The notes under the pieces: generated by a model | What the model was told of the DNA's origin: nothing | What the model saw: the letters and a program-made list of their open reading frames with translations, nothing else | Databases searched by the model: none | Made by a program: the position numbers and the translations under genes | Assembly: GCA_030603685.1 (NCBI GenBank) | Contig: JAUVXG010000003.1 | Coordinates: 1 to 64,000, forward strand | Length of the DNA: 64,000 bases | Reading direction: 5' to 3' | From: Pleomorphomonas sp. | GTDB lineage: Bacteria > Pseudomonadota > Alphaproteobacteria > Rhizobiales > Pleomorphomonadaceae | Shown: piece after piece, positions 1-64,000 of the stretch | Numbering within the stretch: position 1 is the stretch's first letter | Layout: each line of letters opens with the position of its first letter

Positions 1-90
1 CGCGGCCTGATCCGGCCCACCGGCCTTTACGAAACCGGCGGCGCCTATCGCCCGGCCGAACTCTACGAACTCATTGCCGAACAGGAGTAA
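1..90 (+). CDS. C-terminal fragment of an upstream CDS (product unknown)
   Basis: Frame 1 is open from base 1 (RGLIRPTGLYETGGAYRPAELYELIAEQE*) and ends in TAA just before the next gene. Confidence 0.6.
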   Translation, partial: RGLIRPTGLYETGGAYRPAELYELIAEQE

Positions 91-96
91 TTCATC

Positions 97-1116
97 ATGG
101 CGCAGATCAAGAGCTACCCGATGGTCCGTCACCTGAGGGCCGATGCTTCGGCGCACATCCAGTATTTCAGGCGCGGCGAGCGTCGTCTCTCCGGGCGCGG
201 CCTTGCCTTCTGGTTCGCTCCCGATGGCGCCTCCATCACGGAAATCCCCATGGATGACCGCTCGATGAACTTCATGGTGAAGGGCCAGTCCTCCGACTAT
301 CAGGACCTTGCGGTGCAGGGCACCATCAGCTGGCGCGTCAAGGAGCCGGAAAAGCTGGGCGAGCGTGTCGACTTCACCATCGATCTGAAGACCGGGGCGC
401 TGCTGGCCAAGCCGGTGGACTCGATCATCGGCTTCATCACCGGGCTGGCGCGCGAATATGCCGACGGCTATCTGAAGGCGTCCGGGGTGCGGGAGCTTCT
501 GGAGAAGGGGCTTGCTCCCTTGCAGGCGGCCGTCAACGCCGGCTTTGCGGCGGACCAGACCCTGCCGGAGATGGGGCTGGTCATCGTGTCGGTCCGCGTG
601 GCGGCGCTGACGCCGTCGTCCGAGCTGGCCCGTGCGCTTCAGGTTCCCACCTTCGAAAGCCTGCAGCAGAAGGCCGACGAGGCGACCTTCGCCCGGCGCG
701 CCCTGGCCGTGGAAAAGGAACGCGCCATCGCCGAGAACGAGCTGGCCAACAAGGTGGAGCTGGCGGCCCGCCGGCAGGAGCTGATCGCCCGCGAAGACGC
801 CAACGCCCGTGCCGAGGCCGAGGCGAGGGCGGCGGCCGAGCGCATCGCCGCCACCAGTGCCGCCGAAGCCGTGCGTCTCGCCGCCGAGGCCGAAGCCGGC
901 CGCATCCGCCTTGTCGAACAGGCGGCGGCGGAAATGGAGCGCATGCGCATGGGCGCCTACGCCGGGCTGTCCCCGGAGATCCTGCTGGCGCTCGCCGCGC
1001 AGGAGTTCGCCGGCAAGCTCGACCATATCGACACGCTGAACGTGACGCCCGACATGCTGGCGAGCCTTACCCAGCAGTTGCGCGGCCTGATGGCCCCGCG
1101 CGAGGCCCGGTCATGA
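97..1116 (+). CDS. SPFH/Band-7 domain protein
   Basis: 339 aa ORF; N-terminal SPFH-like beta region and C-terminal Ala/Glu/Arg-rich coiled coil; ATGA overlap with next gene. Confidence 0.7.
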   Translation: MAQIKSYPMVRHLRADASAHIQYFRRGERRLSGRGLAFWFAPDGASITEIPMDDRSMNFMVKGQSSDYQDLAVQGTISWRVKEPEKLGERVDFTIDLKTGALLAKPVDSIIGFITGLAREYADGYLKASGVRELLEKGLAPLQAAVNAGFAADQTLPEMGLVIVSVRVAALTPSSELARALQVPTFESLQQKADEATFARRALAVEKERAIAENELANKVELAARRQELIAREDANARAEAEARAAAERIAATSAAEAVRLAAEAEAGRIRLVEQAAAEMERMRMGAYAGLSPEILLALAAQEFAGKLDHIDTLNVTPDMLASLTQQLRGLMAPREARS

Positions 1117-2027
1117 CCAGCCTGGCGCCCCGCGTCGTGCTGGTCACCCGGCAAAGCGAGTATGAGGCGTTGCTGGCCGCCCATGCGACGCGGGGGCAGG
1201 CGGAGTTCTTCCTCTCCACCCGTGGCCAGCGCATCGAGGAGGTGGAGGCGCGGCACGTCCAGCAGGTGCGCGCCATCGCCGAGGCCAAGCGCAAGGTGCC
1301 GGCCGACTGGTCGTTTGCCGAGGTTCAGCGCGAGGATCTCGACCGGTTCCTGTTCACTGCCAACGACATCGTCGTGGCGCTGGGCCAGGATGGGCTGGTG
1401 GCCAACCTCGCCAAGTATCTCGCCGGGCAGCCGGTGATTGGCGTCGCCCTCGATCCGGCCCGCAGCGAGGGCATATTGACCCGCCACACGCTCGACGGCC
1501 TTGGCCGCCTGTTGCTCTCGGTCGATCGCAACGACGCGGCGACCGAGGCCCGCACCATGGTGGAGGCCAGGAGTTCGGAGGGCACCAGCCTCACTGCGCT
1601 GAACGAGCTGTTTCTCGGCCACCGCTCGCACCAGTCGGCCCGCTACGTTCTCCAGCACGCCGGCGAGGAGGAGTTTCAGTCCTCCTCGGGTGTCATCGTC
1701 TCGACCGGCACCGGTCTGTCGGGCTGGGCGCGCTCGATCCTCACCGCCACCGGCGGCGAGACGACCATTGCCTCCACCGACCCGCGCGCCATCTTCCTGT
1801 CGCGCGAACCGTGGCCGAGCCGCACATCCGGCTGCAAGCTGCGCCAGGGCGAGATTGCCAGCGGTGCCGAGCTGAAGGTCATCTCGCGCGTCGACATGGG
1901 GGGCGTGATCTTCGCCGATGGCATAGAACAGGACTTTCTGGCCTTCGACTGGGGCGTCCGGGTGGAAGTCCGGATCGCCGACCGGACGCTGAACGTGGTC
2001 CTCGACGAGCGAAACGCCCGGCGCTGA
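1113..2027 (+). CDS. NAD kinase-like (ATP-NAD/sugar kinase fold) protein
   Basis: 304 aa; GQDGLVANLAKYL resembles the NADK GGDG motif; NELFLGH resembles NADK NE motif; SSGVIVSTGTGLSGW. Confidence 0.6.
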   Translation: MTSLAPRVVLVTRQSEYEALLAAHATRGQAEFFLSTRGQRIEEVEARHVQQVRAIAEAKRKVPADWSFAEVQREDLDRFLFTANDIVVALGQDGLVANLAKYLAGQPVIGVALDPARSEGILTRHTLDGLGRLLLSVDRNDAATEARTMVEARSSEGTSLTALNELFLGHRSHQSARYVLQHAGEEEFQSSSGVIVSTGTGLSGWARSILTATGGETTIASTDPRAIFLSREPWPSRTSGCKLRQGEIASGAELKVISRVDMGGVIFADGIEQDFLAFDWGVRVEVRIADRTLNVVLDERNARR

Positions 2028-2085
2028 CGGGATCTGCGGCCGGATGACGGCATGAGGGGGCGGGTGCCCCCCATGCTCGCTCGCC

Positions 2086-3087
2086 TCACCGCATCATGTG
2101 CGCGGCCAGATCGAGGCAGCGGCAGGAGTAGCCCCACTCGTTGTCGTACCAGGCGATCAGCTTGGTCAGGCCCTCGGAGGTCTGCATGCCGGCCTTGGCG
2201 TCGAAGATGGACGAGTGGGCGTTGCCCCGGAGGTCGGTGGAGACGACGGCGTCGTCGCAATATTCGAGGACGCCGCGATAGGCGCCGGCCGAGGCGTCGC
2301 GGATCGCTTCGCAGATCTCGGCGTAGGAGACCTTGGTGCTGAGGCGGCAGGTGAGGTCGACCATCGACACGTCGGCCACCGGCACGCGCACGGCCATGCC
2401 GTTGATGCGGCCGTTCAGCTTGGGAATGACCTTGCCGACCATGCGCGCCGCGCCGGTGGTGGCGGGGATGATGTTGCCCAAGATGCCGCGCCCGAAGCGC
2501 CAGTCCTTGCGGGCCACGCCGTCGACCGGGTTCTGGCTGGCGGTGACCGCGTGGACGGTCAGCATCAGCGCCTCTTCGAGGCGGTAGAGGTCGTTCATCA
2601 GCTTGGCGAGCGGCGCCACGCAGTTGGTGGTGCAGGAGGCGTTGGAGACGATGGTCTCGCCGGCATAGGCGTCGGCGTTGACGCCCATCACGAACACCGG
2701 CGTCTTGTCGGTGGGCGGACCGGATATCACCACCTTCCTGGCGCCGGCCTTGATGTGCCCCTCGGTGCTGTCGAGGGTGAGGAAGCGGCCGGTCGACTCG
2801 ATCACCAGGTCGACACCGGCATCGGCCCAGGCGATGGCGGCGGGGTCCTTCTCCTCGAAGGCGACGATGCGGCGGCCGTCGACGAGGAGGGCGCCCTCAG
2901 CCGTCTCCACCTGTCCGGGGAAGGCGCCGTGCACGCTGTCGTATTTCAGGAGATAGGCGAGGTGGTCGATGGGCAGGAGGTCGTTCACCGCCACCACTTC
3001 CAGATCGCCCCGCTCCCGCGCGGCACGGAAAACCATGCGGCCGATACGGCCGAAGCCATTGATGCCAATGCGAATCTTGTCAGCCAT
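2086..3087 (-). CDS. gap: Type I glyceraldehyde-3-phosphate dehydrogenase
   Basis: IGINGFGRIGRMVFRA and catalytic SNASCTTNC motifs; WYDNEWGYS C-terminal signature. Confidence 0.97.
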   Translation of the reverse strand: MADKIRIGINGFGRIGRMVFRAARERGDLEVVAVNDLLPIDHLAYLLKYDSVHGAFPGQVETAEGALLVDGRRIVAFEEKDPAAIAWADAGVDLVIESTGRFLTLDSTEGHIKAGARKVVISGPPTDKTPVFVMGVNADAYAGETIVSNASCTTNCVAPLAKLMNDLYRLEEALMLTVHAVTASQNPVDGVARKDWRFGRGILGNIIPATTGAARMVGKVIPKLNGRINGMAVRVPVADVSMVDLTCRLSTKVSYAEICEAIRDASAGAYRGVLEYCDDAVVSTDLRGNAHSSIFDAKAGMQTSEGLTKLIAWYDNEWGYSCRCLDLAAHMMR

Positions 3088-3172
3088 CGTTGTTCTCCAT
3101 TTTTCCTCTCACATTTTCATACTAGGTCGCATAAAATGGAGCGTCGATTAATTTTTTGCGAAGTGGTACAAA

Positions 3173-3802
3173 ATGACAGCCAAACCCGCCCGTGGCCGTC
3201 CCCGCGCCTATGACCCCGAGGAAGCCCTGGCGGCCGCCCTCGGCGAGTTCCGCCGGCGCGGCTACACCGCCACCTCGCTCGATCACCTGTCGGACGCCAC
3301 GAAGATGGCGCGGCCGAGCCTCTATGCCGCCTTCGGCAACAAGCTGGAGATCTATCGCAAGGCCGTCCGCCAATACTCCGAGCAGACGGCCGAGCGGCGG
3401 CAGCGCGCCCTGTTCGAGGAGCCGTCGCTGGACAAGGGCCTCGAGGATTATTTCGGTGCGATCATCGACGCCTATTTCTCGCGGGAGGGCGAGCCGCTCG
3501 GCTGCCCGGTGCTCAGCGTCATCTCCGGCGAGGCGGCGGCCGATCCGGTCATCGGGGCGGAGCTTGCCGCCGCCATCGGCCGATCCGACGGGCTGCTCCA
3601 GCGGCGCATGGCCCAGGCCGTCGAGGCCGGCGAGATCGCTGCCGACGCCGATGTCAGGGGGCTCGCCGCCATGCTGGCGGCGCTCCAGCACAGCCTGGCG
3701 CTGAGGGCGCGCGCCGGCACGCCCCGGCCGGAGCTTCAGGCCATCGCGCGCGCGCATGTGGCGCTGGCGCTGCGAGCGGCGGGTGCTGCACGCCCGAATT
3801 AA
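3173..3802 (+). CDS. TetR/AcrR family transcriptional regulator
   Basis: N-terminal TetR HTH (ALGEFRRRGYTATSLDHLSDATKMARPSLYAAFGNK). Confidence 0.9.
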   Translation: MTAKPARGRPRAYDPEEALAAALGEFRRRGYTATSLDHLSDATKMARPSLYAAFGNKLEIYRKAVRQYSEQTAERRQRALFEEPSLDKGLEDYFGAIIDAYFSREGEPLGCPVLSVISGEAAADPVIGAELAAAIGRSDGLLQRRMAQAVEAGEIAADADVRGLAAMLAALQHSLALRARAGTPRPELQAIARAHVALALRAAGAARPN

Positions 3803-3859
3803 ATGAGTCCTCGCGTCATATTAAGGTTTCGTGTACCATCTATTGCGACCGTCAACCGT

Positions 3860-3896
3860 CCCGGGCCGATGCTTGGCGCGCCGTGATCGGCCCGGG
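3860..3896. other. Stem-loop with perfect 11-bp arms (CCCGGGCCGAT/ATCGGCCCGGG) and 15-nt loop
   Basis: Read directly from sequence. Confidence 0.75.
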
Positions 3897-4000
3897 GACC
3901 TCGGCTCGCGAGGGAGCCCTGCTCGAATGGCTCCTCGTGCCCGGACGCCCTCCCTTCGGGGACTTCCCTTTCGTTTCAGCATCCGAGCCAGGAGGCTCAC

Positions 4001-4384
4001 ATGGCCTACGCCGTCGCGCTCATTCACGAAGAAGACAACCGCAGTTTTGGCGTGTCCTTCCCCGATTTCCCCGATTGCCATTCGGCGGCCACCAACCTCA
4101 ACGACGCGATCGCCCGGGCCGCCGTGGCGCTGGCTGCCCACGTGAAGAACCTCGACGAGCACAAGATGCCGATCCTGCGCACGCTCGACGACATACGCCG
4201 CACGCAGGAGCTTCACGAGGCGATCATCGCCGCCGTGCCGGTGGAGATGCCCGGCAAGCCGGTGCCGGTGCAGATCACGCTCAACGAGCACCTGCTCGCC
4301 GCGCTCGACCGCGCCGCAAGGACGGCCGGCGTCACCCGTTCGGAGAAGATCGCCGAGGCGATCCGCGCCAGTCTCAAGGTTTAA
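4001..4384 (+). CDS. HicB-family antitoxin-like protein (no HicA seen)
   Basis: HicB-like N-terminal fold (FGVSFPDFPDCHSAATNLNDAI) plus C-terminal ribbon-helix-helix-like region. Confidence 0.8.
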   Translation: MAYAVALIHEEDNRSFGVSFPDFPDCHSAATNLNDAIARAAVALAAHVKNLDEHKMPILRTLDDIRRTQELHEAIIAAVPVEMPGKPVPVQITLNEHLLAALDRAARTAGVTRSEKIAEAIRASLKV

Positions 4385-4431
4385 GACGCCCCCCATCAAG
4401 ACCCGCCGTCGTCATTGAGGAGGCCACGACC

Positions 4432-4725
4432 ATGCCACGCGATCTGTCGCTGCATCCCGGCATCGTCCTCAGGGATGAGTTCCTGAGGCCGATGGGGATC
4501 TCGGTCCAGGCTCTGGCCGAGGCGATCGGCGTCTCCAGCAGCCTGATGCAAGAGATCTGCAACGGCCGGCAGGGCATGTCGGCCAGCATCGCCCTGAGGC
4601 TCGGCCGCTACCTTGCCTTCGATCCGCAGTGGTTCATGACCATGCAGTCGAAATACGACCTGTCGGCCGCCGCCGAGGACATGGCCGAGGCGCTCGCCCG
4701 CATCCGGCCGTGCGAGGCGGCCTGA
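4432..4725 (+). CDS. HigA-family addiction-module antitoxin-like HTH protein (no HigB seen)
   Basis: HPGIVLRDEFLRPMGISVQALAEAIGVSSSLMQEICNGRQGMSASIALRLGRYL; XRE/HigA pattern; ATG at 4432 after a GGAGG-like SD. Confidence 0.85.
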   Translation: MPRDLSLHPGIVLRDEFLRPMGISVQALAEAIGVSSSLMQEICNGRQGMSASIALRLGRYLAFDPQWFMTMQSKYDLSAAAEDMAEALARIRPCEAA

Positions 4726-4819
4726 TCTCACATGTCTTCTTTGAGCGGGACTTGTTCAGCTCAAGGCGGGCATTTCAAGCGGGTTTCGGCCTGACCGGTC
4801 CCCCAGAAAGGTTTGTTCG

Positions 4820-5857
4820 GTGACGTTGCGTTCGCTCGCGTTTGTTCTTCTTGCCACGGCGGCCCTTTCGGGCTGCGCGCTGTTCGGCGACGACCTCAAG
4901 CGGTCGGAGCGGCCGATCCCGCCCAAGCTTCTGTCGGAGATGAACGCCAAGGGGCTGGGCGCCGCCTCGCCCATCCTGATCCGCGTGTTCAAGCAGGAGA
5001 GCGAGCTCGAACTGTGGAAGATGGACCGCACCGGCCGCTATGCGCTGCTCAAGACCTATCCGATCTGTCGCTGGTCGGGAAAGCTGGGTCCGAAGACGAC
5101 GGAGGGCGACCGACAGACGCCGGAGGGCTTCTACTCCATCGCCCAGCGCCAGATGAACCCGGACAGCCGCTACTACCTGTCCTTCAACCTCGGCTTCCCC
5201 AACCGGCTGGAGGCGGCGCTCGGCTATGAGGGCTCGGCGCTGATGATCCATGGCGCCTGCTCGTCGCGCGGCTGCTACGCGGTGACCGACAATGCCGCCT
5301 TCGAAATCTACGCCCTGGCGCGCGAGGCCTTCCGGGGCGGCCAGCCGTCCTTCCAGGTGGAGGCGCTGCCCTTCCGCATGACGCCGGCCAACCTGGCGCT
5401 GCATCGCAACGACCCCAACATGCCCTTCTGGCGCAACCTCAAGGAAGGCAGCGACGCCTTCGAGCTGACGCGCAAGGCGCCGCGCGTCGGCTATTGCGGC
5501 GGCCGCTACGTGTTCAACGCGGACAATGTCGACGGCTCCGTCGATCCGCTCGCGCCCTGTCCGCCGCTTCAGGTGGACGCCGAGCTGTCGGCCGCCGTCG
5601 CCGCCAAGGCGGCCAGGGACGATGCCGCCGCCGCCGCCATCGCCGCCGCCAACCCGGCTATGCCGGCCATGAGCTACGTCGACGGCGGCATGCACCCGGC
5701 CTTCCGCGCCATCCTGCAGGACAAGGGCGCCAAGAAGCTGTCCAAGATGACCTCGGAGAAGACGCCGGTCAGCCAGCCCGACGCGGCGCTGGCCGATCCC
5801 TACACGCCCGATCTGCCGGCGCGACTGACGGTCGGCGCCGGCGGACCGTCGTCCTGA
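4820..5857 (+). CDS. YkuD/ErfK-like murein L,D-transpeptidase family lipoprotein
   Basis: Lipobox-like LSGCALF; KLGPKTTEGDRQTPEGFYSI and MIHGACSSRGCYAVTD catalytic motif; GTG start. Confidence 0.85.
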   Translation: MTLRSLAFVLLATAALSGCALFGDDLKRSERPIPPKLLSEMNAKGLGAASPILIRVFKQESELELWKMDRTGRYALLKTYPICRWSGKLGPKTTEGDRQTPEGFYSIAQRQMNPDSRYYLSFNLGFPNRLEAALGYEGSALMIHGACSSRGCYAVTDNAAFEIYALAREAFRGGQPSFQVEALPFRMTPANLALHRNDPNMPFWRNLKEGSDAFELTRKAPRVGYCGGRYVFNADNVDGSVDPLAPCPPLQVDAELSAAVAAKAARDDAAAAAIAAANPAMPAMSYVDGGMHPAFRAILQDKGAKKLSKMTSEKTPVSQPDAALADPYTPDLPARLTVGAGGPSS

Positions 5858-5876
5858 CGTGGGCGAAAAAAGGCTC

Positions 5877-5907
5877 TTGCTCCTATAGTCGCTAGAGGTT
5901 GTAGCAC
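5877..5907 (+). promoter_or_regulatory. Putative MerR-family (CadR/PbrR/ZntR-like) operator-promoter for the P-type ATPase gene
   Basis: TTGCTCCTATAGTCGCTAGAGGTTGTAGCAC: -35-like TTGCTC with CTCCTATAG...CTAGAGG imperfect dyad in an over-long spacer. Confidence 0.65.
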
Positions 5908-5934
5908 TTCGATCATGAGAATCGGAGTGAAGTC

Positions 5935-8220
5935 ATGACCGAGGCAACCCAGCAGAACCGGTACCGCGTCGGCGGCATGGATTGCGCTTCCTGCGCGCAG
6001 AAGATCGATACGGCGGTGCGCCGCCTGCCGGGCGTCGAGGATGTTTCGGTGTCCGTCACCTCCGGCACCATGACCGTTCACCACAATGGCGACGAGGCGC
6101 TGGCGTCGGCCATCACCAAGCGCGTCTCCGGCCTCGGTTATCAGATCGCGCCGCTCGCGCCCGCCGCACCCAAGCCCGAGGCGGAAGAGAAGGCCTGCGG
6201 CTGCTGCCACCATGATCATGACCACGGCGATGATGATCATCACGGCCATGACCATGCGGGGCACGATCATGATGCTCACGGTCACGATCATGATCACGCC
6301 CACGATGCCGCCGACGAGGTTCCCGGTCTGCACGGGCACGACCATGGCCCGATGACCGGCCCGTGGTGGCAGTCGGCCAAGGGGCGGCTCACCATCATGG
6401 CCGGCGCGGCGCTGGCCGTCGCCTGGGGGCTCGGGCACCTATTCCCGGTCTATGACGCGTGGATCTTCGCGGTGGCGATGCTGGTCGGGCTGGTGCCGAT
6501 CGCCCGCCGCGCCATCATGGCCGCGATGGTCGGCACGCCCTTTTCCATCGAGATGCTGATGACCATCGCCGCCGTCGGCGCGGTGATCATCGGGGCGAGC
6601 GAGGAGGCGGCGACCGTCGTCTTCCTGTTCCTGATCGGCGAACTGCTGGAGGGCGTGGCGGCCGGCCGCGCCAGGGCGAGCATCCAGTCGCTCTCCAAGC
6701 TGGTGCCGAAGACGGCGCTGCTTGAAAAGGGTGGCAAGACGGCCGAGGTGCCGGCCGAGAGCCTCGCGGTCGGCGCCACCATTCTCGTCAGGCCCGGCGA
6801 TCGCATTCCCGCCGACGGCATTATCCTCTCGGGCGAAAGCTCGGTCGACGAGGCGCCGGTGACCGGCGAGAGCACGCCGGTGGTGAAGGGCGTCGATGCC
6901 TCCGTCTATGCCGGCACGGTGAACGGCGAGGCGGCGCTGCGCGTCAAGGTGACGGCGGCGGCGGCCGACAACACCATCGCCCGGGTGGTCAAGCTGGTCG
7001 AGGAGGCGCAGGAATCCAAGGCGCCGACCGAGCGCTTCATCGATCGCTTCTCGCGCTACTACACGCCCAGTGTCGTCGCCGTCGGCGCGCTGGTCGCCAT
7101 CGTGCCGCCGCTGCTGTTCGGCGGCGCCTGGGGCGAATGGATCTACAAGGGCCTCGCCATCCTGTTGATCGGCTGCCCCTGCGCGCTGGTCATCTCGACG
7201 CCGGCCGCCATCGCCGCCTCGCTGTCGTCGGGCGCCCGGCGCGGCCTGCTCTTGAAGGGCGGCGCCGTGCTGGAAGGCTTCGGCAAGGTGACCGCCGTGG
7301 CGCTCGACAAGACGGGAACGCTGACCGAGGGCAAGCCGGTGGTGACCGACGTCGTCGCCTACGGCCGGCCCGAGGCCGAGGTCGTTAGGCTCGCCGCCGC
7401 GCTGGAGACCGGCTCCAGCCATCCGCTCGCCAAGGCGATCCTCGACCGTGCCGCCAAGGATGGCGCCGACGTGCCGCCGGCCGATGACGCCAGGGCGCTG
7501 GGCGGCAAGGGCGTGACCGGCGTCGTCGACGGCGCGGAGATCCTGCTGGCCTCGCCCAGGGCGGCTGGCGAGCGGGTTGTCCTCAACGACGAGCAGTCGC
7601 AGCGCATCGCCGCCTTCAACGACGAGGGCAAGACGGTGTCGGTGCTGGTGACTGGCAACGCGGTGGCCGGCATCCTCGCCATGCGCGACGAGCCGCGCGC
7701 CGACGCGACGGCCGGCCTGAAGGCGCTGAACGACCACGGCATCCGCACGGTGATGCTGACCGGCGACAACCGCCGCACCGCCGAGGCCATCGGCCGGCAG
7801 CTGGGCATCGAGGTGCGGGCCGAGCTGCTGCCCGAGGACAAGCAGCGCATCGTCGGCGAGCTCAAGGCAGAGGGCCTCAAGGTGGCCAAGGTGGGCGACG
7901 GCATCAACGACGCCCCGGCGCTCGCCGCCGCCGACGTCGGCATCGCCATGGGCGGCGGCACCGACGTGGCGCTGGAAACTGCCGACGCCGCCAGCCTGCA
8001 CGGCCGCGTCGGCGATATCGCCGCCATGATCGCCCTGTCGAAGCGCACCATGGCCAACATCGGCCAGAACATCACCATCGCCCTCGGCCTCAAGGCGGTG
8101 TTCCTGGTCACCACCATCGCCGGCATCACCGGCCTCTGGCCCGCCATCCTCGCCGACACCGGCGCGACGGTTCTGGTGACGATGAACGCGTTGAGGCTGC
8201 TGGCTCCGGCGAAGGGGTGA
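5935..8220 (+). CDS. zntA: Heavy-metal translocating P1B-type ATPase (Zn/Cd/Pb type)
   Basis: HMA domain GGMDCASCAQKID; His/Asp-rich linker; [28 protein letters not shown]. Confidence 0.93.
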   Translation: MTEATQQNRYRVGGMDCASCAQKIDTAVRRLPGVEDVSVSVTSGTMTVHHNGDEALASAITKRVSGLGYQIAPLAPAAPKPEAEEKACGCCHHDHDHGDDDHHGHDHAGHDHDAHGHDHDHAHDAADEVPGLHGHDHGPMTGPWWQSAKGRLTIMAGAALAVAWGLGHLFPVYDAWIFAVAMLVGLVPIARRAIMAAMVGTPFSIEMLMTIAAVGAVIIGASEEAATVVFLFLIGELLEGVAAGRARASIQSLSKLVPKTALLEKGGKTAEVPAESLAVGATILVRPGDRIPADGIILSGESSVDEAPVTGESTPVVKGVDASVYAGTVNGEAALRVKVTAAAADNTIARVVKLVEEAQESKAPTERFIDRFSRYYTPSVVAVGALVAIVPPLLFGGAWGEWIYKGLAILLIGCPCALVISTPAAIAASLSSGARRGLLLKGGAVLEGFGKVTAVALDKTGTLTEGKPVVTDVVAYGRPEAEVVRLAAALETGSSHPLAKAILDRAAKDGADVPPADDARALGGKGVTGVVDGAEILLASPRAAGERVVLNDEQSQRIAAFNDEGKTVSVLVTGNAVAGILAMRDEPRADATAGLKALNDHGIRTVMLTGDNRRTAEAIGRQLGIEVRAELLPEDKQRIVGELKAEGLKVAKVGDGINDAPALAAADVGIAMGGGTDVALETADAASLHGRVGDIAAMIALSKRTMANIGQNITIALGLKAVFLVTTIAGITGLWPAILADTGATVLVTMNALRLLAPAKG

Positions 8221-8236
8221 TCGGGAAAGCCGGCTG

Positions 8237-8647
8237 TCAGGCCTCCCCCGTCGCCAGCTCGAAGCCCTCGTCGATCCAGCCGGTGAGGCCGCCGGCCATG
8301 ATCTTGACGGGGCGGCCGAGGTCGGCGAGGCGGAGGGCGCCGCGGGCGGCGCCGTTGCAGTGCGGGCCGGCGCAATAGGTGACGAATAGCGTCTCCTCCG
8401 GCCACTCCGTGAGCTTGGAGCGGATGATCTTGCCGTGCGGCAGGTTGATGGCGCCGGGCACGTGCCCCTTGGCGTAGAGGGCGGGGCCGCGCACGTCGAG
8501 CAGCACGAAGTCGGCACCCTTCGACAGCGCCTCATGCACGTCGTAGCAGTCGGTTTCGAAGGTGAATTCGGCGGCGAAGTGCTCGCGGGCGATGTCGCTC
8601 GGCGCGGCGGGAATGGCGGCAACGGCTGAAGGCATGGGGCTCTCCAT
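8237..8647 (-). CDS. Rhodanese-like domain protein
   Basis: VLLDVRGPALYAKGHVPGAINLPHGKI and YCAGPHCNGAARGALRLADLG; start MESPMP assumed inside a longer ORF. Confidence 0.85.
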   Translation of the reverse strand: MESPMPSAVAAIPAAPSDIAREHFAAEFTFETDCYDVHEALSKGADFVLLDVRGPALYAKGHVPGAINLPHGKIIRSKLTEWPEETLFVTYCAGPHCNGAARGALRLADLGRPVKIMAGGLTGWIDEGFELATGEA

Positions 8648-8723
8648 GGGGTTTCTATGGCCCGAGGGTGCCGCCACGGCGGCGGGCTTGCAATTGGCGC
8701 GGATGACATTGTACGTAAAGATC

Positions 8724-9740
8724 ATGCCAGACGACATGTCCCCCCCGGCAACTCAAGGACCGCTCGCCGTGGCGCTGCTCTACGACGGGCTCTGCACCTT
8801 CGAGTTCGGCATCGTCGCCGAGGTGTTCGGCCTCTATCGGCCGGAGATGGGGCCGGGCTGGTATCGCTTCCGGAGCGCGGCCATCGAGCCCGGCCCGCTT
8901 CGGGCGCACGGCGGTTTCACCCTCACGCCCGACGAGGGGCCGGAGATGATCGATCGGGCCGACATCATCGTCGTGCCCGGCTGGAAGGGCGCCGACGTGC
9001 CGGTGCCGGATGCGCTGTGCGCGCGGCTCAGGGCGGCGCATGGGCGCGGCGCGCGGCTCGTTTCCATCTGCTCGGGCGCCTTCGTGCTGGCGGCGACCGG
9101 CCTTCTCGACGGCGCCACCCTATCCACCCACTGGCGCTATGCAGAGGCGCTGCGGCGGCGCTTTCCGGCGGTGACGGTCGATGCCGCCTCGCTCTATCGC
9201 GAGCATGACGGCGTGTTCACCTCGGCCGGCAGCGCGGCGGGCATCGACCTCCTCATCGAGATCGTGCGGCGGGATTTCGGGGCGGAGGCCGCCAACTCGG
9301 TGGCGCGGCGGCTGGTGGTGCCAGCCCATCGCTCCGGCGGGCAGGCGCAGTTCCTCGAGCGGCCGGTGCCGGCCCGCCCCACCGGCGAGGTGGCGCCGCT
9401 GCTCGACCGGATGCGCGAGACGCTTGGCCGCGACTGGACCACCGAGGCGATGGCCGAGGCGTGCCGGATGAGCCTTCGCACCTTCCTGCGCCGCTTCCAG
9501 GAAGCCACCGGCATGAGCCCCGGCGACTGGCTGATCTCCGAGCGCGTCGAGGCGGCGAAAAGCCTGCTCTCCTCGGGCGATCTCGCCATCGACAGCGTCG
9601 CCGCCGCCGTCGGCTTCGGCAGCGCCCACGCGCTCCGCCATCATTTCCGCAGGAAGGTGGGTCTCACGCCGACGGAATATCGGTCGCGGTTCATGAAGGT
9701 GGAGCGAGGGGTGGGCGAGGTCAGGCCTGTTTCCGTCTAG
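8724..9740 (+). CDS. ftrA: GlxA/FtrA-type AraC family regulator (DJ-1/PfpI domain + HTH)
   Basis: ALLYDGLCTFEFGIVAEVFGL, VSICSGAFVLAATGLLDGATLSTHWRYAEAL, C-terminal AraC HTH; in-frame ATG at 8724; divergent to rhodanese gene. Confidence 0.85.
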   Translation: MPDDMSPPATQGPLAVALLYDGLCTFEFGIVAEVFGLYRPEMGPGWYRFRSAAIEPGPLRAHGGFTLTPDEGPEMIDRADIIVVPGWKGADVPVPDALCARLRAAHGRGARLVSICSGAFVLAATGLLDGATLSTHWRYAEALRRRFPAVTVDAASLYREHDGVFTSAGSAAGIDLLIEIVRRDFGAEAANSVARRLVVPAHRSGGQAQFLERPVPARPTGEVAPLLDRMRETLGRDWTTEAMAEACRMSLRTFLRRFQEATGMSPGDWLISERVEAAKSLLSSGDLAIDSVAAAVGFGSAHALRHHFRRKVGLTPTEYRSRFMKVERGVGEVRPVSV

Positions 9741-10470
9741 CCGGCGCCGGCAAGGACACGGCTTCGGATGGCGCTTGCGAGTCCGGCACCGCCGCGCCGA
9801 GGCGGTGCGCCACCAGTTCCTGAAGGCGCCAGAGGTTGCGGTCGTGGATGCCGAGCTGTTCGAGGTGGGCGACGGTGTTGAAGAGATACTCGGCGCAGGA
9901 TCCGACATGGCCGCAGGCGCGCGCCAGCGTGTCGGCCACCTGTTCCAGGGACTGCTTCTCGACGACATAGCGCCCGGTCGGGCCGACCCAGAAGCACAGC
10001 GTCCGGACCTTCCGCCCGTCGATCAGGCAAGTGATCCAGCGCGCGAAGCGCAGGTTTTCCGGGGTGTCCACCTCGCGCCGCACCAGTTCGGTCAACGCCG
10101 CCAGCCGGTCCTCGTGGCGGACGCGGAAGGCGACGCCCTTGCAGTTGCCGCCGCGCTGCAGGGCCATCATCAGGCCCGGCCGGGACGGGGTTCCGCGCCA
10201 TCGCCGCAGCGGGATGCAAAACGAGCGATGCCAGCCGTGGGCGACGGCGAGCCGCGTTTCCTCGGGCTCGAAAACCGGCTTCCAGATCAGCGAGCCATAG
10301 GCGAAGATCCAGAGCTCGTCGCCCGCTTCGGCGTCGAACCGCGCGGCCGCGGCGGCAAACGCTTCGTCGCCGAGCAGCACCTCGTCCGCTTCCGGCCCAG
10401 GGTCGATCTCGGTTCTCAGGGTTCTGGCGACCAGGTCCTCCGTGAGCGTCATCCGGCGGGCAGGCGGCAT
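9721..10470 (-). CDS. chaC: ChaC-like gamma-glutamylcyclotransferase
   Basis: LWIFAYGSLIWKPVFEPEETRLAVAHGWHRSFCI; start at 10470 preceded by GAGGAG. Confidence 0.9.
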   Translation of the reverse strand: MPPARRMTLTEDLVARTLRTEIDPGPEADEVLLGDEAFAAAAARFDAEAGDELWIFAYGSLIWKPVFEPEETRLAVAHGWHRSFCIPLRRWRGTPSRPGLMMALQRGGNCKGVAFRVRHEDRLAALTELVRREVDTPENLRFARWITCLIDGRKVRTLCFWVGPTGRYVVEKQSLEQVADTLARACGHVGSCAEYLFNTVAHLEQLGIHDRNLWRLQELVAHRLGAAVPDSQAPSEAVSLPAPARRKQA

Positions 10471-10608
10471 GCGGTCTCCTCGTTGCGCGACGGCCCGGTG
10501 GCGCGCCCGTCGCTCCACCAGGTCGATGGCTGCCAATCAGACCCGTTTGCGCGCCGGAGCGCAACGATGGATTTGCCCTTCGCCGCGAAAGGCTTTCCCT
10601 CCTCGCCG

Positions 10609-10821
10609 GGTGGCTCAGCTGGCCGGGTAGCCGGCGGCGGTGAGGGCGGCGCGCAGGGCGGCCTCGCTGGCCGGGCTTTCGACGCTGATCCGGTGGGCGG
10701 CGAGGTCGGCCTCGACCTTGGTGTCGGCGTCGACGCCCTGAAGCGCCTTGGTGACCGAGCGGGCGCAGCCGCCGCAGGCCATGTTGGGAATGGTGAACTG
10801 GTACATCGCGAGGCCTCCTTG
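10609..10821. repeat. Left copy of about 213-bp direct repeat containing copZ
   Basis: Hand alignment to 18668-18880 gives 8 mismatches and no gaps. Confidence 0.93.
10615..10806 (-). CDS. copZ: Copper chaperone, HMA domain (CopZ-like), left copy
   Basis: MYQFTIPNMACGGCARSVTKALQGVDADTKVE; one residue (T/A) different from right copy. Confidence 0.9.
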   Translation of the reverse strand: MYQFTIPNMACGGCARSVTKALQGVDADTKVEADLAAHRISVESPASEAALRAALTAAGYPAS

Positions 10822-10954
10822 TGTTGGCTGCGTTTAGGTCAGGTTGTTTGGATGCAAAAACCGGTTGCAAACCTCGCCCATAGGTAAATGAAGCCGGTTC
10901 CCCCTAGGGTTGATATGCCTTACTAAGGTTGTCGAAATTTGGGGGGACTTTTGC

Positions 10955-13027
10955 GTGACGTCGCTGAGCCGCCCTGCAAACATGGGTGTTACCTTGGAAC
11001 CGGTTGTTTTTCTGGGACTCGTAGCTCGTGACTGGATACTGACCCTCGCTCGCCTGTTAACGGAAGAGTATGTGCCGGGTTTGGTCGCAGCGCTTCTCCT
11101 CGTGGCGCTCGCTATTACGGCTTTGTTGTTTGCCGTCGAAGCTGGGAGACGGTGGTTTGCCCTATGTTGGCTTTCTCGGAAAATTATGGAAGTCGACAGT
11201 GCCGCTGGGCTGAAAGAGAAGGTCGACGAAATCACCGAAAGCGCGCAGCAGCAGCAGGGTAAGGCCGCTCGATCGGTTGCGTTCGCTTGGTCGGAGTATC
11301 GCGAGACCTTTGTTGATCACGACGAGAACGGTGTTTCTGTGCTGCGAAACGCGGTTCGTCCCAGTGCATTCTTCAATGTTGAGGATCTGAGGTTTGGGCC
11401 CGGTTTTTGGCGCGTAGTTCCTAGCCTGTTTGTGCCGTCTGGCCTCTTCCTGACCTTCCTTGGCCTTATATCGGCTCTATCATCTATGGATCTGACGACT
11501 CCGGAAAAGGTGACGGACTCGCTGAAAACTCTTCTTACGATTGCGTCGGCGAAGTTCATTATGTCGTTGACCGGTCTCGCATGTTCTATTCTCTTCACGA
11601 TTGTGCTGCGCATTGGCCTCGGTCGGGTTGAGGCGGCGATCCACCGTTTGTGCGGCGCCATAGAAGACCGGCTGACCTATGTCAGCCTTGAAGCTCTTGC
11701 CGTAGAACAGCTTCGGACAATCCGTGAGCAACGCGACAATTTTCGGCAGCTCGGCATGGAAATGGTTGCCGAGCTTGGGCGTCCGCTGCGCGAGGAACTG
11801 CCAAACGCCATCTCGCAGTCCATTCAGACCGCGATGGGGCCGTTGTTCAAACAAGTCAGCGAACTCGGTACCGACAATATGGGTAACATGGTCAAGGATC
11901 TGTCGGCTCGTTTCAGCGACGATGTGGGGCGGGCATTGTCGCAGGCGAGCGAGCGACTCCTGGCCGCAGGCGACAAGATTACTCAACTCTCTGAACGTAT
12001 GGACGGCAGCTCTGGGCGAATGGGCGAGCAGATGGAGGCGGCCGTTACGCGCATGGCTCAGGCTGTGGATGACCTTCGCGGTGCCATGAGCGCAACTGCA
12101 GAAACAGCCAGCGGTGCTTTGAACGCAGGTACGGATCGCCTGCTGTCCGTCATGTCCGATACGTTGGAAGGCATCCAAAACAATACGGCGATGGGTGCTG
12201 CCTCCATGCAGGAGGCGGCCCGCGAAATGCGCGCGGCGGCGGAAGGCTTCCGTAAGGAACTCGAAACGGCTGCCGCAACCGGAAGCGAGGCGGCAAAAGG
12301 CCGCATGGAGGCTGCGGCTCGGCAGGCAAGCGAGGCCATTGAAGGTACGGCCCAGACGCTTCTTACTTCGTTCGGTGCAACGTCGGCCGAGATCGCCCGT
12401 ATGGCCGACGAGCTGACGACCAAGTCGGCGAATGAGTTGCTGTTGCCGTTGGAACGGACGAGCGAGCGGTTTGCCGGACTGATCGCCAGCCTCGCGGATG
12501 GCACGGCTGGCATGAACCGCCTAACCGACGGCATGCGCTCGACGGCGGAAAGCGTAGAGCGAGCGTCGGGGCAGTTCAAGCAGTCGTCTCAGGATCTTGC
12601 CAGCGCCGCCGGACCAATTCGTGGGAGCGTGGAAGCGATCGAGAGCTCCATGCGACTGCTTGGTCAGAGTACGGAGGCTGCCTCAACCACTGTGGTTCGT
12701 TCTGCCGAGCAGACCGCACAAAGCGCGGCAGACATACTGGCCGCCGCAATGGAAGTGCTCGGTGGCCACAAGAATGCCCTGGAGACGAGTTTGTCCGGCG
12801 CGATTGCCATGCTGGACCGGCTCAAGGAGCAGGGTACACGCTTCGATGAGATCGACGAGAAGCTTGGTGTTGCCTTTGATGCCTATACCAACCGTGTGGA
12901 CGCGGCCGTCAGGACATTGTTCGATCACGTCAAGAAGATGCAGGAAGAGCTCGCTCCGGCGATCGGAACGTTGCGGACTGTGGTGGAAAGTGCCGAACAG
13001 TTCATTCCGCAGAGTGGGAGGCGCTGA
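10955..13027 (+). CDS. zorA: ZorA-like: MotA/TolQ/ExbB-type membrane motor protein with long alpha-helical tail
   Basis: N-terminal TM helices ([76 protein letters not shown]) then about 430 residues of Ala/Glu/Gln-rich helix; GGGGGA SD 8 nt before in-frame GTG 10955 (longer ORF opens at ATG 10910). Confidence 0.9.
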   Translation: MTSLSRPANMGVTLEPVVFLGLVARDWILTLARLLTEEYVPGLVAALLLVALAITALLFAVEAGRRWFALCWLSRKIMEVDSAAGLKEKVDEITESAQQQQGKAARSVAFAWSEYRETFVDHDENGVSVLRNAVRPSAFFNVEDLRFGPGFWRVVPSLFVPSGLFLTFLGLISALSSMDLTTPEKVTDSLKTLLTIASAKFIMSLTGLACSILFTIVLRIGLGRVEAAIHRLCGAIEDRLTYVSLEALAVEQLRTIREQRDNFRQLGMEMVAELGRPLREELPNAISQSIQTAMGPLFKQVSELGTDNMGNMVKDLSARFSDDVGRALSQASERLLAAGDKITQLSERMDGSSGRMGEQMEAAVTRMAQAVDDLRGAMSATAETASGALNAGTDRLLSVMSDTLEGIQNNTAMGAASMQEAAREMRAAAEGFRKELETAAATGSEAAKGRMEAAARQASEAIEGTAQTLLTSFGATSAEIARMADELTTKSANELLLPLERTSERFAGLIASLADGTAGMNRLTDGMRSTAESVERASGQFKQSSQDLASAAGPIRGSVEAIESSMRLLGQSTEAASTTVVRSAEQTAQSAADILAAAMEVLGGHKNALETSLSGAIAMLDRLKEQGTRFDEIDEKLGVAFDAYTNRVDAAVRTLFDHVKKMQEELAPAIGTLRTVVESAEQFIPQSGRR

Positions 13028-14004
13028 TGCGCGCCAGCAGCCGGCGCGCTGAGCGCCACGAAGAGGAGGAAGAGTCCGCCTTCGTGTCGATGACCGACAT
13101 GACCGTCAGCTTTCTGTTCATCGTTATGATCCTGCTGGCCTTTTTTGCTTCTCAACTGCACAACAAGGACACAGTGCCCAAAAGTGCCTACGAGGAGGTG
13201 GTCCGGGAGCGCGATGCTGCCGAAGCGAAAGTGAAAGATCTCCAGCAGCACATCGACCAATTGAAGACGCGCGTTAGTGCTCTTGAGCAGGACCTTGCCC
13301 ACCGGGATGAAGAGATAGCCAAGCTCAAAGCGCAAATTGCCGAGCTGGAGCGACAGCTCGCAGCAATGAAGCCAGAGGACCGTCTTGAAACCTACCTATC
13401 GGCAATCGCCGATCAGCGTCGCCAGATGCTGGAGACGTTGCAGAACCAGCTGAAGATTGATTTTCCCGATTTGCAAGTGATCGTCAGCGCCGAGATGGAT
13501 GCGCTGCGTTTCAAGGGCGATGGGCTATTCCAGAGTGGTTCGAGCGTGTTGGCGCCTGACAAGCAGCGGATCGTCGAGGCTATTGCTGGCAGACTGGATG
13601 AGTTGTTGCCGTGCTTCACTTTTGGTCCAAAGGCAGCTTGGCGCGCTGAGTGCAACCGTGCTGGAGCCGTGATCGAAGCCATACAGATTGAAGGACATAC
13701 GGATTCGACGGGTGACGACAACGCCAACCTGACGCTGTCGACCAACCGCGCTAACGCAACCTTCTTTGCCATGGCTGCGAACCGGCCGGATCTGATTGGC
13801 TTTCTCAATACGCGCAGCCAGCCGGTGTTGTCAGTCGCCGGCTACGGGAAAATGCGGCCTGTCGACGACAACTCAACCAAGGAAGGGCGCGCGACCAACC
13901 GCCGCATCGATCTTCGGATCATCATGTATACGCCTCGATCTGTTGAGGAAATCGAGACGATCCGCGACGAACTCCAGAAGGGTATTGGAGGCAGCGGCCA
14001 ATGA
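13027..14004 (+). CDS. zorB: ZorB-like: MotB/OmpA-type stator and peptidoglycan-binding protein
   Basis: Single TM with membrane-entry Asp (VSMTDMTVSFLFIVMILLAFFASQL), coiled coil, OmpA-like region (IEGHTDSTGDDNANLTLSTNRANA...RATNRRIDLRIIM); TGATG overlap with zorA. Confidence 0.93.
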   Translation: MRASSRRAERHEEEEESAFVSMTDMTVSFLFIVMILLAFFASQLHNKDTVPKSAYEEVVRERDAAEAKVKDLQQHIDQLKTRVSALEQDLAHRDEEIAKLKAQIAELERQLAAMKPEDRLETYLSAIADQRRQMLETLQNQLKIDFPDLQVIVSAEMDALRFKGDGLFQSGSSVLAPDKQRIVEAIAGRLDELLPCFTFGPKAAWRAECNRAGAVIEAIQIEGHTDSTGDDNANLTLSTNRANATFFAMAANRPDLIGFLNTRSQPVLSVAGYGKMRPVDDNSTKEGRATNRRIDLRIIMYTPRSVEEIETIRDELQKGIGGSGQ

Positions 14005-15398
14005 CCACAAACTGGTCCGTAACCGACGGAACGGTTGAACAGCCGCGACAACGTTGGAAGGTGGCGTCGCCTGAGTTCGATGCCCCCCGTTTACCAGACC
14101 CCACACCGTTGCGCGCAGCCAAACAGGCGGTACTCGATCGTTGGCCGGATAAGCTACAGCCCCCGAAAGTCGATTTGGAACGGTTGGTATCCGAGATGCT
14201 TGATCGGGTGAACCGTTGGGATTTCAGTGGCTGGACTATTGCAAAGACACTCGACGCAGCACATGCCTGCTTTGATTCCGAAAGACGAGAGAGGGCGGAT
14301 CTACTGCCTTTGCGGGAATTCTACCGTGACGAGATCATCGCATCGACGAGTGAGAGTTTCCTCAATGGCATGATGTTGGTCTACATCAGCAATTTTGTTC
14401 CTCAAGGGGCTCATACATGCCTGCTCGGGCGTGCACTTTTGTCGGCACGCGACCGACTGGGAGCGCGCTGGGCGAACTTGCTGAGGGCAGTTCCGGACAT
14501 CTTCGATGGACAGTCCGCGCCCCGTCAGATTGCCTACATGATGACGAAGATGCCCGTTCCCTGGATGGACCTGCAACAGATCGGCATTCGCTCGCCGCAC
14601 GCCCCTGGTTTGATGGACCACGCCCATTACGTCTTTGTCGCTTTGGTTTCGCCTGGGTTGCGTAATCAAGGCGAAGTGGACAAGCTGTTGGCTTGGCTGA
14701 AGCCCGAAGGGCAGCAGGTGCGGTCATCCGGCGGCGCCGAAGCCATACAGGCGCTACTGGGGCCGTGGACCAGCAGCGAGCCGCCGGACGCGTTGCGAAA
14801 GAGCTTGGTCGAGCGCCTCACTGATCTCTTCGGAGATCCTCGCATGCACCCAGGGGGAGCGTGGGCGGGAGTCTCACGCGAAGCGCTAGACGTTTTCCTT
14901 CGCTGGATCACCGGCGCAAACATCGACTTCTTCATGGATGTTCTATCGCAAGTCGAAAGCAGCCGCATGTGGGCGCCGCGTCGGCGGTTCTGGATGCAGC
15001 TCTACAAGGAGGGGCGGATCGATGCCGCCTGGGTCGCCTTCTCCGCAAAGGGGTCGCGGTTGGCTCAAAGACTGATGGCACAGCGAGGACGGCGTGGCGG
15101 GCTCGAATTTGGAGAGCAGCTTGCCCGGTTGGATACGTCGCTGCTCATCTTGAAGAGTGGCAACAAGATCATTGTCGAGGGTTCGCATAGCTATCGCATC
15201 CATATCTTCCGTGAGGGAGAGCCGGAAGCGCCTCGGCTATACCTGCGGGGCTATGATTGCGACGAGATCATGCGGAAATCGGATCGGCGCGCCCGTACTC
15301 TAGCCAAGGCACATAACTGCTTGTGTTCTAGAGAGAATTATCCGCCGCGCTGCCCAGGATCCTGCAATTGGCAGGATTGGGTCAATGAACACATATAG
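14001..15398 (+). CDS. zorC: ZorC-like protein (EH_signature-type)
   Basis: 465 aa, ATGA overlap with zorB, between OmpA-like and SNF2 genes as in type I Zorya; SSRMWAPRRRFWMQLYKEGRIDAAWV region; C-terminal Cys cluster. Confidence 0.85.
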   Translation: MTTNWSVTDGTVEQPRQRWKVASPEFDAPRLPDPTPLRAAKQAVLDRWPDKLQPPKVDLERLVSEMLDRVNRWDFSGWTIAKTLDAAHACFDSERRERADLLPLREFYRDEIIASTSESFLNGMMLVYISNFVPQGAHTCLLGRALLSARDRLGARWANLLRAVPDIFDGQSAPRQIAYMMTKMPVPWMDLQQIGIRSPHAPGLMDHAHYVFVALVSPGLRNQGEVDKLLAWLKPEGQQVRSSGGAEAIQALLGPWTSSEPPDALRKSLVERLTDLFGDPRMHPGGAWAGVSREALDVFLRWITGANIDFFMDVLSQVESSRMWAPRRRFWMQLYKEGRIDAAWVAFSAKGSRLAQRLMAQRGRRGGLEFGEQLARLDTSLLILKSGNKIIVEGSHSYRIHIFREGEPEAPRLYLRGYDCDEIMRKSDRRARTLAKAHNCLCSRENYPPRCPGSCNWQDWVNEHI

Positions 15399-15407
15399 GG
15401 GGCTGCG

Positions 15408-18400
15408 ATGGCCTTTGACTTTTCCTTCGATTCGACTGGTGTGACCCTGTCGTTGAAATCCGAAAAGCAGGGCCTGCTTGCCGGTTTGCTTGGGCGTCAT
15501 CGAGCGCGTGACCTGACAAGGCTTTCGCCCGACGATAGGGCTTTGCTCGTTGCCGTTGCTGATCTGAAGGCGCTGGCGGCCGAAAGAGCAGATGCGGGAT
15601 TGCAAATAGGTACCCAGCAGATACGTCTTGCCCATGGGCTGGTTGCGGCAATGGATGGCGCATCTGCTGCGGTTCTTGGCCTCCCTCCTCTGGTGGATCT
15701 GACGCTCTCGACTGACGTCGAGGGTATCGTCGGATCTCCGAACTTCCGTTTGCGTTACCAGTGGATGCGAAATGGGCAATCCGTATCCTGCCGGCGAACC
15801 GGAGCCATTCTGACTGTGGGCGGCAACCCGAAACGCCTGCCGCTTTGGATGATGGAGGCACTGGAAATTGCCGACGGCTTTGCGCCTAGCGATAACCTAG
15901 AAACTCATTGGGCAGCGCTGGGGCGGTTTCGCGAGGCACTCGATCCAGGAGTGTCCGTCGGCGCACCAACACAAGCCGCTCGATCCTCCATGTCTGATTT
16001 TCTGGCTGGGCTGCAGGTCAGAGTCGCAGACCGGTTCTCCATCTCAACTGACGAGACAGGAGATAGCTTCGAAGTTGTGCCGTTTTCCGGCCGGCGTCTT
16101 GAGCGCGAGGGGTACGACGTCGACGCAGTCGTTCCCGAGGCAACAAGCGAGTTGGAAGGCGCCGACCTTGATTTGTTCCAGGCTCGGGTGCGTGACCGGG
16201 GCGCGTTGCCGGCCTATCGACTCGGCACCGGCAGTTATCTTGTCATAGACAAATCTGCTGCCCCAGCACTCGAAGTGATGGCGCGTAAGCGACTGGCGCC
16301 GGTAGAGGAGCGCCGCGCCTTCATTCGCAATCCCCGGGCTGACATTGCTACGGCGATGGAGGCGTTTCTAAGAGAACGCGGCGAGCTGGATGGTTTATCA
16401 CCTGACGCCGAGGAAGAAGCGATTGAGGCGGCGGCGGTCCCGCTCTTTGTTGAAACCGAGGAGTACTCGGAACGGGTGAAGGGTATCAAGGTCTTCGAGA
16501 AAGCAAATCTCGATATTGGGCCAGGCAGCGGAACCACTTGGCTTCCGGAGGTCTTTTCTCAGGCAGTACTGGAGGCAATCGCAAATGCCTCCATCGCTGA
16601 GGTGCGTCAACTGAGCCAACAGGTCGGCGAAGCCGTCGAAAAGGGAGAAACCTCTGTTGATTTTGGCGACGTTGAGGTGCCTGCCGGGCCAGAAGCTAAG
16701 GCCGCGCTCGACGCTGAAGTGCAGCGGCGAGAACTTGATGGCGAAGGAGCGAATGTTGAGGAAGAAGTCGCACCGCGACGAGGACCAATCGTGCTTGATG
16801 CCGAGACAAATTTCGACGATCTTACATACCGAGCAGCTGTGAAACCTCGACAGTCTGCGATCCCGGACGATGTCCCCACGTCAATCAAGACGCCCCTAAA
16901 AGCTCACCAAATCGAGAGCTTCCACTGGCAGGTCGCCGCCTGGAAGGCGGGATTGCCTGGTGTCCTCAATGCCGACGAGCAGGGTCTCGGCAAGACGCTG
17001 CAGACCATTGCTTTCATCGTATGGCTCAAGGCGCAAATGGCGAAGGCAGGTGGTGCCTGTGCTCGCCCGGTTCTGGTCGTCGCGCCAACTTCGCTGTTGC
17101 GAAACTGGGAGAACGAGGTTGAGCAACACGTCGAGCGCCCCGGCTTCGGTTCGATCGTTCGTCTGTACGGTGCTTCCGTTGCTGCGCGGAAGGCCGTTGG
17201 CGCTCGTGGCAAGGACACTGACCGCGGTGAGCAGACGCTCGACCTTAGTTCACTGCAAGAGGCCATCTCTGATGGGCGGGGACATCGCTATTGGGTGCTA
17301 ACCACTTACACGACGTTGACCAACTATCAGCATTCGTTGGCTCGCATACCGTTTTCAGCCGGAGTGTTCGACGAGATTCAGGCGATCAAGAACCCGGATA
17401 GTCTCCGGGCTATCGCGGCTGAGGGCATGAACCTCGACTTTCGCATTGGCCTGACGGGAACGCCTATCGAAAACAGCACGACCGACCTTTGGGCGATCAT
17501 GGACAAAATCGCTCCGGGGTGGCTTGGAAGTCTTCGAGAGTTTCGAGAGAGGTATTCCACGCCTGATGAGACCAACATGCACGAGCTTTATGAGCGGGTT
17601 TTTCAGGAGCAGGGTGGCCTCCCGCCGGTGGCCCTTCGACGCCTAAAGGATGATGTTGCGCGCGATCTGCCCGCCAAGTCGCGGCGACTGCATCCACGCC
17701 TCATGCCAAATCGACAGGCTTCCGTCTATGAGGAAGCGCGTGTCAAGCTTGCAGAAGGCGGCCTCGGGGCAGCCCTAAAAATGCTGCATCATATCCGAGC
17801 GGTGTCGGTCCATCCGGCGCTCGACGCTGATGATGTGGGTGATGACTTCGTCCAGGCATCGGCTCGCCTCAAAGCGACTTTTGACGTCCTGCGCCGGATC
17901 AAGGTAGCCAACGAGAGGGCGCTGGTATTCATCGAACATCGGCAAATGCAGTATCGCTTTATTGAATGGGTAAAGGCCGAGTTCGGCCTAATGCATGTCG
18001 ACCTTATCAATGGCGATACGCCTATTCCTCAGCGGCAGGCGATTGTCGATCGTTTCCAAAGCCATGGCGGTGCCCCCGGTTTTGACCTTTTGGTCCTTGG
18101 TCCCAAAGCAGCTGGTACGGGTCTGACGCTGACTGCAGCGACGCACGTCATCCATTTGTCGCGTTGGTGGAATCCGGCAGTCGAAGAGCAGTGCAACGAT
18201 CGTGTTCATCGCATAGGGCAGACCCAGCCCGTCAGCATACACCTGCCGATGGCTATTCACCCCGGTTATCGGGAAAACTCGTTTGATTGCCTTTTGCACA
18301 GCCTGATGCAACGCAAGCGTCGGCTTGCCGCCGCTGCTCTCTGGCCAATGGGGGACGGGGATGGCGATGTCGCCGCGTTACAACAAGGCCTCGCCACAGA

Positions 18401-18509
18401 GCAGGGGAACAGCACAGCTGATCCTGTCAGGACCGCAATCAGAGAAATGTTCCTTCGGGACGGTTTGCCGCCGGCTCCAGTGGATGAGGACGGCTCGATT
18501 CCGATTTAG
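15408..18509 (+). CDS. zorD: ZorD-like SNF2-family helicase/ATPase
   Basis: NADEQGLGKTLQTIAF (Walker A), VFDEIQAIKNP (motif II), GLTGTPIENS (III), DRVHRIGQTQPVSIHLP (VI); 1033 aa; starts 9 nt after zorC. Confidence 0.93.
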   Translation: MAFDFSFDSTGVTLSLKSEKQGLLAGLLGRHRARDLTRLSPDDRALLVAVADLKALAAERADAGLQIGTQQIRLAHGLVAAMDGASAAVLGLPPLVDLTLSTDVEGIVGSPNFRLRYQWMRNGQSVSCRRTGAILTVGGNPKRLPLWMMEALEIADGFAPSDNLETHWAALGRFREALDPGVSVGAPTQAARSSMSDFLAGLQVRVADRFSISTDETGDSFEVVPFSGRRLEREGYDVDAVVPEATSELEGADLDLFQARVRDRGALPAYRLGTGSYLVIDKSAAPALEVMARKRLAPVEERRAFIRNPRADIATAMEAFLRERGELDGLSPDAEEEAIEAAAVPLFVETEEYSERVKGIKVFEKANLDIGPGSGTTWLPEVFSQAVLEAIANASIAEVRQLSQQVGEAVEKGETSVDFGDVEVPAGPEAKAALDAEVQRRELDGEGANVEEEVAPRRGPIVLDAETNFDDLTYRAAVKPRQSAIPDDVPTSIKTPLKAHQIESFHWQVAAWKAGLPGVLNADEQGLGKTLQTIAFIVWLKAQMAKAGGACARPVLVVAPTSLLRNWENEVEQHVERPGFGSIVRLYGASVAARKAVGARGKDTDRGEQTLDLSSLQEAISDGRGHRYWVLTTYTTLTNYQHSLARIPFSAGVFDEIQAIKNPDSLRAIAAEGMNLDFRIGLTGTPIENSTTDLWAIMDKIAPGWLGSLREFRERYSTPDETNMHELYERVFQEQGGLPPVALRRLKDDVARDLPAKSRRLHPRLMPNRQASVYEEARVKLAEGGLGAALKMLHHIRAVSVHPALDADDVGDDFVQASARLKATFDVLRRIKVANERALVFIEHRQMQYRFIEWVKAEFGLMHVDLINGDTPIPQRQAIVDRFQSHGGAPGFDLLVLGPKAAGTGLTLTAATHVIHLSRWWNPAVEEQCNDRVHRIGQTQPVSIHLPMAIHPGYRENSFDCLLHSLMQRKRRLAAAALWPMGDGDGDVAALQQGLATEQGNSTADPVRTAIREMFLRDGLPPAPVDEDGSIPI

Positions 18510-18513
18510 CGCA

Positions 18514-18566
18514 GCCTTAGCAAAAGTGGACGCCGGCTTTGCGTCCGGAGCTGCGCGAAAAAACTA
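18514..18566 (+). repeat. Dispersed repeat family 1 (AGCAAAAGTGGAAACCGGTTTTGCGTCCGGAGTTGCGTGAAAA-type)
   Basis: Matches copies at 23427, 37616, 52213(-), 56764(-), 59228 by eye. Confidence 0.8.
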
Positions 18567-18667
18567 GTTAGGGCATGTTGGCGAACCAAGGCTCGCCGAA
18601 CATGCTGTAGGTGATCAGGCTGGACACGGCTTTACGTGGCCCGATGTTTGACGATCCATCAGCCGTT

Positions 18668-18880
18668 GGTGGCTCAGCTGGCCGGGTAGCCGGCGGCGGT
18701 GAGGGCGGCGCGCAGGGCGGCTTCGCTGGCCGGGCTTTCGACGCTGATCCGGTGGGCGGCCAGATCCGCCTCGACCTTGGCGTCGGCATCGACGCCCTGA
18801 AGCGCCTTGGTGACCGAGCGGGCGCAGCCGCCGCAGGCCATGTTGGGAATGGTGAACTGGTACATCGTGGGGCCTCCTTG
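18668..18880. repeat. Right copy of about 213-bp direct repeat containing copZ
   Basis: Hand alignment to 10609-10821. Confidence 0.93.
18674..18865 (-). CDS. copZ: Copper chaperone, HMA domain (CopZ-like), right copy
   Basis: MYQFTIPNMACGGCARSVTKALQGVDADAKVE; adjacent to copA. Confidence 0.92.
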   Translation of the reverse strand: MYQFTIPNMACGGCARSVTKALQGVDADAKVEADLAAHRISVESPASEAALRAALTAAGYPAS

Positions 18881-18895
18881 GGGTTGAATGATCGT

Positions 18896-18926
18896 GAGAT
18901 AGGGCTTCCAAGCGTTGGAAGGTCAA
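18896..18926 (-). promoter_or_regulatory. CueR-type operator-promoter driving right copZ
   Basis: Minus strand TTGACCTTCCAACGCTTGGAAGCCCTATCTC: -35 TTGACC, -10 TATCTC, 19-bp spacer with dyad. Confidence 0.88.
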
Positions 18927-18973
18927 GGGGCGTGACTTGCCGTTGGCTTTTGTCGGCCCCATGTGAAAAGGGC

Positions 18974-19004
18974 TTGACCTTCCCATGGTTGGAAGCCTCA
19001 TCTT
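18974..19004 (+). promoter_or_regulatory. CueR-type operator-promoter driving copA
   Basis: TTGACCTTCCCATGGTTGGAAGCCTCATCTT: -35 TTGACC, -10 CATCTT, 19-bp spacer with ACCTTCC...GGAAG dyad. Confidence 0.9.
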
Positions 19005-19040
19005 CCGGGCATGATACGTTCGGAACAGAAGGAAGCGGCC

Positions 19041-21536
19041 ATGAATGCCCCCGCTCGCACCGCCTCGCCATCGTCCACCCAGTTCTCGCTGCCCATCGAG
19101 GGCATGACCTGCGCCTCCTGCGTCGGCCGCGTCGAGCGCGTGCTCAAGGCGGTGCCCGGCGTCGAGGCGGTGGCGGTCAACCTGGCGACGGAGCGGGCGA
19201 GCATCACCACCAACGGCGCGGTCGAACGCGCGAAACTGGTCGATGCCGTGGAGATGGCCGGCTATGGCGTGCCGGCGGCCCCGGCGACGGAGTCCCGCGT
19301 CGAGCTGACTGTGGAGGGCATGACGTGCGCCTCTTGCGTCGGCCGGGTCGAGCGGGCGCTCAAGGCGGTGCCGGGCGTTGACGAGGCCATCGTCAATCTG
19401 GCGACCGAGCGTGCAACCATTCGCGGCACGGCCGAGGCGGCGGCGCTGGTCGAGGCGGTGGAGACGGCCGGCTACGACGCCCGGCTGATCGAGGCGGCGA
19501 ATGTCGCCGACAGCCTCGCCGAGGACGCCGAGCGGGCCGACCGGAAGGACGCCGAGCGGCGGACGCTGGCCCGCGACCTGATCGTCGCGGCGGTGCTGAC
19601 GGCGCCGGTGTTCGTCATGGAAATGGGCTCGCACCTGTTCTCCGGCATGCACATGCTGATCGCCGACACCCTGGGCATGCAGGGCAGCTGGTATTTGCAA
19701 TTCGTGCTGACGACGCTGGTGATGTTCGGCCCCGGCCGGCGCTTCTACGTGAAGGGGCTGCCGGCGCTCTGGCGTCTGGCGCCCGACATGAACTCGCTGG
19801 TGGCGGTGGGGTCGCTCGCCGCCTACGGCTACTCGCTGGTGGCGACCTTCGCCCCCGGCCTGCTGCCGGCCGGCACGCTCAACGTCTATTACGAGGCGGC
19901 GGCGGTGATCGTCACGCTGATCCTGCTCGGCCGCTTGCTGGAAGCGCGCGCCAAGGGCCGCACCTCCGAGGCGATCCGCCGGCTGGTCGGCCTTCAGGTG
20001 AAGACGGCGCACGTGCGCCGCGACGGCAAGGTGACCGATCTCCCCATCGCTTCGGTGCTGGCTGGCGACGTCGTCGAGGTGCGGCCCGGCGAGCGTGTGC
20101 CCGTCGATGGCGAGGTGATCGACGGCGACAGCTTCGTCGACGAGTCGATGATCACCGGCGAGCCGATCCCGGTGGCCAAGACGGCCGGCGGCAAGGTGGT
20201 GGGCGGCACCGTCAACCAGACCGGCGCCTTCGCCTTCCGCGCCACGGCGGTGGGCGGCGACACCGTGCTGTCGCAGATCATCCGCATGGTCGAGGAGGCG
20301 CAGGGCTCCAAGCTGCCGATCCAGGCCATGGTCGACCGCATCACCATGTGGTTCGTGCCGGCAGTGTTCGCCGTGGCGGCGCTGACCTTCGCTGTCTGGC
20401 TGATGCTGGCGCCGTCGTCGCCCTTGACCTTCGCGCTGATCAACGCGGTGGCGGTACTGATCATCGCCTGCCCCTGCGCCATGGGGCTGGCGACGCCGAC
20501 CTCGATCATGGTCGGCACCGGTCGGGGCGCCGAGCTCGGCGTGCTGTTCCGCCGCGGAGAGGCCTTGCAGCTTCTGAGGGACGCCAAGGTGGTGGCCGTC
20601 GACAAGACCGGCACGCTGACCGAGGGCAAGCCGGCGCTGACCGACCTGGAATTGGCCGAGGGCTTCGACCGCCCGGCGGTGCTGGCGCTGGTGGCGGCGG
20701 CCGAGAGCAAGTCCGCGCATCCGATCGCCCGCGCCATCGTCGCGGCGGCCGAGGCCGAGGGGCTGGAGCTGCCTGAGGTGACCGACTTCGGCTCGGTGAC
20801 CGGCCTGGGCGTGACGGCGGTGGCCGGTGGCCAGCGCGTCCAGCTGGGCGCCGACCGCTACATGGCCCAGCTCGGCTTGGACGTGTCGGGCTTTGCCGAC
20901 GTGGCCAGGCGGCTGGCCGGCGAGGGCAAGTCGCCGCTTTATGCGGCCATCGACGGCAAGCTGGCGGCGGTCGTCGCCGTGGCGGACCCGGTCAAGGCGT
21001 CGACGCCGGCCGCCATCGCAGCGCTGCACGAGCTTGGCCTGAAGGTGGCGATGATCACCGGCGACAATGCGCTGACGGCCAAGGCCATCGCCGCCCGCCT
21101 CGGCATCGACGAGGTGGTGGCCGAGGTATTGCCGGACGGCAAGGTGGAGGCGGTGCGCCGGCTCAAGGCCGAGGGTACGCTGGCCTTCGTCGGCGACGGC
21201 ATCAACGACGCGCCGGCGCTGGCCGAGGCCGATGTCGGCCTCGCCATCGGCACCGGCACCGATGTCGCCATCGAGGCGGCCGACGTGGTGCTGATGTCGG
21301 GCAGCCTGCAGGGCGTGCCCAACGCCATCGCGCTCTCCAAGGCGACCATCGGCAACATTCGCCAGAACCTGTTCTGGGCCTTCGCCTACAACACGGCGCT
21401 GATCCCGCTGGCGGCCGGCGCGCTCTACCCGTCGCTCGGCATCCTGCTGTCGCCGGTGTTCGCGGCCGGCGCCATGGCGCTCTCCAGCGTGTTCGTGCTG
21501 GGCAATGCCCTCCGGCTGCGCCGCTTCGCGGTTTGA
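19041..21536 (+). CDS. copA: Copper-translocating P1B-type ATPase
   Basis: Two [16 protein letters not shown] domains; [42 protein letters not shown]. Confidence 0.96.
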
Positions 21537-21633
21537 GATCGCTTCCGTCGGGATTCGACCTTTCGGATCGGATGCTGACGGAGGCGGAAGCGCCCGACCG
21601 GAACGCGTATGAGATCTGACAAGGAGACGGCAG

Positions 21634-22074
21634 ATGAATATCGGTGAGGCGGCCAAGGCCTCCGGCGTGTCGGCCAAGATGATCCGTTACTACGAGCAGA
21701 CCGGGCTGATCCCCAAGGCCGACCGGCGGCAGTCGGGCTATCGCGACTATTCGGACACCGACGTGCACATGCTGCGCTTCATCCGCCGGTCGCGCGACCT
21801 TGGCTTTTCCGTCGCCGAGATTGCCGAACTGCTCGACCTCTGGCGTGACGAGGGGCGGGCCAGCGCCGAGGTGAAGCGGCTGGCGCAGAACCACATCGAC
21901 GATCTCAACAAGCGGATCGCCGCCATGCAGGACATGACCAACACGCTGTCCCAACTGGTGTGCGCCTGCCACGGCGACGACCGGCCGCAGTGCCCGATCC
22001 TCGAACGGCTGAGCAACGATGCCGACGACGAGGACCTGTCGATCCAGCCGCGCAGAGGGGCGGTGGCGGGGTAG
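21634..22074 (+). CDS. cueR: MerR-family copper-responsive regulator
   Basis: MNIGEAAKASGVSAKMIRYYEQTGLIP; C-terminal CACHGDDRPQCPIL metal-binding motif. Confidence 0.95.
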   Translation: MNIGEAAKASGVSAKMIRYYEQTGLIPKADRRQSGYRDYSDTDVHMLRFIRRSRDLGFSVAEIAELLDLWRDEGRASAEVKRLAQNHIDDLNKRIAAMQDMTNTLSQLVCACHGDDRPQCPILERLSNDADDEDLSIQPRRGAVAG

Positions 22075-22131
22075 GGCGGCCTCGTCGGGCGTCGGCGGGT
22101 GCCCAGGCACCGCGCTCTTCCGCTTTCGCCG

Positions 22132-22404
22132 TCAGTTCAGGGTATACGTCCCGTCGCGCATGACGAACTCGGCCGGCCTGATCAGGCGGTTGTGGGCGAC
22201 CTGCACCGAGTGCAAGGGGCCGTCGAGCTTCCGCGTCCAGAAGTCGAGGAAGCGGCGCAGCGTCGGAAAGTCGGGGAAGATGTCCAGGTCCTGCCAGACG
22301 TAGCTCTGCAGGAGGCTGGGGGCATCGGGGCGGTAGTAGAGGATTTCGGCGGTCGTCAGACCGTAGCCTTCAAGCTGTTTGCGGAACTCAGGGGAAACCA
22401 GCAT
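22132..22404 (-). CDS. Usg family protein
   Basis: TTAEILYYRPDAPSLLQSYVWQDLDIFPDFPTLRRFLDFW pattern typical of Usg family. Confidence 0.75.
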   Translation of the reverse strand: MLVSPEFRKQLEGYGLTTAEILYYRPDAPSLLQSYVWQDLDIFPDFPTLRRFLDFWTRKLDGPLHSVQVAHNRLIRPAEFVMRDGTYTLN

Positions 22405-22545
22405 CTGGCACCTCGCACGATCTCCAAAAACAGGAACAGGCTAACAATGTGCGGGCCAAAAATCAAGAATATGTGCGAGCGTTATCAATGGTTTAGCACT
22501 CTCTGTCGAGGCCTGCTGCCAGCGGGCCGGCAAGGGGCTTCTCCA

Positions 22546-23412
22546 TCAGGGCGCCAGCGTCTCCATGCGGACGCCCTCGGTCGCGTAGCGGGCGAGCAGG
22601 AAGTCGCGGATGTCCGCGACCTGCCCGTCACGGAAGGTGAGGGCGACGAAGTAGGCGGGTTGGCCGAGGGAGACGTCGCGATCGTAGACCAGCATGGCCG
22701 GGCGACCCTCGACGAGGCCGGGGGCGAAGGCCCACTGGCGGGTTTCGGCATATCGGCCGTAGTAGTCGCCGACCTGGGACTTGCCGGTCCGGCTCAGCCT
22801 CGACACCAGGTCGAGACGCACGTCCTCGGCCAGCATGGCGCGCACCGCGTCGAAATCGCCGGCTCGGAAGCCGTCGACATAGGCGACGAGGCGCCGTCGG
22901 GTCTCGGCCGTCAGCGCGGGCGGCTCGGCATCCTCCGGTTCGTCGAGGAAGGCGCGCAGACTGGCGCGGCCGCGTTGCAGGGCCGATTTCGCGGCCGGCG
23001 GGCTGATGCCGTTGATCTCGGCGATCTCTTCGAGCGAGTGGCCGATCACGTCCTTCATGACGACCGCGCTGCGCTGGAGCGGCGGCAGGCGCAGGAAGAT
23101 GCGGATCGAGGCGGTGGCGGCGCCGGGGTCCGGCGTCGGCGCGACGGCGCTCGTGTCCAGCACCTCCGGATCCTCGGCCATCGGCAGGCGTCGGCGGCGG
23201 CGCAGGAAATCGAGGGCGGTGTTGTGGACGATGCGGAACAGCCAGCCGTCGGGGTTGGCGAGGTCCGCGCCCTCCCACGCCGCCACCGCCTTCAGGCAGG
23301 CGTCCTGCACGATGTCCTCGGCGTCGACGGTCGAGCCCACCATGCGCGCGCAATAGCGGTGGAGCTGGGGCCGCAGGACCGCCAGTCGTTTCTCGAGGTC
23401 CTGCGGGATCAT
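22546..23412 (-). CDS. ECF/sigma-70 family sigma factor with C-terminal SnoaL-like domain
   Basis: YCARMVGSTVDAEDIVQDACLKAV; sigma region 4; C-terminal NTF2-like segment. Confidence 0.88.
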   Translation of the reverse strand: MIPQDLEKRLAVLRPQLHRYCARMVGSTVDAEDIVQDACLKAVAAWEGADLANPDGWLFRIVHNTALDFLRRRRRLPMAEDPEVLDTSAVAPTPDPGAATASIRIFLRLPPLQRSAVVMKDVIGHSLEEIAEINGISPPAAKSALQRGRASLRAFLDEPEDAEPPALTAETRRRLVAYVDGFRAGDFDAVRAMLAEDVRLDLVSRLSRTGKSQVGDYYGRYAETRQWAFAPGLVEGRPAMLVYDRDVSLGQPAYFVALTFRDGQVADIRDFLLARYATEGVRMETLAP

Positions 23413-23426
23413 TCGGTGTCCTCGCT

Positions 23427-23495
23427 AGAGTAACTTCAGCAAAAGTGGAAACCGGTTTTGCATCCGGAGTTGCGTGAAAACAAAGGCGTAGAGCA
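23427..23495 (+). repeat. Dispersed repeat family 1
   Basis: CAGCAAAAGTGGAAACCGGTTTTGCATCCGGAGTTGCGTGAAAAC. Confidence 0.8.
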
Positions 23496-23497
23496 CA

Positions 23498-23884
23498 TCA
23501 GGCGGCGCGCTGGTAGGCGATGGCGCCGACGGTCGCGTCGAAGCGAGCCAGCGCCGCCAGCTTGGGGAAGTAGGCGACCATGCGCTCGTTGGTCTGCATC
23601 GCCTTGACGGCGGCGGCGTCGCGCCACTGAGAGATGATGACCACCCGCGATCCGTCGGCGGCGGCCACCAGATTGGTGGCGATCCAGCCGTCCAGCGTCG
23701 AGATCACCTTGTCGATGTTGTCGCGCAGGAGGGCCAGCAGCGCCTCCTGGTCGGTCGGCTCGCAGGTCAGGACGTTGACCAGCGTGGTGGCGTCGGGCTT
23801 CAGGGCGATTTCGTTCATCTCGGACACTCTCATCGACGCCGGGGATCGGCGTCCTGCCCAAGTCAGACGTTCGGCCCGAGCCAA
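23498..23884 (-). CDS. Antibiotic biosynthesis monooxygenase (ABM)-like domain protein
   Basis: VNVLTCEPTDQEALLALLRDNIDKVIST...VIISQWRDAAAVKAMQ. Confidence 0.75.
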   Translation of the reverse strand: MARAERLTWAGRRSPASMRVSEMNEIALKPDATTLVNVLTCEPTDQEALLALLRDNIDKVISTLDGWIATNLVAAADGSRVVIISQWRDAAAVKAMQTNERMVAYFPKLAALARFDATVGAIAYQRAA

Positions 23885-23967
23885 ACGGATCGCGGCCGAA
23901 AAAAGAATCTTTCCGTGTCGATGGCGGGGCCGGCCCGGTGGGGTCGGCCGCCCTTTTCTGGTTGTTC

Positions 23968-24091
23968 GCGTTCCGCTTGATCCGGACTTATCCGGCTCAA
24001 GCGGGTTCCGGCCTGACCGGCCGGCGCCCGGTCGGGCGCTTCCGCTTCCGTCAGGTTCCGCCCGAAAGGTCGAAACCCGACGGAAACGGTA
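23968..24091. repeat. Dispersed repeat family 2 (TTCCGCTTGATCCGGA...TCCGGCTCAAGCGG and GGTCGGGCGCTTCCGCTTCCGTCAGG...CGACGGAAACG)
   Basis: Shares blocks with 4768, 21539, 29209, 59182 regions. Confidence 0.7.
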
Positions 24092-25906
24092 TTACTCGGC
24101 CGCGTCGAACAGCGGCACCTGGGTCATTTCCGGCACCAGCACCATGCCCTTGTCGGTGATGCGGATTTCCGGGATGACCGACAGCGGGATCAGGTTGAAG
24201 CCCATGTAGGGCAGGGTGCAGCCGGCCTTTTCCCACTCCACCTTCAGCGCCTGCACTTCGCCGGCGACGAGATGGACGCGCTTGTCGGACATCAGTCCGG
24301 CCACCGGCAGCGGCACCATGGCCGTCACCTTGCCGTCCTGCACCACGCAGATGCCGCCGTGCTCGGCCTCGATGGCCTTGAGCGCCACCGCCATGTCGGC
24401 CTCGTTGGTGCCGGCGATGATGATGTTGTGGCTGTCGTGGCCGACCGAGGAGGCGACGGCGCCGTGCTTCAGGCCGAAGTTCTGCAGAAGGCCGCGCGCC
24501 ACGTTGCCGTCCGACTTGCCGTGCCGCTCGACGACGGTGACGAAGGCGAGGTCGTGGCGGTCGAACAGCGTCTGCCAGTCGTTGGCCGGCTCCAGCGCGA
24601 TCTTGACGTGCTTCAGCACGATGCCCGGCAGCTCGGCGCGGATGACGTTGGCGGTGACCGGCGCCGTCGGCAGATCGGGCGTCAGCTTCAGTTCCTTGGG
24701 CAGGTGGATGGTGGCGTAGGCGGCGTCCGGGTAGCGGTAGCGCGCTTCCAGCGTCGATTCCAGCGTCGGGGTGATGGCGCGGCGGTCGACCATCAGCTCG
24801 CCGCCGTACCAGGTCGACTGCGGCACCAGGTCGTCGTCGAGCAGCACCAGGTCGGCGCGCCGGCCGCCGCCGAGGCCGCCGATCTCGCCGTCCATGGCAT
24901 AGCGGGTGGCGCCGGAAATCGAGCCCATCGCCCAGGCGGTGGTGCGCGGAATGCCGATGCGGTAGGCCTGCCGCACCACCCAGTCGAGGCCGAAGGCCAG
25001 AAGGTCCTCGGCGTCGCGGTCGTCGGTGCAGACGGCGATGCGGCGCGGCGATGCGCCCAGCTCGGTGATCGTCTTGATCGCCTCGGGCAGCGAGTGCCAG
25101 GGCGTCGTCGGCGGGCCGCCGCGCAGGAAGATCCAGACGCCGGCCTCAAGCAGGTCGTCGGCGATGTCGCGGTCGGTGGCCTCGTGGGTGTCGGTGACGC
25201 CGGCGGCGGCATAGGCGGCGACGAACTCGCGGCCATAGACGTGGCCGGAGACGGGGCGACCGCGCGAGAGAGCGGCGGCGATGATGGCGTGGCTGCGCTC
25301 GTCGCCCATGGTTACCGGCACGAAGTCCATCTTCTCGCCCAGCGCCACGGCCTCGGGCCACTTGTCGAACAGCGCGCCGATCTTCTCCGGCGTCAGGTCG
25401 CCGCCGGCCGTTTCCAGCTCGGGCGAGGTGGCGGGCACGGTGGAGGCCAGCGTGTGGAAGATGGAGAGCGGCGCCTCGCGGGCGTCCTCCATCATCGCCT
25501 CGATGCCGGCGACGTCCATCACGTTGCCGATCTCGTGGCTGTCGCAGAAGATGGTGGTGGTGCCGTTGAGCAGCGCCGCCTCGGCATAGGCGCAGGCCGT
25601 CACCATCGAGCTTTCGATGTGGATGTGCGGGTCGACGAGGCCGGGGCCGATGATGCCGCCCTGTGCGTCGTAGATGGAGGCCGAGCCGCCGCGGTAGCTG
25701 CCGGCTTCCTTGACGGCGGCGATGCGCCCGCCGGAAATCCAGATCTCGCGGTCGTTGAGGATGCGCTCGGAGTAGGTGGACAGGGCGCGGGCGCCGGTGA
25801 TCACCAGGTCGGGGTCGGCGCGGCCGGACGCCACGTCGGCCAAGCGACGGGTCAGAAGATGCAAGGGCTTGACGGAAAAACGCGTTGGCTTGGCGGTACT
25901 GGACAT
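24092..25906 (-). CDS. ade: Adenine deaminase
   Basis: [46 protein letters not shown]. Confidence 0.96.
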
Positions 25907-26154
25907 CCGGACCTCGGGCTCTATTCAACAAAGCCCCACCGGCCGGGCCGATCGGGGCCAAGCCATGGTAAACGCCGGATGAGGCGATTCAAAGCCGAAA
26001 GTCGAGGGGGGCCGGATGGACGGACAATTGCCGCGACAAGGCTGCCAGCGTAGTGTTCAACCCTGACGGTAGCGACTGGCGTGCAAGGGATGCGACGCGG
26101 CAAGGCGCTTTTTCTCCGACTTTGTATTCACAAGGCCCAGGATTGTTCGGAATA

Positions 26155-26733
26155 ATGTCCGCCAAAATTTACAAGAGAGTGCTGGTCGGGGTTTTCCTGT
26201 TTGCGGTCAATGAGTTGCTTCTTCTGCTCTTCCTCGTGCTTTCATTTGCCGCCTTGGGGAGAGGGGTGGATGGCGAGGTTGAAGCCATCTGCTTGAAAGA
26301 GTATCCAGACAAGGCGACGCACACGTTCGGTTCGCCTTGCTATAATCCGCCGTTTATCCACGCTTTCTACGCTCTGGCGGCCGCTCTCGTGTTTGCTGTG
26401 CTGGTTTATTCTCTGATCTCATTCTTGAGAAGGCCGGCGAGTTCGATCGGAAATCACGAGTCTATGCTCGATTTTCTTCCTGCGGAAGTGAGGGATTCGC
26501 TGGAGGCTTATGCGGGCGTTTTATGTTTCGTGCTGCCGCTCGTTTCGGCGCCTTTCTTCCTCGTCGCGTTAGTGGCGTGGTCGGACTCGCAACATGTTTG
26601 CCCGTTCGGCAATCAGTGTAGCGATGCACAGGCGACCATGTGGTTTGGCTGCACGGTTGGCGTCCTGGTGCTGGGGCTCTTCATTGTGCTGCTGCGCTTT
26701 TTGTTGAGACGTCGCCAAGGTGTTGGGACCTGA
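26155..26733 (+). CDS. Hypothetical polytopic membrane protein
   Basis: Several hydrophobic segments; in-frame ATG at 26155. Confidence 0.6.
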   Translation: MSAKIYKRVLVGVFLFAVNELLLLLFLVLSFAALGRGVDGEVEAICLKEYPDKATHTFGSPCYNPPFIHAFYALAAALVFAVLVYSLISFLRRPASSIGNHESMLDFLPAEVRDSLEAYAGVLCFVLPLVSAPFFLVALVAWSDSQHVCPFGNQCSDAQATMWFGCTVGVLVLGLFIVLLRFLLRRRQGVGT

Positions 26734-26837
26734 GGTTCGACGTAGCCTGCTGGACCGGTCGCCTTACCCGACAGGAGTTTGCGCGCGAAGGCTGGTGTCT
26801 TCGTTCCGGACGACCGACCTTCTCCTCCACTTCCCGT

Positions 26838-28187
26838 CTACGAGCCCAGGCCCCAGCCGCCGTCCTTGACGACATAGGCGTCGCGGTTTGCCGCCTCGGG
26901 AGGGACTTCGAGGCTCAGGGCTCCCAGCAGGGTTCTCGTGTTAGCGGCGATGAGGTCGGCCAGTTTCTTCAGGTTCGCCTTGTCGAGCGCCCCGAGGTGG
27001 CTGGCGAGTTGCCTTGCGATGTCTGGGATATGCGTGTCGCGTAGTCGCTTGCGGGCGGCCCCCGTTGCGATGCCGAGCTGTTTCAGGAAGTCGTCGAACT
27101 CACCGGGGCCGATATCCTCGATCCTGTGCGCACCCCCGATCCTGTAGGCCAGCTCGTCGGTCAGGTTGGCGTCGAGGCGGGTCGGCATGACGTCGTAGCG
27201 CGGCGACAGGCGGCTCGCGCCTCTGTGTCCGTAAAGGGTGGCGAAGTTCTTGGCGTGGCCGTCCACGTTGCCGACCAGAAGATCGAAGATGGTGGCCCTG
27301 ATGAAGAACAGCCGCTCTTTGGCCGGGCTGGACGTCAAGTTCAGAACGCGCGCGACACTCCCGACATCGAAGCGGCGTTCGGGCGTTCCACGACGTTCGT
27401 ATTTCATCGAGGAGGGCAGCCCGAGCGCCTGGGCGAAGTCTTCCTGATGGATGCGAACCACGCGGCCGTCTTCATCCAGGGAGCGGTCGTAACGCGTCAC
27501 CAGCAAGGCATCGACGCTGGAGAAGGGGATGACCTTGACGTCGGCGGTTGGAAACCCCGTGTCCCGCGACAGGCGCATGGTGGTGGCTTCGTGGAGAGCG
27601 TCGTTTGGGGGGTCGGGGTCCGGCACCTTGAGGATGTGCGTCGTCGGGGCGCCGGAGCCCTGCACGGGTTCGGCAAAGCGCCCGTCGGGGAGAACAGTCA
27701 GGGCGATCTTCGACTGCATACCGGCCAGAGGGGAGGGATCGTTCATGTCGCTGGGCAGCGTCCGGCGGCGATGCAGGGAGGCGACGATCTCCTCCATGCG
27801 GGCCTCGGAAAGGGGCGTGTAGTCGGTGTCGTAGTTGCCCGGCACCTTCACGGGCGGCGCGCCCTCGGGCAGCACCGAGAGCGCGCCGGCGCAATCCTTG
27901 CCCATGTGGAAGAGGAGCCCGACGATGTCGTCGCGGGAGATTTCGTAGCGCCCTATGATCGAGGCGAGCGCCTGGTCTCTTTCCTGAAGCAGGTTGTCGA
28001 AGAACGCTCTCGCCTGAACGTCCCTGTAAGGCTCGTCCGTCAAAGGCAGGGCGAGGGAGAGGGGGATGGCATCGGGGTCGCGCAGGTGGTCGTGCGCGTA
28101 GGCGAACTCGACGGCGCCGGACGACAGGCGTGAGAGTTTGCCGATAGGGTCGCCAAAACCATCGAGCCGGACGTCAAGAATAGCCAT
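26838..28187 (-). CDS. hipA: HipA-family toxin kinase
   Basis: MQSKIALTVLPDGRFAEP, DLLVGNVDGHAKNFATLY catalytic region, YDVMPT. Confidence 0.93.
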   Translation of the reverse strand: MAILDVRLDGFGDPIGKLSRLSSGAVEFAYAHDHLRDPDAIPLSLALPLTDEPYRDVQARAFFDNLLQERDQALASIIGRYEISRDDIVGLLFHMGKDCAGALSVLPEGAPPVKVPGNYDTDYTPLSEARMEEIVASLHRRRTLPSDMNDPSPLAGMQSKIALTVLPDGRFAEPVQGSGAPTTHILKVPDPDPPNDALHEATTMRLSRDTGFPTADVKVIPFSSVDALLVTRYDRSLDEDGRVVRIHQEDFAQALGLPSSMKYERRGTPERRFDVGSVARVLNLTSSPAKERLFFIRATIFDLLVGNVDGHAKNFATLYGHRGASRLSPRYDVMPTRLDANLTDELAYRIGGAHRIEDIGPGEFDDFLKQLGIATGAARKRLRDTHIPDIARQLASHLGALDKANLKKLADLIAANTRTLLGALSLEVPPEAANRDAYVVKDGGWGLGS

Positions 28188-28191
28188 GACC

Positions 28192-28503
28192 TCAGATCTT
28201 CCTTGCCGTGAGGACCAGACCGATGGATCGGGCGACCTCCAGGGCCTTGTTCATCTCGATGGTCGCCTTGCCGGTTTCGAGGTCGGAGACGAAGCGGCGC
28301 CCGACCCCTGCGAGGGCGGCGAACGCCTGTTGCGACAGCCCCTTGGATTTCCGAGCCTCCCGGACCAGCGCGCCAAGATCCGCGACCTCGCCGATCACCG
28401 CGCTCTCTCGGGCGGATGAACGCGGCGCGGCGGCGCGGAGGGGGGATGGAAGCGTGATCTCTTCCCCTTTGGCGAGGGGCGTGCTTGTCGTCGGTTTCGC
28501 CAT
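28192..28503 (-). CDS. hipB: HipB-family HTH antitoxin
   Basis: LGALVREARKSKGLSQQAFAALAGVGRRFVSDLETGKATIEMNKALEVARSIGL; start MAKPTTST at 28503. Confidence 0.92.
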   Translation of the reverse strand: MAKPTTSTPLAKGEEITLPSPLRAAAPRSSARESAVIGEVADLGALVREARKSKGLSQQAFAALAGVGRRFVSDLETGKATIEMNKALEVARSIGLVLTARKI

Positions 28504-28517
28504 CTTTGCCTCGGCAC

Positions 28518-28634
28518 TGTTACCGTACGGGAGCATACGCCGTATCGAGGGATGGTTCAACGGTGGTTGTTACCGTACGGGAGCAATCGGCGACGATCTG
28601 GCGGATTGACCGGGATTGCTCCCGAACGGGAGCA
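28518..28634. promoter_or_regulatory. Array of three 18-bp palindromic operators upstream of hipBA
   Basis: TGTTACCGTACGGGAGCA at 28518-28535 and 28568-28585; TGCTCCCGAACGGGAGCA at 28617-28634; centre spacings 50 and 49 bp. Confidence 0.85.
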
Positions 28635-28753
28635 GATCGGCGTGTCTCGTCGAAGCAGATCGAAGCGCGAGGCGGATATCCGTCTGGTACCCAATGGCCG
28701 TCTGAGCAATTTCGGGTAGCATGGCGCGGTGGGACAAGTTTCAGGGGGAGTCC

Positions 28754-29089
28754 ATGAAAGTTTGGGCATGTCTGGTCGTCATGTTGCTTTGCACGCCGGC
28801 TTCGGCACAGGTGCTGACGGAAAAGGAGAGCACCCTCGTATCCAACCTCACTGCCGCAAGGGTGCTGGGGGAGAAGTGCAAGGACCGGTACGTTTTCGAC
28901 AAGAAGAAGATTGCTCTTATTTCCAAGAAATACGGCGTCGACATCGATGCCAAGAAATATCGTGCGGAAATGAAGAAGCAGACCGCACTGATCAATCGCT
29001 ACTACAAGGAGATTGGTCCCAAGTTCTGTGATTTCTATTACAAAGAGATGGTCAAGGGGCGTATGGGGGACGTCATCGCCAAGCGGTAG
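28754..29089 (+). CDS. Small secreted hypothetical protein
   Basis: Signal peptide MKVWACLVVMLLCTPASAQ. Confidence 0.65.
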   Translation: MKVWACLVVMLLCTPASAQVLTEKESTLVSNLTAARVLGEKCKDRYVFDKKKIALISKKYGVDIDAKKYRAEMKKQTALINRYYKEIGPKFCDFYYKEMVKGRMGDVIAKR

Positions 29090-29208
29090 GCGAAGCGAGA
29101 AAGGCGAACCGCTCTCAGCTGGCATTTCGTTCGATCTGGAAGAGGCTGTTCCCCAGGGCGGGCCGTGCGACGGGATCGCGAGCGCTTTGCCCTGCGCCAC
29201 TCATGCCG

Positions 29209-29330
29209 CTTCCGTCAGGTTTCGACCTTTCGGGATGGAGGCTGACAGAGGCGGAAGCGCCCGACCGGACGCCGGCCGTTTGGGCCGAAGCCCGCTCGAG
29301 CCGAATGAATCCAGTGCGAGCGGAACGGCG
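29209..29330. repeat. Dispersed repeat family 2
   Basis: CTTCCGTCAGGTTTCGACCTTTCGGGATGGAGGCTGACAGAGGCGGAAGCGCCCGACCGG. Confidence 0.7.
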
Positions 29331-29954
29331 CGGGTCGCCATTTTCAGCCCGATCACGCCGATTTGAACGTTCCGTGAGGAACCATCTGCACAAGCCGCCA
29401 AAAACGACATGCCCCGCTCCATCCGGCTGGGATGAAACGGGGCACGCGCATTTCCTCGATCCGGCAATCGCGATCCATTTCTTAGCAAATGGTCGAGATT
29501 GTCAGTTTTCGTGCGACATACATGGGGTTGTCGCAACGAATTGTTAGGCAATCATTCAGAACTGGAGGTCGCTCAAGGAAGCTATTGTCCAGCGAAGTCT
29601 TGCCTCGATCGAGGATCGATTGCTTAGGTTCACCGGTCACCTCCTTTCGTTTGTTGCGGACAGGTAGGAGCATGAACCCGATTTCATAAGGCCGCAAGTC
29701 AAAAAACAAAGGTGACTATCGATATCCGTATTTGATCAGAGGCCATTGGTCGATGTGGGGCGATCACGCCGGAGAACCGATCGGTCAATCCGGTCTTTCG
29801 GCCCGGCGGCGGCAAAGGGGCGACAAATCGCCATTGCCGCAAGGCGTTAGCGGAAAAGTCATACCAATCGTGCCGCGAGAGCGTCGGTTGGTAAGGTCTG
29901 GTGAACGATGTGGGGCGGCTTGCATTGACGCGGCGCGGCCACAATTCTATGGGA

Positions 29955-29970
29955 GCGAACGTTCGTTCGC
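29955..29970. promoter_or_regulatory. Candidate TetR-family operator (GCGAACG-TT-CGTTCGC)
   Basis: Perfect 7-bp arms, ends 28 bp before TetR start. Confidence 0.7.
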
Positions 29971-29998
29971 ATCCTCGGGTGCGCAAGGGGATACACCT

Positions 29999-30670
29999 AT
30001 GGACTATGGCATGGCGGTGCCAGAGCGGCACGAAGCGCGGCACGAAGCCCTGACGGCGCAGCAAGACGAGCGGCGGTCGCACATCCTCGACGCCGCGCGC
30101 ACCTGTTTTTCGCGCGCCGGCTTCCACCGCACCTCGATGCAGGAGATCTGCGCCGAGGCCAAGATGAGCCCCGGCGGGCTCTACCGCTACTTTGCCTCCA
30201 AGGACGCCATCATCGAGGCGATCGCCCAGGAGGAGCAGTGCGCCGGCCGGCGCATTCTGGAGATCATGCTGGAGCCGGGCTCGCTGCACGACCGGCTGCT
30301 GCGCTGCGGCCTGGCCTACATCGACACCATGCGCGACCGGCGGTCGGTGCAGATGATGCTCGAGGTCTATGTCGAGAGCATGCGCAACACGGCGGTGGCC
30401 GACTTCTTCGCCAAGTGCGAGGTGGAGAACCGCAAGCTGATGCACGAGGTGTTCGCCCAGGCCAAGGCGTCGGGCGAGATCGCCGCCGATGCCGATGTCG
30501 AAACGATCATGATGACGCTGGTCGCCTTCGCCGACGGCGTGATCCTGCGCATGGGTCTCAACCCCGACTACGACGTCGAGCGGGCCGAAACCATCCTGTC
30601 GCGGGTTGTCACCGCCGTCCTGGAAAATGAGGCGCCGAAAGCCGCTCACCCCTTGGCAAATGCGGGGTGA
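29999..30670 (+). CDS. TetR/AcrR family regulator of adjacent RND efflux operon
   Basis: RRSHILDAARTCFSRAGFHRTSMQEICAEAKMSPGGLYRYFASKDAI. Confidence 0.92.
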   Translation: MDYGMAVPERHEARHEALTAQQDERRSHILDAARTCFSRAGFHRTSMQEICAEAKMSPGGLYRYFASKDAIIEAIAQEEQCAGRRILEIMLEPGSLHDRLLRCGLAYIDTMRDRRSVQMMLEVYVESMRNTAVADFFAKCEVENRKLMHEVFAQAKASGEIAADADVETIMMTLVAFADGVILRMGLNPDYDVERAETILSRVVTAVLENEAPKAAHPLANAG

Positions 30671-30745
30671 GGCCACATGTGTTCGCAGATTAACTTTTGT
30701 TCATGTTTCAAGGCCGGCAACAACCGGCGGTGGGGAAGTTCCGCG

Positions 30746-31939
30746 ATGAAGTTCTGGGTCATGCCACTGGCCGGCGCGCTGCTGGCCGGTACGATCGTAA
30801 CGTTGCCGGCGCTGGCGCAGGACGAGGCCGCGGCACCCGCCGCAACGCAGGAGGTCGTGCCGACCGTCAGCGTCATCGAGGCGAGCCGACAGACGCTCAG
30901 CCAGAAGGTGATCGTGACGGGCACGCTGGTGGCCCGCGAGCAAGTGCTGGTGACGCCGGGCGTCGAGGGCCTGAAGATCGAGAGCATCCATTTCGACGCC
31001 GGAGACCGGGTCGAGGAGGGAGCGGTGCTGGCGCGCCTCGCTGTCGACACCATCGACGTGCTGCTCGCCCAGAACACCTCGCAGCTCGCCTCCACCGACG
31101 CGCAGATCGCCCAGGCGCGCGCCCAGGTTTCCTCGGCCGAGGCGCTGGTGACCCAGACGAGCCAGGCGTTCCAACGTGCCCAGGCCCTGGTGGGAACCAA
31201 TGCCATGGCCAAGGACGCCTTCGACCAGCGCCAGCTGGCGGCCGAACAGGCCAAGGCCCAGCTGCAGGTCGCCAAGGAGGCGCTCAGCGCTGCCGAGGCG
31301 CAGCGCAAGCTGGTCGAGGCGCAGCGGGCCGAGACCGAACTGCGCCGTTCCAAGACGGAGATCAAGGCCCCGCGCGCCGGCCTCATCCTCAGCCGCAATG
31401 CGGTAGTGGGGCAGGTCGCCTCGGCCAGCGGCGATCCGCTGTTCGTCATCGCCGAGGACGGCGACATCGAGCTCGACGCCGACGTGACCGAGACGCTGCT
31501 GCCGGAACTCGCCGTCGGACAGAAGGTGACGGTGCAGCCCGCCGGTTCGAGCTCCACGGTGGCGGGCGAGGTGCGCCTGGTGCTGCCGAAGATCGATGCC
31601 GCCACCCGGCTCGGCAAGGCGCGCATCGCCCTGCCGGATGGCAAGGACCTGCGCGTCGGCGCCTTCGCGCGCGGCACCATCGAGGTGGCCAGAAGCGAAG
31701 GGCTGGTGCTGCCGGTGACGGCGGTGAGCGACGAGAACGGCACGCCGACGGTGCAGGTGGTCAAGGACGGCGTCGTCGACACCCGGGAGGTGAAGACCGG
31801 CCTCACCGATGCCGGCCTCGTCGAGGTGACCGACGGCCTCGCCGAGGGCGAGCTGGTGGTGTCCAAGGCCGGAACGTTCCTGAGGGGCGGCGACAAGGTC
31901 AAGCCGCAAGTGACGGATAGCGCGGGAGTGAAGGGATGA
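30746..31939 (+). CDS. RND efflux periplasmic adaptor (MFP) subunit
   Basis: Signal peptide; lipoyl/biotinyl-like and coiled-coil hairpin region; ATGA overlap with RND gene. Confidence 0.93.
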   Translation: MKFWVMPLAGALLAGTIVTLPALAQDEAAAPAATQEVVPTVSVIEASRQTLSQKVIVTGTLVAREQVLVTPGVEGLKIESIHFDAGDRVEEGAVLARLAVDTIDVLLAQNTSQLASTDAQIAQARAQVSSAEALVTQTSQAFQRAQALVGTNAMAKDAFDQRQLAAEQAKAQLQVAKEALSAAEAQRKLVEAQRAETELRRSKTEIKAPRAGLILSRNAVVGQVASASGDPLFVIAEDGDIELDADVTETLLPELAVGQKVTVQPAGSSSTVAGEVRLVLPKIDAATRLGKARIALPDGKDLRVGAFARGTIEVARSEGLVLPVTAVSDENGTPTVQVVKDGVVDTREVKTGLTDAGLVEVTDGLAEGELVVSKAGTFLRGGDKVKPQVTDSAGVKG

Positions 31940-34900
31940 ACTGGAATTTTTCCGCCTGGGCGATCCGCAATCCGGTTCCCCCCATCCTGCTGTTCGTCTG
32001 CCTGATCGCGCTGGGGCTCTACTCGTTCTCCCGGCTGCCGATCACCATGATGCCGAACATCGACCTGCCGCTGATCTCGGTGACCATCACCGACGGCGGG
32101 TCGGCGCCCTCCGAGCTGGAAACGCAGGTGACCAAGCCGGTGGAGGACGCGGTGGCCGGCATTTCCGGCGTGCGTCACATCTACTCGACGGTGACCGACG
32201 GCGTGTCGTCCACCGTGGTCGAGTTCAATCTCGACGTCGCCACCGACCGGGCGCTCAACGACGTCAAGGACGCGGTGGCCGAGATCCGCAGCGACCTGCC
32301 CGGTACCATCGACGAGCCGGTCAGCCGGCGCATCGACGTCGAGGGCCAGGCGATCATCACCTACGCGGCGGCTTCGCCGGCCATGACGCCGGAGGAGCTT
32401 TCCTGGTTCGTCGACGACAAGGTGATCCGCGACCTGCAGACGGTGAGCGGCGTCGGCCGCGTCGAGCGCATGGGCGGCGTCAAGCGCGAGATCCAGGTGC
32501 AGATCGACCCCGACCGCCTGATGGCGCTCGGCATCACCGCCTCGCAGGTCAACGCGGCGCTGAAGTCGGTCAACGCCGACCTCTCCGGCGGCAAGGGCGA
32601 GGTGGGCGGCCAGACGCAGGCCGTGCGCACGCTGGCCAGCGCCCGCACGCTCGCCGACCTCGCGGCGACGCGGCTGCCGCTCGGTGACGGTCGCGACATC
32701 CGCCTCTCGGACGTCGGCCAGGTGGTCGACCACTGGGCCGAGCCGAAGTCCTTCGCCCGCCTCGACGGCCGCCCGGCCGTGGCCTTCGCCATCTACCGCG
32801 CCAAGGGGGCGAGCGACGCCTCGGTGTCGGAAGGCGTCGGCAAGGTGGTGGATCGCCTCGCCAAGGACTATCCGGGCGTGTCGATGAAGCGCATCGACGA
32901 TTCCACGGTGCAGACCTACAACAGCTTCGAGAACTCGATGAAGACGCTGATCGAGGGCGCGCTGCTCGCCGTCATCGTCGTCCTCCTGTTCCTGCGCGAC
33001 ATCCGGGCCACCATCATCTCGGCCATCGCGCTGCCGCTGTCGGCCATTCCCACCTTCTTCGCGCTCGACATGCTGGGCTTCTCGCTCAACATGGTCAGCC
33101 TTCTCGGCATCACGCTGGTGACCGGCATCCTGGTCGACGACGCCATCGTCGAGATCGAGAACATCGTCCGCCACATCCGCACCGGCAAGAAGCCCTATCG
33201 CGCAGCGGTGGAGGCGGCCGACGAGATCGGCCTCGCGGTGATCGCCATCTCGACGACCATCATCGCCATCTTCTCGCCGGTCAGCTTCATGAGCGGTATT
33301 TCCGGCCAGTATTTCCGGCAGTTCGGCCTGACGGTGGCGCTGGCGGTGTTCTTCTCGCTGCTCACCGCCCGCCTGATCACGCCGATGCTGGCCGCCTACT
33401 TCATGAAGACGCCCTACACCGGCGACGGCGAGGACGGCCGGCCCGTCTATCGCGGTTTCGTGCGCACGGCGCTGCGCCGGATCATCTGGTTCGTGCCGTT
33501 CGGCGTGCTGGCCTATTTCGGCGTCTACTGGCTGAAGGACAGCGGCCCGCTGGGCGAGAGCTCGGGCATCTTTGAGGGCGTCGACGCCACGGTGAACTTC
33601 CTCACCCGCTCCGGCGGCGAGATGACGGCGCTGTGGATGGCGGTGGGCGTGGTGTTCTTCGCGCTATTCTCGGCCTGGCTCACCCGTCCGCACCCCGAGG
33701 AGCACGAGGGCGGCCCCTTCGTGCGCGCCTATGCCGCCTTCCTGAAGGTGACGCTGTGGTCGCCGAAGGTGCGCGTGCGCGGCCATGTGTTGAGCCTGCC
33801 GGTGATGCCGGTGGTGACCATCATCGCCTGTCTCGCCACCTTCGTGTTCGCCATGGGGCAGGCGGCCAAGCTGCCGACCGAGCTGTTCGCCCCGGGCGAT
33901 GAGGCGCGCATCGTCACCTCCATCGAACTGCCGCCGGGCTCGACGCTCGACGACACGCAGGTGGTGACCGACACCATCGCCGACCGTCTCCATGCCTTCG
34001 AGGAGGTGAAGAGCGTGTTCGTGATGGGCGGCACCTCGCCGACTGGCACGCTGGAGACGCGCCGCGCCGCCGTCATCGTCAACCTGCTGCCGCGCACCGA
34101 GCGCGTGCGGACCCAGAAGGAGATGGAGTACCAGGTCCAGGACGTGCTGCGCACCATCCCCGACATCCGCTTCTTCTTCGTCAACGAGCGCGGCGACCGC
34201 GAGGCGACCGTCGGCGTGCTGGGCAAGGACGGCGAGGCCGTGGCCAAGGCGGCGGCGGCGCTCGAGGAGGACATGCGGGGCAATCCGATGTTCTCCAACC
34301 CGTCGGCGCTGTCGTCCTTCGCCCGGCCGGAGATCCGCGTGACGCCGCGCCGCGACATCGCCTCCGACCTCGGCGTGTCGACGGATGCGCTGTCGCAGAC
34401 GCTGCGCGTCGCCACGGTCGGCGACGTCGACGCCAACCTTGCCAAGTTCACCGATGGCGACCGGCAGATCCCGGTGCGCGTGCAGCTCGACACCGCCGCC
34501 CGCGGCAACATCGAGACGCTCGCCGCCCTGAAGATCCCCACCGCCTCGGGCACGCCGGTGCCGCTGTCGGCCGTCGCCGACATCGGCTTCGGGCAGGGGC
34601 CGTCGACCATCGACCGCTACGACCGGGCGCGCCTCGTCAAGGTGGGTACCGACATGATGCCGGGCTTCACCTCCGGCCAGGGGCTCGACGAGATCAACGC
34701 CCTGCCGGCGGTGAAGAACTTCCCGGCCGGCGTCACCATCCAGAACACCGGCGACGCCGAGATCCAGGCCGAGATCTTCGAGGCCTTTGCCGTGGCGATG
34801 ATCGCGGGCCTGACCATCGTGTTCATCGTGCTGATCCTGCTGTTCAACAGCGTGTTCCAGCCGATCACCATCCTCGGCTCCATTCCGCTGTCCATCGGCG

Positions 34901-35442
34901 GCGTGGTGGCGGCGCTGCTCATCACCGGTTATGCCGTGTCGATGCCGGTGATCATCGGTATCCTCATGCTGATGGGCATCGTCACCAAGAACGCCATCAT
35001 GCTGGTGGACTTCGCGGTGGAACGTCAGAAGCACGGCCTCAGCGAGACCGAGGCGATCATCGACGCCGGCCGCAAGCGCGCCCGCCCGATCATCATGACG
35101 ACCATCGCCATGGTCGCCGGCATGTACCCGGCTGCGCACGGCGGCGGCCAGGGCGCCGAGTTCATGGCGCCGATGGCCATCGCGGTGATCGGCGGCCTCC
35201 TGGTGTCCACCGTGCTGTCGCTGGTGTTCATCCCGTCGTTCTACCTGATGATCAACCGGCTCAACCGGGCCATCGCCTGGGTGTTCGGCAAGATCGCCGA
35301 TCCCAACGAGTCCGACGAGACGGAGATGGAGGCGGAGACCCATCCGCCGCTACCGGCCCGCCCGCATCTGGTCTCGACCTCGCCGGTCGGGCCGAGGCCA
35401 AAGCTCCTGGGGCCGGACGGCATGCCGCTCGCCGCCGAGTGA
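31936..35442 (+). CDS. RND efflux inner membrane transporter
   Basis: 1168 aa; AcrB-like N-terminus AIRNPVPPILLFVCLIALG; GILVDDAIVEIENI; MGIVTKNAIMLVDFA. Confidence 0.96.
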   Translation: MNWNFSAWAIRNPVPPILLFVCLIALGLYSFSRLPITMMPNIDLPLISVTITDGGSAPSELETQVTKPVEDAVAGISGVRHIYSTVTDGVSSTVVEFNLDVATDRALNDVKDAVAEIRSDLPGTIDEPVSRRIDVEGQAIITYAAASPAMTPEELSWFVDDKVIRDLQTVSGVGRVERMGGVKREIQVQIDPDRLMALGITASQVNAALKSVNADLSGGKGEVGGQTQAVRTLASARTLADLAATRLPLGDGRDIRLSDVGQVVDHWAEPKSFARLDGRPAVAFAIYRAKGASDASVSEGVGKVVDRLAKDYPGVSMKRIDDSTVQTYNSFENSMKTLIEGALLAVIVVLLFLRDIRATIISAIALPLSAIPTFFALDMLGFSLNMVSLLGITLVTGILVDDAIVEIENIVRHIRTGKKPYRAAVEAADEIGLAVIAISTTIIAIFSPVSFMSGISGQYFRQFGLTVALAVFFSLLTARLITPMLAAYFMKTPYTGDGEDGRPVYRGFVRTALRRIIWFVPFGVLAYFGVYWLKDSGPLGESSGIFEGVDATVNFLTRSGGEMTALWMAVGVVFFALFSAWLTRPHPEEHEGGPFVRAYAAFLKVTLWSPKVRVRGHVLSLPVMPVVTIIACLATFVFAMGQAAKLPTELFAPGDEARIVTSIELPPGSTLDDTQVVTDTIADRLHAFEEVKSVFVMGGTSPTGTLETRRAAVIVNLLPRTERVRTQKEMEYQVQDVLRTIPDIRFFFVNERGDREATVGVLGKDGEAVAKAAAALEEDMRGNPMFSNPSALSSFARPEIRVTPRRDIASDLGVSTDALSQTLRVATVGDVDANLAKFTDGDRQIPVRVQLDTAARGNIETLAALKIPTASGTPVPLSAVADIGFGQGPSTIDRYDRARLVKVGTDMMPGFTSGQGLDEINALPAVKNFPAGVTIQNTGDAEIQAEIFEAFAVAMIAGLTIVFIVLILLFNSVFQPITILGSIPLSIGGVVAALLITGYAVSMPVIIGILMLMGIVTKNAIMLVDFAVERQKHGLSETEAIIDAGRKRARPIIMTTIAMVAGMYPAAHGGGQGAEFMAPMAIAVIGGLLVSTVLSLVFIPSFYLMINRLNRAIAWVFGKIADPNESDETEMEAETHPPLPARPHLVSTSPVGPRPKLLGPDGMPLAAE

Positions 35443-35462
35443 GGGCCGAGAAAAGATGACAA

Positions 35463-35503
35463 GGCCGCGCTCTTCACGGAAGTGAGGGCGCGGCTTTCGT
35501 TTG
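35463..35503 (+). terminator. Putative intrinsic terminator (GCCGCGC...GCGCGGC TTTCGTTT)
   Basis: Stem-loop 20 bp after RND stop; near-duplicate at 39752. Confidence 0.75.
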
Positions 35504-35565
35504 GGTGCCCGGTGGTTCTGCCGGGACATGTGCAGCCGCGTGTTCCGTTGTGAGCGGAGTGTTCC

Positions 35566-36342
35566 ATGTTCGAAACCGTCCGTGAGCCCCCGTCTCCAGC
35601 CCCGCACGACACGAGGCCACGGCGCTGGCTCGTCGCGTTGTGGTTGGGGCTCGCATGTCTGGCAATCCTCGCATCCCTTGCGGCCATCCCGCTGGCCTGG
35701 CCCGCCTTGCTCTTCTCCTATCGCTTTGATGGCGGAGCCGTCGTCGTCCACTCCGACCGCCCCATCCCGCCAGAGATCAGCGAGGTGATCGGGGACGTCG
35801 AACGTCGCCTTGCATCATCAGAGTTGCCGGCAGCGGGGCCGTACCAGGTCTATCTCTGCAATGACGTCTGGAAGCTCGCCTATTTCGGCCATCGCCTTTC
35901 CACGGGCTTCGGAGGCGTGACCGATGTCTATCTGACGCGGAACATCTTCATCCGGCCGGCCGACATCCGGACCAACGCGGTCCTGCCGCCCGCCTCATGG
36001 CGCTTCTCGCTCGCGGACAGGCCGCTCTCCTATTTCATCGCCCACGAGATCGCCCATGTTCAGCAGGTCGCGGCGCTGGGGAGGCTCTCCTATTTCAAGG
36101 CGCCGACCTGGCTGCTGGAAGGCTATGCCGACCACGTGGGAAAGGGCGGTGAGTTCGATCTTTCCCGCTCCGTCGACGCGCTGCGTCAGGCGAGCCCGGA
36201 AATGGACCCGCACCTTGGGCTCTACAAGCGCTACCAGCTTGCCGTCGAGATCGCCCTCCGGCAGCACTCCTTCCGAGAGCTGGCGAGCGATCCGCCTGAC
36301 CTGTCGGCCGTGCTGCGCGAGGCGACCGACGGAGGTGGGTAA
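35566..36342 (+). CDS. Membrane-anchored putative zincin metalloprotease
   Basis: TM segment LVALWLGLACLAILASLAAIPLAW; HEIAHV motif with downstream LEGYADHVGKGGEF. Confidence 0.65.
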   Translation: MFETVREPPSPAPHDTRPRRWLVALWLGLACLAILASLAAIPLAWPALLFSYRFDGGAVVVHSDRPIPPEISEVIGDVERRLASSELPAAGPYQVYLCNDVWKLAYFGHRLSTGFGGVTDVYLTRNIFIRPADIRTNAVLPPASWRFSLADRPLSYFIAHEIAHVQQVAALGRLSYFKAPTWLLEGYADHVGKGGEFDLSRSVDALRQASPEMDPHLGLYKRYQLAVEIALRQHSFRELASDPPDLSAVLREATDGGG

Positions 36343-36353
36343 GCCAGCTCCGT

Positions 36354-37514
36354 TCACCTCTGGCAGGCGAGATCGCTCGGTGCGGCCGCCGCTTCAGCCT
36401 GCCGGGACTTGCGATAGTCGGATGGGGTCGTGCCATTCTTCCTGACGAAGGCGGCGTTGAAGGTGGACTTGGCGACGAAACCGACCTCGTAGGCGATGTC
36501 GAGCACCGTCAGGTCGGCCCGTCGCGGATCGCCCAGCAATCGTTCGGCTTCGGCCACGCGACTGTCGTTGACGAACTCGGTGAACTTTTGCCCAAGCGTC
36601 TGGTTCAGCGCCTGGGAGAGATCGTTGGGCGACAGTCCAAGACGGCGCGACAGCTTCGGCAACGTCAGCGTCGGATCGGCAAACAGGTTGTCCTTGGCAA
36701 GCGCTGCCTGAGCGCGCCGGATGATGTCGTCGCTTCGCTCCCGCGTCAGGGCGGAGCGCCGATATTTGGGGGGCGCAGTAGCCATCACCGCGCGCGGAGG
36801 GGGCTGTTCGGTCTGAAGCACCTGCCGCGAAAGCAGTCCGGTCCAGATCAGGGCCGTCAGGATGGCTGCGAAGATGTACTCGGCGAGCGGGGCGCGCGTG
36901 TCGTCGATGAACCCGGTCAGCCCGCCTGCTCTGAAGACGAGAGCCACCAACCACATCACGGCCAGCGAACCGATCAGAAGCAGGTACCAGCGGCGCAGGT
37001 TGGGGGCGCGTCTGGCCCGGCTGCGAAAGAGCGTCGACAGGCTGGCGGCAAGATATCCGGCCTGCAGGCCGATGGCGATGATGGCGGCGAGCGCGAGGCC
37101 GAGCGCCAGGCTGGCGGCCAGTCGGTCCGGGGAGTTGCTGGCAAGCCCGTCGAGCAACCGCTCCGTCAGCATCAAACCCGGCAGCGCGGGCAGGAGGTAG
37201 AGCGAGGCGAGGATGGCATGGCGCCGCGTCTCGCCCCGTCTCGGCGCGCGCTCCAGCCAGCGGACGTGGAGATAGATGGCGGCGGCGGCGACACTCTCGG
37301 CCAGCACGGAGATGAAGATCAATCTGACGCTCGACGGAGCGTCGGACAGAGCAGACAGGGAGTCGGCAAGGCCGGAGGCGACCAGAGCGCTCACCCCGAC
37401 GGCGAGCGCGGCGTTGGCGCCTGTCCGCAGCACCGGCAAGGTCAGAAGCAGTGCGACGACGATTCCAGCCTGCCCTGCCGTCAAGGCAATCAGAAATAGG
37501 GCGCCAACAGCCAT
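36354..37514 (-). CDS. AraC-family regulator with N-terminal multi-TM domain
   Basis: Hydrophobic N-terminal half; C-terminal HTH (LDIAYEVGFVAKSTFNAAFVRKNGTTPSDYRKS). Confidence 0.88.
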   Translation of the reverse strand: MAVGALFLIALTAGQAGIVVALLLTLPVLRTGANAALAVGVSALVASGLADSLSALSDAPSSVRLIFISVLAESVAAAAIYLHVRWLERAPRRGETRRHAILASLYLLPALPGLMLTERLLDGLASNSPDRLAASLALGLALAAIIAIGLQAGYLAASLSTLFRSRARRAPNLRRWYLLLIGSLAVMWLVALVFRAGGLTGFIDDTRAPLAEYIFAAILTALIWTGLLSRQVLQTEQPPPRAVMATAPPKYRRSALTRERSDDIIRRAQAALAKDNLFADPTLTLPKLSRRLGLSPNDLSQALNQTLGQKFTEFVNDSRVAEAERLLGDPRRADLTVLDIAYEVGFVAKSTFNAAFVRKNGTTPSDYRKSRQAEAAAAPSDLACQR

Positions 37515-37615
37515 GATAACCTCAGCATATGCGACGACGGTCTGGCGAAGGGGACTTGTTGATCCAACACCGGCAAGCCCGGAACCTCAACCCGATTCTC
37601 CGCTTCGGGACATGG

Positions 37616-37680
37616 CAACGCCAGCAAGAGTGGGCACCGGTTCTGCGTCCGAACCTGCGTGAGAACACGTGGCTGGAGCG
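37616..37680 (+). repeat. Dispersed repeat family 1 (diverged)
   Basis: CAGCAAGAGTGGGCACCGGTTCTGCGTCCGAACCTGCGTGAGAACACG. Confidence 0.65.
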
Positions 37681-37906
37681 TGTCGGCGACCAACGGTCGC
37701 CGGACAAGCTGTAGCCCCGGCGAGGTTCGATCCAGGCCTTCGCGCTTTGGTCGAAGACAAGGGCCGGTGAGATCGTGGGGCTCCCGTCGTGATCCGGGTG
37801 GTCTGCCGGAGGCGCGTGACCGGGCCTGTAGGATCGGTCGCGGCGAGCTGCGAATTAGGGGCATTCGAGGCTGTGTTTCGGACCACGTCGTTCACAGCAG
37901 GAAAAT

Positions 37907-38371
37907 ATGATCCTCAAGCCTTACTTCTTTCAGTTGTCCACGTTCCTTTCGCTGTCCCTCCTCATTGTCGGATGCTCGACGAGCGGGAATGGAACTGGCC
38001 GCGTGACCGATCCGGTCGGCCGCCCCATGGGCGCGGCGCGCGTCACCTACGAAACCGATGGCGGCTCTACCGCCAAGCTTGCCGTCACGCTGCCCGACGG
38101 CGAGGTGTTCACCGGCTCCGCCGTTTCGCTGGCGACCAATACGGACCCGCATGTGGGCTTTCTGCTTGCCAAGTCGAAGCAACAGTCCGGTCTGATGATC
38201 GACACCGGCGGCAAGCAGTGGAGCGGCGCCATCGAGGCCGTTCTCTTCGGCTCATCCGGCGGCACGATGCAATGCAGCCTGGTCGAAAAGCGGCCCGGTC
38301 TCGGTCTCGAAGGTGGCGCGGTCGGCAGTTGCCGGGCCAGCGACGGGCGCGTGATCGCCGTGGATGTCTGA
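37907..38371 (+). CDS. Hypothetical lipoprotein
   Basis: Lipobox LLIVGCSTSG. Confidence 0.65.
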   Translation: MILKPYFFQLSTFLSLSLLIVGCSTSGNGTGRVTDPVGRPMGAARVTYETDGGSTAKLAVTLPDGEVFTGSAVSLATNTDPHVGFLLAKSKQQSGLMIDTGGKQWSGAIEAVLFGSSGGTMQCSLVEKRPGLGLEGGAVGSCRASDGRVIAVDV

Positions 38372-38386
38372 TGGAAGGAGGTCTGC

Positions 38387-39265
38387 ATGCGCATACTGGT
38401 CAATACGCCGGCCGGCAATATCGGGCGCGTTCTCGTGGACCTGCTGCTGGCAGCGGGGCATGACGTCACCATGATCAGCCGCAATCCCCGCAAGGTGGCG
38501 GATTTCGTCGGCCGCGGCGCGAAGCTGGTCGAGGGATCGATCGACGATCCCGATGTTCTCGATCGCGCCATGCAGGGTGTCGATGTTCTCTACTGGCTGC
38601 CGCCTCTGGTCTTCGATCAGGCCGATTTCCTGGGCTGGGCGCGCGGGTGTGCCGATCGTGTGGCGGGCATCGCCCAGGCGGCGGGGGTGCGCCGCGCCGT
38701 GCTGCTGTCCAGCGTCGGCGCCCAGCACGACCACGGCGTTGGTCCCATTGCCTGCCTGCCGGCCATCGAGGGCCGCTTCCGGGCGGCGTTCCCGGACATG
38801 GCGTCGCTGCGTCCGGGGCATTTCATGGAGAACTTCCTGATGAGCCTGCCGACCATCCGGTCGGAGGGGGCGATCTACAGCTCGCATGCCGCCGATCAGC
38901 CGATACCGATGATCGCCACGCGCGACATCGCACGCGTGTCGGCGGATATCGTCATGGACGGCGTGTGGCGCGGGCATCACGTGATCGGCCTGCATGGGCC
39001 CGCCGATGTCAGCTACAGCGAAGCGGCTGGGATCATCGGCACGGTGCTTGGGCGACCGGTTCGCTACGTGCAGATCGACGACGCGGCCATGGTGGGCGCC
39101 ATGACCTCGTCGGGTATGCCCGAGCACATGGCGCGGCTCGTCAGCGGGCTCTATTCGGGCATCCGCACCGGCATGGCCCGCCGGGTCGAGCCTCGAAATC
39201 CGACGCCAACCACCCTTGAAGCGTTCACCCGCACCTGTCTGCTGCCCGCGCTGTCGGGAGGCTGA
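38387..39265 (+). CDS. NmrA-like NAD(P)-binding/SDR family protein
   Basis: MRILVNTPAGNIGRVLVDLLLAAGHDVTMISRNPRK. Confidence 0.88.
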   Translation: MRILVNTPAGNIGRVLVDLLLAAGHDVTMISRNPRKVADFVGRGAKLVEGSIDDPDVLDRAMQGVDVLYWLPPLVFDQADFLGWARGCADRVAGIAQAAGVRRAVLLSSVGAQHDHGVGPIACLPAIEGRFRAAFPDMASLRPGHFMENFLMSLPTIRSEGAIYSSHAADQPIPMIATRDIARVSADIVMDGVWRGHHVIGLHGPADVSYSEAAGIIGTVLGRPVRYVQIDDAAMVGAMTSSGMPEHMARLVSGLYSGIRTGMARRVEPRNPTPTTLEAFTRTCLLPALSGG

Positions 39266-39316
39266 GGTCAATCGCGTTCCATTGCCCGCGTCGCTGATTT
39301 GGAAAGGAGATGTGAC

Positions 39317-39670
39317 ATGCAATTCGTTCTTGTCGTTTATGAGGGACCCGAGGGTTTGGCCATCATGGCGGACCGACAGAAGGCGGGGCCGTATTTCGCC
39401 GCCTGGGGTGGATTTGCCAAGACGCTGGCGGAGGCGGGCGCCCTTGCCGGCGGCGCCGGAATGCAGCCGGCGCACACCGCGAAGACGCTTCGCTTCGACA
39501 CGGAGCAGCCAACCGTCAAGGACGGCAGTTTCGGTGGCACCGAGCATTTGTCCGGCTTCTTCGTGATCGATGTCGCGGACCTGCCATCGGCGCTTTCCTG
39601 GGCGGCAAAAGCGCCGATTGCTCCCGGCGGCGCGATCGAAGTCCGGCCAGCCGTCGGCGGCCCGGCCTGA
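39317..39670 (+). CDS. YCII-related domain protein
   Basis: MQFVLVVYEGPEG...GPYFAAWGGFAKTLAEAGALAGGAGMQPAHTAKTLRF...LSGFFVIDVADL...GAIEVRPA. Confidence 0.8.
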   Translation: MQFVLVVYEGPEGLAIMADRQKAGPYFAAWGGFAKTLAEAGALAGGAGMQPAHTAKTLRFDTEQPTVKDGSFGGTEHLSGFFVIDVADLPSALSWAAKAPIAPGGAIEVRPAVGGPA

Positions 39671-39751
39671 CCCGGCTCCCTTGGTCCGGCCGTCTCCTCG
39701 GGCGGGCTGACCCCAACGCCCGCACATGAGCCGGACCGGGGAGACTGGCGA

Positions 39752-39792
39752 GCCGCGCTCTTCGCCATGCGAGGGGCGCGGCTTTCGTTTGG
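39752..39792 (+). terminator. Putative intrinsic terminator, second copy of 35463 element
   Basis: GCCGCGCTC...GGGCGCGGCTTTCGTTTGGGTGC. Confidence 0.7.
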
Positions 39793-39874
39793 GTGCTTCG
39801 ATCCGAACGGCGAATGCACGTCCCGGCGCGGTTGGCGATAGACTTCGCCGGGAGTGCTTCGGGAGGGTCGTGGC

Positions 39875-40321
39875 ATGAGCGTGCCCGAGATCGGCGACCG
39901 GCTGACCGACAAGGCGGCGGTGCCGGATGAGGCGGCGGTTCGCGAGTGGATGGGGGAGGCCGCCTTCGGTTACTGGACGGCGCTCAGGGACTGGATCGCC
40001 GCGCCCTATCCCGGCGTGTTCGCGCCCGACTGGACCTACGGCGGTCGCAAGCACGGCTGGTCGCTGCGCTACAAGAAATCCAAGGCCTTCTGCACGCTGC
40101 TGCCCGAGTACCGCGCCTTTTCGGTGGTGATCGTGCTGGGCGGGGTGGAGCGCGACAAGGTGGAGGCGCGGCGCGACGAGCTCGGTCCGCGCCTGATGGC
40201 GCTCTACGACGCGGCGGAAACCTTCCACGACGGCAAATGGCTCAGGATCGGCATCGCCTCGGATACGGACCTTGGCGACGCAAAGGCGCTCCTCGTCCTG
40301 AAGCGCCCGCCGAGAGCGTGA
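39875..40321 (+). CDS. DUF3788/DUF1801-like hypothetical protein
   Basis: FGYWTALRDWIAAPYPGVFAPDWTYGGRKHGWSLRYKKSKAFCTLLPEYRAFSVVIVLG. Confidence 0.65.
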   Translation: MSVPEIGDRLTDKAAVPDEAAVREWMGEAAFGYWTALRDWIAAPYPGVFAPDWTYGGRKHGWSLRYKKSKAFCTLLPEYRAFSVVIVLGGVERDKVEARRDELGPRLMALYDAAETFHDGKWLRIGIASDTDLGDAKALLVLKRPPRA

Positions 40322-40435
40322 GGCGATTTTCCGCCTCGATGCTTTCTTTTTGCTCACATACTCAAAGCTACGGTTGCGCTCAAGGGTTGGGCTGCGCTCA
40401 ACTCACACCGGGTCTCTGAGTTGGATGGTATCGTT

Positions 40436-41008
40436 ATGACGCTCACGTCTTTCCGGGGGTGGCTTGTTATCCCCATGGTGCTTCTGGGGCTTGTCGGCGC
40501 GTGTTCGCTGGCGGAGGCCGGCCAGACGCGGCCCGATGCCAGATTCTACGCCGAAGGGACCGGTTGGTCGATCATTGCCGAGCGCAAGCTGAGTGCTTGC
40601 ACGATCATCCTCCCATTTGGTGACCGGCAAATCCTCATGCGGCTATTTCGCCCCAAGGGAGGGGTGAAATACTCCATCATGTTCTGGAAGAAGGTTTGGT
40701 CGCCGCAGAAGACGCATTACGACTACGAAATCAGAAATGAGCGCGGCTTCCTGTATCGTGCGGACGCGCTTTCTTACGAAGCGGCGAATGGGAATGGTTC
40801 GGTTGCACTCGGCTTGTTCGACGAGAAACTGCTCAAGGATATCTTGAGTAGTCGCGTATTGTACGTGAAGTCGGACGGAGTCAGCGAAGCGCCGTACAAC
40901 ATCGGCGACGTCCGCCCCGGTCTCCGGCGCTACCTCGACTGTGTCAAGGAAGTTGGAGACGGCAAGCCTCGTCCGTCTCCGCAGCCCAAGTCGCGCCGGA
41001 TGAACTGA
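40436..41008 (+). CDS. Hypothetical secreted protein
   Basis: N-terminal hydrophobic/signal segment; ATG 40436. Confidence 0.5.
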   Translation: MTLTSFRGWLVIPMVLLGLVGACSLAEAGQTRPDARFYAEGTGWSIIAERKLSACTIILPFGDRQILMRLFRPKGGVKYSIMFWKKVWSPQKTHYDYEIRNERGFLYRADALSYEAANGNGSVALGLFDEKLLKDILSSRVLYVKSDGVSEAPYNIGDVRPGLRRYLDCVKEVGDGKPRPSPQPKSRRMN

Positions 41009-41072
41009 CCCGCTGGGGCACTCGGCTCGGTGCTCTCGGCCGGCAGGATTCCGCCTTCTTTCGTGAAGCGCC

Positions 41073-42137
41073 TTATCCCTGGCGACTCTTCCAACGCGCG
41101 GCGAGCAGCGGGTCCCACATGGCGGCGGTGGCCGACATGACGAGGTCGGCGCCCATGGCGAGGCGGTGGTCGATGTCGCCTTCCGTCATGACGCCGCCGA
41201 CACTGACGACGGCGAACGTCGCCTTCAGACGATCGCGGATAGTGAGCAGGCGGGCGGTCATCTCGGTGGCGACGCCGGCGATGGCGGCGCCGCAGACGCC
41301 ACTCTTCAGGCGGCCGTTGCCGGGCAGCGCCTGACGGCCGTCGGCATCGACGATGGAGAGCGGCACGGTGTTGATCGCCGCGACGCCGTCGATGAAGGGC
41401 AGGCAGGCCTCGATCACGGCGGCAAGCCGGTCTTCCGGCAGCGCGCCGATCTTGATGATCAGCGGTGTGTCGCCGATCCGCTCCTTGATCTTGCGGACGA
41501 TGGACGCGGAGGTGCGCGCGTCGCGGAACAGTTCGCCCTCGGCGCTGGCGACGTTGGGGCAGGAGAAGTTGGCCTCGATGACGCGGGCGCCGGCCGCCTT
41601 GGCCAGCGCTGCGGTGTGGGCGAAGTCGTCCTCAAGGCCGCGCCCGTCGGCGCCGGGCGTGCCGACGATGCTGACGATCATGAGCTGGCCGGGCCGCATC
41701 GCCTCGGTGGCGCGGCGAACGTCGGCCTGCCAGTCGGCCGGCGCCATGCTGGGCATGCCGAAGGAATTGGTGATGGTCAGGCCTTCGACCGACTGCGGCG
41801 CGGGGGCGACGGTGCGGGTGGTGTGGGCGTCGGCTTCCGCCAGCATGTCGGTGGCGATGAACAGGCAGTTCGGCACGGGGTGCGAGGCGCGGGCGATGCT
41901 GCGCACCGTCTTGTAGACGGGCACGTCCCAGCCGAGCCTGGCGTAAAGCTCCACATAGGCGGCGTTGAGCAGCGGGCCGGCCGGCACGCCGATCGGGGAG
42001 GAGAGATCGAAGCCCAGGAAGGACCAGGTCTTTCCGGTGGCCGGCATGGGCGGGATGGCGCCGGTGTAGACCGGGCCAGCGCTGAGGTTCTCCTCGTAGG
42101 ATTTGCCGATGTCGTAGGTCGGAGGAAGAAGCGTCAT
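41073..42137 (-). CDS. Dihydroorotate dehydrogenase-like flavoprotein
   Basis: GFDLSSPIGVPAGPLLNAAYVELYARLGWDVPVYKTV; ANFSCPNV; IIKIGALPEDRL. Confidence 0.8.
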   Translation of the reverse strand: MTLLPPTYDIGKSYEENLSAGPVYTGAIPPMPATGKTWSFLGFDLSSPIGVPAGPLLNAAYVELYARLGWDVPVYKTVRSIARASHPVPNCLFIATDMLAEADAHTTRTVAPAPQSVEGLTITNSFGMPSMAPADWQADVRRATEAMRPGQLMIVSIVGTPGADGRGLEDDFAHTAALAKAAGARVIEANFSCPNVASAEGELFRDARTSASIVRKIKERIGDTPLIIKIGALPEDRLAAVIEACLPFIDGVAAINTVPLSIVDADGRQALPGNGRLKSGVCGAAIAGVATEMTARLLTIRDRLKATFAVVSVGGVMTEGDIDHRLAMGADLVMSATAAMWDPLLAARWKSRQG

Positions 42138-42362
42138 CGCGAGGAGTCCCTGAGCTGCCGGTTGCGATGAGGCCGATACCACACTGGACGTGACGATGAA
42201 ACGATCGCGGCGCCGAGGCGAGGCGCCTCGTCCCAAGGTGCGCCGGATGAACTGACCGGACGGCGCGCATCCTGTTAGGCTTTATACCCCTATAAGGTCA
42301 CGTCTTTTACCGTGAAAACCGGGCGCTAAGGTCTCCGCATCACAACAGCGGAGATATCTTCC

Positions 42363-43259
42363 ATGCGCGTATTTCTGACGGGTGCGACCGGCTTCATCGG
42401 CTCGCATATCGTGCCGGAGCTTCTGGCGGCCGGGCACGAGGTTCTGGGCATGACCCGGTCCGAACGGGGCGCCGAGGCGCTCAGGGCGGCGGGCGCCGCC
42501 GTCCACCATGGCGAACTCGAAGACCTCGCCAGCATTCGGGCCGGCGCGGCCGGGGCCGACGCGGTTGTTCACACCGCCTTCGACCACGATTTCAGCCGGT
42601 TCGTCGAGAATTGCGAGAAGGACCGGCGGGTGATCGGGGCGCTCGGCGACGCGCTCAAGGGCTCCGACCGGCCGCTGATCATCACCTCGGGCGTCGGCAT
42701 GGGCGAGCAGGGCGGTGGCAAGCCGGCCATCGAGACGGTGTTCAACACCGCGCATCCCAACCCGCGCATCGCCTCCGAGGAGGCCGGCAACGCGGCGCTT
42801 GAGGCGGGCGTCGACGTGCGCGTGGTGCGGCTGCCGCAGGTGCACGACACCGTCAAGCAGGGGCTGGTGACGCCCTATGTCGCCATGAGCCGGCAGAAGG
42901 GTGTCGCCGGCTATCTCGGCGAGGGGCTCCATCGCTGGTCGGCGGGCCATGTCGGCGATGTCGCCCGGCTCTACGTGCTGGCGCTCGACAAGGGGCAACG
43001 CGGCGAGCGCTACAACGCGGTGGCGGAGGAGGGCGTCAGCGCGCGCGAGATCGCCGAGACGGTCGGCGCCGGCCTCGGGCTTCCGGCTCGCTCGATCGCG
43101 CCGGAGGAGGCGCAGGAGCAGTTCGGCTGGTTCGCCATCTTCGCCGCTCTCGACCTCAGCGCGTCGAGCGAGCTGACCCGCCAGCGCCTCGGCTGGACGC
43201 CGACCGGCCCCGGCCTGATCGAGGATCTTCAGCGGATGGACTATTCGGCGAGCGCCTGA
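42363..43259 (+). CDS. NAD-dependent epimerase/SDR family oxidoreductase
   Basis: MRVFLTGATGFIGSHIVPELLAAGHEVLGMTRS. Confidence 0.9.
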   Translation: MRVFLTGATGFIGSHIVPELLAAGHEVLGMTRSERGAEALRAAGAAVHHGELEDLASIRAGAAGADAVVHTAFDHDFSRFVENCEKDRRVIGALGDALKGSDRPLIITSGVGMGEQGGGKPAIETVFNTAHPNPRIASEEAGNAALEAGVDVRVVRLPQVHDTVKQGLVTPYVAMSRQKGVAGYLGEGLHRWSAGHVGDVARLYVLALDKGQRGERYNAVAEEGVSAREIAETVGAGLGLPARSIAPEEAQEQFGWFAIFAALDLSASSELTRQRLGWTPTGPGLIEDLQRMDYSASA

Positions 43260-43526
43260 CAACCGAAAGCGGCCGCTCCGGCGAAAGGCCGGGGCGGTCT
43301 GCCCGCAAACCCGCGATGCCGCCCGATCGGTATCTGTCGAAATTGTCTAGTCCGTTCGTATATCCAGGCTTCATTTCTAGTGAAAAATATCAATGCCTCA
43401 TATTTCTTCTTAATGATCTGAAGTCATTTGGTCTGTTTGATTGTGTTTTGTTCGTTCCCGCGAGAATTTTAGTTCGTCGGTAACCTGAGTCATGGGAATC
43501 ATCTCCAGTCAACTTTGGAGGGTTCC

Positions 43527-44111
43527 ATGACGATTGGCCGATCTGTAGCGCTTTGTCTTCTGATGTGCTCCACTTTTGGGGCAAGCCAGGCCATGGCAGA
43601 GGACGATTACGCGGTCTTTGCGCGCGCCTATGTCGAACAGCATATCGTTCCCTTCCTGTCCGAGGCGGTGGTGGTCGATGCGGTCAACGCGCAGAACGCC
43701 AAGTTCGCCGGATTGCAGCAGGCCGACGTCGACGCGCTCGATCAGAAGTGGCGGGCCGAGGTCGAATCCGGCGACAAGCCGATGATCGACGAGGCACTGG
43801 CCTCGCCGTTGTCCAAGTTCCTGATGGAACAGCGGGAAGCGTCGGAGGGTGTGATCACCGAGCTGTTCGTCACCGACGACAAGGGGCTCAACGTCGGTCA
43901 GAGCGACCCGACGTCGGACTACTGGCAGGGCGACGAGGCCAAGTGGCAGAAGTCGTTCCAGGCCGGTCCGGGCGCCATCTTCGTGGACGAGGTCGAGAAG
44001 GACGAGTCGACGCAGCAGCTGCAGACGCAGGTCAGCGCCACCATCGTCGATCCGAAGACCGGCGCGGCCATCGGCGCCATCACGGTCGGCCTCAACGTCG
44101 AAGGTCTCTGA
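43527..44111 (+). CDS. Secreted stand-alone PDC/Cache-like sensor domain protein
   Basis: Signal peptide ...[41 protein letters not shown] resembles PDC/dCache motif. Confidence 0.65.
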
Positions 44112-44223
44112 CGCCACATCCGCATCGGCAGGGCGCGGCCGCCGGAAAGGCCGTGCCCCCGACGCCCCCGAACATCTGGGCCCGGCCCTCGGGCTCACTC
44201 CTGCCGCGGAGACGAAACCGACC

Positions 44224-45861
44224 ATGCCGCAAGCGCTTCTCAACCTTTCGCTCAAGGCCAAGATCGCCGCCATTCTCACCGCCGTGATCCTGCTGGTCAT
44301 CGCCGCCACGGCCCTGGTTTCGCTGCGCAGCACCTCGGCGATCATCGGCGAGGAGTTCGCGGACGCCCGCCTGCAGATGACGCAGCTGATCGCGTCGGCG
44401 GCCGAAGGCGGCATCAAGTGGAAGAAGAAGGACGTCGTCGCCGAGGCCTATGCCGAGTTCATCCGCGAGCCGGCGCCGCCGATCCTCAGGGTGCGCGTGC
44501 TCGCCGCCGATGGCTCGACGATTACTGATTTCGCAGCGGCCAACGCCGACGCCGCCTATATCGACGCCCAGGCGGGCGACATGCTGGCGGCCAGCCCGAC
44601 CGTCGGGTCGTCGCGCGCCGTCGACGGCGCCGTGCTGATCGTGATGCCGGTCGGCAAGGACAAGGTGGGCAAGCCCATGGGGCACATCGCCATCGCCTGG
44701 CGGACCGACACCCTGTCGCATTACATCACCGCGCTGACCGGACAGATTTCGGCGTCCCTTCTGGGCGGCGCCGTCGCCATGATCCTCATCGTCCTGCTCG
44801 TCATCGGGCGGATCGTCACCCGGCCGCTCGGCCTGCTCAAGCAGTCCATCGGCGCGCTGGCCGACGGACGCACCGACATTGACGTTCCCTATCGCGGCCG
44901 CGTCGACGAAATCGGCCAGATCGCTTCGGCTGTGGAGGTGCTGCGGCTCGGCGTCGAGGAACGGCTTCGCCTGGAAGATGAGCAGCGCCAGAGCTACGAG
45001 CAGCAGCGCAGCCGCGAGCAGCGTCTCAGGGGGCTGTCCGACGCGTTCCGCGATGCCGCCACCCGCATGCAGGGGACCGTCGACGAACAGATGACCGCCC
45101 TGAAGGCGACGGCGGAGGGATTGTCGACGACCTCCAGCGACACCCGGCGCCGGGCCGAGGCCATGCGCGACAAGTCGAACTCGGCCTCCTCGAACGTGCG
45201 GTCGGTGGCCGCGGCGGCGGAGGAGCTGTCGAGCTCGATCCAGGAGATCGGCGAGCAGATCCGCCGGTCGACGGAGGCCGTCGCCGAAGTGGATGCCGAG
45301 GCGGTTTCCTCGTCGGGGCAGATCAGCGCGCTCAGCGATGCCGCCGACCGCATCGGCGCCGTCGTCGACCTGATCCGGGGCATCGCCGCGCAGACCAACC
45401 TTCTGGCGCTCAACGCCACCATCGAGGCGGCGCGGGCGGGCGAAGCCGGCAAGGGCTTTGCCGTCGTCGCCTCCGAGGTGAAGGAGCTTGCCGGGCAGAC
45501 CGCCAAGGCGACCGACGACATCGCCTCGCAGGTGGAGCAGATCCAGGCCAGCACGCGAACGGCCGTCGATGCGATCCAGGGCATCACCCACAAGATCGCC
45601 TCGGTAAGGGCGCTGTCGGACGCCATCGACGCGGCGGTGACGCAGCAGTCGCTGGCCACCGACGAGATCAGCCGGTCCATCGCGACGGCGGCCGAGGGCA
45701 CAGCCATGGTGGCCGGCGAGGTCGAGACCGTGGAAGCGGCGTCGGCCGAGACCGTCAGCGTCGCCGGCGAGGTCAACGTCACCGCCCAGACGGTCGAGCG
45801 GGGCATCCGGGATTTCGGCGACATCGTCGAGGAGTATCTCGCCAACTCGGCCGCCGCGTGA
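44224..45861 (+). CDS. Methyl-accepting chemotaxis protein (TM + HAMP)
   Basis: Two TM helices, [41 protein letters not shown] signature. Confidence 0.95.
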
Positions 45862-45867
45862 CGAGGG

Positions 45868-46212
45868 CTATCCTGCCGGCGTCTGCTGGTGGAACAGCAG
45901 CTTCCAGCCGTCGGCCACCCTGACGTAGGTGCTGGCGCACAGCGCGGTGTAGGGCCCGGCGTCTCGCCGGGTTCCCACCGCGCGGTAGGCCAGCACAGCC
46001 GTGTCGCCGGATTCGGTCTCCGACCTTTCCTCCATGTCGACGGATTGCCAGCGCGGCCCCGCTTTCAGGCCGGCGACGATGTCCTTTCCGCCGAGAAAGC
46101 CGACCGGGGGAGGGAACACCATGCGGGCATGCGGCAGCATGGTCGTCTCGTAGAAGTCGGGGCCGTCGAGCCAGAACCGCCTTTCGGCTTCCCAAAGCGT
46201 CTCGAAGGTCAT
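45868..46212 (-). CDS. NTF2-like/DUF4440-type small protein
   Basis: FETLWEAERRFWLDGPDFYETTMLPHARMVFPPP...YVRVADGWKLLFHQQTP; start at 46212. Confidence 0.7.
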   Translation of the reverse strand: MTFETLWEAERRFWLDGPDFYETTMLPHARMVFPPPVGFLGGKDIVAGLKAGPRWQSVDMEERSETESGDTAVLAYRAVGTRRDAGPYTALCASTYVRVADGWKLLFHQQTPAG

Positions 46213-46316
46213 CGCAGCGGTTCTCCGTACTTGGCGTTCGCGAAACGGGGATGAAACGAACGCCGACGCCAAAAGGTTGCAGGCACCCGGCGCGAGCGGG
46301 CGGAGCAACGGCTCGG

Positions 46317-46826
46317 TCAGAATGCCGCTGCCGCAGCGACCGTCTCCCTGGTCCAGGCGAGAACCGCGGCTTCGTCGGGCGGCAGGTCGTGGCCGAGGCC
46401 GCCGTGGAAGGCCGCCCATGCCAAGGCATGTTCGACGCGGACCCCGGTGAGGAGCGGCGTGTCGGCCAGCATCGCCCGGCCAACCAGCGAGCGGAAGCCG
46501 CCGCCCTCGATCTCCCGGATGCCGAAGCGGCTGAGAATGACGAGGTCGAGGCCGGCGTCGATCTGGCGTTCGAGGTTGCCGGTGATCTCGGCCATGATCG
46601 AGGTGTCGAGCTTGCACGAGGTGGAGAGCGGGCCGAGGTTCTGCGAGATGGGGCGGATGGTTCCGCTGGCGAGGTCGGTCAGCGCCAGGCCCTTGCCGCC
46701 TTCGGCCTTTCCCTGGACCACGCCGCCGACGCGCCCGCCCGCGGTCGCCACCTGGCGCGCGACGCCGGCAAGGAGCCCGTCGATATCGGTTTCCGGCGGG
46801 TAGAGGATGGCGGCGAGGATGGCCAT
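46317..46826 (-). CDS. DUF2478 family protein
   Basis: VARQVATAGGRVGGVVQGKAEGGKG...CKLDTSIMAEITGNLERQIDAGLDLVILSRFGIREIEGGGFR. Confidence 0.8.
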   Translation of the reverse strand: MAILAAILYPPETDIDGLLAGVARQVATAGGRVGGVVQGKAEGGKGLALTDLASGTIRPISQNLGPLSTSCKLDTSIMAEITGNLERQIDAGLDLVILSRFGIREIEGGGFRSLVGRAMLADTPLLTGVRVEHALAWAAFHGGLGHDLPPDEAAVLAWTRETVAAAAAF

Positions 46827-47045
46827 GTCGGTATCTCTCTCGGTGGTGGGAACGCCCGTCGGTTCAAACGTAGATCGTCCCTTTCCCTCTTGTCAAAAAT
46901 GCCGCTCAGAAGGCGGATTTTCTGGTGTTGCTCCAAAAGATTACCTTGGACGGATGCCGAGTTCATGGATTGTAAACCACTCGCATAAATAGTGCCCGAA
47001 GTTAGGGATTCTTGGCGAATCCGGTTCTGTCCTCCGGAGGGCGGC

Positions 47046-48380
47046 ATGGCGGCTTGGGACGATTTTAGCGGGCATACGAAGGCCTATGGCATCGACACGG
47101 CGGCCAGCGACGACATTCGCGCCGCCTGGCTGATCCTCGATCCGCACATGGAAGCCATCTTCGCGGCCTTCTACAGCCGCTGGGGCCAGGAGCCGAAACT
47201 GGCCGCCCTGGTGCGCGGGCACGTCGACCACCTCAAGAAGGCGCAGTACGACCACTGGAAGCGGCTGTTCTCGGCCCGCTTCGACAAGGATTACTTCGAA
47301 AGCGTGCGGCGTGTCGGCCTTGCCCACGTGCGCATCGGCCTGGAGCCGCACTGGTACATCGCCGGCTACAACAACGTGTTGCAGCAGGTGTCGGTGATCA
47401 TGGGCAGGCATGCCCGCCTGTCGGGCGCCAAGGCTGCGCGGATGATCGCCGCCGTGACCAAGGCGGCGATGCTCGACATGGATATCGCCGTCTCCGTCTA
47501 CGGCGAGACGCTGATCCAGCAGATTTCCGACCGGCAGGACCGCGTGCAGGCGGCGATCGGCGAGTTCGACGCCTCCATCAACTGCATGCTCGGCAAATTC
47601 GCCAAGATGACCTCCGACCTTGGCGCCAACTCCGAGGAGTTGCAGGGGCAGGCCGTCTCGGTGACGGCCCGCTGCGACAGCATCCGCGATTCCCAGCAGA
47701 TGACCGGCGAGGGCATCGCCACCACCGCCGCCGCCACCGAGGAGCTGCATGCCTCGATCGGCGAGATCGGTCGCCAGGCCGAGGCGTCGCTCGCCGTTTC
47801 CTCCAAGGCGGTGGATGGCGCCCGCCGCACCGCCAGTTCGGTGAAGGGCCTCGCCGATGCCGTCGACAAGATCGGTTCGGTGGTCGAGCTGATCTCGTCC
47901 ATTGCCGCCCAGACCAACCTTCTGGCGCTGAACGCCACCATCGAGGCGGCGCGGGCGGGCGAAGCGGGCAAGGGCTTCGCCGTCGTGGCGCAGGAGGTGA
48001 AGTCGCTCGCCTCGCAGACGGCACGGGCGACCGAGGAAATCACCGGCCAGATCGCCGCCATCCAGCAGGCGACCCAGCAGTCCGTCACCGACATCTCCGG
48101 CATCACCGAGACCGTCGAGGAAGTGGCGCGCATCGGCACCGCCATCTCCGCCGCCGTCGAACAGCAGTCGGCGGCCACCGCCGACATCGCCGGCTCGGCC
48201 ATGGGCGTGTCGCGCTCGGCCGAGGAGATCGCCACCGCCATCGGCGAGGTGGTGGAGGAAGGCCGGAAGACCTCCGCCACGGCGGGCCGCGTCTCCAGCA
48301 TTTCCCACGAACTGGTGGAGCAGGCCGGCGTGCTGAAGCAGTCCGTCGCCACGTTCACGGCGAAGGTGGCGCAGAAGTAG
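47046..48380 (+). CDS. Globin-coupled-sensor-type methyl-accepting chemotaxis protein
   Basis: Protoglobin-like N-terminus ([69 protein letters not shown]) + MCP signalling domain; ATG 47046. Confidence 0.9.
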
Positions 48381-48577
48381 GGACGGACGCCCGCCGCGCG
48401 CTTCGGTGCCGCCCTCGGAGGGGGGCGGTGGACAGAATTTGCCCGGTCCTGGGAAAAGATTGCCGCATTAGGCGGGGAGGACCTGGAGCCCATTAGGGGA
48501 GCTCCAGGGTGCTCGCTTCGATCTAACGGGCTGATCCGTTTGACAGATCTCGTTGCCCGGATTCGTGATCGGCACGC

Positions 48578-49495
48578 CTAGATCGAGTAACCGTAGCGGC
48601 CGAGGACCTCGTTGGCTACGTCCTTGTCCATGTAGCCTCTGCGGACTTCGCTGATCACGGCACGTATTCCGCTCTCGGTCGTCTGCATTTCATCGTATCT
48701 GGCATCATCGGGCGTCAGCATGATGTAGGAGTTGTCGCTATGGCTATAGACGAGCTTGACGTCGTCACCGTATTGCGACTGCAGTTCCTTCTCGGCGGCG
48801 ACTGAATTCATCAATCTCTCAAGGCGTAAACGCTGATCGGCCTCGATGGCCTCGTCAGAGTTGCTCTTCTGCATCGGGTCTCCGGTGCTCCAGTCGCCCC
48901 CGATACGGAACCAGTCATCGGTCATGTAGGCAGATGTTGCCCCGTCCGGCAGTGCCCCCAGTGCCGTGGATGAAACCTCCTTCATGCCGCCGTCGAGCTG
49001 TATCTCGATCACCTCGATGCCGTTTTCCGTCTGCCTCAGGGCCTGGCCGGCGCCTTTCTCGGTCTCCTCCGGTACGAAGGATGCGAAGGTCTTTCTAAGG
49101 TTTTCCATATCCGTTCCGGAGACGGTTCTCAGCAAGGACTTGCCCTCTTGCTGGTCTATGCTGTGGCCGGAGGTTATGATCGAAAGTCCATTGATGACGA
49201 CTGTTTTCTTCTCGTCATCTTCCGAGTTGGCCTTTTCTTGCATCTCGACCATGGACGCCTGCATTTCATCGGCCAGAAGTGAAGTCTGGCTGGAGACGAC
49301 ACTGTCGTTCGTCTCCGCTGTGCTTGGGGCTGTCGTGGCGCCAAAGCGGGTGGAGGTGTCGTCGGCCTGCGACGCCGCGCTGCCGGTTGCCGGGAGGGAG
49401 GTGACGGTCGGGATGGTACCCAGAACGGGGAGTTGCATCGAACTGTTCGCCTTTCCGGTTGGAGTGTGGGGCGTTTCTCGCATCAATTGTGCCAA
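48578..49495 (-). CDS. Hypothetical protein
   Basis: 305 aa ORF in locally less GC-rich DNA; no family recognised. Confidence 0.5.
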   Translation of the reverse strand: MAQLMRETPHTPTGKANSSMQLPVLGTIPTVTSLPATGSAASQADDTSTRFGATTAPSTAETNDSVVSSQTSLLADEMQASMVEMQEKANSEDDEKKTVVINGLSIITSGHSIDQQEGKSLLRTVSGTDMENLRKTFASFVPEETEKGAGQALRQTENGIEVIEIQLDGGMKEVSSTALGALPDGATSAYMTDDWFRIGGDWSTGDPMQKSNSDEAIEADQRLRLERLMNSVAAEKELQSQYGDDVKLVYSHSDNSYIMLTPDDARYDEMQTTESGIRAVISEVRRGYMDKDVANEVLGRYGYSI

Positions 49496-49578
49496 CCGCG
49501 TTCCGAACGGCGGCGTCCCAGGTTGTGGTCAGGTGGAGAAACCGTCTGGATATCTTGATCCCATGCATATAGTACGCT

Positions 49579-51342
49579 ATGCGTATCGTCATGACGGATC
49601 GCGCGAAAAGAGAAGCGGCTACCCTGATCAAGGCGGTGTTGGCCTTCGGGCGCAGGCTGCGGGCCGAGCGTGCGTCCGGACGCGTCACCTCATCGGCGTC
49701 GAGCATGCTGAACACGCTGCACGTGCATGGGCCGATGTCGGCGAGGCAGCTGGCGCGGGAAGAACGGCTTCAGCCCCAGTCGCTGACCAGGATCGTCAAG
49801 CGGCTGGAGGAGGACGGGCTGATCGCCCGGACACGCAGCGACGAGGATCAGCGCGAACTGATCATCGCGCTGACATCCGAGGGCATCGGCGCGCTGGATG
49901 CCGATTTGCTGGAGCGCGGGCAGTGGCTGGTGCAGGTGGTCTCGGAAGCCCTGGGCGACCAGGACCGGGCCCTGCTGGCCGACGTATCGCGCATCCTGCT
50001 CAAGCTCGCCTTTCACAATGTGGATTCAGTCACGCAGGGGTCGCACATGCCGGATTGGGTTCAATATGCCATCTTCTGGCACATCTATCCGCTGGGCTTC
50101 GTCGACGCACCGAAAGCCGCCGACCCCACGGGACCGGTGGAACACCGGCTGGGCAAGATCGTCGACTGGCTCGATTACGCCGTCGAGCTGGGCGTTTCGG
50201 CCATCCTGCTCGGGCCGATCTTCGCCTCTTCGACGCATGGTTATGACACCATCGATCACTTCCGCATCGATCCGCGCCTTGGCGACGAGGCCGACTTCGA
50301 CCGCCTGATCGCCGCTGCCGGCCGGCGCGGCCTGCGCGTCGTGCTCGACGGCGTGTTCAACCACGTGGGGCGCGCCTTCCCCCGGTTCGTCGAGGCCGAG
50401 GCGAACGGCCCCGGGTCCGAGGCGGCGCGCTGGTTCCGTCCGCTCGGCGATGGCGATTATGCCACGTTCGAGGGGCATCGGCGGCTCGTCACGCTCAACC
50501 ACGACAACGACGCCGTCGCCGATTACGTGGTCGACGTGATGACGCACTGGATGGATCGCGGCGTGGCGGGCTGGCGGCTCGACGCGGCCTATTCCACTCC
50601 GCGCGCCTTCTGGACCAAGGTGCTGCCGCGCGTGCGCCATTCGCACCCCGACGCCTATGTGTTCGGCGAGGTGATTCACGGCGACTACGCCGGCTTCGTG
50701 CGGGACACCGGCATGGATGCGGTGACGCAATACGAACTCTGGAAGGCCGTGTGGAGCGCGCTCAACGACGGCAACTTCTTCGAGCTGACCTGGGCGCTCG
50801 ACCGCCACAACGGCTTCATGGACGCCTTCGTGCCGCTGACCTTCGTCGGCAATCACGACGTGACGCGGATCGCCAGCCAGCTGACGGATGCTCGCCACCT
50901 GCCGCACGCGCTGGTGCTGCTGTTCATGAGCGGCGGCGTGCCTTGCGTCTATTATGGCGATGAGCAGGGCTTCCGGGCCGTCAAGGGAAGCGGTGAGGGC
51001 GGCGACGACGCCCTTCGTCCGGCCTTTCCGGATGGGCCGGCCATGCTGCCGGACGATGGATTGCCGGTCTACCGGCTCCATCAGGATCTCATCGGCTTGC
51101 GCCGTCGCAATCCCTGGCTGGTCCGGGCGAAAAGCGAGACCGTGCATCTCGACAACAAGCGCATGGTGATCAAGGTGCATGCCGAGGGCAACCGCCTGAT
51201 CCTGGCGCTGAACGTCTCCGACGAAGCCGTTCGCCTGCCCGCCGGGGGCGCCGACAGCCTGCTGCTGGGCGGCGGCGCGCTCGAACGGGGCGCCGACGTC
51301 ATCGCGCTGCCGGGGCACGGCTGGGCCGTGCTGTCGGGGTGA
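49579..51342 (+). CDS. In-frame MarR-type HTH + GH13 alpha-amylase-like ORF
   Basis: 587 aa uninterrupted ORF; residues 1-about 150 MarR wHTH, remainder GH13 (VLDGVFNHVGRAFP, GWRLDAAY, FGEVIHGDYAGF, FVGNHDVTR); internal ATG 50047 preceded by CAGGGG. Confidence 0.88.
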   Translation: MRIVMTDRAKREAATLIKAVLAFGRRLRAERASGRVTSSASSMLNTLHVHGPMSARQLAREERLQPQSLTRIVKRLEEDGLIARTRSDEDQRELIIALTSEGIGALDADLLERGQWLVQVVSEALGDQDRALLADVSRILLKLAFHNVDSVTQGSHMPDWVQYAIFWHIYPLGFVDAPKAADPTGPVEHRLGKIVDWLDYAVELGVSAILLGPIFASSTHGYDTIDHFRIDPRLGDEADFDRLIAAAGRRGLRVVLDGVFNHVGRAFPRFVEAEANGPGSEAARWFRPLGDGDYATFEGHRRLVTLNHDNDAVADYVVDVMTHWMDRGVAGWRLDAAYSTPRAFWTKVLPRVRHSHPDAYVFGEVIHGDYAGFVRDTGMDAVTQYELWKAVWSALNDGNFFELTWALDRHNGFMDAFVPLTFVGNHDVTRIASQLTDARHLPHALVLLFMSGGVPCVYYGDEQGFRAVKGSGEGGDDALRPAFPDGPAMLPDDGLPVYRLHQDLIGLRRRNPWLVRAKSETVHLDNKRMVIKVHAEGNRLILALNVSDEAVRLPAGGADSLLLGGGALERGADVIALPGHGWAVLSG

Positions 51343-51723
51343 GGCGCCTTCGATCCGATCCGCGCCGTCGGGCGACGGGTCGGGCGTTCAACCATCATTT
51401 CATCGCAAACTACATGCGATCCGTCTCAAGGCAGGTCGTCGCCGTTGACTTCAATTGGCGCTTACTCCAAGCCTCGCAGGCGTAGGAGGTCTGGCCTCAG
51501 TATTGATTGCCAAACATCATTATTCAGGCAAGTGAATATTTTGAGTTCATCTTTTGGGGGCGTTTTGGCCCTTTGAAACAGCGCCGCGTTTCCGGTTATC
51601 GGTATCGCCTGACGATCCCGGCCGCCGGAGGCGCGGCGACATAATCCCCACCGTTTTCAAGTGATCGTGCCCGGCTCGGGCCGCCGGAGAATCTCCGGCA
51701 GCCCGTCCGTGCCTTGCGGCTCG

Positions 51724-52107
51724 TCAACCGGCCTTGCGGGCCTTGCGGGCGGCGTAGCGGCGGTCGCGCTCGGCCTTGCGGGCGGCCTCGTCTTCGAAGA
51801 CGCGGGCGATGCGGGCCTTGTTGGCGGCTTCGCGCTCGTCGGCTTCGGCGCGGGCAGCGGCCTCGATGGCGGCTTCACGCTCGGCCGCTTCGGCGGCGAT
51901 GCGATTCTGTTCTTCGAGCTTCACCCGCTCGCGCTCGGCGCGACGTGCGTCGCGGGCCTCGGCGATGGCGATGCGTTCGGCCTGCCGGGCCTCGCGGTTC
52001 GGCGCGGCGGCGGCGATGGCGGCGCGATAGGCCTGAAGCTGGGCTGCCTTGGCCTCGATGGCGTTGCCGCGGCGGTCGTGAAGGTCTTTGTTCTTGATGG
52101 TCTTCAA
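51724..52107 (-). CDS. DUF6481-like highly charged Ala/Glu/Arg-rich protein
   Basis: MKTIKNKDLHDRRGNAIEAKAAQLQAYRAAIAAAAPNREARQAERIAIAEARDARRAER. Confidence 0.65.
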   Translation of the reverse strand: MKTIKNKDLHDRRGNAIEAKAAQLQAYRAAIAAAAPNREARQAERIAIAEARDARRAERERVKLEEQNRIAAEAAEREAAIEAAARAEADEREAANKARIARVFEDEAARKAERDRRYAARKARKAG

Positions 52108-52212
52108 ATCTCTGATCCTGTTGGGAAAGGACTATCTGCCGGCGCGCTTGTGCGCCGGCTTTGCGGCCAAGGCGTGACGAGAGACCGTCCGGCGAACTCT
52201 GGTTCGCCAACA

Positions 52213-52278
52213 GGCTCTAGCTCTTTGTTTTTGAAGCAACTCCGGACGCAAAACCGGTTTCCACTTTTGCTGGAGTGG
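52213..52278 (-). repeat. Dispersed repeat family 1
   Basis: Minus strand CAGCAAAAGTGGAAACCGGTTTTGCGTCCGGAGTTGC. Confidence 0.8.
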
Positions 52279-52456
52279 CTCTATCCGCGGCCTCCTTGGC
52301 AAGACGGGCCTCCCGCAGGCGGGCCGTCTTTTCGTTGCGGGCGGCGGCGATGGCGTCGAGCTCCTCACGGGCCTGTCCGCGCGCGAAGAACTGCGACTGG
52401 GTCTTGCCGAAGGCGATTTCGGCCTGCTGCCGCGACTTGCTGTAGTGCTCGGACAT
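52217..52456 (-). CDS. Small hypothetical protein ending inside a family 1 repeat
   Basis: MSEHYSKSRQQAEIAFGKTQSQFFARGQAREELDAIAAARNEKTARLREARLAKEAADRATPAKVETGFASGVASKTKS. Confidence 0.6.
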   Translation of the reverse strand: MSEHYSKSRQQAEIAFGKTQSQFFARGQAREELDAIAAARNEKTARLREARLAKEAADRATPAKVETGFASGVASKTKS

Positions 52457-52565
52457 GGGAAATCCTCGTGCCAATGAAAAAAGGCCAGGCAACATGCCTG
52501 ACCTCGTTTGGTGTCCGCCCTCGCAATGCCGGTAGATCCGTGGTCAAGGGAGAGCGGGTTCCCGA

Positions 52566-52775
52566 TCAGGCGGCCTGGAGGTTGCCGGCCGACTGCTTGC
52601 CCGAACGCTTGTCGGTTTCCAGCTCGTAGCTGACCTTCTGGCCTTCGACCAGCTCGCGCATGCCGGAGCGCTCGACGGCGGAGATGTGGACGAAGGCGTC
52701 CGGGCCGCCGTTATCCGGCTGAATGAAACCGAAACCCTTGGTGGAGTTGAACCATTTTACGGTGCCAGTGGTCAT
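52566..52775 (-). CDS. Cold-shock protein (CSD family)
   Basis: [39 protein letters not shown]; start 52775. Confidence 0.96.
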
Positions 52776-53164
52776 GATGAACCCTTTCCCAGCATGAATG
52801 AAGATAACGACGCGGAAGCGTCGAGGGTGGTGATAACGATGCTTTAAAGGGAGGGTTCGTTCAAAACGCACTGCAAAGCGCGTCGTAACCAAAGCTCGGC
52901 AAGAAAAGATCGATGGGTCATCGAATAAGGATTTTCGCTGAGATAGTCAATGTTTATTTTCGAAATCCCATGGTTTTCTCGCGCTTCAGGCTTTTCTACG
53001 ATAGACAAATCTTGATTAATTTCGGGCTGACCGTCCGGTTCCATCGCGAATTCACATCACGTCGGCGCCACCGCCGCCGTCCGCATTTTTGCTTTCCCTT
53101 CCGATGGCGGATGCTCTAGAACTCCGGCCAAACGCAAACCCGCCCACCGGAAGGTCGATACGCC

Positions 53165-54820
53165 ATGGCGCGCGAGTTCATCTATTACATGCACGGCACC
53201 ACCAAGTCTTACGGTGGTGGCAAGAAGGTTCTCGACAACATTCACTTGCAGTTCTACCCGGACGCCAAGATCGGCGTGCTCGGCCCCAACGGCTCGGGCA
53301 AGTCGACGCTTCTGAAGATCATGGCCGGGCTGGACAAGGAATTCACCGGCGAGGCATGGCTGGCCAAGGGCGCCACCGTCGGCTACCTGCCGCAGGAACC
53401 GCAGCTCGATCCGAACCTCGACGTGTTCGGCAACGTCATGCTCGGCGTCGCCAAGGACAAGGCGCTGATCGACGAATACAACGAGCTGATGATGGACTAC
53501 TCGGAAGAGAACGCCGAGAAGGCCACCAAGATCCAGGACATCATCGACGCCAGGAACCTCTGGGATCTCGACAGCAAGGTCGAGATGGCCATGGACGCGC
53601 TGCGCTGCCCGCCCGGCGACTCCGACGTCTCCACGCGGTCGGGCGGCGAGAAGCGCCGCGTGGCGCTGGCCAAGCTGCTGCTCGAAAACCACGACCTCTT
53701 GCTCCTCGACGAGCCGACCAACCATCTCGACGCCGAGTCGGTCGCCTGGCTGGAAAAGCATCTGCGCGAGTTCCCCGGCGCCGTCCTGATCGTCACCCAC
53801 GACCGCTACTTCCTCGACAACGTCACCGGCTGGATTCTCGAGCTGGACCGTGGTCGCGGCATTCCCTACGAGGGCAACTACTCGGCCTACCTCACGGCCA
53901 AGTCCAAGCGCCTGGAGCAGGAGGGCCGCGAGGCCGCCGCCCAGCAGCGCGCCCTGGAGCGCGAGCGCGAGTGGATCGGCGCCAGCCCCAAGGCCCGGCA
54001 GGCCAAGTCGAAGGCGCGTATCAAGTCCTACGACGAGCTGCTGCGCCGCAACGAGGAGCGGCAGACGGTCACCAACGCCCAGATCGTCATTCCGCCCGGC
54101 CCGCGCCTCGGCGACAACGTCATCAAGGTCGAGGGCCTCAACAAGGGCTATGGCGATCGCCTGCTGATCGAGGACCTCAGCTTCTCGCTGCCGCCGGGCG
54201 GCATCGTCGGCATCATCGGTCCCAACGGCGCCGGCAAGACGACGCTGTTCCGCATGATCACCGGCCAGGAGACGCCCGACAGCGGCTCGATCACCGTCGG
54301 CGAGACGGTGAAGCTCGGCTATGTCGACCAGAGCCGCGACGCGCTCGACCCCAACAAGACCGTCTGGGAGGAAATCTCCGGCGGCGCCGACGTGATCTAC
54401 CTCGGCAAGAAGGAAGTGAATTCGCGCGCCTACTGCTCGTCGTTCAACTTCAAGGGTGGCGACCAGCAGCAGAAGGTGGGCTCGCTCTCCGGCGGTCAGC
54501 GCAACCGCGTGCACATGGCCAAGATGATCAAGTCGGGCTCCAACGTGCTGCTGCTCGACGAACCGACCAACGACCTGGACACCGAAACCCTGGCCGCCCT
54601 TGAGGACGCGCTGGAGGATTTCGCCGGTTGCGCCGTGATCATCTCGCATGATCGCATGTTCCTCGACCGCCTTGCGACGCACATCCTGGCCTTCGAGGGC
54701 GACAGCCACGTGGAATGGTTCGAGGGCAACTTCGAATCCTACGAGGAAGACAAGAAGCGCCGCCTCGGCGCCGACGCCGTCAACCCGCACCGGGTGAAGT
54801 ACAAGCCGCTGACGCGGTGA
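53165..54820 (+). CDS. ettA: Energy-dependent translational throttle protein EttA (ABC-F)
   Basis: Two ABC domains; [26 protein letters not shown], full-length collinear EttA pattern. Confidence 0.95.
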
Positions 54821-54903
54821 TAGGATCACGGGCCGCCGGCACTGTCGGCGGCCTGTTCGGGAAAGGCGGATGCACGCGGCGTATCATCCGCGATACAAGT
54901 CTC

Positions 54904-54933
54904 TTGACGATCTGGTGTATCACGTTATGATAC
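54904..54933 (+). promoter_or_regulatory. higBA promoter with overlapping inverted-repeat operator
   Basis: -35 TTGACG (54904-54909), 16-bp spacer, -10 TATGAT (54926-54931); GTATCA-CGTTA-TGATAC at 54917-54933. Confidence 0.8.
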
Positions 54934-54955
54934 ATAGCGAGGCAAGAGGCAAACC

Positions 54956-55237
54956 GTGATCCGTTCGTTCAAGGATGCCAGAACAGAGGCGGTGGCGAGC
55001 GGCAAATCGCCAAAGGGATTCCCGCCCGACATTGTGAGAGTTGCGGTCCGCAAACTCACCATCCTCAACTCGGCTTTCGTTCTGGACGATCTTCGGTCTC
55101 CACCGGGCAACCGTTTGGAAGCGCTGAAAGGCGATCGGCACGGTCAGCATTCGATCCGAATCAACGATCAATGGCGCATCTGTTTCATCTGGAAAGACGG
55201 CGGTGCTGAGGACGTTGAAGTCGTCGATTACCATTGA
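54956..55237 (+). CDS. higB: RelE/HigB-family toxin
   Basis: MIRSFKDARTEAVASG...LDDLRSPPGNRLEALKGDRHGQHSIRINDQWRICFIW. Confidence 0.92.
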   Translation: MIRSFKDARTEAVASGKSPKGFPPDIVRVAVRKLTILNSAFVLDDLRSPPGNRLEALKGDRHGQHSIRINDQWRICFIWKDGGAEDVEVVDYH

Positions 55238-55262
55238 TCGGCCGAACCAAGGAGGGTTAGCC

Positions 55263-55559
55263 ATGACCGACATTCTGCCCCCGGTGCATCCCGGCGAGAT
55301 CCTTCGCGAGGAGTTCCTCGTGCCACTCAAGATGAGCGCGGGTGCCCTGGCAAAGAGGCTTGGTGTTCCCCGTACCCGCATCGAGCGGCTGGCCAGCGAG
55401 CAGACCGGCGTTACCCCCGACACGGCGCTTCGCCTCGGCAAGTTCTTCGACACGACGCCAGAGTTCTGGATGACCTTGCAGGCGAGCTATGACCTCAAGG
55501 TTCACGCCGCCTCGCTCGTGACAGATCTCGCCGCTATCCACAGGTATGAAGCGGCGTGA
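55263..55559 (+). CDS. higA: HigA-family antitoxin
   Basis: VHPGEILREEFLVPLKMSAGALAKRLGVPRTRIERLASEQTGVTPDTALRLGKFF. Confidence 0.93.
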   Translation: MTDILPPVHPGEILREEFLVPLKMSAGALAKRLGVPRTRIERLASEQTGVTPDTALRLGKFFDTTPEFWMTLQASYDLKVHAASLVTDLAAIHRYEAA

Positions 55560-55601
55560 CTGCGTTCGTGCTTGCCCCGACCCGAGCGAGGAGGCTGTTC
55601 C

Positions 55602-56366
55602 ATGGCCGACTGGTCGCCTGACACCTACCTGAAGTTCGAGGACGAGAGGACGCGGCCGGCGCGCGATCTCGTCAATGCCGTACCGCTCGCCAACCCGTCC
55701 TTCGTGGTCGACATTGGTTGCGGGCCCGGCAACTCCACTGAGCTTCTGGTGGAGTGCTTTCCGGCGGCGCGGCACCTCGGCATCGACACCTCGCCGGCCA
55801 TGCTCGACAAGGCGCGGGCGCGCCTGCCGAACGTCGAGTTCCGGCTGGCCGACGCCGCCACCTTCAAGCCGGATGCGGCGCCCGATCTCATCTTCGCCAA
55901 TGCCGTGTTCCAGTGGCTGCCGGGCCATCTCGGCCTCTTCGTCCACCTGATGGGCGAGCTGGCGCCCGGCGGCGTGCTGGCGGTGCAGATGCCCGACAAC
56001 ATCGCCGAACCTTCGCACGCCCTGATGCGCGACGTGGCCGCTTCCGGTCGCTGGGCGGACAAGCTCAGGGACGCGGCCCGCGCGCCGCTGCCGCCGGTCC
56101 GGGCCTATTACGAGGCCTTGAAGCCGCATTGCCGCCGGCTCGACATCTGGCACACCGTCTACAACCACCCGCTCACTGATGCGGCTGCGGTGGTGGAGTG
56201 GGTGCGCTCCACCGGCCTCAAGCCCTTCCTCGATCCGCTCGACGAGGGCGAACGGGCCGACTTCCTCGCCGCCTATACCGAGAAGGTGGCCGAGGCCTAT
56301 CCGCCGCTGAAAGATGGCGGCGTGCTCCTGAGATTTCCGCGATTGTTCATCGTTGCCACGAGGTAG
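55602..56366 (+). CDS. tam: Trans-aconitate 2-methyltransferase
   Basis: [53 protein letters not shown]. Confidence 0.9.
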
Positions 56367-56369
56367 ACC

Positions 56370-56654
56370 ATGGCCGACACCGTTACCCTCACCATCAGCC
56401 GGGACGAGGCCATCGTGCTGCACGAGTGGCTGGCCCGCGTCGTCGACGACGAGAATGCCGAGGGCATCGAGGAAACGCTGGAGGACGATGCCGAGGTGTG
56501 GGCGCTCGACGCCGTGCTGATCCTCCTGGAACAGGCGCTCGACGAACCGCTCAGCGAGAACTTCGACAAGATACTGAAGGGCGCCCGCAAGCGCCTGAAG
56601 GACGCCAACGGCCCGTGGCCGTGGGATGCGGGCGGCGAAGAACAAGCCCCCTGA
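56370..56654 (+). CDS. Small acidic hypothetical protein
   Basis: 94 aa ORF starting 4 nt after tam stop. Confidence 0.6.
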   Translation: MADTVTLTISRDEAIVLHEWLARVVDDENAEGIEETLEDDAEVWALDAVLILLEQALDEPLSENFDKILKGARKRLKDANGPWPWDAGGEEQAP

Positions 56655-56726
56655 AACCTGACAGGAAACTCTACTGGGGCGGGCACCTGGCTTAGAACGC
56701 TGCGCTTCCGGTGCTCACGGTCCCTT

Positions 56727-56752
56727 GGCATTGGCGGTTTACCGCCAATGCC
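56727..56752. terminator. Strong stem-loop GGCATTGGCGG-TTTA-CCGCCAATGCC (terminator or REP-like)
   Basis: Perfect 11-bp arms, 4-nt loop, weak following T-tract. Confidence 0.6.
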
Positions 56753-56763
56753 TGGTGTTTGCT

Positions 56764-56812
56764 CAACGCAACTCCGGACGCAAAACCGGTTCCCACTTTT
56801 GCTGGAGTTGCT
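56764..56812 (-). repeat. Dispersed repeat family 1
   Basis: Minus strand CAGCAAAAGTGGGAACCGGTTTTGCGTCCGGAGTTGCGTTG. Confidence 0.8.
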
Positions 56813-57217
56813 GGAAGTCCGCTCCGCTCCGGTTCTCGCGTTCGTCGCCATCTGCCGCACCCCAGCGAGTTTCCATGTCAGGTTTTGCGACACTCCGGAC
56901 ACCTCTTTCGCTGGCGCCGCGGCAGCCCTCCTCGCATCCCGCGCCGGCGCCCTCTGCCGGACTACCGCGCGTTTCCTGTCAGGTAGCTAAACCCCAGGTG
57001 GCAGGCGACCGTTGCCGGGAATCCTCAGCCTCCGTTTTCTCCACTATCGTAATGTCCCGATAAGTCTTTCCACTCATGCGCATAGATCGGCGGGTGGTCA
57101 TAGTGCCGGCCGCCTCGATCCGGCTGCGGTCCGGTCGTGGCTGCGCGGCGGAAACACGGCCTTGGGGAGGCCGGGGAACATTCGCCGGCTGATGTGGTTT
57201 GTTGCGTGGAGGGCGCC

Positions 57218-57907
57218 ATGACACCGACGGTCCTGATTACGGGGGCAAGCCGAGGCGTCGGCCTGGAGCTCGTCCGCCAGTATCTTCAGCGCGGGGCGCG
57301 CGTGCTCGCCATCCATCGGCCCGGACCGATTCCGGAGGCGCTGGCGTCGCTCTATGCCGACAACGCCGACCATATGCGGCTGATCGCCCTCGACGTTCGC
57401 GCGGCCAGCGCCGTCGTCAATCTGGCGGCCCGGCTGTCGGAGCGGATCGACATCCTCATCAACAACACCGGCATGCTCATGGGAACCGGCTTTGCGCCCG
57501 CCGGCAACCTGGTCGGCGGGGTCTTGCGCGCCTCCCTGCAGGTCAACGCCACCGGGCCGCTGTTCGTGGCGCAGGCGGCGCTGTCCAACATGACGCGCGG
57601 CGGCAAGATCGCCACCATCCTGCCGATCGGCGACGTGCGCAGCCTCGACCTGCTCGATGAGGATGCGCGGCAGGCGGCCAAGGCGGCGGTGGTGAGGGTG
57701 ATGCAGTCGCTCGCCCACGATCTCAAGCCGGCCGGCGTGGCGGTGGCGCTGATCCACCCCGGCGCGGTCGGCCCGGGACCGGATGGCGAAGAAGCCGAGG
57801 TCAGCCTCGCCGAAAGCGCGCGCGGCATCGTCGGCGTGATCGACGCGCTGACGCTGGAGACCACCGGCCAGTTCTTCGGCTTCGACGGTGGTTTGGCGGA
57901 GGAGTGA
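57218..57907 (+). CDS. Short-chain dehydrogenase/reductase
   Basis: VLITGASRGVGLELVRQYL; ATG 57218. Confidence 0.88.
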   Translation: MTPTVLITGASRGVGLELVRQYLQRGARVLAIHRPGPIPEALASLYADNADHMRLIALDVRAASAVVNLAARLSERIDILINNTGMLMGTGFAPAGNLVGGVLRASLQVNATGPLFVAQAALSNMTRGGKIATILPIGDVRSLDLLDEDARQAAKAAVVRVMQSLAHDLKPAGVAVALIHPGAVGPGPDGEEAEVSLAESARGIVGVIDALTLETTGQFFGFDGGLAEE

Positions 57908-58016
57908 GCGGTTTTCCGGCCTGCCGCATTTCCATAAAATTCTAGGCATTTCGTGAAAGCGATATCCATTTGTAGGCTTTATTTTGCCCTTTACGCTTTC
58001 TGTGGGTGGTGCCGGA

Positions 58017-59099
58017 ATGCTCGAAACGAATTTGGTCGACTTCAAAAGTCTCGCGCTCGATCCATCTCCGGATCGCAAGAACGAACTGCTCAAGGGTGTC
58101 TCGTCGCTGTTCGCCTTTACGTCCGAACGCTGCACGCTCGAGCAGATCGAAATCTACGACGACGTCATTACCCGCCTGTCGGAAATGGTGGAGATCGAGG
58201 CGCGTATCGTTGCCGCCGAGAAGATCGCCCCGTTGCGCCGGGCGCCGGAACGGGCCGTCCGCACCTTTGCTCGGGACGACGAGGCCGCCTTGGCCTCGCC
58301 GGTGCTGAAGCAGTCGCCGGTGCTCAACGACCACGATCTCGTCGCCATCGCCGAGGAGAAGGGACCCGATCACCTGAAGGCGATCGCCCAGCGCTCGGTG
58401 CTCAGCGAACGGGTGGCCGATATCGTCGTCAGCCGTGGCGACGTCGAAGTCCGTCGCCTCGTTGCCGGCAACTACGGCGCCCGCCTCAGCGAAATCGCGC
58501 TGGCCTGCATCGTGCAGCAGGCGCTGTCCGATTCCCGCACCGCCGAGATCCTCGGCCGCCGTCCCGACACGCCGGACGCCATCATCTCGCAGGTGATCGG
58601 CAAGGCGGTCGATCATGTGCGCTCGACGGTGATGGGCGAGAAGAACGACGATCTCGAAGCCAATCTCGCCGAGGCCGCTCGCTTGGCCGAGGCGCGGCTG
58701 TCCAACTCCTACTGGCTCGGCCTCTACGACTTCGAGTCGGCCTGGGAGCGCATCCGCCAGCAGGGCGGCGAGCGCATCGTCTCCGAGGAACTGCTCTGCC
58801 AGTATGCCGTGGAGGACCGCTTCGCCGACGTGGTCGCCACCTTCGCGCTGCTCACCGACCTCGACATCGAGGAAGCCAAGCACTGGCTGGTGCGCGTCGA
58901 CACCGAACCCTTCGTGGTCATGGCCCGCGCGCTCGGCCTCCGCTTCGCCACCGTGCAGGAAATGCTGAAGTGCGGCCCGTGGAAGCACCGGCTCGACAAC
59001 TGGCAGCGCAACGACGCGCTCACCCAGTTCCAGCAGATCGATCCGCGCGTCGCCCGCGCCCGCATCACCGCCTCGCGCGGCGTGCGCAGCATCGGCTGA
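58017..59099 (+). CDS. DUF2336 domain protein
   Basis: HEAT-like helical pattern with LFAFTSERCTLEQIEIYDDVITRLSEMVEIEARI. Confidence 0.8.
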   Translation: MLETNLVDFKSLALDPSPDRKNELLKGVSSLFAFTSERCTLEQIEIYDDVITRLSEMVEIEARIVAAEKIAPLRRAPERAVRTFARDDEAALASPVLKQSPVLNDHDLVAIAEEKGPDHLKAIAQRSVLSERVADIVVSRGDVEVRRLVAGNYGARLSEIALACIVQQALSDSRTAEILGRRPDTPDAIISQVIGKAVDHVRSTVMGEKNDDLEANLAEAARLAEARLSNSYWLGLYDFESAWERIRQQGGERIVSEELLCQYAVEDRFADVVATFALLTDLDIEEAKHWLVRVDTEPFVVMARALGLRFATVQEMLKCGPWKHRLDNWQRNDALTQFQQIDPRVARARITASRGVRSIG

Positions 59100-59227
59100 A
59101 CCCGGCACCCACAGGAAACGACCAGTCATCGCGGCGGCCCCCCGGCAATCCGGGCGGGCCGCCGCTCCGTTTTGGGCACGTTCCGCCTGATCCGGACTCG
59201 TCCGGCTCAAGCGGTGTTCGGCGAGAG

Positions 59228-59272
59228 AAACTCCAGCAAAGTGGGAACCGGTTTTCTGAAATTGCTCCAGGC
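59228..59272 (+). repeat. Dispersed repeat family 1
   Basis: CTCCAGCAAAGTGGGAACCGGTTTTCTGAAATTGCTCC. Confidence 0.65.
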
Positions 59273-59495
59273 GCACAGAGGGGGCGCCCCATCCTTTCCA
59301 CTTTCTTTCCGGGGGTGTCGGAAATGCTGGTCAGACTAGATTGAAGTAACTTCAAATATATTACTGTCAACGTGGTCATGGAATGAAATGCGCGTTAACT
59401 TTTTTCGTGTAGTGATTTTACCAACATAAGTTGAAAGATGGTTTCAGGCAAGTACTCTACTTGCTCTCGCCGAAAGTACTGGAGGATGCACGCAC

Positions 59496-60971
59496 ATGTG
59501 GCCGTTTTCCGATCGTTCCTCAGCGGTTCTTGAAGCACTTGGTCGTTCCCAGGCGGTGATCGAGTTCGAGCCGGATGGCAAGATCATCACGGCCAACGCC
59601 AACTTCCTGGCCGTCATGGGCTATGGGCTCGACGAGATCGTCGGCAAGCACCATTCGATCTTCGTGGATCCGGCGGATGTGAAGACGGACGCCTACCAGA
59701 CCTTCTGGCGCGACCTCAGGGATGGACGCTATCAGTCGGCCGAGTTCAAGCGGCTTGGCAAAGGCGGCCGCGAGGTGTGGATCCAGGCGACCTACAATCC
59801 GGTGCTCGACAGGTCGGGCAAGGTTGTGCGTGTTGTCAAGTTCGCCACCGACGTCACCGCCCGCAAGCTGGAGGGCGCCGAGGTGCGCGGACAGATCGCC
59901 GCCATCCATCGCGCCCAGGCCGTCATCTCGTTCAATCCGGACGGCACGGTGATCGACGCCAACGACAACTTCCTGAGCGCCATGGGGTATGGGCGCGACG
60001 AGGTCGTCGGCAAGCACCACGCCATGTTCATGCCGGCGAACGAGCGTGACACGCCGGCCTACAAGGCCTTCTGGGACGAACTCAGGGCCGGCAAGTTCAA
60101 GTCCGACGAGTTCCGGCGGGTCGGCAAGAACGGCAAGGACATCTACATTCAGGCCACCTACAATCCGATCTTCGACATGGCCGGCCGCCTCATCAAGGTG
60201 ACCAAGCTCGCCACCGACATCACCGAGGCAGTCGGGCGCCGCAAGGCCCGCCAGGCGGCGCAGGCCGACATCACCCGCGATCTCGACGAAGTGGCCGGCA
60301 TGGTCGCCCGGTCCAACGTCGCGGCCGAGAGCGCCAACGACATCGCCGGCACCACGGCCTCCAACGTGCAGGCCGTCGCTGCCGGCGCCGAGGAGCTGGC
60401 GGCGTCGGTCGCCGAGATCAGCCGTCAGGTGGGGGTCGCCCTCACCGTGTCGGAGGAAGCGGTGCAGCAGGCTGAAACCGCCACCAAGGTGGTGTCCGGC
60501 CTCGCCACCGCCGCCCAGAAGATCGACCAGGTGGTGGAGCTCATCAACAACATCGCCGGGCAGACCAACCTTCTGGCGCTGAACGCCACCATCGAGGCGG
60601 CGCGGGCCGGCGAAATGGGCAAGGGCTTTGCCGTCGTCGCCTCGGAGGTGAAGCAGCTCGCCGCCCAGACCTCGAAGGCCACAGACGAGATCGCGGCGGA
60701 GATCGCCGGCGTTCAGTCGATCACCACCGAGGCGGTGTCGACCATCGCCGGCATCTCCTCGACCATCACCCGCATCAATGGTGTGTCCTCGTCGATCGCC
60801 ACGGCGGTCGAGCAGCAGGCGGCCGTGACGCAGGACATGTCGGGCAACATGCAGACGGCCGCGCGCGGCGTCGACAGCATCGCCCACTCGCTCAGCGAGA
60901 TCAGCGGCTCGGTGCGGACGATCAACACCGCCACCGAGAACCTTCAGCGGGCGGCGCTGGCCATCGCCTGA
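59496..60971 (+). CDS. Soluble tandem-PAS methyl-accepting chemotaxis protein
   Basis: Two PAS repeats ([60 protein letters not shown]) + MCP signalling domain, no clear TM. Confidence 0.95.
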
Positions 60972-60984
60972 CGACCGCCAACCG

Positions 60985-62142
60985 TCACCTGATCCGGCCG
61001 CGTGCGGCAACCGACACCGCGCGCGGCGCCGGTTTTTCGGCCGATATCAGATAGACCTCGTCCACCATGTTGGTCACCACGCAGGCGTGGTTGGGCACGA
61101 TGCGCAGCCGGTCTCCGACCTTGAGACCGGTCGGGCCGGTGCTGACGAGGCGGCCGTGTTCCTCCGACAGCTGGTCGATGGCGAGGTCGTCGCGGCCGAG
61201 CACGTGGCCGTAGCCGGTCAGACCCAGGAGATCCGAGGTGAGGGCCTTCGAACCGGCGTCGATGATGGCGCGGTTGGCGGCAGGCACCGAGACCACCGTC
61301 GCCAGCACGGTGAGGGCGCAGTCGTCCCAGCCGCAGGCGCCGCGCGCCACCAGCGAACGATCGTTATAGACGTAGGTGCCGGGTCGATACTCGGTGACGA
61401 TGGGCGCCTCGGCCGCGTGCATCATGGTCGGCGTGCCGCCCGAGGTGATCGTCGGCACCGTGAGGCCGTCAGCCTCGATCAGCGCCTTGGCCCTCACCAT
61501 GAAATCCTGGACCGCCGCTTCGCCGCCGGCCGGCGGGTAGGTCATCAGGCCGCCGAAGGCGAGGCCGGGCGCCACCGCGATCCTTTTTGCCAGCGCCGCC
61601 GCGTCCTCGGGCGTGCCGACGCCGCAGCGGTTGGCGCCGGTGTCGCACTCGACGAGCACGCGGAGGGGCGTCGCCTCGCCCGCGAAGGCGGCCGACAGGC
61701 CATCCACCACCTCGGCGCTGTCGGCCACCACCGAGAGCCGCACCTTGCGCGCCAGCGCCGCGAGGCGGGCGAGCTTCTTCGCGCCGACGATGTTGTAGGT
61801 GATCAGCACGTCGGTGATGGCCGAACTCCCCGCCACCATGGCCTCGGCCTCGGACACCTTCTGGCAGGTGATGCCGATGGCGCCGGCCCCGATCTGCATG
61901 TCGGCGACAAGCGGCAGCTTGTGCGTCTTGATGTGCGGCCGGACCTTGAAGCCGTTCGCATCGGCATAGGCCTGAAAGCGCCGGATGTTGGCGCGGACTA
62001 TATCGACGTCGACCACGACGCTCGGCGTGTCGAGGCTTGCGGGGAAGGTTTCCATCTGGGGCATTCCGATCTTCGGCGTGACGACACCGTGCTGAATCCC
62101 GGCAATGACGGGTCCGCTCCGGCTTTGGGCGCGTTGGCTCAA
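60985..62142 (-). CDS. DSD1/D-threonine aldolase-like fold-type III PLP enzyme
   Basis: DTPSVVVDVDIVRANIRRFQAYADANGFKVRPHIKTHKLP; C-terminal NHACVVTN metal-binding motif; actual start may be about 62064. Confidence 0.88.
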   Translation of the reverse strand: MSQRAQSRSGPVIAGIQHGVVTPKIGMPQMETFPASLDTPSVVVDVDIVRANIRRFQAYADANGFKVRPHIKTHKLPLVADMQIGAGAIGITCQKVSEAEAMVAGSSAITDVLITYNIVGAKKLARLAALARKVRLSVVADSAEVVDGLSAAFAGEATPLRVLVECDTGANRCGVGTPEDAAALAKRIAVAPGLAFGGLMTYPPAGGEAAVQDFMVRAKALIEADGLTVPTITSGGTPTMMHAAEAPIVTEYRPGTYVYNDRSLVARGACGWDDCALTVLATVVSVPAANRAIIDAGSKALTSDLLGLTGYGHVLGRDDLAIDQLSEEHGRLVSTGPTGLKVGDRLRIVPNHACVVTNMVDEVYLISAEKPAPRAVSVAARGRIR

Positions 62143-62203
62143 TGCGCTCTTGACAAACTATGGACCCTGTATCTCAATACGTCAATCCAATAACACGGAC
62201 TCA

Positions 62204-62221
62204 TGTCCGGTATATTGGACA
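62204..62221. promoter_or_regulatory. Near-palindromic operator candidate TGTCCGGTATATTGGACA
   Basis: Arms TGTCC/GGACA around near-symmetric GGTATATT in the divergent intergenic region. Confidence 0.65.
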
Positions 62222-62254
62222 ATCTGACGCTTGATCAGCAATAAAGGGAACAGA

Positions 62255-63097
62255 ATGAACACGACCATCCGCACCGGCGGCATGCTTGCCGCGTCGGTCT
62301 TCCTCCTCCTGTCGACATCAGCCTATTCCGAGGCCAGCAAGCTCGATGACGTGCTCGCCCGCGGCCACCTCGTTCTCGGCACCGGCAGCACCAATGCGCC
62401 CTGGCATTTCAAGAGCGCCGACGACAAGCTGCAGGGCTTCGACGTCGACATGGGCCGCATCGTCGCCAAGGCCCTGTTCGGCGATCCCGACAAGATCGAG
62501 TATGTGATCCAGTCGTCCGACGCCCGCATTCCCAACATCACCACCGACAAGGTGGACATGACCTGCCAGTTCATGACGGTGACCGGCGAGCGTGCCCAGC
62601 AGGTGGCCTTCACCGTTCCCTATTACCGCGAGGGCGTCGGCCTGATGATGAAGGGCGACAGTCCGTATGCCGACTATGCCGCGCTGAAGGCGGCGGGATC
62701 GTCGGTCACGGTGTCGGTGCTGCAGAACGTCTACGCCGAGGACATGGTTCACGCCGCCCTGCCGGAGGCCGCGGTCGACCAGTCCGACTCGGTCGATCTC
62801 ATCTATCAGGCGCTGGAATCGGGCCGCTCCGACGCGGTCGCCACCGACCAGTCGTCGCTCGCCTGGTACATGGCGCAGAACCCCAACCGCTACAAGGACG
62901 CCGGCTACGGCTGGAACCCGCAGACCTATGCCTGCGCCGTCAAGCGCGGCGACCAGGACTGGCTGAACTTCGTCAACACGGCGCTGCACGAGGCGATGAC
63001 CGGCGTGGAGTTCGATTTCTACGCCAAGTCGTTCAAGACCTGGTTCGGCAAGGACCTCCTGCCGCCGGAAATCGGCTTCCCGGTGGAATTCAAGTAA
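62255..63097 (+). CDS. ABC transporter substrate-binding protein, family 3 (amino acid)
   Basis: Signal peptide; LVLGTGSTNAPWHFKSADDKLQGFDVDMGRIVAKAL. Confidence 0.92.
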   Translation: MNTTIRTGGMLAASVFLLLSTSAYSEASKLDDVLARGHLVLGTGSTNAPWHFKSADDKLQGFDVDMGRIVAKALFGDPDKIEYVIQSSDARIPNITTDKVDMTCQFMTVTGERAQQVAFTVPYYREGVGLMMKGDSPYADYAALKAAGSSVTVSVLQNVYAEDMVHAALPEAAVDQSDSVDLIYQALESGRSDAVATDQSSLAWYMAQNPNRYKDAGYGWNPQTYACAVKRGDQDWLNFVNTALHEAMTGVEFDFYAKSFKTWFGKDLLPPEIGFPVEFK

Positions 63098-63159
63098 CGA
63101 GCCTTTGGCAAGAGCGGAGGCGCGCCTCCGCTCTCCTCCTTTGCACGCAGCGAGGCACC

Positions 63160-63822
63160 ATGGGCTATACGCTGAATTTCGCCGTGGTCTGGCGCAACTT
63201 CGACCGGCTGCTGGAGGGGCTGGCGCTCAGCCTCGGCCTTGCGGTCGTGTCCATCCTCATCGGCGCGGCGGTCGGTCTTGCCGTCGCCTTTGCGCTGATT
63301 TCCAAGTACCGCGCCGCCTCCTGGCCGGCGACGGCCTACGTGACGCTGATCCGCAACCTGCCCATCCTGGTGCTGGTGCTGTTCGTCTATTTCGCGCTGC
63401 CGCAGATGGGCGTCAGACTCGACAAGATCGAGAGCTTCGTCGCGGTTCTCGCCATCTACTCAGGCGCCTATCTGGCCGAGGTGTTTCGGGCGGGGCTTCT
63501 GTCCATCCCCAAGGGGCTGACCGAGGCCGGGCTGGCGATCGGCCTGACGCCGATGCAGATCCGCACGACGATCATCGCGCCCTTGATGCTGCGCAACGTG
63601 CTGCCGTCGATGTCGTCGACCATCATATCGCTGTTCAAGGACACATCGCTCGCCGCCGCCATCGCCGTGCCGGAGCTGACCTTCCAGGCGCGCAAGATCA
63701 ACGTCGAGAGCTTCCGGGTGATCGAGACGTGGATCGTCGCCTCCGCGCTCTATGTCGCCACCTGCGCCCTCATCGCCGCGCTGATGCGGCGCATCGAGCG
63801 GCGCCTGGCCCTGCCGAGGTGA
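63160..63822 (+). CDS. Amino acid ABC transporter permease
   Basis: LEGLALSLGLAVVSILIGAAVGL...SGAYLAEVFRAGLLSIPKGLTEAGLAIGLTPMQ. Confidence 0.93.
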   Translation: MGYTLNFAVVWRNFDRLLEGLALSLGLAVVSILIGAAVGLAVAFALISKYRAASWPATAYVTLIRNLPILVLVLFVYFALPQMGVRLDKIESFVAVLAIYSGAYLAEVFRAGLLSIPKGLTEAGLAIGLTPMQIRTTIIAPLMLRNVLPSMSSTIISLFKDTSLAAAIAVPELTFQARKINVESFRVIETWIVASALYVATCALIAALMRRIERRLALPR

Positions 63823-63827
63823 CGCCA

Positions 63828-64000
63828 TGAACCCGTCCTTCCTCGATCAGTTGTGGCTCGCCCGCAACGTCATCCTCTCGGGCCTCGGCCTGACGGTGTC
63901 TATCTCGCTTCTCGCCATCCTCGCGGGGTCGGTGCTCGGCGTGGTGGTGGGCCTGTCGCTCACCTATGGCGCCCGCCCGGTCCGCTTGGTCTTCCGCGTC
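63828..64000 (+). CDS. Second amino acid ABC transporter permease (truncated by window end)
   Basis: MNPSFLDQLWLARNVILSGLGLTVSISLLAILAGSVLGVVVGLSL...; open to the end. Confidence 0.85.

Follow-up and report, generated by a model that had tools for sequence, protein, structure and literature searches.

A type I Zorya operon bracketed by two copZ-like genes in a Pleomorphomonas genome

Published work on type I Zorya supports a model in which an ion-driven ZorA5B2 motor senses a disturbance of the envelope through the binding of ZorB to the peptidoglycan, and the cytoplasmic tail of the motor recruits ZorC and ZorD to act on DNA (PMC11890865; PMC12904381). Opinions in the literature differ as to the outcome, which is seen either as direct defence or as a protection of the whole population. 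In the stretch of 64,000 nucleotides from a draft genome of Pleomorphomonas sp. that was analysed here (contig JAUVXG010000003.1, positions 1 to 64,000; hereafter the window), four genes resembling such a system lie between two copies of a copZ-like gene. The locus raises the questions of whether these genes form a complete type I Zorya system and how they came to be placed at this site.

A first, sequence-only reading had proposed four tightly packed genes with short junctions. All four reading frames were open in the order zorA-zorB-zorC-zorD at the positions listed in Table 1, and the junctions were seen as described: the zorA stop and the zorB start share a TGATG (13025-13029), zorB and zorC overlap in an ATGA, and zorC and zorD are spaced by 9 nt. 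For zorA a start at GTG 10955 is possible, but the ATG at 10982 is probably the start, since the resulting length of 681 residues equals that of ZorA in the congener G007, where the upstream start is missing.

Table 1. Positions of the operon, the bracketing repeats and the neighbouring elements in the window
Feature	Position	Strand	Description
Left 213-bp direct repeat	10609..10821		copZ at 10615-10806 (-); native 3' flank, foreign 5' flank
Foreign leader	10822..10981	+	between left copZ and zorA
zorA	10982..13027	+	681 aa; MotA/TolQ-like subunit with long helical cytoplasmic tail
zorB	13027..14004	+	325 aa; MotB-like, Asp24, OmpA peptidoglycan-binding domain
zorC	14001..15398	+	465 aa; EH_Signature protein
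zorD	15408..18509	+	1033 aa; SNF2-type helicase/translocase
Two-hairpin intergenic repeat	18519..18611		directly 3' of zorD
Right 213-bp direct repeat	18668..18880		copZ at 18674-18865 (-); native 5' flank (copA side), foreign 3' flank

The four proteins were then compared with the PADLOC profiles. ZorA matched the type I model ZorA1 (PDLC00600) with 908.8 bits over residues 16-689, ZorB matched ZorB1 (PDLC00612) with 404.8 bits, ZorC matched ZorC1 (PDLC00619) with 513 bits and ZorD matched ZorD1 (PDLC00629) with 1332 bits. With E-values from 5.8e-122 to 0 and near full-length coverage, the four matches are far beyond chance and place the genes inside the ZorA-D families, which bears out the initial assignment as a complete type I zorABCD set. 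The Pfam models were in line with this: ZorB matched OmpA, ZorC matched EH_Signature (PF15611) with 186.3 bits at a cut-off of 27.5, and ZorD matched SNF2 and Helicase_C, with a weak match to ResIII. Pfam recognised no nuclease domain in ZorD; the description of the PADLOC ZorD1 model reads 'Mrr-like nuclease'.

With the equivalog models of NCBIfam, ZorA scored 51.3 bits against ZorA1 (NF041794, cut-off 750) and ZorD 313.5 bits against ZorD (NF041790, cut-off 1500). Both proteins fall below the cut-offs, so the operon is far from the laboratory-tested systems and belongs to a type I subclade other than the group described by these two models. PADLOC already models this subclade.

Solved structures were searched with the sequences and with predicted folds. 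ZorA aligned with E. coli ZorA (8QYK/8QYD) with a single-sequence E-value of 1e-9, ZorB found the type I ZorB of Shewanella (8VVN) as a solved relative by sequence, and the best sequence match of ZorD in the PDB was E. coli ZorD (8QY7, E 4.5e-74). ZorC found zero matches in the PDB by single-sequence search and its profile matched 8R68 weakly (E 0.18). The AlphaFold model of ZorC (pLDDT 87.4) had a sole PDB fold match at E<=0.001, which was E. coli ZorC (8R68, E 3.9e-6, probability 1.00); the second-best match had an E-value of 0.28. On the basis of the predicted fold, the link to E. coli ZorC is settled. The sequence-only reading had named a lack of ZorC similarity at this gene as the point that would speak against it, and the similarity was found in the PADLOC profile, the Pfam family and the fold. 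The ZorD model (pLDDT 78.4) had a pTM of 0.54, which makes its domain placement uncertain, and its best fold match was 8QY7 with an E-value of 2.2e-47, about 20 orders of magnitude ahead, over 1052 alignment columns.

The folds of ZorA and ZorB are of the MotA/MotB type, and ZorB is also matched by generic models of the OmpA family, so the first two genes could in principle encode a TolQR/MotAB-like envelope machine without a defence role that has a helicase gene downstream by chance. We regard this as extremely improbable. The EH_Signature gene and the ZorD-type SNF2 gene stand in a fixed operon order in many genomes, the top structural matches are ZorC and ZorD themselves, the type I PADLOC models match all four proteins, and the copy of the operon in G007 adjoins a type III methyltransferase gene.

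The residues known to be important in other systems were inspected in the alignments. In 8VVN, D24 of ZorB is the residue of the ion pathway and is needed for defence (PMC11890865). Mutations of ZorB at H186, L199, R203, R254 and R259 abolish peptidoglycan binding and defence (PMC11890865). The D24 of the window ZorB aligns without gaps with D24 of 8VVN and is invariant across 23 ZorB proteins; it is the residue that the sequence-only reading had named for mutation. Likewise, H224, L237, R241, R292 and R297 have the same spacing as the five peptidoglycan-binding residues and are invariant in the 23 aligned proteins. T158 and S195 of ZorA align with T147 and S184 of EcZorA, which have a functional role there. 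In ZorC, E393 is E or D in all 24 aligned proteins and H438 is invariant in the 24; both fit the EH signature, whose E and H residues have a functional role in ZorC. ZorD has the motifs GLGKT at 526-530 and DEIQ at 655-658.

When the genes were compared with the G007 operon, no internal stops were found and dN/dS was 0.073 for zorA, 0.077 for zorB, 0.088 for zorC and 0.059 for zorD, values that are rough because dS is close to saturation. They point clearly to purifying selection on zorABCD.

All parts that the type I model calls for are present here. By analogy to other type I systems, ZorA5B2 would be an ion-driven motor in the inner membrane that is anchored to the peptidoglycan by ZorB. 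When a phage injects its DNA and disturbs the envelope, ZorB would grip the peptidoglycan and the ion flow past Asp24 would open. The ZorA tail would then recruit or activate two effectors, the SNF2 translocase/nuclease ZorD and ZorC, and these would disable the DNA near the injection site. Taken together, our results make it very probable that 10982-18509 is a complete and selectively maintained type I Zorya anti-phage system that came in with about 8 kb of DNA including one copZ. As its subclade is far from the tested systems, this intact operon helps to ask which features of the motor and the effectors are universal.

How the block arrived was addressed with its flanks. Two 213-bp direct repeats with a mutual identity of 96% bracket the operon, and each contains a complete copZ-like gene for a 63-aa HMA protein on the minus strand (PF00403, 51.1 bits for the right copy). 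The native neighbours, as named from their sequences, are a P-type ATPase gene (5935-8220) and an AraC-type regulator gene on the left and copA (about 19041-21536) and a CueR/MerR-like regulator gene (21634-22074) on the right, and the operon appears to sit within copper-resistance genes. In the congeners G005, G006 and G013 matching flanks of 88-95% identity were found with a single copZ and without Zorya. In G006 the window segments 2085-10821 (93.5%) and 18664-21538 (94.9%) map adjacent to each other and overlap at one copZ only; in G005 and G013 the flanks map in the same way with 88-94% identity. Because three congeners with the same flanks have one copZ and no Zorya, we conclude that the operon was cleanly acquired with the precision of the repeats. 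The G+C content of 10822-18667 is 0.582, that of the rest of the window is 0.664, and the lowest value among sampled 7.8-kb blocks outside the insert was 0.634. The low G+C and the horizontal acquisition had both been proposed before; the first was seen again, and the second now has the empty sites behind it beyond composition alone.

Of the 8 sites that distinguish the two copZ copies, four lie towards the 3' end and four towards the 5' end. At the 3' sites the left copy has the alleles of G006, the nearest congener, and the right copy does not; at the 5' sites the right copy is identical to G005, G006 and G013 and the left copy to none of them. The switch from the native to the foreign alleles falls into an interval of 14 bp (10708-10722). 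Such a reciprocal switch would be left by one crossover in which a donor copZ recombined with the resident copy. We take it as supportive rather than conclusive, since the sites are few and G005 shares three of the four 3' alleles of the right copy, so that ordinary polymorphism may explain part of the pattern.

The draft genome consists of 296 contigs, and short-read assemblies can go wrong at repeats of 213 bp, so a separate replicon carrying copZ and Zorya might have been joined to the chromosome falsely through the shared copZ. However, eight sites tell the copies apart, and a single contig contains the operon together with the native flanks to its left and right. As the identical stretch at the switch is 13 bp, too short for the usual k-mers, an assembly artefact is very unlikely.

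The insert showed no recognisable gene for an integrase or transposase; apart from zorABCD, a single short dispersed repeat was all that was recognised between the copZ copies. We propose that a block of about 8 kb bearing one copZ entered the chromosome, most likely by a single crossover between the donor copZ and the resident copZ, which would have left a copZ on both sides. The 213 bp of homology would in turn allow an exact loss of the operon by RecA-dependent recombination. The reading of the locus as a recombinase-free cassette bracketed by copZ, which entered through a single copZ crossover, can be lost exactly and uses an ordinary gene as its attachment site, is put forward tentatively, at somewhat less than an even chance. 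A copZ tandem duplication might instead have come first, and the Zorya block might have been inserted later by end joining or by a since-lost transposon, with the repeats playing no part as mediators. Any insertion between duplicated genes yields the same topology, the copies are separated by eight sites only and natural copZ alleles vary among the congeners. Against this order of events, two copZ genes were found at the site in none of the congeners examined, and the reciprocal allele switch would be unexpected. A second copZ that had seemed present in G011 was rejected, as contig ends overlap in copZ there and the locus reads as one native copZ. In addition, the native promoter region of the copA side is missing from the left copy, as is the native 3' flank from the right copy, and a plain tandem duplication would therefore require extra losses precisely at the repeat edges. 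We consider the prior duplication unlikely, although it deserves to be kept in mind beside the single crossover. The locus offers a clean before-and-after comparison of how a defence operon can enter a chromosome when its insert has no recognised recombinase. An exact loss through direct-repeat recombination becomes testable by PCR.

The source of a block entering by such a crossover was searched among plasmids and relatives. Megablast of 10300-19100 gave no match among 72,556 plasmids and hence no donor plasmid; tblastn on the plasmids found only distant ZorC and ZorD proteins in Zymomonas, Azospirillum and others. Neither the plasmids nor 24 other Zorya-type loci showed a donor with copZ beside Zorya. 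The dispersed repeat 3' of zorD, about 93 nt long, occurs in 12 of the 14 genomes of the genus and in 0 of 46 outside, and its fold has 31 consensus pairs with compensatory changes in 8. It had no match in Rfam and resembles the rhizobial RIME elements. Since this repeat is confined to the genus in our sample and the identity between the copZ copies is as high as 96%, the block probably came from a congener. Further copies of the repeat were seen at 52187-52271 on the minus strand and in L085-L104, and partial copies near 23438 and 56766. The leader in front of zorA, where the operon promoter is presumably placed, was matched in none of the 13 other genomes from the genus. A simple scan showed no sigma-70-like promoter in it. 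The scan for promoters and terminators was set aside as its counts were about those expected from shuffled sequence.

To place the operon among its relatives, EH_Signature was followed as the marker of ZorC and was present in about 8% of the genomes sampled from the order (31 of 398), which makes the operon an ordinary member of its family. This accords with the earlier statement that the family is already described. The Zorya system itself is of a known kind, and the manner of its insertion is the only unusual part; a limited literature search found no published Zorya insertion bracketed by copZ. Most of the 24 loci that were inspected have their genes in the zorABCD order as well, and the ZorC proteins form two groups, with 30-75% and 18-25% identity to the window ZorC.

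Among the 13 congeners only G007 also has a Zorya. Its operon (L024:6228-13845) shares 75-81% protein identity across all four genes and the same junctions, and the gene lengths match except for a longer ZorB of 353 aa. However, it stands at another locus, without copZ and alongside a UvrD-like gene and the type III methyltransferase gene (807 bits). The Zymomonas mobilis plasmid pZA1001 (NC_013356.1) has the same four-gene order and a ZorD with 49.6% identity, but here the operon adjoins genes for a GIY-YIG nuclease, a toxin-antitoxin and partition, and copper genes are absent from the stretch. The type I systems of E. coli (8QYD/8QYK, 8R68, 8QY7), Shewanella sp. ANA-3 (8VVN) and Serratia marcescens ATCC 274 have the same four families in the same order. 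With the known type I systems the window operon shares the long ZorA tail, the ZorB D24 and peptidoglycan-binding residues, the EH fold of ZorC and the SNF2 core of ZorD, whereas its proteins are distant in sequence from those of E. coli, as the single-sequence searches with ZorC and ZorA had indicated. Type II and III Zorya have the ZorA/ZorB motor core in common with it, but the operon has neither the ZorE HNH nuclease nor ZorF/ZorG; its ZorA reached 909 bits with the type I model of PADLOC and 36.5 and 28.4 bits with ZorA2 and ZorA3, respectively.

The idea that Zorya is generally linked to copper genes was rejected, as a copZ match was nearby in 0 of the 24 other Zorya-type loci and P1B-ATPases were seen at L076 of genome G322 only. 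There, a distant type I Zorya operon (5811-18041) is followed by genes for a UvrD-like helicase and a copper-type P1B-ATPase, and it is the only other sampled Zorya locus close to metal-resistance genes. At L078 (G325:C1:1195000-1214500) an EH_Signature protein is encoded with a distant ZorD-like helicase of 1242 aa, and a single-sequence search detected no ZorA or ZorB; this is possibly a module of the ZorC/ZorD type without a motor, or a very diverged Zorya. Partial EH_Signature matches covering only profile positions 72-269 were found in two genomes of one genus (G196:C18:1739-2359 and G363:C1:169197-169817), the first within an open frame of 1339 aa, and appear to represent another protein architecture that uses part of the ZorC fold. 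In the window itself, a HicB-like antitoxin gene (PF15919) lies at 4001-4384 on the plus strand, and a HipA-like kinase gene (HipA_C, Couple_hipA) with an upstream helix-turn-helix gene at 26838-28560 on the minus strand is predicted to form a toxin-antitoxin pair of the HipBA type.
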